A stretch of DNA of 40,038 bases, from assembly GCA_007134055.1 (NCBI GenBank), contig SLLM01000248.1, positions 1 through 40,038 of the forward strand, given 5' to 3'. The DNA is from Ectothiorhodospiraceae bacterium. GTDB taxonomy: Bacteria > Pseudomonadota > Gammaproteobacteria > Nitrococcales > Aquisalimonadaceae. The translations under genes were made by a program, and so were the position numbers. Below, piece after piece: positions 1-40,038 of the stretch (position 1 is its first letter; every line of letters starts with the position of its first letter). The notes beneath the pieces were generated by a model. That model saw only the letters and a program-made list of their open reading frames with translations, ran no database searches and was not told the origin of the DNA.

Positions 1-408
1 CACGGCTCCATCCACCCCGGGACAAGGGGTACCGCTGATCAGGGCGAGCCCCAGTACCCGTCCGTGTCCGGTCCGGCGCAGGTACTCGAGCGCCACTGGC
101 ACGCCCATGCTCCAGCCCGCCAGCAGCACCGGGACGCCGGCGGCCTCCACGACCGTCGCCAGGTCTGCGGCGAACCCTTCCAGGGAATAGGCTTCGACCT
201 CCCGCGGTACCGCCGAGCCGCCCCGCCCGCGCAGGTTCGGCGCGAATGCCGCGACCCCGTCGGGCAACTGCTCCATCACCCCGGACCAGGAACTGGCGGT
301 ACCCTGTATGCCGTGGACCAGAACCAGCGGTACGCCTGCGCCGGCGTCGCCGGCGGACACCAGCCCGGTCAGCGGCCCGACCGGTCCGTCAAGCGGAAAG
401 ATCGCCAT
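1..408 (-). CDS. alpha/beta hydrolase (partial, C-terminus outside window)
   Basis: Minus-strand translation from ATG at 408: MAIFPLDGPVGPLTGLVSAGDAGAGVPLVLVHGIQGTASSW...LLAGWSMGVPVALEYLRRTG; HG oxyanion motif and GWSMG nucleophile elbow. Confidence 0.85.
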   Translation of the reverse strand, partial: MAIFPLDGPVGPLTGLVSAGDAGAGVPLVLVHGIQGTASSWSGVMEQLPDGVAAFAPNLRGRGGSAVPREVEAYSLEGFAADLATVVEAAGVPVLLAGWSMGVPVALEYLRRTGHGRVLGLALISGTPCPGVDGAV

Positions 409-543
409 GATCGAAACTCCCGGAAAAACCTCGTCACCAGTGTTCAGCGGCCCCGGGCTACGGGTACACCGACCGGGACTCGCGACCGCCTGCCGTATCC
501 CGCGCGCAGGACGCGGTACCACGCGGCACACATCAAACGGGCA

Positions 544-1863
544 CTAACCGAAGAAGACCTCCGGCAGCCACATCACCAGCTGCGGAAACACCATGATCAG
601 CACGATCATCAGCCCCTGGATCAGCAGGAACGGCACCATGCCCCAGTACATGTGCGACAGGGTCATCTCCGGCGGCGAAATGCCGCGGAGGTAGAAGATC
701 GCCGGCGCCATCGGCGGCGTGAGATAGCTGGTCTGGATGATCAGCAGGAAGAGCATGCAGAACCAGATCGGCTCGAAACCCACGTGGGCCAGGATCGGCG
801 TGAAAATGGGAATGAAGATCAGCAGGATCGAGATCCATTCCAGGAAGAAGCCCAGCAGGAACGCCAGCAGCAGGACCACGATCAGCAGAGCCCAGGGACT
901 CAGATCAAGCGCGCTCACGAAGCTGGTGATGATGCCCATCCCGCCCCAGGAGAAGAACACGCTGGTGAACATCATGCCACCCATGAGAATGAACATGATC
1001 ATGGTGGTGATGCGCAGCGTCTGCATGATCGCCTGGCCCAGGGCACGCCAGGTGATCGAGCCGTAGATCAGCGACAGGATCAGCCCGCCGGCACCCCCCA
1101 CGGCCGCGGCTTCCGTCGGTGAAGCGACACCGAAGAGGATCGATCCGAGCACACAGAATACCAGCAGGACCGGCGGCACCAGGGCCTTCGCCGTGACGAT
1201 GACCTTCTCCTTGAACGGCAGCTGGGGCTCGTCTTCGGAGGCCCTGGGCACGGCGGAGGGGCGCAGCAGGGCCAGCAGCAGCACGTAGGCAATGTACAAC
1301 CCTGCCAGCAGGAGGCCGGGGATCATGGCGGCGGCGAACAGGCGGCCGATGGACACATTGGCCATGGGCCCGAGGATGATCAGCACCACCGACGGAGGGA
1401 TGATCGTACCCAGGGAGCCCCCGGAACAGATCACCCCGCTGATGAGTTTCTTGTCGTAGCCGTACTTGAGCATGGCCGGAATGGCGAGCAGGCCCACCAC
1501 CGCCTCGGTGGCGCCGACCACGCCGGAGGAGGCGGCGAACATCACGCACATCAGGATGGTGGCGATGGCGACGCCGCCCGGCAGGTTCCGGGTCCACAGA
1601 CGGAAGGCGTCGAACAGCCGCTCCGCGATTCCCGAGCGTTCCAGGATCGACCCCATGAACACGAACAGCGGCACCGCCGCCAGCACGAAGTTGGTGGAGA
1701 TGCTCTCCACTCGCCCCAGCAGCTGGTAGATGTAGATATCCTCGTAGCGGATATAGCCGAAGACGAGGGCAACGCTGATCAGGCAGAAGGCGATGGGGAA
1801 GCCGAGGAGGATCAGGGCGAACAGCGCCACGAACATCCATAGTGCGAGATACTCCACCGTCAC
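544..1863 (-). CDS. dctM: TRAP transporter large permease (DctM family)
   Basis: 439 aa, multi-TM; ASSGVVGATEAVVGLLAIPAMLKYGYDKKLISGVICSGGSLGTIIPPSVVLIILG typical of DctM; start overlaps dctQ stop. Confidence 0.95.
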   Translation of the reverse strand: MTVEYLALWMFVALFALILLGFPIAFCLISVALVFGYIRYEDIYIYQLLGRVESISTNFVLAAVPLFVFMGSILERSGIAERLFDAFRLWTRNLPGGVAIATILMCVMFAASSGVVGATEAVVGLLAIPAMLKYGYDKKLISGVICSGGSLGTIIPPSVVLIILGPMANVSIGRLFAAAMIPGLLLAGLYIAYVLLLALLRPSAVPRASEDEPQLPFKEKVIVTAKALVPPVLLVFCVLGSILFGVASPTEAAAVGGAGGLILSLIYGSITWRALGQAIMQTLRITTMIMFILMGGMMFTSVFFSWGGMGIITSFVSALDLSPWALLIVVLLLAFLLGFFLEWISILLIFIPIFTPILAHVGFEPIWFCMLFLLIIQTSYLTPPMAPAIFYLRGISPPEMTLSHMYWGMVPFLLIQGLMIVLIMVFPQLVMWLPEVFFG

Positions 1864-2423
1864 CCCCCCGTGGTCTTGATCGTCATTGTCGGCTTGCTGT
1901 CCCGGCCCTCGTCCAGCGACTCCATGGCGCCAACCAGGACCCCGAGGCAGCGGGTGATCTCAGCCAGGATCTGGATTGCCAGCAGCATGAACCCGGTGAG
2001 GAGAATCGCGCGAAAGGGCCAGAGGGGCGGATTCCAGGCCGAGGCACCGGTTGTCTCCCCCCACTGGTAGGCTTCCACCGTGTACTCCCAGAACCCCATC
2101 ACCATCCAGATGCAGAACGGCAGCATGAGCAGGGAGTAGGCCAGCAGGTCGAATCCCGCCTTCACCCGTTCCGGATACGCCTGATAGAACAGATCAATGC
2201 GGATATGTCCCTTGGCCCGCAGGGTGTAGGCTGCGCCGAGGAGGAAGTGGGCCCCCATGCCCATGTATCCCAGCTCATAGGCCCACGCCGTCGGGCTACC
2301 GAGCACATAGCGGGAGAACACCTCCGTGCAGGTCACCACCACCAGCGGTGCGATCAGCAACCCCGCGATGACCCCGCTGCCCAGGGAAACCCGCTCCAGC
2401 AGCCATACCACACGCCTGAACAT
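1860..2423 (-). CDS. dctQ: TRAP transporter small permease (DctQ family)
   Basis: MFRRVVWLLERVSLGSGVIAGLLIAPLVVVTCTEVFSRYVLGSPTAWAYELGYMGMGAHFLLGAAYTLRAKGHIRIDLFY; 4 TM; ATGA-type overlap with dctM. Start chosen inside the longer ORF. Confidence 0.9.
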   Translation of the reverse strand: MFRRVVWLLERVSLGSGVIAGLLIAPLVVVTCTEVFSRYVLGSPTAWAYELGYMGMGAHFLLGAAYTLRAKGHIRIDLFYQAYPERVKAGFDLLAYSLLMLPFCIWMVMGFWEYTVEAYQWGETTGASAWNPPLWPFRAILLTGFMLLAIQILAEITRCLGVLVGAMESLDEGRDSKPTMTIKTTGG

Positions 2424-2498
2424 CCCGAAAAACCTCGTGCCCCGATGACCCGGCCAGCCGCCGGGCCGGTTGGATCGGACAAGCCGCCTCAAACACGG

Positions 2499-2534
2499 CG
2501 CGTGGGCGCGTCCGGCCGGGATCGCGCCCACGCG
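2499..2534 (-). repeat. intercistronic hairpin between dctP and dctQ
   Basis: Perfect 12-bp inverted repeat CGCGTGGGCGCG-N12-CGCGCCCACGCG. Confidence 0.75.
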
Positions 2535-2575
2535 ATTGCCGGGGAGGGCGACGCCCCCCCCGCCGCCTCAACTGC

Positions 2576-3667
2576 TTACTCCAGACCGAGACCCCGGACT
2601 TCGGGATCCGCGCGGCGGTACCGTTCGGCGCCGTGCCAGAGCTGCTCGTACTCCCGCTGAGCCTCCCAGATCCGACGGAACCATTCGTTCTCCTCGGACT
2701 GCTCCTCGGCCCACTCGAAGCCGAGTTCGCGGGCGGCGCGCTGCACTTCCACATCAAGCTCGATGACCTCCTGCCCGGCGTCCTCGACGTAGTAGCGCAT
2801 GGCCTCGGCGTCATTGTGGCCGATGGTCAGCCAGCTCTCCATGGTAACCAGCTTCGCGGCCAGCTCGACGAGGGCCTTGTCCTCGTCGGAGAACTGCTCC
2901 CAGACATCCGGGTTGACCTGCAGTTCGAAGGGAGCGGTGGGCTGGTGGATGCCCGGAATGATGAGGTAGTCGGTCACTTCGTAGAAGCGGGGGAAGGTGT
3001 CCTCCCAGGGTGAACCCCACTCGGTGGCGTCGATGACACCGCGCTCCAGCATGGGGTAGATCTCGTCACCCGGGCTTGCCGTCGGGGACCCACCCAGCTG
3101 TTCCAGCATGCCGATCCAGGCGCCAGCGGTCCGGATGCGCACACCTTGCAGATCCTCCAGGCTCTCGATCGGAACCCGCGAGTGGAGGAACACCTCCATG
3201 GTGCGGAAGTAGAGAGGCATGGCGATGACGCCGAACTCCTCCTCGCGGAACTCCCGCCACAACTCGACACCGCCCCCTTCATACAGCCAGTGCATCATGC
3301 GCTCGTCGTCCATGGTGCCGGCAAAACCGCCCAGGGCGACGGTCGTGGTGTCGCGACCCCAGTCGTAGCCGGACCAGGTATGGCCCATGTCGGCGATGCC
3401 GCGGCGAACGCTGTCGGTGACCCGCAATGGTTCACCGATGGCACCGGCGGGATGCACTGTCACATCGATGCGGCCATTGGAGAGCTGGCGCAGACGGTCG
3501 GCAAAGGCGTTGGCGCCCACGTCCCACAGGGGCCCGGAAGACCAGCCCGTGGCCATGTCCAGCTGGTACTCGGCCTGATCGGCCTTGGCCACGCCGAACG
3601 CCGTTACGCCGGCTAGCATGACGCCACCCAGAGCCAGCGCCGTGGATGTACGGATTATCTGTTTCAT
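2576..3667 (-). CDS. dctP: TRAP transporter substrate-binding protein (DctP family)
   Basis: Start MKQIIRTSTALALGGVMLAGVTAFGVAKA (signal peptide); body ...ATGWSSGPLWDVGANAFADRLRQLSNGRIDVTVHPAGAIG... DctP-like; AAGGAGGAG RBS-like sequence upstream. Confidence 0.92.
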   Translation of the reverse strand: MKQIIRTSTALALGGVMLAGVTAFGVAKADQAEYQLDMATGWSSGPLWDVGANAFADRLRQLSNGRIDVTVHPAGAIGEPLRVTDSVRRGIADMGHTWSGYDWGRDTTTVALGGFAGTMDDERMMHWLYEGGGVELWREFREEEFGVIAMPLYFRTMEVFLHSRVPIESLEDLQGVRIRTAGAWIGMLEQLGGSPTASPGDEIYPMLERGVIDATEWGSPWEDTFPRFYEVTDYLIIPGIHQPTAPFELQVNPDVWEQFSDEDKALVELAAKLVTMESWLTIGHNDAEAMRYYVEDAGQEVIELDVEVQRAARELGFEWAEEQSEENEWFRRIWEAQREYEQLWHGAERYRRADPEVRGLGLE

Positions 3668-3737
3668 TACTTTCTCCTCCTTACCATGCAGCCCTGCAGG
3701 CACAGTTGTCCGCAGAGCGTCGATGATACCATCCCCA

Positions 3738-3775
3738 CTGATATGGTTATCAGTGCCATGAGACTGACATATCAG
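3738..3775. promoter_or_regulatory. candidate regulator operators (two inverted repeats) upstream of dctP
   Basis: CTGATATGGTTATCAG (3738-3753) and CTGACATATCAG (3764-3775), centres 24 bp apart, next to a -10-like TATCAT on the minus strand (3723-3728). Confidence 0.55.
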
Positions 3776-3895
3776 AGATAGGCAAGCAACCTTCATCTGG
3801 GCTATCAGCGGGGACGGAGCTGGCCCACCGATCCGGTACGGATCCACTCCCCCGGAGGGCCATCCGCGCAGGCCGCGCACCGGTATCAGATGCGT

Positions 3896-3944
3896 CTGAC
3901 ATGTCAGCTGCATGTTGACAACATCCAAGACCACTGCCTAGCCT
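3896..3944 (+). promoter_or_regulatory. candidate operator plus promoter for the FAD oxidoreductase
   Basis: Perfect palindrome CTGACATGTCAG (3896-3907) just upstream of a perfect -35 TTGACA (3915-3920), 18-bp spacer, weak -10 TAGCCT (3939-3944), ATG at 3976. Confidence 0.5.
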
Positions 3945-3975
3945 GCCCGCATGCTCTCCTGCAAGGATACGCCGT

Positions 3976-5319
3976 ATGGGTACGGATAACGAAGACGTCG
4001 TCGATCAGCGCCCGCGGGAAACCCTCGACGCTGATGTACTGGTCGCTGGCGGCGGCGCGGCTGGCCTGGCCACGGCGATCACGGCGGCTCGCCAGGGATG
4101 CCGTGTTATCCTGGCCGAACGCTACGGCTTCTGCGGTGGTGGCGCAGTTGCGGGGATGTCCGGCACGATTTGCGGCCTGTACGAGGCAAGCGACCACCTG
4201 CGCCAGCCGGTGCAGGTGGTACACGGATTCGCCAACGACTTCCTGCGGGTCATGGAATCCCGGGGTGGCCTCAGCGAGCCGATGCTCTACGGCAAGACCT
4301 ATACCCGTGTGCATGATCCGCTGGTCTGGCGGGAGAGCGCCGATCAGCTGCTCCGCGAGGCCGGCGTCATGGTCATCTATCACGCCGTCGTCACGGACGT
4401 GCTGACCGAGGGCGACCGCATCGCGGGCGTACAGCTCTACACCAAGCAGGGCAAGGTCCGCGTCACGGCAACAGTAACCGTGGACGCCACGGGGGACGCT
4501 GACGTCATCGCCATGGCCGGATTGCCCACCTTCATGGGGGACGGGGGCCGGGTGCAGAATCCGACCATGATCTTCCGCCTCCAGGGGGTGGACACGGAAC
4601 GCTTCCGGGCCGCGTATGGAGAGAACACCATTCTCCCCCAGGAGGTCTCCGAACTCATCGCGGCTGCGGACGGCAATGGCTTCAGCCTGCCCCGCAAGAA
4701 GATCTGGCTCTTCCCGACCACGCGCCCCGGGGAGCTGCTGTGCAACTGCACCCGGATAACCGGACCCGACGGCCGCGAACTCAACGTGGTACGGTTCCGC
4801 GACTTCACGGACGCCGAACTCCAGGGGCGCGAGCAGGCGCGGGAGTATGCGCGCTTCTTCCGTGAGCAGCTCACCGGCTGCGAGGAGAGCTGGATCAATG
4901 ATACCGGTGTCCAGGTCTGCGTCCGGCAGACCCGTCAGGCGCAGGGAATACAGACGCTGCGCAACGAGGAAATCCTCTCCGGCCGCAAGCGCTCCGACGG
5001 CATCGCCCGCTCGCCATGGCCCATCGAGCTGCACGCCGGCGAGCGGCCACGGGTGGAATGGCTCCTGAACGATTACTACGAGGTGCCCTACGGCTGTTTC
5101 GTGCCGCAACAGGGCGAAGATCTGCTGTTCGCCGGGCGCTGCCTGTCCGCGGAACACGAGGCGGTGGCATCCGCACGGGTCACGGCACAGTGCTTTTCCT
5201 ACGGACACGCCGTCGGCCACGCCGCCGCGCTGACGGCCCGTGAAGGCATCGCCCCCCGGGATATCGCGGGATCCGACCTGCGGGACATCCTCAACCGGGA
5301 CGGAGCCCGTCTGGACTGA
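3976..5319 (+). CDS. FAD-dependent oxidoreductase
   Basis: N-terminal dinucleotide-binding motif DVLVAGGGAAGLATAITAARQGCRVILAE, then FCGGGAVAGMSGTICGLY; VDATGDADVIAMAG; FAD_oxidored-like. Confidence 0.88.
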   Translation: MGTDNEDVVDQRPRETLDADVLVAGGGAAGLATAITAARQGCRVILAERYGFCGGGAVAGMSGTICGLYEASDHLRQPVQVVHGFANDFLRVMESRGGLSEPMLYGKTYTRVHDPLVWRESADQLLREAGVMVIYHAVVTDVLTEGDRIAGVQLYTKQGKVRVTATVTVDATGDADVIAMAGLPTFMGDGGRVQNPTMIFRLQGVDTERFRAAYGENTILPQEVSELIAAADGNGFSLPRKKIWLFPTTRPGELLCNCTRITGPDGRELNVVRFRDFTDAELQGREQAREYARFFREQLTGCEESWINDTGVQVCVRQTRQAQGIQTLRNEEILSGRKRSDGIARSPWPIELHAGERPRVEWLLNDYYEVPYGCFVPQQGEDLLFAGRCLSAEHEAVASARVTAQCFSYGHAVGHAAALTAREGIAPRDIAGSDLRDILNRDGARLD

Positions 5320-5570
5320 GCGCGCCGCCCGCCGCGCACCGGCAACATCGTCACTCCCCTGATGCAGCCATGTTGTGAACACGCGGGAACACAGGCACTT
5401 GCACGATCGGAAAACAGCGTTGCGTATGGTGGAGCGGGGGGCAGGAGCCCGGACTCCGGTTGGCCGCTCTTGCCTCCGGGCGCTCCTGCGGGAGAGCGCA
5501 CTGTTCATCTGCGCGAAATGCGCGAAATCAGCCCGGCTCGCTCCGGAGGCACGGTGACACGGCCGCAACC

Positions 5571-6242
5571 ATGACACAGAACATCCTCGATCCCAGACAG
5601 AACACCTCCAGCCAGGCTGATCGCGCCTATGACGAACTGGAAGAGCGCATCGTCACCCTCGCGCTGCGCCCCGGGGAGGTGGTCTCGGAGAACATGCTCG
5701 CGTCCCTGCTGGGCATGGGTCGTTCGCCGGTGCGGGACGCGATCAAGCAGCTGGCGCGGGAGGGTCTGGTCGTCATCCTGCCAAAGCGCGGGGTCATGAT
5801 CGCCGAAGTCGACGTCCGCAGGCAGCTGGAGCTTCTTGAAGCGCGCCGGCAGGTGGAACGCTTCGTTGCCGCCGCCGCCGCCGCGCGGGCCACCCCCCGG
5901 GAGCGGGAGACTTTCGCCACCCTCGCCGCCGCAATGGAGGACGCCGGCAATCGCGACGACGGTGTCTCCTTCCTCAAACTGGACAAGGATTTCCACGAGC
6001 AGATGCTGGCCACTGCCCGCAACCGCTATGCGGCAGCCATGCTGGGCCTGGTGCAGAGCCAGGCGCGACGCTTCTTCTATGCCTTCTACCAGCAGACCAC
6101 CACAGTGCCGGAAACCGCCCGCCTGCACGCCCAGGTTGCCAGGGCGATCAGCCAGGGGGACAGCGCGGCCGCGCAATCGGCTTTCGATCAGCTGATGGAC
6201 AACGTGGACGCCTTCACCCGCGCCACCCTGGATCTGAGCTGA
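5571..6242 (+). CDS. GntR-family transcriptional regulator (FCD-type)
   Basis: ATG at 5571: QADRAYDELEERIVTLALRPGEVVSENMLASLLGMGRSPVRDAIKQLAREGLVVILPKRGVMIAEVD (GntR wHTH), C-terminal FCD-like helices with DKDFHEQMLATARN. Confidence 0.9.
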   Translation: MTQNILDPRQNTSSQADRAYDELEERIVTLALRPGEVVSENMLASLLGMGRSPVRDAIKQLAREGLVVILPKRGVMIAEVDVRRQLELLEARRQVERFVAAAAAARATPRERETFATLAAAMEDAGNRDDGVSFLKLDKDFHEQMLATARNRYAAAMLGLVQSQARRFFYAFYQQTTTVPETARLHAQVARAISQGDSAAAQSAFDQLMDNVDAFTRATLDLS

Positions 6243-6328
6243 TGCGCCGCCTGCGGGAGCACGCGAATCGCTGACATCCGGTTCAGGTGGCCTACGCTGG
6301 GGGGCATCGGTCCTCACCGGAGAACAAC

Positions 6329-7963
6329 ATGCTCCAGCGCCTGCAGCAACTGCTGGGCCTCCAGACCATCCCGGCGGTGTTCTTCACCTCTGCCCTGCTC
6401 GCGGTGCTATTTGTCGTGCTCGCCAGCATCTACGATGCGCCGGTGGCCACCTTCTTCGGCGACCTGACCACCTGGATCAGCACCTACCTGGGATGGTTCT
6501 TCGTGCTGACAGTCACGATGCTGCTGCTCTTCCTGCTGTGGCTGGCACTGAGCCGGTACGGCGACATTCGTCTGGGAGCCGATGACAGCCGGCCCGACTA
6601 CGGCAACCTGACCTGGTTCACCATGCTCTTCGCAGCAGGCATCGGCACCATTCTCATGTTCTGGGGCGTCGCCGAACCCCTGTCCCACTACGCCGCCCCT
6701 CCCCTGGAGGACACGGTTGCGGGTACCCGGGAGTCCGCCGCCCTGGCGATGAAATTCGCCCTCTACCATTTCGGCCTTCATACCTGGACCATCTTTGCAC
6801 TGCCGAGCCTGGCCCTCGCCTACTTCTCCTACCGCCATGGTTTGCCGCTACGTATCAGCAGTATTTTCTATCCCCTGCTGGGGCAACGGGCATTCGGCCC
6901 GGTGGGCTGGACCATCGACATTGTCGCGGTGATGGGCACCCTGTTCGGCGTCGCCGTCTCCCTGGGCCTGGGCACGCTGCAGCTCAACAGTGGCCTGCAC
7001 TATCTGTTCGGGGTGCCGGTGGCGGGGGCCTCCCAGGTGGCGATCATCGCCACCATCAGCACCATCGCCGCCATATCCGTCGCCCTGGGCCTGGACAGGG
7101 GCATCCGCCGCCTGTCCCAGATCAACATTCTCATGGCCGCCGGGCTGCTGCTGTTCGTCTGGGTCGCAGGTCCGACCCTGTTCATCACCAAGGGGCTGGT
7201 GGAAAGTGTCGGGGGTTACCTCCACAGCCTGCCGTGGCTGGCGTTCTGGACCGAAGCCTTCCAGGGAACGGGATGGCAGCGCGAGTGGACGGTCTTCTAC
7301 TGGGCCTGGACCATTTCCTGGGCGCCCTACGTGGGCATTTTCATCGCCCGCATCTCCCGGGGCAGGACGATCCGGGAGTTCGTCGCCGGGGTGCTGCTGG
7401 CACCAACGCTGTTCACCGTCTTCTGGTTCTCCGGCTTCGGCCTCTCCGCCATCGACCTCGATCTGAATCAGGGCGTCGACCTGGCCAGCCAGGTGCAGGC
7501 GGACGTATCGGTGGCGCTGTTCTCGTTCCTGGAGCAATTCCCGTTGAGTGCGATGGTCTCAGCGCTGAGCGTGGTGATCATCATCATCTTCTTCACTACT
7601 TCCTCGGATTCCGCTTCCCTGGTAATCGACATGCTCTCACGGCGAGACGATCAGGCGTCTCCGGCACGGCAGCGGGTCTTCTGGGCCCTTGCCCAGGGAG
7701 CCATCGCCGCCACCCTCCTGCTGGCCGGAGGATTCCAGGCGCTGCAGAATGTCATTACCACCCTGGGACTGCCCTTCTGCGCCCTGCTGGTGTTCATGGC
7801 GGTCAGCCTGCGGCGGGCCCTGCATGCCGATTACCATGGCTACACCGTGACAGACATCGCCCGGGGCACTGCACCACCGGTGCTCGGGGATGAACCGCTG
7901 ACGAAGGAGACACGCGATGTTCCGCACAATCCTGGTCGCCATCGACCCCGCCCACGGCGATGA
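6329..7963 (+). CDS. BCCT family (betaine/carnitine/choline-type) transporter
   Basis: 12-TM pattern; FWGVAEPLSHY, FYWAWTISWAPYVGIFIARISRGRTIREF signature; TTSSDSASLVIDMLS. ORF opens at 6287; ATG 6329 preferred. Confidence 0.92.
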   Translation: MLQRLQQLLGLQTIPAVFFTSALLAVLFVVLASIYDAPVATFFGDLTTWISTYLGWFFVLTVTMLLLFLLWLALSRYGDIRLGADDSRPDYGNLTWFTMLFAAGIGTILMFWGVAEPLSHYAAPPLEDTVAGTRESAALAMKFALYHFGLHTWTIFALPSLALAYFSYRHGLPLRISSIFYPLLGQRAFGPVGWTIDIVAVMGTLFGVAVSLGLGTLQLNSGLHYLFGVPVAGASQVAIIATISTIAAISVALGLDRGIRRLSQINILMAAGLLLFVWVAGPTLFITKGLVESVGGYLHSLPWLAFWTEAFQGTGWQREWTVFYWAWTISWAPYVGIFIARISRGRTIREFVAGVLLAPTLFTVFWFSGFGLSAIDLDLNQGVDLASQVQADVSVALFSFLEQFPLSAMVSALSVVIIIIFFTTSSDSASLVIDMLSRRDDQASPARQRVFWALAQGAIAATLLLAGGFQALQNVITTLGLPFCALLVFMAVSLRRALHADYHGYTVTDIARGTAPPVLGDEPLTKETRDVPHNPGRHRPRPRR

Positions 7964-8351
7964 TGCGGCACTGGCCCTGCGCATGGCGGCGAGCCTGCTC
8001 GGCGACGATGGCGAGCTGGTGCTGTTTGCCGTCGTCGGCCCCAAAGGATCGGATTTCTTTCCCCATGTTCCCGAGCAGACGCCGGACGAGGACGACGACA
8101 GCACGGCGGACAAGCTGGAGATGCTCGGCCGCAAGTACCTGCAGCCGGATGTGGCGCGCCGGATCCTGGTGGATCACGGCGCAACGCCCGCCCAGGCGAT
8201 CGTCGAGGGGGCACTGCGGGAGCAGGCGGACCTGGCGGTTCTGGTCTCCCACGGCGAGGGAGGCCACTGGCCGCTGCCGCGGCACACCGTGGAATACGTC
8301 TCGGTCAATGCCCCCTGCGCGGCTCTCATCCTGCGCCCGGAAGGCGGCTGA
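7917..8351 (+). CDS. universal stress protein (UspA-like)
   Basis: MFRTILVAIDPAHGDDAALALRMAASLLGDDGELVLFAVVG...; C-terminal HTVEYVSVNAPCAALILRPE matches Usp fold; overlaps the 3' end of the BCCT gene in another frame. Confidence 0.85.
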   Translation: MFRTILVAIDPAHGDDAALALRMAASLLGDDGELVLFAVVGPKGSDFFPHVPEQTPDEDDDSTADKLEMLGRKYLQPDVARRILVDHGATPAQAIVEGALREQADLAVLVSHGEGGHWPLPRHTVEYVSVNAPCAALILRPEGG

Positions 8352-8352
8352 C

Positions 8353-8366
8353 CCGGGAATACCCGG
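8353..8366. terminator. small hairpin between convergent usp and bphP genes
   Basis: CCGGG-AATA-CCCGG; no clear U-tract. Confidence 0.35.
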
Positions 8367-8369
8367 CCA

Positions 8370-10436
8370 TCAGACCTCCGAGCAGACCCGGTTGCGCCCT
8401 TCCCGCTTGGCCCGGTACATGGCCTGATCCGCCCGCGCCACCATGGATCGGCGGTTGTCGCCGGGATGCCAGGTCGTTACACCGACGCTGACGGTGACCG
8501 GTTGCGTACCCGGAATCTCCATGCCCGCCACGGATTGACGCAGCCTTTCCCCCAGAAACCCGGCGGCATCGGCATCACTGTTGGTCGCCAGCACAACGAA
8601 TTCCTCGCCGCCCCACCGTCCGAGATAGTCGGAGCCGCGCAGCATCCGTTGCACCTGCGCCGCGAGGGCGGTGAGCACACGGTCGCCGGCCTCGTGCCCG
8701 TAGCAATCATTGATCTGCTTGAAATGGTCGACATCGAACAGCAGCAGGGCGCAGCGGCGATCGTAGCGCTCCGCGGCGGCAATCTCCGCATCGATCTGCT
8801 GTTCCACCCGGTACCGGTTCCAGGTGCCGGTCAGCGGATCGGTATGCGCCAGGTGCTCCAGACGGCGATTGGCTTCGATCAGGCGGGAGTTGAGTTCGTC
8901 GAACTCCCGGCTGACGGCCAGCACGGCGAGATCCTCTCCCAGCTCCACGGCCGCACGGTGCTCCACGGGCGTCCAGGGAAGCGAACTGCCACGGATCTCC
9001 TCGCGCCAGGATGCGAAGGAACTGCGCGGTGTCAGCACCGGCCTGCCCTCCCGCTTCACCGGCACATCTTGCGGCTTCCCCGCCCAGACCCGGGTCTCCA
9101 CCTGCTCGGGCCGGAACAGCAGCAGCCAGCCAGGGCTGGAGTCACCAACCGAGAGGGGCACCGCCAGCAGGCCGCACCACTGGCTCTTGCCGAAAACCCC
9201 GGCCAGCGGCGAGGATCTCAGCCTGCGGCTGTACCATGCCTCCCCCCGCCCGATGGGACCGGAGAGATACTCCGCCACCTGCAGCAGCCGTGCACGCCCG
9301 GGGAGCCGCCCCACACGGGCAACCTGGTCGCGATACACCAGGGCGACCCCGCAGGCCCCGAACAGTGCCAGCCATTCAGGACCATGCCGCCGCAACAGCT
9401 TCGCAGGCCCCTGCAGGCGTCCCCGCTCCCGTGTCAGGAGTCCGCGGCTGTCATGCACCCGCTGCAGGTAACGGGCATCCTCCCGGGACTGGAGCAGCAG
9501 CAGTCGCGACGTGGCCATGTACACCATGGCGGCAACGGCATCCCGCAAGGCGGGGGATATGCGCCGGGGCGTCCGCCCGTGGCAAGCCAGCAATCCCCAG
9601 AGACCATCGTCGCCGTGCATGGCGACGGACAGCGACGAGCCCACACCCATGTTGCGCAGGTAGGTCAGGTGCACCGGCGAGACGGCACGGAGCATGCCCG
9701 CCGACAGGTCCAGGGAAACGCCTCCCTCCGGATCGCGGTCCGGAACGAGGACGACGGCATCGGCGGTGGCGTCGGGAATGCTGCGAATGGCGTTGATGGA
9801 GTACAGGCGCCGCACCTGGGGCGGGATGTCGCTGGCCGGGAAGTGATGGTCCAGATAGCTGTCGACCTTCTCGCCGCGGCTCTCCGCCACCACGCTGCCG
9901 TGCCCGTCCTCGTCGAAGCGGTACACCATCACCCGGTCGAACCCGGCGAGGGAACGCACCCCCTCCACCAGCCCGTCGAGCAGCGTGGAGGGCTGTTCGG
10001 CGCGCGCCAGTGCCTGCAACTGCCGGTTGACGGCGGACAGCAGGGGGGTTTCCCGGCGTCCCCCCATGGGTTCCAGCTCGATGACGACACGATTGCCGCT
10101 GCGGTAGGCCAGTACGTGGTAGCGACGCACGTGATCGGCGTGCCGACGGCTGGCAACCAGGGCGGAGGGCAACTGCCCGCGCCCGGCCAGTTCCCGTCGC
10201 AGGCGACCCAGCAGCCTTGCCCCCAGCACCCGCGACGGCCCCGCCACGGGTGCATCGCGGGCGGTAACGTCCAGGTATGCGTCGAGATTGGCACTGGCCT
10301 GCAGCACCCGCTCCATGGCGTGATCCAGGCTCAGAAGGCAGCCATCGGGCTGGATCGCATCGGGCTGGTGAATCGGCTCGCGCGCGCACTCCTCAAGGGC
10401 TGCAAGGACCTCTGCGTCGCTGAACCGTGTGGACAT
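8370..10436 (-). CDS. bphP: bacteriophytochrome (PAS-GAF-PHY) with C-terminal GGDEF diguanylate cyclase
   Basis: Start MSTRFSDAEVLAALEECAREPIHQPDAIQPDG (chromophore-Cys region), GAF DHHFPASDIPPQVRRLYSINAIRSIPD and LRAVSPVHLTYLRNMGVGSS, PHY FRPEQVETRVWAGKP and PRSSF tongue, GGDEF LLLFDVDHFKQINDCYGHEAGD...RGSDYLGRWGGEEF. Confidence 0.93.
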   Translation of the reverse strand: MSTRFSDAEVLAALEECAREPIHQPDAIQPDGCLLSLDHAMERVLQASANLDAYLDVTARDAPVAGPSRVLGARLLGRLRRELAGRGQLPSALVASRRHADHVRRYHVLAYRSGNRVVIELEPMGGRRETPLLSAVNRQLQALARAEQPSTLLDGLVEGVRSLAGFDRVMVYRFDEDGHGSVVAESRGEKVDSYLDHHFPASDIPPQVRRLYSINAIRSIPDATADAVVLVPDRDPEGGVSLDLSAGMLRAVSPVHLTYLRNMGVGSSLSVAMHGDDGLWGLLACHGRTPRRISPALRDAVAAMVYMATSRLLLLQSREDARYLQRVHDSRGLLTRERGRLQGPAKLLRRHGPEWLALFGACGVALVYRDQVARVGRLPGRARLLQVAEYLSGPIGRGEAWYSRRLRSSPLAGVFGKSQWCGLLAVPLSVGDSSPGWLLLFRPEQVETRVWAGKPQDVPVKREGRPVLTPRSSFASWREEIRGSSLPWTPVEHRAAVELGEDLAVLAVSREFDELNSRLIEANRRLEHLAHTDPLTGTWNRYRVEQQIDAEIAAAERYDRRCALLLFDVDHFKQINDCYGHEAGDRVLTALAAQVQRMLRGSDYLGRWGGEEFVVLATNSDADAAGFLGERLRQSVAGMEIPGTQPVTVSVGVTTWHPGDNRRSMVARADQAMYRAKREGRNRVCSEV

Positions 10437-10440
10437 TCCA

Positions 10441-11100
10441 TCAGCCCCCGTTCGTTCCCACACGCCCGGCCGGCACCGCCTGTGCCGGGAACGGCGCCAC
10501 TCCCCACCAGGCGTCAAGATAACCCTCCAGCGCGACGAATGTCTCTCGCCCGGCCGCCGCCACGCCGGCGAAGTCGTGGCGCTCGCCCCGCGCCATCACC
10601 AGATCCCGGTACGTCGCCCAGCAGCGCTGCCGGTAGAGATGAAAATAGCGCGCGCCGCAGGTTTCATCGAGACCGAGCACCTCCCGGAGCCGGGGGGCGA
10701 TCACGCGACCGCCCTGGGTGGCGCCCTCGAGCACGTAGAGGATACCCAGAACCCGGTCCGCACAGTCCGCGGCGGGCAGGTTGCGGTTACTGCCACCAGG
10801 GCACGGAGACCAGGCCCCACCAACGTCGAGATCCCGCAGGTCCGCCTGCAGCAACGACGCCCGCGAGAGGAAGGGATACGGGCCCATCGAAGGCCTTGAC
10901 AACCCTGCCAACTCCGGCCGCAGGCGCCTCTCCAGGCCAAGGAAGAAGTCAAGAAAGGCCACCAGCACCCGCGCGTAGACCGTGACATCGATCCTGCCGG
11001 ACGAAAGCGGCGTCACCAGGGGATGGCGTTCGATACGGCGGTGTTCGGCGGCGGTCGCGCGCCGGAGATGTTGCAGCAGGTGGATGCCGTGTGTACTCAT
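10441..11100 (-). CDS. bphO: heme oxygenase (biliverdin-producing, BphO-like)
   Basis: LLQHLRRATAAEHRRIERHPLVTPL (proximal His region), VLGILYVLEGATQGGRVIAPRL; stop 4 nt upstream of the bphP start. Confidence 0.87.
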   Translation of the reverse strand: MSTHGIHLLQHLRRATAAEHRRIERHPLVTPLSSGRIDVTVYARVLVAFLDFFLGLERRLRPELAGLSRPSMGPYPFLSRASLLQADLRDLDVGGAWSPCPGGSNRNLPAADCADRVLGILYVLEGATQGGRVIAPRLREVLGLDETCGARYFHLYRQRCWATYRDLVMARGERHDFAGVAAAGRETFVALEGYLDAWWGVAPFPAQAVPAGRVGTNGG

Positions 11101-11245
11101 TCGCAAGATCACCATCGGGGGCAGTCGCAGGATACCGGGATACCGGCCCCCCAAGCGACCCCGGGCCCTGATCGTCGGGACGATATTCGGGTGCCGACCA
11201 CCATGGGAGGCATGGCAGGACCACATCAGGCCTGAATTTCCATTG

Positions 11246-11262
11246 AATTGGAGTGCCCAATT
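11246..11262. promoter_or_regulatory. inverted repeat in AT-rich island of divergent intergenic region
   Basis: AATTGG-AGTGC-CCAATT in an otherwise GC-rich region between bphO and the binding-protein operon. Confidence 0.35.
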
Positions 11263-11533
11263 TACAAAGTTTATCAATTCCAGTGTACTTGACAGCATGC
11301 AGCGCCCGTAGAAATACTGGAACCAAGGTCGAGGAAGTGCTGAAGTATCAACACCCCCTGACCCGACTGGCCTGTGCGGGCGCATGTGATTGGCAAGGCA
11401 AGGGCTTCGGCAGGCCGCAAGGGTCTGCCCCAGGGGGGGAGCGTTGCGGGCAAGTTCTTTCTACCCCGGATGGGACGTGTGTCGTGCGCGGGCTGCTGAC
11501 GAAACGCATGAGCACGGCAGCTGCGTCCACAGC

Positions 11534-12571
11534 ATGCGCCCGGCACACCCGTTGCTGCTGGTACTACTCCTCCTTCTCACCATGCCGGGCGCCCACGCGG
11601 GCGCAGGACTTCCCGATCCGGTGCGGCTCCTCGGTGTCGGTTATCTCGGTGACCTGCCCACGCTGGTCGCCCGGGAGGAAGGGCTGTTCGGCCAGCGGGA
11701 ACTCCGCGTGGACGCGGTTCGCGGACAGTCCGGCATGGAGAATCTCCGTGCGCTGCGGGCGGGGGACGCCGAGTTCGCCCTGATGGCGCCGACGCCGCTG
11801 GTTCTGGACCGTCTCACCAATCCCGCCGAACGCGCCGGGGACGAACCGGTGATCCTGGCGAGCCTCGTGCACACCACCCACCTCAATCACGTGGTCACCC
11901 TCACCGACACAGGCATCCGCCACCCGCACCAGCTACCGGGACGGCGGGTAGGCCTGATGGCAGGCACCAATTCCGAGTTCCTCTGGTGGCTGTTTGCGCC
12001 CTACCATCGCTTTTCGCCGACTGCAGTGGAACTCGTGGACCTGCCGGTGGAGGAACTGGGCGATGCCCTCGCCGGCGGCAGGATCGATGCCGCCGTCCTC
12101 TGGGAGCCATGGACATCACGCCTGGCACGGCGCTTCGGCAACCGCCTGCATCACCTGCCCGGCGGCGACATCTATACGGAAAAGTGGGTGCTGGTGACGA
12201 CCCGCCGAATCGCCCGGGAACACGCCGAACTCTGCCGCCGGATTCTCGCCGCCTACCAGGAGGCCATCACCCGCATCGAGGAGCGTCCCGACAGTGCCCT
12301 TGGCATGTATGCCGAAGACGCTGGCCTCACCGGGGAACCGGAGGAGGGCAAACACGAGGCGGCGTTCTTCACCCTGACCCTGGACTGGTCCCTGCTGACC
12401 ACGCTACAGCAACAAGTGGAGTGGGCCCGGCACTCGGGGCGGGCGGCGCCCCAGCCCCAGGCCGACACCGATATCCTGTCCTGGATCGCCACCGAGCCGC
12501 TACGCGACCTGGCACCGGAGGCCGTCAGCATACCGGCCTCCACCGCGAATACCGCGCGTAGTGCTCCATGA
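11534..12571 (+). CDS. periplasmic ABC-type substrate-binding protein (NMT1/SsuA-like), no adjacent ABC permease or ATPase
   Basis: Signal peptide MRPAHPLLLVLLLLLTMPGAHA; VRLLGVGYLGDLPTLVAREEGLFGQRELRVDAVRGQSGMENLRALRAGDAEFALMAPTPLVLD; GRRVGLMAGTNSEFLWWLF; LAGGRIDAAVLWEPW. Confidence 0.85.
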   Translation: MRPAHPLLLVLLLLLTMPGAHAGAGLPDPVRLLGVGYLGDLPTLVAREEGLFGQRELRVDAVRGQSGMENLRALRAGDAEFALMAPTPLVLDRLTNPAERAGDEPVILASLVHTTHLNHVVTLTDTGIRHPHQLPGRRVGLMAGTNSEFLWWLFAPYHRFSPTAVELVDLPVEELGDALAGGRIDAAVLWEPWTSRLARRFGNRLHHLPGGDIYTEKWVLVTTRRIAREHAELCRRILAAYQEAITRIEERPDSALGMYAEDAGLTGEPEEGKHEAAFFTLTLDWSLLTTLQQQVEWARHSGRAAPQPQADTDILSWIATEPLRDLAPEAVSIPASTANTARSAP

Positions 12572-15500
12572 AGCTGGAGCGCCTCGCCGTCGTCAGCATG
12601 ATGGGCTGCCTGCTGGGGTTGCTGGCACTGGCGGTGGCTGGCGGCATCACCCTGGATCGGGTACAGCAGACCCAGCAACAGGGATCCCTGTTGCTGGAAC
12701 TCAAGAGCCGCATCGACAACCTCTCCATCGCCACCGACGCGCTGCTGCTCCATCAGCCCGACAGCTCCCTCTGGACCGCCTACCAGGCGGATGCCAGGGC
12801 CCTGCAGCAGGAACTCGAGGCCCTCGCCCGGGACCATCCTGCCGCTGCCCGGGCCGCCCACCATATCCGGCTGCTGGTGGAAACGCTGGCGGGTGCCCTT
12901 GACCAGCCGGACGTACCCCGGGGAGACGCCGGCATGCCGACGCCCGGAAGCGTGGGACCGCTGGAGGTGCCGGAACGCAGCCGGATCATCCTGAACCAGG
13001 TGGCGGGACACAGCATGGCTCTGGACGCTTCGCTGGACCGGTTGCTGCACCAGCGCCAGGCAGAGATCAACCGCAGCGCCCACTGGGCCATTGGCGGTTT
13101 CGCCGGCGCTGCGCTGCTTTTCGGGGTGATCTGCGTGTTCGCCTTCGGCCTGATCTTCCGGCGGATCAGCGGTCCGATCCGCGCCCTGTCCCGGACCATC
13201 GACGCGATCGAAGCCGGAGATACCCGTACCCGGGCGCCGGCGACCGGCGAGGACGAGCTGGCAGACCTGGCCCGCGCGTTCAACGGGATGCTCGATCACC
13301 AGCAGGCGGACGCCGCCCGCCTTCTGGAACAACAGCTCGAGCTGGAACGTCGTGAACGCATGCTGGCGGCTTCCCAGCGCGTGGCGCGGGTGGGAAGCTG
13401 GCGGCGGGAGCTCGTCAGCGACCACCTCGAGTGGTCGGGGGAGACCTACCGGATCCTGGGCGTATCTCCGAGCAATTTCCCGCCGACCCTCGAGGCGTTC
13501 GCTGCCCTGATCGACGAGGATGACCGCACGGCATTGCTCCGCGAGTACCACGCCGCCTCGGGGGGCAGAAAACCCAACGTCCTGGAACTCCGCGTCACGC
13601 GGCCGGATGGCGAAATCCGTCACGTGCAGCTCCGGTCCGAACTGGAGTACGGCACCGACGGCAGGCTGTGCGCAATCTCCGGCACCATCCAGGACATCAC
13701 CGAACAACACCGGGCCGAAGAGCATCTGCTGCAGTACCGGGAACTCGTGGAGGGAAGTCGTGACCTCTTCTGCGTGATCGGCAGTGACTACCGGTACGTG
13801 ATGTGCAACCAGGCCTATGCCGACCTGTTCGGCCTCGACCGCGACGCGGTCGAGGGAATGCACCTGCGCGAGCTGCGCGGCGAGGAATTCTTCCTCAAGG
13901 AAGCCAAACCCCCCATCGACCGCTGCCTGGCCGGTGAACCACAGATCTTCGAGGCCGAGCGCACCTACATGAACATCGACACGCGGCGCATACTGATCCG
14001 CTACCAGCCGGTGCCGTCGCCGGACGGTGTCATCCGTCAGGTGGCCTCCGTAGCCACCGATCTCACGGACCTGAAGCGGGCCGAGGAAGAACTGCGTGAA
14101 CAGGCTGAATTGCTGCAGATGGCGGGACGGATCGCCCGCTTCGGCGGCTGGTCCGTGGACGTGGCAAGTCGCCGCTGCACCTGGTCCGACGTGGTTCGCC
14201 AGATCCACTGCAGGCCCCCCGACTACAACCCGACCGTGGAACAGGTACTGGCCTCCTACGCGCCGGAGTACCGGGAACGAATCCGGGCCTGCTACACGGC
14301 CTGTTCCGAACGGGGAATCCCGTACGACGAGGAAGCGGAGATCATCACCGCCCAGGGCGCCCGCCGCTGGATCCGCACCGCCGGCGCGCCGGTGTACGAT
14401 GCCAGTGGCACCGTCATCCGGGTGGACGGCGCCTTCCAGGATGTCACCGATCGCCGGGCCTTGCTGGAGAAGCTGCAGCGCCAGGAAGAGTACCTGCGCC
14501 GCTCCCGCAACGAGATCTCGCGGGCGCTGGATACCCGGCAGGCCCTGGTCAACTCCCTGCCGGCCCACATCGCGCTGCTGGACCGGCACGGCACCATCAT
14601 CGACGTGAACCAGCAATGGCGGCAGTTCGCGGAAGTGGGTGGCTACCCGGACCCGGACCACGGAGTGGGCCGGAACTACCCGGAGATCTGCAGTCGCGCC
14701 ACGGGCTCCGGTGGCGATGACGCAACCGCGGCCGCGGCGGGGCTGCGGGCCGTACTGGAGGGTCGCCAGGAGAGCTTCACCCTCGAATACCCCTGCCATT
14801 CCCCGCGGCAGCGCCGCTGGTTTCGCCTGATGGCCCGCCGCCTCGCCGGCGGGAGCGATGACGCAGCGCAGTATGGCGCGGTCGTCATGCACGTGGACAT
14901 CACCGAACGCAAACTGGCGGAGGAGGAGCTCAACCGCCTTGCCTTTCGCGATCCGGTTACCGGCCTGCTGAACCGACCGGGGTTCATGGACGCATTCCAC
15001 CGCCGCATGGAGGAATCCGGCTGGGATGAATGCGGCATGGTGCTCATGCTCGACCTGGAAGGCCACCGCAACGTCAACGACGCTCACGGCTACCAGGCCG
15101 GCGACACGCTCCTCACCGAGATCGGCCAACGCCTGCAGGAACGCACCGGACCGGGGGCGATCGTCGGGCGTATCGGCGGAGACGAGTACGTGCTCTTCCT
15201 TCCCTCCGGCGGCACCCTGTCGGCAGAGCAGCGCCGCCGGACGGTGGCCTCAACCTTCGCCGAGCCCTTCCGGATCGGGTTCCTGCGGATCGAAGCAGCG
15301 GCGCGCTTCGGCCATACGAGCCTCGGCCCGCAGCGGCGTGATGCGGAGGCACTGCTCCGTGAAGCGGAGCTCGCACTGTTCGAGGCCCGGGCCGGCCGCC
15401 TGCGTGGGTGGGCCGCCTACACCGCGGAACTCGACAGGAACGTACGCCAGCGCATCGACACCACACGGGAGTTGCGGCGGGCACTGGAGGATCACCAGTT

Positions 15501-16257
15501 CGAACTGCACTACCAGCCCAAGGTCGACCTGGAAACCGGAGAACTCATCGCCTGCGAGGCCCTATTGCGGTGGAACCACCCCCGGCACGGACTGCGTCCC
15601 CCGGGACTGTTCATCCCCGTTGCCGAACAGAGCCAGCTCATCGGCCCCATCGGTGACTGGGCACTGTTCGAGGCCTGCCGGCAACTGCGTGAATGGCGGG
15701 ATGCCGGTCTGGAGGTGGTCCGCATCGCCGTGAACGTTTCCGTGGTGCAGTTCCACCTCGGTGGCTTCACGGACCGGGTGCGCGCGGCGGTGGCCGCCCA
15801 CGGGGTGGACCCGGCGAGTCTCACCCTGGAAATCACCGAAAGCGTCTTCGCCAGGGAGTCCGAGGCCCTGCGGGGGCAGCTGCGCGAACTCCACGAGCTG
15901 GGAGTGCGCCTGTCCCTGGATGATTTCGGTACTGGCTACTCCTCCCTGCTCTACCTCCAGCAGTACCCCTTCGACGAGATCAAGATCGACATGGGCTTCG
16001 TCCAGCACGTCCTGGATGACCCGTACAGCCGCAAGATCGTCACCACGGTATTGGGGATCGCCGGCGCGCTGGGCGCCGAAGCAGTGGCCGAGGGGGTGGA
16101 GAGCACGGCCGTGCGGGATGCGCTCCTGGAAATGGGCTGCCGCACCGGACAGGGGTACTACTACAGCGTGCCGCTGGCCGCGGAGGACGTCCGCTGGCTG
16201 CTGGAGAAGCGCTCGCCGCTGCCCCTGCCCCTGGTGCGGGAGCAGCGCAATGTCTGA
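12568..16257 (+). CDS. transmembrane HAMP-multiPAS-GGDEF-EAL c-di-GMP signalling protein
   Basis: 1229 aa; two N-terminal TM segments around a ~145-aa periplasmic region; HAMP-like RRISGPIRALSRTIDAIEAGD; several PAS/PAC-like repeats; RIGGDEYVLFLP; EAL (EALLRW, NVS, EITES, DDFGTGYSSL, AEGVES, GQGYYYS); ATGA overlap with previous gene. Confidence 0.93.
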   Translation: MKLERLAVVSMMGCLLGLLALAVAGGITLDRVQQTQQQGSLLLELKSRIDNLSIATDALLLHQPDSSLWTAYQADARALQQELEALARDHPAAARAAHHIRLLVETLAGALDQPDVPRGDAGMPTPGSVGPLEVPERSRIILNQVAGHSMALDASLDRLLHQRQAEINRSAHWAIGGFAGAALLFGVICVFAFGLIFRRISGPIRALSRTIDAIEAGDTRTRAPATGEDELADLARAFNGMLDHQQADAARLLEQQLELERRERMLAASQRVARVGSWRRELVSDHLEWSGETYRILGVSPSNFPPTLEAFAALIDEDDRTALLREYHAASGGRKPNVLELRVTRPDGEIRHVQLRSELEYGTDGRLCAISGTIQDITEQHRAEEHLLQYRELVEGSRDLFCVIGSDYRYVMCNQAYADLFGLDRDAVEGMHLRELRGEEFFLKEAKPPIDRCLAGEPQIFEAERTYMNIDTRRILIRYQPVPSPDGVIRQVASVATDLTDLKRAEEELREQAELLQMAGRIARFGGWSVDVASRRCTWSDVVRQIHCRPPDYNPTVEQVLASYAPEYRERIRACYTACSERGIPYDEEAEIITAQGARRWIRTAGAPVYDASGTVIRVDGAFQDVTDRRALLEKLQRQEEYLRRSRNEISRALDTRQALVNSLPAHIALLDRHGTIIDVNQQWRQFAEVGGYPDPDHGVGRNYPEICSRATGSGGDDATAAAAGLRAVLEGRQESFTLEYPCHSPRQRRWFRLMARRLAGGSDDAAQYGAVVMHVDITERKLAEEELNRLAFRDPVTGLLNRPGFMDAFHRRMEESGWDECGMVLMLDLEGHRNVNDAHGYQAGDTLLTEIGQRLQERTGPGAIVGRIGGDEYVLFLPSGGTLSAEQRRRTVASTFAEPFRIGFLRIEAAARFGHTSLGPQRRDAEALLREAELALFEARAGRLRGWAAYTAELDRNVRQRIDTTRELRRALEDHQFELHYQPKVDLETGELIACEALLRWNHPRHGLRPPGLFIPVAEQSQLIGPIGDWALFEACRQLREWRDAGLEVVRIAVNVSVVQFHLGGFTDRVRAAVAAHGVDPASLTLEITESVFARESEALRGQLRELHELGVRLSLDDFGTGYSSLLYLQQYPFDEIKIDMGFVQHVLDDPYSRKIVTTVLGIAGALGAEAVAEGVESTAVRDALLEMGCRTGQGYYYSVPLAAEDVRWLLEKRSPLPLPLVREQRNV

Positions 16258-16322
16258 AGAATCCGACCCGGGAGACGATGGCACCGGGCACGGTCAACGA
16301 AGGCCAACCGACGGGAGAGCGC

Positions 16323-18056
16323 ATGAACGCCCACGAGCCGCTACTGGTCAAACGCCCCACTGGGATCAGCGGCGTCGACGATGTCACCCGGGGCGGACTG
16401 CCCGCCGACGGCGCCACCCTGGTGATGGGGGAGCCCGGCGCCGGGAAGACGGTACTGGGACTGCAGATCCTGGGCCGCGCCGTGGAGCGGGGCGAAGGAG
16501 GAGTATTCCTGTCCTTCGAGGAATCCCGCAGCCAGGTGCAACGCGATGCGGAATCCTTCACCTGGGGACGGGCGTTGCGGGATCCTGATCGTCTCGTGGT
16601 GCTCGAGGGCCAGGATTCCCGCCACACCGAGATCGCAGGAGCCTTCGACCTGGAGGCACTGCTCGCCGCCCTGGACGCGAGCGCACAGCGGGTCGGCGCC
16701 TCATGGGTCGTGCTGGACGGTATTGACCGGCTCCTGCAACTGCAGCCGGACACGCGTACCGCCGTGGATCAGGTGGGCCGGATCGACGAATGGGCCAGGA
16801 ACACCGGCCGCTCGGTACTGCTTACCGGCAAGCACGCGGGCACCACCGGGTCAACCGGACCCAACCACCTGGAAGGCGTAGAATTCCTGCTCTCCACGGT
16901 ACTCGTGCTCTCCGCCCGCGTGGAGGAACAACGACTCAATCGCCGCTTCCGGGTGGCGAAGTACCGCGGCAGCAGCCATGCCGCGGACGCCCTGGCCATG
17001 CTGATCGACGATGACGGCATTCATCTGCCCTACAGCGAACCAGTCCCGGACAACGTCCCCGAAGTGCCACGGGAACGGGTGAGCAGCGGCATCGGGCGCC
17101 TGGACGAGATCCTCGGCGGAGGCTTCTACCGGGGCAGCAGCACGTTGATCTCCGGGCAGCCGGGCACCGCCAAGACAACCCTCGCCACCGCCTTCGCCGC
17201 AGCCGCCGGGCAACGCGGGGAGCGCGCGCTGTTCCTTAGCTTCGACGAGTTCTCCGGCCAGATCATCCGGGATACAGCCTCCGTGGGCATCGATCTCCAG
17301 TCGCATATCGACAGCGGCACGCTGCGTATACACGCCCGCGCCGCCTGGGCCGCCCAGGTCGAGGAGCACTACCGGCAATTGTTGCGACAGGTCGACGACT
17401 TCCAGCCGCACTGCCTGGTGATCGACCCGATCTCGGCCCTGCTCAAATCCTCCGGCCACGACAGCACCTTCATCGCCATCGAGCGCATTCTCGCCCGGGC
17501 ACGCGGCACCGGCATCACCACGGTGCTGACCTCCCTCAGCAACACGGATGATCCGGTATCGGAAACCACCCTGAGCCATGCTTCGACGCTGGCGGACACC
17601 TGGATCGTCCTCCAGTATCAGGCGCACGAAGGGGAACGCAACCGGTCCCTGTCGGTGGTCAAGTCCCGTGGCACCGCCCACTCGAACCAGGTACGGGAAG
17701 TGCTGATCTCTTCCCGCGGTGTAATGCTGGAGGAGGTCTTCCAGTACGGCTCACAGGTGCTCATGGGGACAGCCCGTCTGGAAAAGGAGCGGGAGATGGC
17801 CGAAGCGCGCGAGGCGCGCGCGCTGGAGCGGACACGACGGCAGCGGGACCTGGAACGGCAGATCGAGCAGACCCGCAGTCGCATGGACCAGGCCGGGACG
17901 GAACTCGAACAGCTGCAGCGTCAGCTGGGGGAAGAGACGGCGGCGCAGTCCGATCACGACCACGCCGCCGAGCGCCATCACCGGCACGTGCTGCAGCGGC
18001 GTGGCGAGGACAACAGCCACTCAGCGAACGCTGGCGGCACGGAGGATGGCACATGA
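16323..18056 (+). CDS. kaiC: KaiC-family double-RecA ATPase with C-terminal coiled-coil extension
   Basis: Two P-loop domains: GEPGAGKT (16428-16451) and GQPGTAKT (17154-17177); FLSFEES in CI, FLSFDEF in CII; ETTLSHASTLADTWIVLQY aligns with cyanobacterial KaiC phosphosite region; ~90-aa heptad-like tail. Alternative start 16278. Confidence 0.92.
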   Translation: MNAHEPLLVKRPTGISGVDDVTRGGLPADGATLVMGEPGAGKTVLGLQILGRAVERGEGGVFLSFEESRSQVQRDAESFTWGRALRDPDRLVVLEGQDSRHTEIAGAFDLEALLAALDASAQRVGASWVVLDGIDRLLQLQPDTRTAVDQVGRIDEWARNTGRSVLLTGKHAGTTGSTGPNHLEGVEFLLSTVLVLSARVEEQRLNRRFRVAKYRGSSHAADALAMLIDDDGIHLPYSEPVPDNVPEVPRERVSSGIGRLDEILGGGFYRGSSTLISGQPGTAKTTLATAFAAAAGQRGERALFLSFDEFSGQIIRDTASVGIDLQSHIDSGTLRIHARAAWAAQVEEHYRQLLRQVDDFQPHCLVIDPISALLKSSGHDSTFIAIERILARARGTGITTVLTSLSNTDDPVSETTLSHASTLADTWIVLQYQAHEGERNRSLSVVKSRGTAHSNQVREVLISSRGVMLEEVFQYGSQVLMGTARLEKEREMAEAREARALERTRRQRDLERQIEQTRSRMDQAGTELEQLQRQLGEETAAQSDHDHAAERHHRHVLQRRGEDNSHSANAGGTEDGT

Positions 18057-18367
18057 CTGCCGCCAATCGGGAAGACATTGATCATGGCGGACGCCTGCTG
18101 CTGTTCGTCACCGGGGAGGCACCGCGCTCGCGCCGCGCGAGAACGAACCTGCGGAACGTGCTCAAGGCCCGGGGCGGGGACCCGGACCAGGTAGTCGAAA
18201 TCGACCTGTTGCGGCAACCGGAACGGGCAATCCGTCACCGGATGTTCGCGACACCGGCACTGTTGCGCACGGATGCGGCCGGCACCGAATCCGTCCTCTA
18301 CGGCGACCTCTCCGACAGCGTTCGACTGCACCGGTTTCTCGACGATCTTCCGGACGAGGAGACGTGA
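18053..18367 (+). CDS. kaiB: KaiB-family protein
   Basis: LLLFVTGEAPRSRRARTNLRNVL...VVEIDLLRQPERAIRHRMFATPALLRT...VLYGDLSDSVRLHRFLDDL aligns along its length with KaiB (ATPTL, GDLS); ATGA overlap with kaiC. Confidence 0.9.
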   Translation: MTAANREDIDHGGRLLLFVTGEAPRSRRARTNLRNVLKARGGDPDQVVEIDLLRQPERAIRHRMFATPALLRTDAAGTESVLYGDLSDSVRLHRFLDDLPDEET

Positions 18368-18688
18368 TTGCATCCGGTCGGCTTCCGGACGATCCGCGGG
18401 CCGTATGACATCGACGCGCATTCAGCGCACAAGCACGCCACGATATGGCAGACGGTACTACCGGCCAGGGCCCGGGCACCGGCACCTGGTCCTGGTGCAT
18501 GGCGATTGCGTGGCATTCCGGCAGCAGGGCTCCGATAACGAGCACCGCCAGGCCCATGATCGCCTCGTTACTGCAACGGCAGCGATCGTACTGCTTCCCT
18601 GGTGGGGTTGATGGAGTGAGGGCAGTCGTTTAATTTTTTGCTATGTTTGTTGAATGAATCATGCCACTCCCAAGAATGAGGACTACCT

Positions 18689-19549
18689 GTGTCCACGGTA
18701 ACGAATGAACGTCTATTCATTCCGCAAACCCTCAGGGAAGCGCTCGATCTGCTTGCAGAAGACAGCGCGATCACGCCCATCGCGGGCGGCACCTGGCTCA
18801 TGCGGGCTCCGCTGCGTGGCGAGCCCCTGCCGGGTCGATGCCTGGCGATCGGCGCCATCGACGAACTCGCCGGTGTGCAGATCGAGGAGGCGACAGTCAC
18901 CATAGGGGCGGGTGTCAGTCACGCGGCCCTGGCCCGTGCCGTCGACGGGGTTCCCGACCTGCGGGGGCTCGGTCAGGCGGCAATGAAATCCGCCAATCCC
19001 GCGATCCGGGAAGTGGCCACAGTGGGCGGCAACCTCGCCACGGGCGGGTTTCCGGCGGCAGACCTGGTCCCGGCCCTGCTGGCCATGGACGCCGAAGTCA
19101 TTGTGGCGCACCGGGACCGGGAAGAACGCGTACCCATGACCCGGTTCCTGGAGCGCGAGCCGCGGGTGCCCCCCGGGTCCCTGCTGACCGGCGTGCGCGT
19201 GGCGCGTCGCCGGCAATCGTCGGGACATGCCCGCCTGACCATGCGCACGGCCGGCGACTATGCCGTCGCCATCGTCAGCCTCTGCCTCGGTCTACAAGAG
19301 GGCGGCACCATCACGGAGGCCCGGGTGGCCGTGGGTTCGGTGGAACCGACTCCACGCCGCTGGACGGAGCTCGAGCAGGCGCTGGCGGGAAGCCGTGCCG
19401 ACGCGGCGACTGCCGCGCAGGCGGCGGATTCCCTGGTCGCCGGGTTCAATGGCCGGGACGGGGTGGAAGCCCCCGGCTGGTACCGCACCCGCGTCCTTCC
19501 GACCCTGGTGCGCCGCGCTTTCGAAGCCGCCCTTCCCCGTACTGCCTGA
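18689..19549 (+). CDS. molybdenum hydroxylase FAD-binding subunit (CoxM/XdhB-like)
   Basis: GTG start; AGGTWLM, NPAIREVATVGGNLATGGFPAADLVPALLAMDAEV typical of CoxM; followed by 2Fe-2S and Mo subunits. Confidence 0.92.
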   Translation: MSTVTNERLFIPQTLREALDLLAEDSAITPIAGGTWLMRAPLRGEPLPGRCLAIGAIDELAGVQIEEATVTIGAGVSHAALARAVDGVPDLRGLGQAAMKSANPAIREVATVGGNLATGGFPAADLVPALLAMDAEVIVAHRDREERVPMTRFLEREPRVPPGSLLTGVRVARRRQSSGHARLTMRTAGDYAVAIVSLCLGLQEGGTITEARVAVGSVEPTPRRWTELEQALAGSRADAATAAQAADSLVAGFNGRDGVEAPGWYRTRVLPTLVRRAFEAALPRTA

Positions 19550-19559
19550 GGAGAACAGC

Positions 19560-20048
19560 ATGCCCCTGGAAATCAACGTCAACGGTGAAGCGCGAGCGGT
19601 CCAGGGCGACCCGATGACACCGCTGCTCACCGTGCTGCGCGAGGAGATGCACCTGACCGGTGCCAAGCTTTCCTGCGGCGAGGGCTTCTGCGGTGCCTGC
19701 ACCGTGCTGCTGGATGGAACGCCGGCCATGTCGTGCCTCATGCCCGTTGGCCTGGTCGGCGAACGCGCCGTTCTCACGATCGAAGGCCTGGCGCCGGCCG
19801 GTTCCGAACTCGTGCCGGTACAGAAGGCCATGCTGGACAACGACGCGGTGCAGTGCGGCATGTGCTTTCCCGGAATGGTGCTGACGCTGTCCGCGCTGCT
19901 GCAGCAGAACGACTCCCCCTCGGAGGACATGATCCGGGAGGCGCTGGTGGGCAACATATGCCGCTGCACCGGGTACGAGCGCATCGTTGCCGCGGCGCTC
20001 GAGGCCAGTCGTGCCACAGTCGCCGACGCGCAGGAGGTGTCCCGATGA
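19560..20048 (+). CDS. molybdenum hydroxylase 2Fe-2S subunit (CoxS/XdhC-type small subunit)
   Basis: LSCGEGFCGACTVLLDG and QCGMCFPGMVLT...GNICRCTGYERIV iron-sulfur motifs. Confidence 0.96.
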   Translation: MPLEINVNGEARAVQGDPMTPLLTVLREEMHLTGAKLSCGEGFCGACTVLLDGTPAMSCLMPVGLVGERAVLTIEGLAPAGSELVPVQKAMLDNDAVQCGMCFPGMVLTLSALLQQNDSPSEDMIREALVGNICRCTGYERIVAAALEASRATVADAQEVSR

Positions 20049-22444
20049 CAGCACCCGTGATCGGTTCCGATCTGCCCCGGCGGGACGCCGAGGACAAGCT
20101 GCGGGGCCGGACCCGCTACGCCATGGACAGCGGTCGTCCCGGGATGCTCCATGCCGCGCTGCGGCGCGCCGACCAGCCCGCCGCCCGCATCCGCCGCCTG
20201 GACGTCACCGCGGCCCGCCGGATGCCGGGGGTCCGTGCCGTGGTCACCGCCGCCGACGCCCCGGGTCGGTATGGTATCGCCGTGGCGGACCATCCCCTGT
20301 TCGCCATCGACACCATCCGCTACAACGGCGAGCCGGTGGCCGCGGTGGCCGCCGAGACACTGGAACAGGCGCGGGCGGCGGCGGACGCCATCCTCCTCGA
20401 GCTGGAACCGTTGCCCGCCAACCTCACCATGGCTGAATCCCTGGCGTCCGGCGCACGGGAGATCCACCCGGACTGGCGCGACTACCAGGAGCTGGTGGCG
20501 GGCGGCTCCCGCGGCGGCAACGTGGCCTGGGAGGCCACCGTCATCCGTGGCGACACGGACGCGGCCTTTGCCCGCGACGACGTAACGGTGGTCGAGAGCG
20601 AGTTCGTCGCCGGCCGCCAGAACCAGGCTCCCCTCGAGCCGCGCGCCTGTGTCGCTACCTACGAGGATGGCCGCTTCGTGATCGAGACCTCCACCCAGGT
20701 TCCCTGGGCCGTGCGCAACGCCACCGCCAACCTGCTCGGGGTCAATGTCGCCGACGTGCGGGTAACCGCCCCCGCGGTGGGCGGCGGCTTCGGACTCAAG
20801 TTCGAGATGGCGCTGGAACCGTTCGCAGCGCTGCTCGCCCGCGCCAGCGGGAGGCCGGTGAAGCTGGTGAACAGGCGCGAGGAGGAGATGCTCACCGCGC
20901 TGTGCCGGGAGAATGCCGACATCCGCATCCGCTCCGCGGTGAGCAGGGATGGCGAGATTGTCGCCCGGGAGGCCACGGTGCTGATGGACTGCGGCGCCTA
21001 CGGCGGCGAACAGCCCTTTCTCACCACCATGACGGCGCACACCCTGGGGGCCAACTACCGCCTGGGGGCCGTGCGCCTGGTCAGCCGGGCCGTCTACACC
21101 AATACCGCACCCACGGGGGCCTTTCGCGCCTGCAACGGCGCCTACAACACGTTCGCCCTGGAGCGTCACACGGACGAGATCTGCGCGGCCATCGGCATGG
21201 ACCCGGTGGAGTTCCGGCGCCGCAACGTGGTCGGGGACGGCAGCATGGGCGCCACCGGACAGATCTTCGAGGGCGACGTGCTCGGCCCCATGCTGGAGCG
21301 CATGGAAACGCTCCGTGCGGGAGCGGCGGGCGGACTGCCGGCGGGAGACAGGCGCCTGTTCGGCCGGGCCACGGTGGTCGGCACCTGGTTCGTGTTCGTC
21401 GGCCCTTCGGCGGCGACGGTGAACATCAACCCGGACGGCAGCGTTACGCTGGTGACCGCCGGCGTGGAGATCGGCTCCGGATCCATGATGCAGGCCTTGC
21501 CGCAGATCGTCTCCCATTCGCTGGGTGTGCCCCCGGAATCGGTGGTGGTGCGCGCGGCGGATACGGATTCCGCCGGGTTCGACATCGGTGTCGGCGGCGG
21601 CCGCACCACCGTCTCCCTGGGTGCCGCCAGCACCGCCGCCTGCGACGATGCCAGGCGCAAGCTGCTGGAGGTCGCCGCCGATCTGCTGGAGACGGCTCCG
21701 GAAGACCTGGTGCTCGAGGACGGCCATGTCGGCATCGTCGGCGTGCCGGATCAACGGATCAGCATCGCCCAGGTGGCGGCCCATGCGCAGCTCGTCACCG
21801 GACCCATCTCCGGCAGCGGCTCCTTCACCGGGCGCGGCACCGGGTCCCTGCCGGGCTGCGCGGCGGGGCACATGATCGAAGCCCTGGACATCCCCATTTT
21901 CACGGTGCATGAATGCGACGTGGCAGTGGATGCGGATACCGGGCACGTACAGATTCTCGCCTACCGGGTCGTGCAGGACGTGGGCCGGGCCATCAACCCC
22001 CGGGCCATCCACGGACAGATCCAGGGCGGCGTGGCCCAGGGTCTGGGTTATGCCCTGCACGAGGAGGTGACCATCGGCGCCGACGGCTGCATTCGCCAGC
22101 GGGGACTTGAAACCTATCGCCTGCCGCTGGCGCAGGATGTGGTCCCCGTTCAGGCGGAGCTGTTCGAGGGCGCGCCCTCCATCGGCCCCCTGGGGGCCAA
22201 GGGCGCCGGCGAAATCCCCATACTCAACGTGGCGGCGGCCGTAGCCTGCGCCGTGGCCAACGCGACCGGCAAGCGGGTACGGCAGATTCCGCTCACGCCG
22301 CCGCGGGTGCTGGGCCTGATCACCGGAATGGAACCGCAACCGAACCTGTCCCACGTCGGCAGTTCCTGGCGCGACAACGTGCTCGACGACCCGGACGAAC
22401 TGCTTGCCCGATCCCCGGTCCATGACACCGCCACGCCCTCCTGA
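20045..22444 (+). CDS. xanthine dehydrogenase-family molybdopterin-binding subunit (CoxL-like)
   Basis: DAEDKLRGRTRYAMD; VGGGFGLKFEMALEPFAALLA; GAKGAGE catalytic-Glu region; 4-nt overlap with 2Fe-2S subunit. Confidence 0.93.
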   Translation: MTAPVIGSDLPRRDAEDKLRGRTRYAMDSGRPGMLHAALRRADQPAARIRRLDVTAARRMPGVRAVVTAADAPGRYGIAVADHPLFAIDTIRYNGEPVAAVAAETLEQARAAADAILLELEPLPANLTMAESLASGAREIHPDWRDYQELVAGGSRGGNVAWEATVIRGDTDAAFARDDVTVVESEFVAGRQNQAPLEPRACVATYEDGRFVIETSTQVPWAVRNATANLLGVNVADVRVTAPAVGGGFGLKFEMALEPFAALLARASGRPVKLVNRREEEMLTALCRENADIRIRSAVSRDGEIVAREATVLMDCGAYGGEQPFLTTMTAHTLGANYRLGAVRLVSRAVYTNTAPTGAFRACNGAYNTFALERHTDEICAAIGMDPVEFRRRNVVGDGSMGATGQIFEGDVLGPMLERMETLRAGAAGGLPAGDRRLFGRATVVGTWFVFVGPSAATVNINPDGSVTLVTAGVEIGSGSMMQALPQIVSHSLGVPPESVVVRAADTDSAGFDIGVGGGRTTVSLGAASTAACDDARRKLLEVAADLLETAPEDLVLEDGHVGIVGVPDQRISIAQVAAHAQLVTGPISGSGSFTGRGTGSLPGCAAGHMIEALDIPIFTVHECDVAVDADTGHVQILAYRVVQDVGRAINPRAIHGQIQGGVAQGLGYALHEEVTIGADGCIRQRGLETYRLPLAQDVVPVQAELFEGAPSIGPLGAKGAGEIPILNVAAAVACAVANATGKRVRQIPLTPPRVLGLITGMEPQPNLSHVGSSWRDNVLDDPDELLARSPVHDTATPS

Positions 22445-23114
22445 GCAGCCGGATCCGGTCAATGGACCACCGGTGGCGGCCATCGTGCTCGCTGCCGGCG
22501 GTTCGCGCCGCATGGGAGGGGACAACAAGCTACTGGCCGAAGTCGCGGGCAAGCCGATGGTGGCTCATGTCGTCGATGCCTGCAGGAATGCCGGGTTGCG
22601 GCAGGTTGTACTGGTGACCGGCCATGAGGGGGCGACGGTGGCGGGGCTGTTCGAGCCGTCCGCCGTCGAGGTCGCGCACAATCCGGGTCACGCCAGCGGC
22701 ATGGCGGGCTCGATCCGTGCCGGGCTGGATGCGGTACAACCCGGCGTCCGGGGTGTGCTGATCTGCCTCGGCGACATGCCGGGTGTCCGACCGGCAACCC
22801 TGCGCAGGCTGGTGGCGGCACTCCGGGAGCGCGACGACATCTGCGTACCGTACCACGCGGGCCGACCGGGCAATCCCGTGCTCTGGGGTGCAGCCCACCT
22901 GCAAGCGCTGCGCGCGGCGGTCACCGGTGATCAGGGTGGCCGGCGGCTGCTGCGGGAACGCTGCACCTGCGTGCGGCAGGTTGCGGTGGACGATCCGTTG
23001 ATACGAGCCGACGCGGACACCCCGGAGGCACTCGCACAGCTCCGCAGCGCCCTGGGCCACCCGGATCCCGGCGCCCCCGGCAACCGGGAGGAAACAGAAC
23101 CGTTCCGGAGGTAG
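22422..23114 (+). CDS. MobA-like NTP transferase (MocA-type molybdenum cofactor cytidylyltransferase)
   Basis: VAAIVLAAGGSRRMGGDNKLLAEVAGKPMV nucleotidyltransferase motif; GDMPGV; linked to Mo hydroxylase genes. Confidence 0.87.
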   Translation: MTPPRPPEQPDPVNGPPVAAIVLAAGGSRRMGGDNKLLAEVAGKPMVAHVVDACRNAGLRQVVLVTGHEGATVAGLFEPSAVEVAHNPGHASGMAGSIRAGLDAVQPGVRGVLICLGDMPGVRPATLRRLVAALRERDDICVPYHAGRPGNPVLWGAAHLQALRAAVTGDQGGRRLLRERCTCVRQVAVDDPLIRADADTPEALAQLRSALGHPDPGAPGNREETEPFRR

Positions 23115-23289
23115 CACAATGACCTGCCATCCGCGTGCGGCGTCTTCCGGGCAGGCTTCGGGACCGCCGGGGACGACATTGCCCGCCGGTCGCGGGGCAC
23201 CTGTTACACTTTCCTGCTCGCGTACGGCCATAACGGCGCTGCAGCCCGCTGACGCCTGGCGCTGCTTCTGCAGAGGGTGGTAACCGATC

Positions 23290-24339
23290 ATGACGAGCAA
23301 TCTTCCGACGACCGCAGCCCTACCGGCCGACACGCTGCAGATCGCGGCCGAGTGGCTGGCGGAGGGCCAGCCCACCGCGCTCGCCACGGTCATCGCCACG
23401 CGCGGTTCATCGCCCCGGCCCGGTGGCAGCCTGCTCGCGGTTGCCGATGACGGCCGCTTCGCCGGTTCGGTCTCCGGCGGCTGCGTGGAGGGCGCAGTCA
23501 TCCAGGCAGCCCGGACGGTGCTGGAAGGCGGCGAATCCCGGCTGCTGGAGTTCACCATCGACGACCAGCAGGCCTGGGATGTAGGGCTGCATTGTGGCGG
23601 CGAGCTCAGCGTTCATCTGGGCACCGTCGCCGCGGAACACGTCAATGCCCTGGTCACCGCCCGGCAACAGCGCCGGGATGCCCTGCGCATCATCCCGCTG
23701 GAGGCGGATGTGCGCGAATCGGTTCTGCTCGGGGAGGAGATCCTTACGGACGAGGCCTTGCTGGAGGACATGGAAGCGGACGAAAGACGGGCCCTGCTGC
23801 GGGACGAACGCTGTCGCATACGGGAGCATTCCCGCCACGGCCCGCTGTTTCTGCAGCCACTGGTTCCCATGCCGCGGCTGGTCATCATCGGTGCCGTCCA
23901 CATCACCCAGTACCTTGCGCCCATGGCGCGTGCGGCCGGCTACGAGACCATCGTCGTAGACCCCCGCAGTGCCTTCGCGGCGCCGGACCGCTTCCCTGAC
24001 GTGACACTGAAGAAGAGCTGGCCCCAGGCCGCTTTCCGGGAACTGGTCCCGGACGCCAGGACGGCGGTGGTCACTCTCACCCACGATGCCAAGCTCGACA
24101 ACCCGGCCCTGGATGCGGCCCTGGAATCGCCGGCCTTCTACATCGGTGCCCTGGGCAGCCGCGCCACCCAGAAACTGCGCCGGGAACGCCTGGCCGAGCT
24201 CGGCCACGGGCCGGAGACACTGGACCGCATTCATGGACCGGTGGGGCTGCACCTGGGTGGGCGGGAGCCGGCGGAGATGGCGATCGCCATCATGGCGGAG
24301 ATCACCCGGGTACGTTATCTGGGCGCAGCGGCTGCGTAA
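23290..24339 (+). CDS. XdhC/CoxI-family maturation protein
   Basis: ALATVIATRGSSPRPGGSLLAVADDGRFAGSVSGGCVEGAVIQAA; C-terminal Rossmann domain with FYIGALGSRATQKLRRERL. Confidence 0.93.
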   Translation: MTSNLPTTAALPADTLQIAAEWLAEGQPTALATVIATRGSSPRPGGSLLAVADDGRFAGSVSGGCVEGAVIQAARTVLEGGESRLLEFTIDDQQAWDVGLHCGGELSVHLGTVAAEHVNALVTARQQRRDALRIIPLEADVRESVLLGEEILTDEALLEDMEADERRALLRDERCRIREHSRHGPLFLQPLVPMPRLVIIGAVHITQYLAPMARAAGYETIVVDPRSAFAAPDRFPDVTLKKSWPQAAFRELVPDARTAVVTLTHDAKLDNPALDAALESPAFYIGALGSRATQKLRRERLAELGHGPETLDRIHGPVGLHLGGREPAEMAIAIMAEITRVRYLGAAAA

Positions 24340-24364
24340 CGCGCCGGACACCTTAGGGCCGATC

Positions 24365-24409
24365 GCGGCCCCCGCAGGCGCCACGGAGGTGGCCGGGTGC
24401 GGGGGCCGC
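24365..24409. terminator. strong hairpin between convergent xdhC-like and ABC permease genes
   Basis: Perfect 12-bp arms GCGGCCCCCGCA / TGCGGGGGCCGC with nested GCCAC-GGAG-GTGGC; no U-tract either side. Confidence 0.55.
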
Positions 24410-24430
24410 GCACCACCCGCACCCGGCGCC

Positions 24431-25441
24431 TCAGTTTCGGTTCATGTAGCGATCCACTACCACTGCCAGAACCAGCAACATGCCGGTGATGACCATCTGC
24501 ATGTAGGAGCTGACCCCGGAGAGATCCAGCCCGTTGCGGAGCATGATCAGGAAGATGGCGCCGAGAATCGCACCCCAGAGCACGCCCTGGCCGCCGCGCA
24601 GGGAGATACCCCCAAGCACCGCGGCGGCGATGGACTGCAATGCAAGCTGGCCACCGAGATTCGGCTCCCCCGATCCGACCCGGGCCGTGAGCAGTACCGC
24701 TGCAAGTCCGACGAGCAGGCCCGCCACGGTGTATGCGAGAAACAGCGTCCAGCGCACCGGAACACCGGCGATGTGGGCGGACTGGGGATTGCCGCCGACC
24801 GCATAGAGGTTCCGGCCGAAACGGTGCCAGTAGAGAACCACATACGCTACGGCGATGATGATGAGCGCGACCAGCCAGGGGGATGGCATTCCCAGCACAC
24901 TGCCGGTATACAGCGCCTGGCGGAACTCCAGGGGCAGATTGAAGATGGGCCCGCCGCCGGTGATGATCAGGGCAATACCGGACACCACGGAGGCCATGGC
25001 CAGCGTCACGATCAATGGGGAAACGCGGAAGATGGCGATGATCAGCCCGTTCGCGGCACCAACCAGGGCCCCCGTCAGCAGGCCAAGCGCCACGGCCAGG
25101 AGAATGCCGCCGGGGCCGGAGAAGGTAACCACCACCATGGCGGTGATGATGCTCGTCAGCGACACGTTGGAACCGACCGAGAGATCGAAACCACCGGAGA
25201 TCATCACGATCGCCTGGGCGATGACGATGATGGTGAAGTAGACCGCCTGGGTCGTGACCGTGCCGAAGTTCCTCTCCGTGAAGAAGAACTCGGTGGCAAA
25301 GGAAAAATACAGGAGCATGATCAGGAACAGCGGCAGCAGCGCCCCGGTCTTGCGGAACACAAGGATGCCGGCCTTCGTGACCCCCTGTATCGTGCGCGGC
25401 TCGCTGCTGCCAGCCGCGGAGGTACCAACCGTCGATTTCAT
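24431..25441 (-). CDS. sugar-type ABC transporter permease (RbsC-like)
   Basis: 336 aa; FDLSVGSNVSLTSIITAMVVV, GSGEPNLGGQLALQSIAAAVLGGISLRGGQGVLWGAILGA typical of the RbsC family. Confidence 0.93.
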   Translation of the reverse strand: MKSTVGTSAAGSSEPRTIQGVTKAGILVFRKTGALLPLFLIMLLYFSFATEFFFTERNFGTVTTQAVYFTIIVIAQAIVMISGGFDLSVGSNVSLTSIITAMVVVTFSGPGGILLAVALGLLTGALVGAANGLIIAIFRVSPLIVTLAMASVVSGIALIITGGGPIFNLPLEFRQALYTGSVLGMPSPWLVALIIIAVAYVVLYWHRFGRNLYAVGGNPQSAHIAGVPVRWTLFLAYTVAGLLVGLAAVLLTARVGSGEPNLGGQLALQSIAAAVLGGISLRGGQGVLWGAILGAIFLIMLRNGLDLSGVSSYMQMVITGMLLVLAVVVDRYMNRN

Positions 25442-26955
25442 GCCGTTTCTCTCTCGTCAATCTGGCCGAAGTAGGCGCTGACCAGGCGGTCTTCCGTGAC
25501 TTCATCAGCGTTGAAGGAAGCGATCACCCTGCCATCGTGCACCGCCAGAAGCCGGTGGCAGATCGTGAGCAGCTCCCTGGTGTCGGTGGAGATCACCAGA
25601 ACCGCCGCGCCATTCTCGGCAAGTTCGTGGATGACCTTGTAAATATCAGCCTTGGCACCGACGTCCACCCCCTGCGTGGGTTCCTCCAGGATGAACACAT
25701 CGGCCTTTGTCAGCATGCCGCGGGCGAATAGCACCTTCTGCTGATTGCCCCCGGATAGCTTGTCGATGACCTGGCCTGCCGACCGGGTCTTGATGCCCAG
25801 CCTCTCGATGAAGCCGCGCACGGACGAGCGCTCTTCGCCGCGGCGCAGGAACCCGAAGTTCGACAGCTGCGGCAACGCGGAAACGGAGGTGTTCTCCAGT
25901 ACCGGCCGCACATCGAAGATCCCTTCTCCCATCCGGTCTCCGGGCAGGTAGAACACACCGGAACGCGACAGTTTCCCCGGGCTCAACTGTCCGCGGCGGT
26001 ACGTACGCCCAAGGATTTCCACGGTACCGGCCCGCAGGGGGGTGACACCGAACAGCAGCCGCCCGACCTCCTCGATGCCGGAGCCGGCCAGGCCGCCGAT
26101 ACCCACCACTTCACCGGAGTGGACCTCGATACCCAGGTCGTGCAGACCGTCGTCGCTGCTGACGCCGCTGGTTCGCAGGTACACGGGCGCGCCGGCCTTG
26201 AGCGGGGGCGGCAGGGCCTCGGCAGTGATCTTGCGACCGGTCATCGAACTGATGATGGCATCCCGCGTCACGTCGGCGGAGTCGACCGTCTCCACCCAGG
26301 CACCATCACGCATCACGGTGATGCGATCGGTGATCTGCGCCAGTTCCTCCAGGCGGTGGGTGATCCAGACGATGCCGCTGCCTTCGTCCCGCAGCTTGCG
26401 GGTAATGGAGAACAGGAGTTCCGTCTCGGCGTCGTTCAGCGCTGCGGTGGGCTCGTCCATGATCAGCAGCTTCGGCGCGTAGAGCACTGCCTTGGCAACC
26501 TCCACCAGGAAGCGCTGGGACGTGCTCAGGTGAATGATCCTGTCCTGGCCGCCGATGTGGGCGAAACCGAGCTCCTGGAGCGTGGCATCGACCCGCTTGC
26601 GCATTGCCCCGCGGTTGAGGAACCCGAGACCGCCGGAAAGCTCGCGCCCCACGTACAGGTTCTCGGTGACGGTCAGGAACGGGATGAGGCTCAGATGCTG
26701 GAAAACGACCCGGATACCGGCGTTGTAGGCTTCCCTGGGTGAACGCGGCGCAAAGGGCTCACCCAGGTATTCGATGGAGCCTGCGTCCGGCGGCGTCGCA
26801 CCGCAGATCACGCTGACCAGGGTGGACTTGCCGGCACCGTTCTCGCCGACCAGCCCGTGGACCTCGCCCGGATTCACGCTGAGCTCGCCATTGGCCAGCG
26901 CCACCACGCCCGGGAAGCTTTTCTGTATGCCGGATGCCTTGAGGATCGGCGTCAT
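25438..26955 (-). CDS. sugar-type ABC transporter ATP-binding protein (double-ATPase, RbsA-like)
   Basis: GLVGENGAGKSTLVSVICGA, LSTSQRFLVEVAKAVLYAPKLLIMDEPTAAL, second half LSGGNQQKVLFARGML...EEPTQGVDVGAK. Confidence 0.95.
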   Translation of the reverse strand: MTPILKASGIQKSFPGVVALANGELSVNPGEVHGLVGENGAGKSTLVSVICGATPPDAGSIEYLGEPFAPRSPREAYNAGIRVVFQHLSLIPFLTVTENLYVGRELSGGLGFLNRGAMRKRVDATLQELGFAHIGGQDRIIHLSTSQRFLVEVAKAVLYAPKLLIMDEPTAALNDAETELLFSITRKLRDEGSGIVWITHRLEELAQITDRITVMRDGAWVETVDSADVTRDAIISSMTGRKITAEALPPPLKAGAPVYLRTSGVSSDDGLHDLGIEVHSGEVVGIGGLAGSGIEEVGRLLFGVTPLRAGTVEILGRTYRRGQLSPGKLSRSGVFYLPGDRMGEGIFDVRPVLENTSVSALPQLSNFGFLRRGEERSSVRGFIERLGIKTRSAGQVIDKLSGGNQQKVLFARGMLTKADVFILEEPTQGVDVGAKADIYKVIHELAENGAAVLVISTDTRELLTICHRLLAVHDGRVIASFNADEVTEDRLVSAYFGQIDERETA

Positions 26956-27005
26956 GTGTCAGTGACTCCGTGGTCGGCGGGGAAACTGCTGCGATTCGGT
27001 GTCCG

Positions 27006-27021
27006 GGGGCATCATTGCCCC
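27006..27021 (-). repeat. short hairpin in binding-protein/ATPase intergenic region
   Basis: GGGGCA-TCAT-TGCCCC. Confidence 0.5.
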
Positions 27022-27032
27022 TCGTCTGTCCC

Positions 27033-27074
27033 GTCCCCGGGTTGCCCGGCCATGGGCCCGGCAACCCCGGGGAC
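27033..27074 (-). repeat. long intercistronic hairpin after binding-protein gene
   Basis: GTCCCCGGGTTGCCCGGC...GCCCGGCAACCCCGGGGAC, near-perfect ~18-bp arms. Confidence 0.75.
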
Positions 27075-27081
27075 ACACGGA

Positions 27082-28200
27082 TCAGTCGGCGCTCACGCTG
27101 GTGACGGGACGCCAGTCCTCCGGACCCATCATGTCCTCGTAGGTATACTCGGCGATATTGTCCGGGGTGAGGGCGATGATCTCCGGTCCCGAGCGGAACG
27201 GGAAGTCCTCTCCGGGGGTTTCACCGTTGAGGATGCGCACCAGCATGTCCACGGCCATGCGGCCCTGCAGGGCGGTAAAGTCCGACGGCGATGCGGCCAC
27301 CTCGCCCCGGGAGATCTTCTCGTAGAGCGGCGGCGTCAGGTAGGTCGAAACCACCTTCGGCTTGTCGTCCATGCCCGCCATGATGCTGGGAGCAGCATCC
27401 GCGGCAACCGCATTGCCAACCAGGTAATCCAGGTTGGGGAACTGGTTGAGCACGTTCTCGATCAGCGACTGCTGTTCGCTGCGGTTGGCGTCGCCCCAGC
27501 GTTCGGCGACGATCTCGACCCGGTCCTCGGCGCCGTGGTCACGCAGTGCCTGCTTGAAGCCCTCCAGGGTATCCGGCGCCCAGCCCGAGCCGGAGGGGCC
27601 CGGCAGGAAGGCAACGGTGATATCCCCGTCGGAATCGCCGGCCACGAACTCGCCCGACGTGTAACCCATGACGTAGAAGGAGACCATGGCCTTGGCGGTA
27701 ATCGCCGGAGCCTGGATGTCGTTGATCACCTGGACCACGGGAATGTCCTGGGTGACCATGTCCACCAGGCCGTCCTGGGCACTGTAGCTGATGGAGGCCA
27801 GGATCAGGCCTTCCACGCCGCGATTCACCAGATTCTCCACCTGCCGGATCTGGCCGGTGATGTCGTCATAGCCCTCGGCGGCAACGAGTTCCACCTCGAT
27901 GCCGAGCTCCCGGGCCTGGTCGATCACGCCGTAGTTGACCGCCAGCCAGTAAGGATCCCGGAGATGGGGGAAGGAGACACCGATGCGGTAGGGGCGATCA
28001 GCCGTCGGCGACTCCCACTGTTCGATTTCCGGGCCAGTCAGGCTCGGCGCCGGATGCCCGGCCTCCTTGTCGCCAGCGTCGTAGGTACCATAGTAGCTTT
28101 CAACCTGCCAGCCGAAGGCCGGCGCTGCCAGCAGCGCTGCGGCCAGGCCAGCCACGGCGACGCCAGTTGTACGGGTTCTTGTGAATGCTCTCTCGTTCAT
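27082..28200 (-). CDS. periplasmic substrate-binding protein (TorT / Peripla_BP_4-like)
   Basis: Signal peptide ...AALLAAPAFGWQ; PYRIGVSFPHLRDPYWLAVNYGVIDQARELGIEVELVAAEGYDDITGQIRQVENLVNRGVEGLILA resembles TorT. Confidence 0.87.
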   Translation of the reverse strand: MNERAFTRTRTTGVAVAGLAAALLAAPAFGWQVESYYGTYDAGDKEAGHPAPSLTGPEIEQWESPTADRPYRIGVSFPHLRDPYWLAVNYGVIDQARELGIEVELVAAEGYDDITGQIRQVENLVNRGVEGLILASISYSAQDGLVDMVTQDIPVVQVINDIQAPAITAKAMVSFYVMGYTSGEFVAGDSDGDITVAFLPGPSGSGWAPDTLEGFKQALRDHGAEDRVEIVAERWGDANRSEQQSLIENVLNQFPNLDYLVGNAVAADAAPSIMAGMDDKPKVVSTYLTPPLYEKISRGEVAASPSDFTALQGRMAVDMLVRILNGETPGEDFPFRSGPEIIALTPDNIAEYTYEDMMGPEDWRPVTSVSAD

Positions 28201-28224
28201 AGTCTTGCCCTTTGCTTGTAGTAA

Positions 28225-28473
28225 TCATTCGGATAGCAGAACTGCGATACCCTCTCCGGGTTGAACCTCCCCTTCGTTCTCGATCAGAAACTTCTTCACC
28301 TTTCCGGACGCGTCCGCCTTCACTTCGTGGTACGACTTCATCAGCTCGATGAGCCCGAGGGTGTCACCGGCGGACACCTTGTCGCCCTCCTTGACGTACT
28401 CGTCGGCCTCGGGGCTGGGCCGGCGGTAGAAGACCCCCGGCAGTTGCGCTTCAACCGTATGTTCAGATGCCAT
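28225..28473 (-). CDS. accB: short biotin carboxyl carrier protein
   Basis: 82 aa biotinyl domain; biotin-lysine region LGLIELMKSYHEVKADASGKVKKFLIENEGEVQPGEGI. Confidence 0.87.
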   Translation of the reverse strand: MASEHTVEAQLPGVFYRRPSPEADEYVKEGDKVSAGDTLGLIELMKSYHEVKADASGKVKKFLIENEGEVQPGEGIAVLLSE

Positions 28474-28525
28474 CTAACATTCCTCCCGAGTGGTTATTCA
28501 CAGGATTCCGGTTCGCAGGACGCCG

Positions 28526-29506
28526 CTACGCCGATTCCAGGGACTCGCCGGAGCAGATCCTCGTCATCTCCACCGCCTGCTTCTGGGCCTCGTCGACGGA
28601 GATCTCCGTGAGTCTGAGCACTTCGCCGGGTCGTGCCTGTCCGAGCTTCCAGAAGCCGACCGTGGGAACGGTGTACGGGTTGATGAACCCCCCCATGCTG
28701 GGGCCATCCTTGACCAGGATGATTGGCGTCTCGCCGGCCAGGTTGACGGCGCCGTTCGGATACCCCTGGTCAATGATGTTGGAGGGTATGGATCCGTGTT
28801 CCGGGCGCTTGTTGATGGCCTTGTCGGCGAAGGTGATCCGGTCGCCGGGGCCGTCGAGCCGATAGCCGGTACGATCCGACTTCGGCGACAGCTTCCAGTC
28901 CGTCTCCAGGAACAGCTTGCGGCCCGCCTCGTCCAGCCAGTCGTCGTTGGGGCCGGCGGTCACCTCCACCAGCCAGCGCTTGTCGGTGACGATGGTGGGC
29001 CGCGCTGCGTCTTTCACCCGCAGGCCCGGCGTCCCCTGCGCATCGCCGAGGGGGACCTGCTGGCCTTCCTTCAGGGCACCACCCTCGAAGCCGCCTACCC
29101 CCGCCTTGTGAAAGGTGGAGCGGCTGCCGAGCCAGGGTTCGGTACGGATGCCGCCGGCAATGGCGATGTAGCCCCGAGCGCCGGTCCGTGCATAGGAGAG
29201 GGTCAGGGTCTGACCCTTTTTCACTGCCACGCTGGTCCACAGCTCGATGGGCTCGCCGTCCAGCCTGGGCTGCATGTCGCCGCCGGTCACGGCGACCACG
29301 GTATCGCGGTGGAAGCGCAGCTCCGGGCCGACGAACTGGCACTCCAGGGCGGCCTCGCCGGGTTCATTCCCCACCAGTACGTTCGCCAGCCGGAAGGACC
29401 AGCTATCCATGGGGCCTGACGGTGGAAAGCCCTGATTCCAGTACCCGATCCGGCCGGGATAATCCTGTACTGCCGTTTCCAGTCCTGCCTTGATCACTTC
29501 AAACAT
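28526..29506 (-). CDS. pxpC: 5-oxoprolinase subunit C / biotin-dependent carboxyltransferase family (PxpC)
   Basis: MFEVIKAGLETAVQDYPGRIGYWNQGFPPSGPMDSWSFRLANVLVGNEPGEAALE; alternative start 29521 overlaps pxpB stop. Confidence 0.92.
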   Translation of the reverse strand: MFEVIKAGLETAVQDYPGRIGYWNQGFPPSGPMDSWSFRLANVLVGNEPGEAALECQFVGPELRFHRDTVVAVTGGDMQPRLDGEPIELWTSVAVKKGQTLTLSYARTGARGYIAIAGGIRTEPWLGSRSTFHKAGVGGFEGGALKEGQQVPLGDAQGTPGLRVKDAARPTIVTDKRWLVEVTAGPNDDWLDEAGRKLFLETDWKLSPKSDRTGYRLDGPGDRITFADKAINKRPEHGSIPSNIIDQGYPNGAVNLAGETPIILVKDGPSMGGFINPYTVPTVGFWKLGQARPGEVLRLTEISVDEAQKQAVEMTRICSGESLESA

Positions 29507-29520
29507 TGCCTCGCCCCCCA

Positions 29521-30390
29521 TCAGAACCGCTGCGTTTCGTCGATGCCGGCTACCCAGTCCTTGTACTGGGCCACCGAGAACTTCTGGTACTCGACGAGGT
29601 TGTACTGGTAGGTTCCATCGGCCACCTTGGCCTCGATGTACTCGAACTCCTCCACCGAGCAGGGCACGAAACGGATCCGGTCACCCGGGCGGAACATGCA
29701 GATGCTGTCCTCGAACACCGGGAAACGGCGCTCGGTATCCCAGATCGGTACCGGCGTGCGGCCGAATACCTGATAGCCGCCGGGCAGGTGCTCCGGATAG
29801 ATGGCCGTGGACATGCCGCCCATGCCCACGGTGCCCTTGGGCGTCCAGGTGCGCGGCGGGTTGTACTTGGGCGCCACCAGGCGGCAGCGGGGATCGAGCG
29901 GCATGGTGAAGGGCAGCCCCGGCCAGAATCCCAGCGATGCCACCCAGTACTCGGTGCCCGAATGCACCCGCACCAGCTGGTTGACATCCTCGAGCCCGTT
30001 CAGCTCGGCGATGTACTCCGGGTCCGGGGTCTTCTTGGCGATCTTGGCGATGTAGTCGTCCACGCATTCCTTGGTCCACGGATCCAGATAGACCGTGGGA
30101 AAGGAGAACAGCCGGCTGGGCATTTCGATGTCGTCGGTGGGCGGCAGACTTTCGATGAGACGCCCCATCTCCTTTTTCAGGTCGGCGAAAGAGATCTGCT
30201 CCGGGTCGTAGTGAATCAGCGTGGAGGCGAAACAGGGAGCGGTTTCCAGTACGCCCTTGGTCTTTTCCTCGGCGATGACGCCCGCCAGGTCCTGTCCGCG
30301 GAAATTGAGCTCGAGGTTCATCTCGTCCCCGAACTCGATGAGCATGTATCGATCCCCGCCGGGCAGGAATCGCGGCTGGTCATAGATCAT
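29521..30390 (-). CDS. pxpB: 5-oxoprolinase subunit B family protein (PxpB; allophanate hydrolase subunit 1-like)
   Basis: GGDRYMLIEFGDEMNLELN; VASLGFWPGLPFTMPLDPRCRLVAPKYNPPRTWTPKGTVGMGGMSTAIYPEHLPGGYQVFGRTPVPIWD. Confidence 0.92.
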   Translation of the reverse strand: MIYDQPRFLPGGDRYMLIEFGDEMNLELNFRGQDLAGVIAEEKTKGVLETAPCFASTLIHYDPEQISFADLKKEMGRLIESLPPTDDIEMPSRLFSFPTVYLDPWTKECVDDYIAKIAKKTPDPEYIAELNGLEDVNQLVRVHSGTEYWVASLGFWPGLPFTMPLDPRCRLVAPKYNPPRTWTPKGTVGMGGMSTAIYPEHLPGGYQVFGRTPVPIWDTERRFPVFEDSICMFRPGDRIRFVPCSVEEFEYIEAKVADGTYQYNLVEYQKFSVAQYKDWVAGIDETQRF

Positions 30391-30416
30391 ACGGCCTCCT
30401 CATGGCGCATTGTTGG

Positions 30417-31793
30417 TTACTCCGCCCGCAACAGCTCGGCTTCGTGGTCCGGAATGAAGGATGTCAGGGTCTCGCCGCTGCGAAACGCCCGGTGGGAAAG
30501 CACGTTGAGCAGGAACGGCACATTGGTCCGGATTCCCTCGATCCGGGCGCCGCGCAACGCGGCCACGGCCTTCTCGATCGCCTCCTGCCGATCTGCTCCG
30601 GCAACGATGAGCTTGGCGATCAGGGGGTCGTAGTAGGGCGGGATGACGCTGCCCTGTTCGTACCCGGCGTCCAGGCGGATGGAGGAATCCGCGAGTGGCA
30701 GGTCAAAGGTCGTCAGGGTGCCCGGCTGCGGCATGAAGTTGTTGAACGGGTCCTCCGCGTAGAGGCGCAACTCGATGGCATGGCCGTCACAGCGAAGGTC
30801 CTGCTGCACCAGCCCGGGAGGCTCTCCCGCCGCCACCCGGATCTGGTGCGCGACGAGATCCTCCCCGGTCACCATCTCGGTGACCGGATGCTCCACCTGG
30901 ATACGGGTATTCATCTCCAGGAAATAGAACTCTCCCGTCTCGTCGTCGAGGATGAACTCCACGGTTCCGGCACCGATGTAATCCTGCGACTCGGCCAGCG
31001 CCACCGCAGCCTGTGTCATGCGCTGGCGTACCGATTCCGTCACCGCCGGCGAGGGAGCCTCCTCGATGATCTTCTGGTAGCGCCGCTGGATGGAGCATTC
31101 GCGTTCGAACAGATGCACCGCCCGGCCGCCACCGAGCCCCAGCACCTGCACCTCGACGTGGCGCGCCCGGGGGATGAACTTCTCCAGGAACACGGTATCG
31201 TCACCGAAGTTCGACCGGGCCAGCCCCTGGGTCGACTGGACGGCCGCCTGCAGCTCGCTGCCGCGGTCCACCCGTTTCATGCCGATGCCGCCGCCACCGG
31301 CGGACGCCTTGACCAGCACCGGGAAGCCGACTCCCTGTGCCCAGTCGGCCAGTCCGTCGAGGGCGGCGTCGCCGGTCAGCCGGTCGCTTCCCGGGAGGAT
31401 CGGCACCCCCGCATCCCGCGCGATACTGCGGGCACGGGCCTTGTCGCCCATCTCCCGGATGCTCGCCGGCGCCGGGCCGATCCAGATCATGCCGGAGTCG
31501 ATGACCGCCTCGGCGAAGCCGGCGTTCTCCGCCATGAAGCCGTACCCCGGATGCACCGCGTCGGCGCTGGTCTCCCGGGCGGCCTCGAGGATGCGCTCGA
31601 CATTCAGATAGCTGTGCTGCGCCCGGGCCGGGCCCACCAGTCGGTGCTCGTCACAGCTGCGCACGTGCAGGGCCTGCTGATCCGCTTCCGAACACACGGC
31701 GATGGACGTAATGCCCAGTGCCCTGCAACTGCGCGCGATGCGGCAGGCGATCTCGCCCCGGTTCGCGATCAGGATCCGGTTGATCCCACCCAT
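30417..31793 (-). CDS. accC: biotin carboxylase (acetyl-CoA carboxylase AccC family)
   Basis: INRILIANRGEIACRIARSCRALGI; KASAGGGGIGMKRV; ERECSIQRRYQKIIEEAPSP; FLEMNTRIQVEHPVTEM. Confidence 0.95.
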   Translation of the reverse strand: MGGINRILIANRGEIACRIARSCRALGITSIAVCSEADQQALHVRSCDEHRLVGPARAQHSYLNVERILEAARETSADAVHPGYGFMAENAGFAEAVIDSGMIWIGPAPASIREMGDKARARSIARDAGVPILPGSDRLTGDAALDGLADWAQGVGFPVLVKASAGGGGIGMKRVDRGSELQAAVQSTQGLARSNFGDDTVFLEKFIPRARHVEVQVLGLGGGRAVHLFERECSIQRRYQKIIEEAPSPAVTESVRQRMTQAAVALAESQDYIGAGTVEFILDDETGEFYFLEMNTRIQVEHPVTEMVTGEDLVAHQIRVAAGEPPGLVQQDLRCDGHAIELRLYAEDPFNNFMPQPGTLTTFDLPLADSSIRLDAGYEQGSVIPPYYDPLIAKLIVAGADRQEAIEKAVAALRGARIEGIRTNVPFLLNVLSHRAFRSGETLTSFIPDHEAELLRAE

Positions 31794-31814
31794 GAAAGCC
31801 TTCCTCGCCGTCGG

Positions 31815-32540
31815 TTACTGGATGTAGGAGCGCAGCGCGCCCTGCACGGCACGCGCCACGTCCAGTGCGTTGGGCGTATCCGAGTGAATGCAGACGGTGT
31901 CCGCCCGGACCGGCAGGGTCCTGCCCCCGGTGGATTCCGTCTCGCCGTTCTCGATTGCGCGCAGGGCGCGTTCGGCGGCACGCTCCGGATCCACCGCCGC
32001 GTGCTCCCGGGTGATGATCAGGCGACCGTCATCGTCGTATTCGAGATCGGCGAAATACTCGGCAAGAAAGCTGTGTCCGCGCCTGGTATAGACGGATTCG
32101 TGCATGGTGCCCGCCAGTCCCATCAGCGGCACCCCGAATACATCCGCGGCATCGCATACGGCATTGGCCACCTCCTCGTCCCGCGACGCCATGCCGTACA
32201 GCGCCCCGTGGGGCTTGATGTGGTTGAGCTCCATGCCCTCGGCGGCCAGGAATCCCTTCAGGGCTCCCACCTGGTAGATCAGGATATTGGCAAGCTCTTC
32301 CCGGGGAATCTTCATCTCCCGGCGGCCGAATCCCTGGAGATCCGGCAGCGAAGGATGGGCGCCGACACGCACGCCGTGCTGCTTCGCGAGCACCACCGTC
32401 TTGTGCATGTGATTGGGGTCGGACCCATGGAAGCCACAGGCCACGTTGGCAGCGGAAATGAAGGGCATCATCCCCTCGTCGTTGCCCATGGTGTAGAGGG
32501 AGAAACTCTCCCCCATGTCGCAGTTGATCATCGTTTTCAT
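31815..32540 (-). CDS. pxpA: LamB/YcsF family protein (5-oxoprolinase subunit A, PxpA)
   Basis: Start MKTMINCDMGESFSLYTMGNDEGMMPFISAANVACGFHGSDPNHMHKTVVLAKQHGVRVGAHPSLPDLQGFGRREM. Confidence 0.95.
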   Translation of the reverse strand: MKTMINCDMGESFSLYTMGNDEGMMPFISAANVACGFHGSDPNHMHKTVVLAKQHGVRVGAHPSLPDLQGFGRREMKIPREELANILIYQVGALKGFLAAEGMELNHIKPHGALYGMASRDEEVANAVCDAADVFGVPLMGLAGTMHESVYTRRGHSFLAEYFADLEYDDDGRLIITREHAAVDPERAAERALRAIENGETESTGGRTLPVRADTVCIHSDTPNALDVARAVQGALRSYIQ

Positions 32541-32787
32541 CGCTCCTTTTCCTCCCCGCTCCGACGAGCGACGGTGGCGTCTACAATGCAAGTGTCCGGC
32601 CAGCGGCCGTCGCAGGCCGCCGGTACCCGGGTGGTACACCCGGCCTGTGGTGACGTGCAATTTTTTTAAACGGTGGTCTACCCCGGAAAGCTTGTCAAGT
32701 ATCCGCTGACAAGGACCACATGCCCGTCACCCACGGTACCCGGTCACATTCCGGCGATGCACTGATTCAGGGAGTGAAATCATACAA

Positions 32788-32806
32788 TTGCACAAACTTC
32801 GTGCAA
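32788..32806. promoter_or_regulatory. near-palindromic candidate operator between pxpA and XRE-cupin regulator
   Basis: TTGCAC-AAACTTC-GTGCAA, dyad symmetric over 19 bp, in the divergent intergenic region. Confidence 0.45.
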
Positions 32807-33057
32807 CTGTGAACGGTCTGACCGGACTACCTGCGACGCCCGGATCCCGGCGTTCCCGACATCCGTACCGCGGTTCCCGAATGAATGTCCTGCTGGACAG
32901 ACCGCCGGTTTTGCGTTTAATTCATTCAGACACGAGAGCCATTGATTCGATCGGCAGCCACGGGTCCAGCCACCCGCGCAATGCTGCCCCGATCTGGCCG
33001 CACCCTCCGGGTGACGGTACAGTCAGGCCCCTGAACGGAGTAGCTGGAGGTCGTCAG

Positions 33058-33675
33058 GTGACGAGCGTACGAGTCCATGCAGACACACCCGGGGAAGACA
33101 CGGACTTCGCAGCCGGGCAGACCACCCCTCTGGGCATTGATGTCGGCGCGCGGTTGCGCATGGCCCGGGAAGCCAGGGGGTTGTCGCAGCGCGAGCTGGC
33201 ACGCCGGACCGGGGTGACAAACGGAACCATATCCCTGATCGAACAGAACAAGAACAGCCCCTCGGTCGCGTCGCTGAAGAAGGTGCTGGACGGCATCCCC
33301 ATGTCCCTGGCCGAATTCTTTGCCCTGGACACATCCTCCACCGGCCAGGTGTTCTTCCGCCAGGACGAGCTGGTGGAGATCAGCGACGGTCTCCTCGAAT
33401 TCAAGCAGATCGGCAATACCGCCGGCGCCCGGCTGCAGATGATGCTGGAGCGCTACCGCCCCGGCGCCGACACCGGCCGCTCCATGTACCGGCATGAAGG
33501 GGAGGAGGCCGGCTTCATCGTCTCCGGCAAGGTCGAGATCACGGTGGGCGCCGAACGGCGCGTGCTCGGGCCCGGCGAGGCCTACTACTTCGATAGCCGC
33601 ACGCCCCACCGCTTCCGCAATACCGGCAAGGAGGACTGCGTCCTCATCAGCGCCTGTACCCCGCCTTCGTTTTGA
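33058..33675 (+). CDS. XRE-family regulator with C-terminal cupin domain (PuuR-like)
   Basis: GTG start after GGAGG; VGARLRMAREARGLSQRELARRTGVTNGTISLIEQNKNSPSVASLKKVLDGIPMSLAEFF; cupin YRHEGEEAGFIVSGKVEITVGAERRVLGPGEAYYFDSRTPHRFRN. Confidence 0.92.
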   Translation: MTSVRVHADTPGEDTDFAAGQTTPLGIDVGARLRMAREARGLSQRELARRTGVTNGTISLIEQNKNSPSVASLKKVLDGIPMSLAEFFALDTSSTGQVFFRQDELVEISDGLLEFKQIGNTAGARLQMMLERYRPGADTGRSMYRHEGEEAGFIVSGKVEITVGAERRVLGPGEAYYFDSRTPHRFRNTGKEDCVLISACTPPSF

Positions 33676-33716
33676 CTCGCCCAACGAGCAGGCCGGACGG
33701 TCATGTACGCCGCCTC

Positions 33717-33751
33717 TTGGTTAAAATAATAAACGATGATAAGTTTTCCAA
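33717..33751. promoter_or_regulatory. AT-rich imperfect inverted repeat upstream of gabT-like gene
   Basis: TTGGTTAAAATAATAAACGATGATAAGTTTTCCAA between the regulator stop and the aminotransferase start. Confidence 0.35.
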
Positions 33752-33851
33752 ACGAGATACGGCCGGGAACGACGGTCACCCTCGGGGGCCGCGCCATCCG
33801 GAGCTGGACGGGAGGCTCCACCGTCCCCGCAACATACAAGAGGTGCAGGCA

Positions 33852-35141
33852 ATGACCAGCAATCAACGTCTTATGGAGCGTCGCGAGCAGGCAGTTGCCC
33901 GCGGCGTTGCCAATCTTCACCCCTTGTTCGCCGCATCCGCGGACAATGCCCGGATCATCGATGCGGACGGCAGGGAGTATATCGATTTTGCCAGCGGCAT
34001 CGCCGTGCTCAATACCGGACATCGCCATCCGCAACTCATGGCGGCGGTGCGCAGGCAACTCGACTCGTTCACCCATACCTGCTTCCACGTCATGGGATAC
34101 GAATCCTATGTGGAGCTGGCGGAGAAGCTCAACCGGCTCACACCCGGCGCATTCCCGAAGAAGTCTCTGCTGGTCAACACCGGGGCCGAGGCCGTGGAGA
34201 ACGCGATCAAGATCGCCCGCTCGTACACGGGCCGCCCCGGCGTCATCGCCTTCGACGGCGGCTTTCATGGCCGCACCCTGCTGACGATGGGACTGACCGG
34301 CAAGGTGATGCCCTACAAGAAGGGTTTCGGCCCCATGCCCGCGGGAATCCACCATGCCGCGTACCCCAACGCCCTGCACGGGATCTCGGTGGAGGATGCG
34401 CTGCGCTCGCTTGAGGACCGGCTCCGTTTTGATATCGAGCCGGAAGCCGTGGCCGCCATGATCGTCGAACCGGTGATGGGCGAAGGCGGATTCTACGTTG
34501 CGCCGCCGGCCTTCCTGCGGGGCCTGCGGGACATCGCCAGCCGCCACGGCATCGTCCTGATCGCCGACGAGGTCCAGAGCGGGTTCGGCCGTACCGGTCG
34601 CATGTTCGCCGTCGAGCATGCCGGCGTGGAGCCGGACCTGATCACCATGGCGAAGTCCCTGGCCGGAGGGTTTCCCCTGGCGGCGGTCACCGGCCGCGCC
34701 GAGATCATGGACGCCCCCCATGCCGGCGGCCTGGGCGGAACCTACGGCGGCAATCCGGTGGCGGTCGCCGCTGCCCTGGCAGTGCTGGAGGTACTGGAAT
34801 CCGAGGGTCTGCTGGACAAGGCGGAACGGATCGGGCAGCGCAGCCTCGAGCGGCTGCGCCCGCTGCAGCAGAGCTGCGACACGGTCGCCGAGGTGCGTGG
34901 CCTGGGCGCGATGATCGGCATCGAGTTCATGCGTGAAGGCGTACCGGCACCGGACATGGTGCAGGCGGTTGTCAGCCGGGCGCGGGACCAGGGGCTGTTG
35001 CTGCTATCCTGCGGCATGCACGGTAACGTGATCCGGCTGCTGGCGCCGCTGACCATCCCCGACGAGGATCTGGAGCGCGGTCTCGCCATGCTGGCGGACG
35101 CCATCACGGCACAGGAGAAGGCGGGCCTGCAACCCGCCTGA
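33852..35141 (+). CDS. gabT: class III aminotransferase (4-aminobutyrate aminotransferase-like)
   Basis: ANLHPLFAASADNARIIDADGREYIDFASGIAVLNTGHRHP; LVNTGAEAVENAIKIARSYTGRPGVIAFDGGFHGRT; IADEVQSGFGRTGRMFAVEHAGVEPDLITMAKSLAGGFPLAAVTGRAE. Confidence 0.92.
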   Translation: MTSNQRLMERREQAVARGVANLHPLFAASADNARIIDADGREYIDFASGIAVLNTGHRHPQLMAAVRRQLDSFTHTCFHVMGYESYVELAEKLNRLTPGAFPKKSLLVNTGAEAVENAIKIARSYTGRPGVIAFDGGFHGRTLLTMGLTGKVMPYKKGFGPMPAGIHHAAYPNALHGISVEDALRSLEDRLRFDIEPEAVAAMIVEPVMGEGGFYVAPPAFLRGLRDIASRHGIVLIADEVQSGFGRTGRMFAVEHAGVEPDLITMAKSLAGGFPLAAVTGRAEIMDAPHAGGLGGTYGGNPVAVAAALAVLEVLESEGLLDKAERIGQRSLERLRPLQQSCDTVAEVRGLGAMIGIEFMREGVPAPDMVQAVVSRARDQGLLLLSCGMHGNVIRLLAPLTIPDEDLERGLAMLADAITAQEKAGLQPA

Positions 35142-35206
35142 ACCAGTCCCCGGCGGCTGCATCGCGGCCCCGGGCACCGATTACGGGCAGGAGCCGCGTT
35201 CAAGCC

Positions 35207-36073
35207 ATGACATACCTGGTCTTTGTCACCATCCTGTGGGCATTCTCCTTCAGTCTGATCGGGGAGTACCTGGCCGGAAGCGTCGACAGCGACTTCGCCG
35301 TGCTCAGCAGAGTGATTCTCGCCGGCCTGCTGTTCCTGCCGTTCACGCGATTTCGCGGCGTCCCCGCACCGCTGGTGCGGGGCACGCTGCTGGTAGGCGT
35401 GCTGCAATTCGGGATCACCTACCTGTGCCTGTACCGGGCGTTCGGCTACCTGACGGTGCCGGAGATCCTGCTGTTCACGATCACCACGCCGCTGTACGTG
35501 GCACTGATCGACGACAGCCTCTACCGTCGCTTCTCCCCGATCGCCCTGCTGGCGGCCGCGCTGGCGGTGTTCGGGGCCGGGGTGATCCGTTACGACGGTA
35601 TCACCGAAGGGTACGTCATCGGCTTTCTGCTGCTGCAGATGGCGAACTTCACCTTCGCCGCCGGACAGGTCGGCTACAAGCACCTGATCCAGCGCTACCC
35701 GACCGAAATCCCCACGTACGCGTTCTTTTTCTACTTCTACGCCGGTGCACTGCTGATCGCCGGGCCGACGTACCTGGTGTTCGGCGACATGTCGATGATG
35801 CCGGAGACCACGATGCAATGGGGCGTCATCCTCTGGCTGGGTGTGGCGGCCTCCGGTGTTGGCCTGTTCCTCTGGAACCGGGGCGCATGCCTGGTGGATG
35901 CAGGCACCCTTGCAGTGATGAACAATGCCCTGGTGCCTGCGGGTCTACTGGTGAACCTGCTGATCTGGAACCGGGACGAGGATCTGCTGCGCCTGGTCAT
36001 CGGCGGCGGCATCATTGCCCTGTCCCTGTGGGTGAATGCCCGCTTCAGCCGCCATGCGGTGATCCGCGCCTGA
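35207..36073 (+). CDS. EamA/DMT superfamily transporter
   Basis: 288 aa, ~10 TM pattern: TYLVFVTILWAFSFSLIGEYLAG...GITYLCLYRAFGYLTVPEILLFTITTPLYVALID; second EamA repeat. Confidence 0.88.
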   Translation: MTYLVFVTILWAFSFSLIGEYLAGSVDSDFAVLSRVILAGLLFLPFTRFRGVPAPLVRGTLLVGVLQFGITYLCLYRAFGYLTVPEILLFTITTPLYVALIDDSLYRRFSPIALLAAALAVFGAGVIRYDGITEGYVIGFLLLQMANFTFAAGQVGYKHLIQRYPTEIPTYAFFFYFYAGALLIAGPTYLVFGDMSMMPETTMQWGVILWLGVAASGVGLFLWNRGACLVDAGTLAVMNNALVPAGLLVNLLIWNRDEDLLRLVIGGGIIALSLWVNARFSRHAVIRA

Positions 36074-36086
36074 CCGGGACACGGGA

Positions 36087-36374
36087 TCAGGCCTTGAGCT
36101 CGATCTCGACAAAGGCGAATTCGTGCCCGGAGGCATTGATGACCTCGTGCTCCACCCCCGCCGGCCGGGAGTAGGACTGCCCGGCCACCAGTTCGGCATG
36201 CTTTTCGCCCGCCGCGTCGCGGATCAGCAGTGTTCCGGTGGTAATGGGCACCACCACGTAGTCGTAGGCGTGCCTGTGCCAGCCGGTGGAGGCGCCGGGA
36301 GCGAATCGCCACTCGGTAATGCACAGCCTCTCGTCGTCCCGCTGGACGTCGGGTACTGCCGGTATCGCATTCAT
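36087..36374 (-). CDS. small cupin-domain protein
   Basis: 95 aa: FAPGASTGWHRHAYDYVVVPITTGTLLIRDAAGEKHAELVAGQSYSRPAGVEHEVINASGHEFAFVEIEL. Confidence 0.87.
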   Translation of the reverse strand: MNAIPAVPDVQRDDERLCITEWRFAPGASTGWHRHAYDYVVVPITTGTLLIRDAAGEKHAELVAGQSYSRPAGVEHEVINASGHEFAFVEIELKA

Positions 36375-36471
36375 GCTCTCCTCCCGCCTTGCCCTTTCTC
36401 AACCGAACCGTTGCAGATATGCCGGCGGGGAGCCGCACAACGGCGCCCTTTCGTTTGGCTTCTGCGCCCGA

Positions 36472-37785
36472 CTATCCATACAGCACGCCAGGAAGCCAGA
36501 GCGCAATTCCCGGGAACATGGAAATGAGGAACGCCCCGAAGCACATCAGCAGGAAGAACGGCAATGCCGCCCAGGCGATGGTGCCCAGGTTCTCCTTGGT
36601 CAGCCCCTGGATGACGAACAGGTTGAATCCAACCGGCGGCGTCATCTGCCCCAGTTCGATCAGGATGATCACGTAGATGCCGAACCAGATGGGGTCCAGA
36701 CCCGCCTGTGCGATCAGGGGCAGGGTGATGGGCAGGCTCATCACCAGGATGGAGATGCCGTCCAGGAACAGGCCCAGGACGATATAGAAGAACGCCAGGA
36801 TCAGCAGCAGTTGCCAGACGGAGAGATCGATGGCGGCAATGGCCTGGGCGATCTCCTGGGGGATGTGCAGGTACCCCATGGCGGTGGACAGGAACGCCGC
36901 CGCCACCAGGATGGAACAGACCATGGCGGACAGTCTCACCGTCCCCATGATGGCTTCCCGCAGCATCTCCCAGTTGAGCTGGCCGAGTATCGCGGTCACC
37001 ATCAGCGCTGCCGTGACGCCCACCGCGGCGGCCTCCGAAGGAGTCGCGAGTCCGGAATAGATGGCGCCCAGGATGAGCGCGATCAGCGACACCACCGGCA
37101 GCAGGTCGAGCAGCGCCCACAGCCGTTCCCGCCAGCCCGGCGCCTGATCCTTCGCGGCCGGCGCCTTGCTCGGATCCATACCGGCGCGCACGCCGATATA
37201 GAGCATGTAGAGGCCGGCGATCATCAGCCCGGGAATCATGCCGGCGGCGAACAGACGGATGATGGATACTTCCGCCAGCAGCCCGTAGATGATCATCACC
37301 ACCGAAGGGGGGATCAGCAGACCGAAGCTGCCCGCCCCGGCCAGCGAGCCGATGGAGAGATTGCGGTTGTAGCCCCGGCTGCGCAGCTCGGTGGTGGTGA
37401 TCTTGCCGACGGTGGCGGTAGTTGCAGCGCTGGAGCCACTGACCGCCGCGAACAGGGTGCAGCCGAGGACATTGGTGTGGGCAAGGCGGCCGGGGATCAC
37501 ATCCACCCATGGTGCCAGCCCCCGGAACAGCCGATTGGAGATATCGGTGCGGAAGATGATCTCGCCGATGAAAATGAACATCGGAATGGCCGCCACCTCC
37601 CAACTGCTGGCGCTGCGGTAGAGGATTGAGCTGGCAATGGTGCCGATGCGCTGCGGCGGGAAATCCAGCAGCAGGGTCAGCCCGGTGACGCTCACCATGA
37701 GCAGACCGGCGAACACCCACACGCCACTGCCGAGAAAGAAGAAGATGAGCGCCAGGACGACCAGGCCGGATATCAGGGCTTCCAT
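36472..37785 (-). CDS. dctM: TRAP transporter large permease (DctM family, second system)
   Basis: 437 aa multi-TM; AAVSGSSAATTATVGKITTTELRSRGYNRNLSIGSLAGAGSFGLLIPPSVVMIIYG. Confidence 0.95.
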   Translation of the reverse strand: MEALISGLVVLALIFFFLGSGVWVFAGLLMVSVTGLTLLLDFPPQRIGTIASSILYRSASSWEVAAIPMFIFIGEIIFRTDISNRLFRGLAPWVDVIPGRLAHTNVLGCTLFAAVSGSSAATTATVGKITTTELRSRGYNRNLSIGSLAGAGSFGLLIPPSVVMIIYGLLAEVSIIRLFAAGMIPGLMIAGLYMLYIGVRAGMDPSKAPAAKDQAPGWRERLWALLDLLPVVSLIALILGAIYSGLATPSEAAAVGVTAALMVTAILGQLNWEMLREAIMGTVRLSAMVCSILVAAAFLSTAMGYLHIPQEIAQAIAAIDLSVWQLLLILAFFYIVLGLFLDGISILVMSLPITLPLIAQAGLDPIWFGIYVIILIELGQMTPPVGFNLFVIQGLTKENLGTIAWAALPFFLLMCFGAFLISMFPGIALWLPGVLYG

Positions 37786-37802
37786 GGGGTGGCGGTCCTC
37801 GT

Positions 37803-38378
37803 TCAGCTGCGCCAGGGTTCGGGGCCGCGGTCCTCGTCCCCCGCGTCATTGCCTGCGTCGGCGTAGATGTCGACGGGACCGCCGATCAGCAGGCGCAGCA
37901 GGCGAACGCCTAGCTGCAGCGCCAGCAGGGCAATGCCCAGGAACACGGCGCCGGTAGGGATCCACATGGGCACGTCGACAACGCCCGGACTGGTGGTGCC
38001 CCGAGTGATGTGACGGGACACGGTGAACCACATCCACTGGGCGATGAACAACGTCAGCCACAACGTGGCCACCGCGCAGAAGATCTCCAGCACCCGCCTC
38101 GCCCGGGGGCCGAGCTTGTAGAGGACGATGTTCACCCGGATCAGCGCCCCCTCCTCGAGAGCGTAGGCCAGGGCGAGAAAGGTCATGGCGGCAACCGCGT
38201 ACCCGACGAACTCGGTGACCACGTAGGTGGATGTGGCGAAAAAGACGCGCAGCACGATGTCGAGCATGATGTGCCCGACCATGTACAGCAGCAGGACGCC
38301 GGCAACCACGGCCGCCACCCTGGCCAGCAGGTACGACACGTCCTGCAGGCGGTAGACCACCCACCTCAGGTAATGCAT
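37803..38378 (-). CDS. dctQ: TRAP transporter small permease (DctQ family, second system)
   Basis: MHYLRWVVYRLQDVSYLLARVAAVVAGVLLLYMVGHIMLDIVLRVFFATSTYVVTEFVGYAVAAMTFLALAYALEEGALIRVNIVL. Confidence 0.9.
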   Translation of the reverse strand: MHYLRWVVYRLQDVSYLLARVAAVVAGVLLLYMVGHIMLDIVLRVFFATSTYVVTEFVGYAVAAMTFLALAYALEEGALIRVNIVLYKLGPRARRVLEIFCAVATLWLTLFIAQWMWFTVSRHITRGTTSPGVVDVPMWIPTGAVFLGIALLALQLGVRLLRLLIGGPVDIYADAGNDAGDEDRGPEPWRS

Positions 38379-38421
38379 GGCTTACCCCCCGGTCGACCAC
38401 CGACGCCGTTCCCGGCTGCCA

Positions 38422-38462
38422 GCGGGCCTGCCCCGACGCCGATTGCGCCACGGCAGGCCCGC
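38422..38462 (-). repeat. intercistronic hairpin between second dctP and dctQ
   Basis: Perfect 11-bp arms GCGGGCCTGCC / GGCAGGCCCGC. Confidence 0.75.
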
Positions 38463-38469
38463 CCGGCTG

Positions 38470-39480
38470 CTAGCCCCGGCCAACGCGATCGTAGAACTCG
38501 TTGAGAATCTCCTCGGCGGCGCTGCCGGCGCCGTCGACCCAGGCCTCGATCACTGAATCGGCGGCCTGCTGCAGGTGCTCCATCACCTCGTCGTCGGGCG
38601 CGGTCTCGACGTCCACGTCCTGCTGGGCAAGCTCCTCGTAGTTCTGCTCCACCCGACGGGGCACGTTCTCCCAGGTGTAGTCGTTGGCCGCCTGGGCTGC
38701 CTCCATGACCGCGTCCTGGTGGTCCTGTGGCAGGGCCTCGAACTCCATCAGGTTGATGTGGCCCACGTTCAGCGGACTGGCGTAGTTGATCTCGGTAAAC
38801 GCCCGCAGGTGCTCCCACATGCTGGCCGCAACCCCGCCCTCGGCGGAGGTGAGCACCGCATCGATGCCGCCCGCCTGCAGCTGCGGGATGACATCGGACC
38901 AGGAGAGCTGGTTCGGCCGCGCCACGGACTCCCGGAAGGTACGGGTGCCGTTGGCGTCGTAGGTGCGGATGCGCAGGCCATCCAGGTCGTCCATGGTACG
39001 CACGGTGTGATTGGCCCAGATCCCGGAGGGCGGCCAGGCGGACGCATACAGCACCATCTGGTTGTTGGCGCGGAAGACTTCATCATAATAGGGCTGGGCG
39101 ATCTCCCAGAGAATCCGCGCTTCGTTCATGTCCGCCACCAGGAAGGGCAGCGACGAGAGTTCGAACAGCGGATTGATTCCGCCAAGCTGGGTGAGCAGCG
39201 TATCGGCCATCGGCAGGGCGCCGTCACCCACCGCGTCGAAGTGGTCCACGGACGCGTAACCCAGGGCCCCACCGGTATGGTGCGTGATGCGGATGTCGCC
39301 GCCGGTCAGTTCCTCGAGCGTATCCGCGAAAACCCGGTCCGTCTCCGCGTGCAGGGAACCGGACTCGTACTCGTTGGCCAGATCCCACCGCGTCTGGCTC
39401 CAGGCGATCTTCGGCAGGATGCCCATCGCCGCCGCGGCCGCGGTAACGCTGGACACCTTCAATATCGTACGTCTTTTCAT
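38470..39480 (-). CDS. dctP: TRAP transporter substrate-binding protein (DctP family, second system)
   Basis: MKRRTILKVSSVTAAAAAMGILPKIAWSQTRWDLANEYESGSLHAETDRVFADTLEELTGGDIRITHHTGGALG; twin-Arg-like/Sec signal. Confidence 0.92.
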   Translation of the reverse strand: MKRRTILKVSSVTAAAAAMGILPKIAWSQTRWDLANEYESGSLHAETDRVFADTLEELTGGDIRITHHTGGALGYASVDHFDAVGDGALPMADTLLTQLGGINPLFELSSLPFLVADMNEARILWEIAQPYYDEVFRANNQMVLYASAWPPSGIWANHTVRTMDDLDGLRIRTYDANGTRTFRESVARPNQLSWSDVIPQLQAGGIDAVLTSAEGGVAASMWEHLRAFTEINYASPLNVGHINLMEFEALPQDHQDAVMEAAQAANDYTWENVPRRVEQNYEELAQQDVDVETAPDDEVMEHLQQAADSVIEAWVDGAGSAAEEILNEFYDRVGRG

Positions 39481-39515
39481 GGTCTCGTCTCTCCTCGTTG
39501 CCCAAGCTGCTCTGC

Positions 39516-39535
39516 TGACCGGTGGCCACCGGTCA
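39516..39535. repeat. 20-bp perfect palindrome in hyuB-dctP gap
   Basis: TGACCGGTGGCCACCGGTCA. Confidence 0.8.
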
Positions 39536-39540
39536 TGGCG

Positions 39541-40038
39541 TCATGACCCGGTAACCGCCCGGCGTTCGGCCTCCGCCACCGCATCCGCTTCGTAGTTATC
39601 CCGGAGGTAGGCCGTAGTGAATTTGCCAGAGCGCAGATCTTCGCACAATGCCTCGGAACTGCGCTCCGCAGGGGGGCCGTACCCCCCTGCACCCGGCGTC
39701 TGCACGATGACGGCGTCGCCTTCCTTAAGGGGAACATGCTGGGGCTTGGAGGGCAACGCCGTGCGGGAACCCTCCGCGGAGAGCCGGACAAAGGCGCCGC
39801 ACCCCCCCTCGCCACCCCCAGCCAGGCCCCAGGGGGCGTTGCGGAAGCGTTCACCGGCACCGTTGAACACTGCGTCATGGCCAATGGGACGAATGACCCG
39901 GCGCAGCCCCAGCCCGCCGCGGTGACGTCCGGCACCACCGGAGTCGGGCACGAAGCCGTAGCTCTCCACGCGCAGGGGGTATTCCATCTCGATGGCTTCG
40001 ACCGGCAGGTTCGAGGTATTGGTGATATGCACCTGCAC
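39541..40038 (-). CDS. hydantoinase B / oxoprolinase family protein (partial, N-terminus outside window)
   Basis: VHITNTSNLPVEAIEMEYPLRVESYGFVPDSGGAGRHRGGLGLRRVIRP...NAPWGLAGGGEGG...TPGAGGYGPP typical of the HyuB C-terminal region. Confidence 0.9.
   Translation of the reverse strand: MQVHITNTSNLPVEAIEMEYPLRVESYGFVPDSGGAGRHRGGLGLRRVIRPIGHDAVFNGAGERFRNAPWGLAGGGEGGCGAFVRLSAEGSRTALPSKPQHVPLKEGDAVIVQTPGAGGYGPPAERSSEALCEDLRSGKFTTAYLRDNYEADAVAEAERRAVTGS

Follow-up and report, generated by a model that had tools for sequence, protein, structure and literature searches.

A stretch of 40,038 nucleotides from an Ectothiorhodospiraceae bacterium (here 'the window', meaning the whole stretch of DNA that we analysed) encodes a KaiC that keeps the phosphosite triad of the cyanobacterial clock protein and that, judged by its sequence, belongs to an uncharacterised lineage with an altered CII active site. 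We refer to this lineage as the D-E/S-T type. What we established directly are the sequence, its alignment, the lineage, and the gene order with its conservation; on this basis we consider it probable, if far from certain, that the KaiC and KaiB of this type act as a timer or switch that works without KaiA and is coupled to c-di-GMP turnover.

The phosphosites are kept and the CII active site is altered

The kaiC gene (16323..18056, + strand) encodes 577 aa with CI and CII ATPase domains and a C-terminal helix of ~80 residues. Its frame is open from 16278 and its stop ends at 18056; the likely start is the ATG at 16323 behind GGGAGAG, and the alternative ATG at 16278 would give 592 aa. The original prediction held that the product is a KaiC and not a generic RecA-like ATPase, and this part of it stood, on the evidence of two KaiC domains (PF06745 matched twice in a Pfam search, 249 bits; Walker A GEPGAGKT and a Glu-Glu pair, FEES, in CI, as in two-domain KaiCs), a score of 413.7 on NF006799 (cut-off 408), a match to the dodecameric R. 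sphaeroides KaiC (8dba, the best PDB sequence match, 8e-85), and a kaiB gene directly after kaiC.

Three codons had been proposed to match T426, S431, and T432 of S. elongatus KaiC, and alignment with the S. elongatus CII domain (reference sequence confirmed to be identical to PDB 1u9i) agrees: Thr416 (ACC, 17568..17570, +) is the T426 equivalent, and Ser421-Thr422 (17583..17588, +; TCG 17583-17585, ACG 17586-17588) are the equivalents of S431/T432 and of R. sphaeroides S413/S414, so that phosphorylatable residues occupy all three places. In every alignment that we made, the sites fall inside the phosphosite loop of CII. In the R. sphaeroides 8dba chain the residues aligned to the triad are T410, S415, and S416, and an offset of 2 residues in its numbering makes S415/S416 the demonstrated sites S413/S414, which are proven to be phosphorylated (PMC10076222). 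The 19-mers ETTLSHASTLADTWIVLQY and SITDSHISTITDTIILLQY are identical at 11/19 positions (8/19 for the best of 2000 protein shuffles; 6/19 for the next best place in KaiC). The cyanobacterial string used in the original prediction lacks one letter, the Ser before ITDSH, which is without consequence. An extra Thr at 17565-17567 aligns with I425, not T426.

Comparing the phosphosite loop by itself overlooked the operon, the extended helical C-terminus, and the changes in CII. The CII Walker A motif reads GQPGTAKT (17154..17177, +), with Ala (17169-17171) replacing the Gly before the catalytic Lys, and the CII acidic pair is Asp308-Glu309 (17244..17249, +), with Asp at the E318 equivalent and Glu at the E319 equivalent. 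In S. elongatus numbering, K294, T295, E319, D378, K457, and R459 are kept and R385 is Lys, and G293A and E318D are the two CII departures from the characterised KaiCs that we compared. E318 activates the Thr/Ser hydroxyls in S. elongatus KaiC, in which E318A loses phosphoryl transfer and E318D is arrhythmic (PMC2777353). In cyanobacteria, KaiC1-3 reportedly retain the P-loop GXXXXGK[ST] and both catalytic Glu (PMC5520375), and the window KaiC deviates from this in a way that is common to its lineage (n=42). The further inference of a phosphorylating KaiC is thus supported in part and, because of G293A and E318D, needs qualifying: autophosphorylation appears likely from the sequence because the phosphate-contacting residues are kept, but the two substitutions could weaken or abolish CII catalysis.

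Relatives of the window KaiC form a lineage of their own

We collected 115 KaiCs by three routes and aligned them; a scan of genome contigs with the single KaiC returned no relatives, and an alignment-based scan returned 80. Because the A/S P-loop served as one of the two patterns of the latter scan, frequencies from it are biased. Among the 34 sequences found without the A/S pattern the split holds, with A/S in 16/16 and S-T in 14/16 of the long-tailed D-type proteins, and G together with S-S in both long-tailed E-type proteins. In total, 42 KaiCs, the window's included, combine Ala or Ser ahead of the CII P-loop Lys with Asp-Glu (Asp-Ser in four), and this lineage has T/S at position 426 in 40/42, S at 431 in 41/42, T at 432 in 39/42, and Ala at 434 in 41/42, K294, K457, R459, and D378 being invariant in the lineage alignment. 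All 56 long-tailed Rhodobacter-type KaiCs have Glu at 318, with Gly before the Lys in 51 and Ser as the second site (432) in 54, and the marks of the window's lineage (A/S-K, D-E, S-T) thus contrast with those of the Rhodobacter type (G-K, E-E, S-S). The groups are defined by the P-loop and acid residues, and independent support for them comes only from the tree, the split between S-T and S-S, and the residues at 434 and 385.

The tree was built from the CI domain, which was used because it holds none of the diagnostic positions. It places the window KaiC among the D-type rows, apart from R. sphaeroides and the KaiC1-like proteins, and requires the acid change once (support of 84/99 for the branch uniting the E type). 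We considered functional co-evolution of the P-loop, acid, and site changes; with a single acid change on the tree, there are no independent events for such a test. A PDB search returned no solved structure for any lineage member, and in the open-access literature we found neither kinase data for a member nor a description of the P-loop and E318D variant of CII. Flavobacterial KaiCs (L083, L084, L086, L093, and L096) have a CII P-loop Ala with Glu-Glu and S-S, a P-loop change of separate origin, so the marks can come apart. A sub-branch of the D-E/S-T lineage (L106/L017, L041, L047, and L109) has Asp-Ser, having also lost the E319 equivalent.

One lineage member (L112) has the P-loop and D-E pair of the lineage and keeps the operon but has lost both main sites (S431 and T432), and two others have S-A at 431/432; together with the four that lack the E319 equivalent (Ser in its place), these indicate that phosphorylation is not essential in all members. 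L112, the four with Ser for E319, and the presence of G293A and E318D at two sensitive CII positions, the latter arrhythmic in S. elongatus, would be accommodated if CII bound ATP and transferred phosphate poorly or not at all, KaiC being an ATPase switch read via CI/KaiB and the loop being kept structurally. We regard this as rather unlikely, as S-T is kept in 39/42 members, in contrast to the S-S of the second long-tailed lineage, K294, K457, R459, and D378 are invariant, and active ATPases such as MCM helicases can have Ala or Ser in front of the P-loop Lys. In the open-access literature we found nothing either way on Ala/Ser before the P-loop Lys and activity.

A predicted long helical tail and KaiB without KaiA

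In the AlphaFold2 model of the window KaiC (mean pLDDT 86.9), residues 482-560 (17766..18002, +) form one confident 79-residue helix like the coiled-coil extension of R. sphaeroides KaiC, and chains of the R. sphaeroides dodecamer (8fwi, 8fwj, and 8dba) rank first in a Foldseek search with this model. The protein therefore carries the C-terminal extension of about 50 residues that marks the KaiC2/R. sphaeroides type, and has S-T in place of the two Ser phosphosites of that type. The heptad signal of its tail is not above that of shuffled tails, 20% of which reach it. The start of kaiB (104 aa; 18053..18367, +) overlaps the kaiC stop by 4 bases (ATGA); its product matches PF07689 (40.5 bits vs. 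27), and the AlphaFold2 model is predicted to be in the fold-switched, KaiC-binding form (best matches 5jwr_B, 8fwj_M, and 4kun). A kaiB gene is present at 40/42 loci of the D-E/S-T lineage, in one copy, and Rhodobacter-type loci (L049-L107) mostly have two in tandem (39/56). The R. sphaeroides KaiC/KaiB system (KaiC2-type) is the best match in sequence and fold, sharing the two domains, the long helical C-terminus, and the adjoining KaiB without KaiA; however, R. sphaeroides KaiC has S-S, GVAGAGKS, and Glu-Glu where the window KaiC has S-T, GQPGTAKT, and Asp-Glu, and it differs also in its lineage on the CI-only tree and in the usual number of kaiB genes.

A search of the window's genome (assembly 88% complete) for KaiA family members found none, and on TIGR02655, the cyanobacterial KaiC model, the window KaiC scores 228.7, far below the cut-off of 546. 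A canonical self-sustained KaiABC-type circadian oscillator would accord with the T-S-T triad, identical to that of S. elongatus KaiC (KaiC1), but we consider it highly improbable given these two results, E318D, and the replacement of the A-loop/tail region by the long helix in the AlphaFold2 model. The two proteins also have the phosphate-contacting residues in common, and the window KaiC differs further by G293A, R385K, and the lack of a KaiA-binding tail.

kaiBC lies in an operon with a predicted c-di-GMP phosphodiesterase

The operon runs from an NMT1/SsuA-like periplasmic substrate-binding protein (11531..12571, +; PF09084; ORF open from 11390, with the start placed by the signal peptide) through a membrane HAMP-PAS-GGDEF-EAL protein (12568..16257, +; Pfam) to kaiC and kaiB; at the first and last junctions, stop and start codons overlap. 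The EAL active-site motifs are intact, and the protein is a predicted phosphodiesterase that would degrade c-di-GMP, a bacterial second messenger. A same-strand GGDEF-EAL gene accompanies kaiC at 19/21 loci of the core subclade, 2/21 loci elsewhere in the lineage, and 2/55 of the Rhodobacter type; by motif comparison the EAL motifs of the core-subclade proteins are intact throughout, and their GGDEF motif and sensor domains vary. Binding-protein homologs, 39-48% identical, lie upstream of GGDEF-EAL-kaiC-kaiB in three Chromatiaceae, Halomonas urumqiensis, Methylohalomonas lacus, and a genome of the same family that carries the unit twice. An Rfam search of the window gave no match. A molybdenum hydroxylase cluster follows directly after kaiB (18689-24339, +; FAD and 2Fe-2S subunits, large subunit, MobA-like NTP transferase, and XdhC), and genes for a TRAP transporter (DctM and DctP), an FAD oxidoreductase, a GntR/FCD regulator, and a BCCT betaine transporter occupy 544-7963.

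The association of kaiBC with GGDEF/EAL genes is itself already known, having been published in 2011 (PMC3164672). The first context group of that Ramlibacter study likewise has kaiC-kaiB clustered with a GGDEF/EAL gene and S-T or S-S sites, but there the GGDEF/EAL gene is downstream of kaiC/kaiB, whereas here it is upstream and in several genomes behind a binding-protein gene. The S. elongatus clock is shifted by c-di-GMP manipulation, apparently without direct binding to Kai proteins (PMC13001216). Conservation of the operon reflects shared history, not mechanism.

The same genes could instead be a stress- or environment-sensing module without timing, a c-di-GMP relay made up of a periplasmic ligand, the GGDEF-EAL protein, and KaiBC, similar to the reported stress function of the Legionella kai genes. 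Among the core loci compared, the binding-protein gene occurs only alongside a matching periplasmic sensor region, and core members include halophiles such as Halomonas, which are not known as phototrophs. The Legionella KaiB is a close fold match to the window KaiB model, and a stress role has been reported for Legionella KaiC2 (as cited in PMC5520375). We take this as a real possibility, though not what we expect, as it leaves the kept phosphosites and the tail without explanation and a light-sensing diguanylate cyclase adjoins the kai operon in the window. It overlaps with the reading of a KaiA-independent timer or switch, and the two are not mutually exclusive.

A phytochrome gene pair adjoins the kai operon

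Divergent from the kai operon is a gene for a bacteriophytochrome-diguanylate cyclase (PAS_2-GAF-PHY-GGDEF by Pfam; 8370..10517, −), with a heme oxygenase ORF (10441..11385, −; PF01126, 29.7 bits vs. 23; biliverdin supply) upstream of it. The phytochrome protein keeps the biliverdin-site (chromophore) Cys motif and GGEEF, and it matches the phytochrome-activated diguanylate cyclase IsPadC (PDB 5llw) over the full PAS-GAF-PHY-GGDEF length (residues 36-714, 7e-138); it differs in adjoining a kai operon. No phytochrome gene was found near kaiC at the other core-subclade loci. In a same-order genome (L149:3190-11996), heme oxygenase and phytochrome-GGDEF genes diverge from a KaiC gene of the S-Y type that has a GAF-GGDEF-EAL gene behind it; here the phytochrome pair recurs independently with a different KaiC lineage. 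Across 274 gammaproteobacterial genomes, two-domain KaiC occurs in 7/12 genomes with a phytochrome vs. 19/261 others (p=2e-5, window's genome excluded), which common light-exposed lifestyles could explain. The phytochrome-diguanylate cyclase may be an input to Kai, and we offer this as a lead.

A proposed mechanism and its implications

We favour the KaiA-independent timer or switch because the phosphosites and K294/T295/E319/D378/K457/R459 are kept, KaiB is nearly constant (40/42), the closest fold is a chain of the R. sphaeroides dodecamer, the tail is predicted as one helix, the KaiB model is in the KaiC-binding fold, no KaiA was found in the genome, and GGDEF-EAL with intact EAL motifs is nearly fixed in the core subclade (19/21). 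Kinase activity, the dodecamer, KaiB binding, the c-di-GMP coupling and its direction, and any timing role are inferences from these observations. CI would hydrolyse ATP and bind fold-switched KaiB; CII would use ATP to phosphorylate Thr422 and Ser421 across the subunit interface, Asp308 taking the place of the usual Glu base; and the C-terminal helices would join two hexamers as in R. sphaeroides KaiC, replacing the need for KaiA. Autophosphorylation without KaiA is known for R. sphaeroides and R. palustris KaiC (PMC10076222, PMC4794148), and L. pneumophila KaiC is reported to autophosphorylate (as cited in PMC5520375). The phosphorylation/ATPase state of KaiC would be set by the ATP/ADP ratio, relaxed by KaiB, and coupled to the HAMP-PAS-GGDEF-EAL phosphodiesterase of the operon, a coupling that would tie the state of the timer to the level of c-di-GMP.

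More speculatively, and with little confidence, we suggest that the D-E/S-T lineage may constitute a distinct class of KaiC timers in which CII has a chemistry of its own (Ala/Ser P-loop and Asp base) and c-di-GMP is the output or input via a dedicated phosphodiesterase, to which the window might add red light via the bacteriophytochrome-diguanylate cyclase as a light-to-c-di-GMP-to-Kai circuit. Among KaiC timers that work without KaiA outside cyanobacteria, R. sphaeroides KaiC is the well-studied example. Phosphosites that are kept while two kinase-relevant CII positions have changed make this lineage naturally suited to testing whether Glu is required at 318, and the near-fixed GGDEF-EAL link provides a concrete candidate partner for the KaiC of the core subclade.
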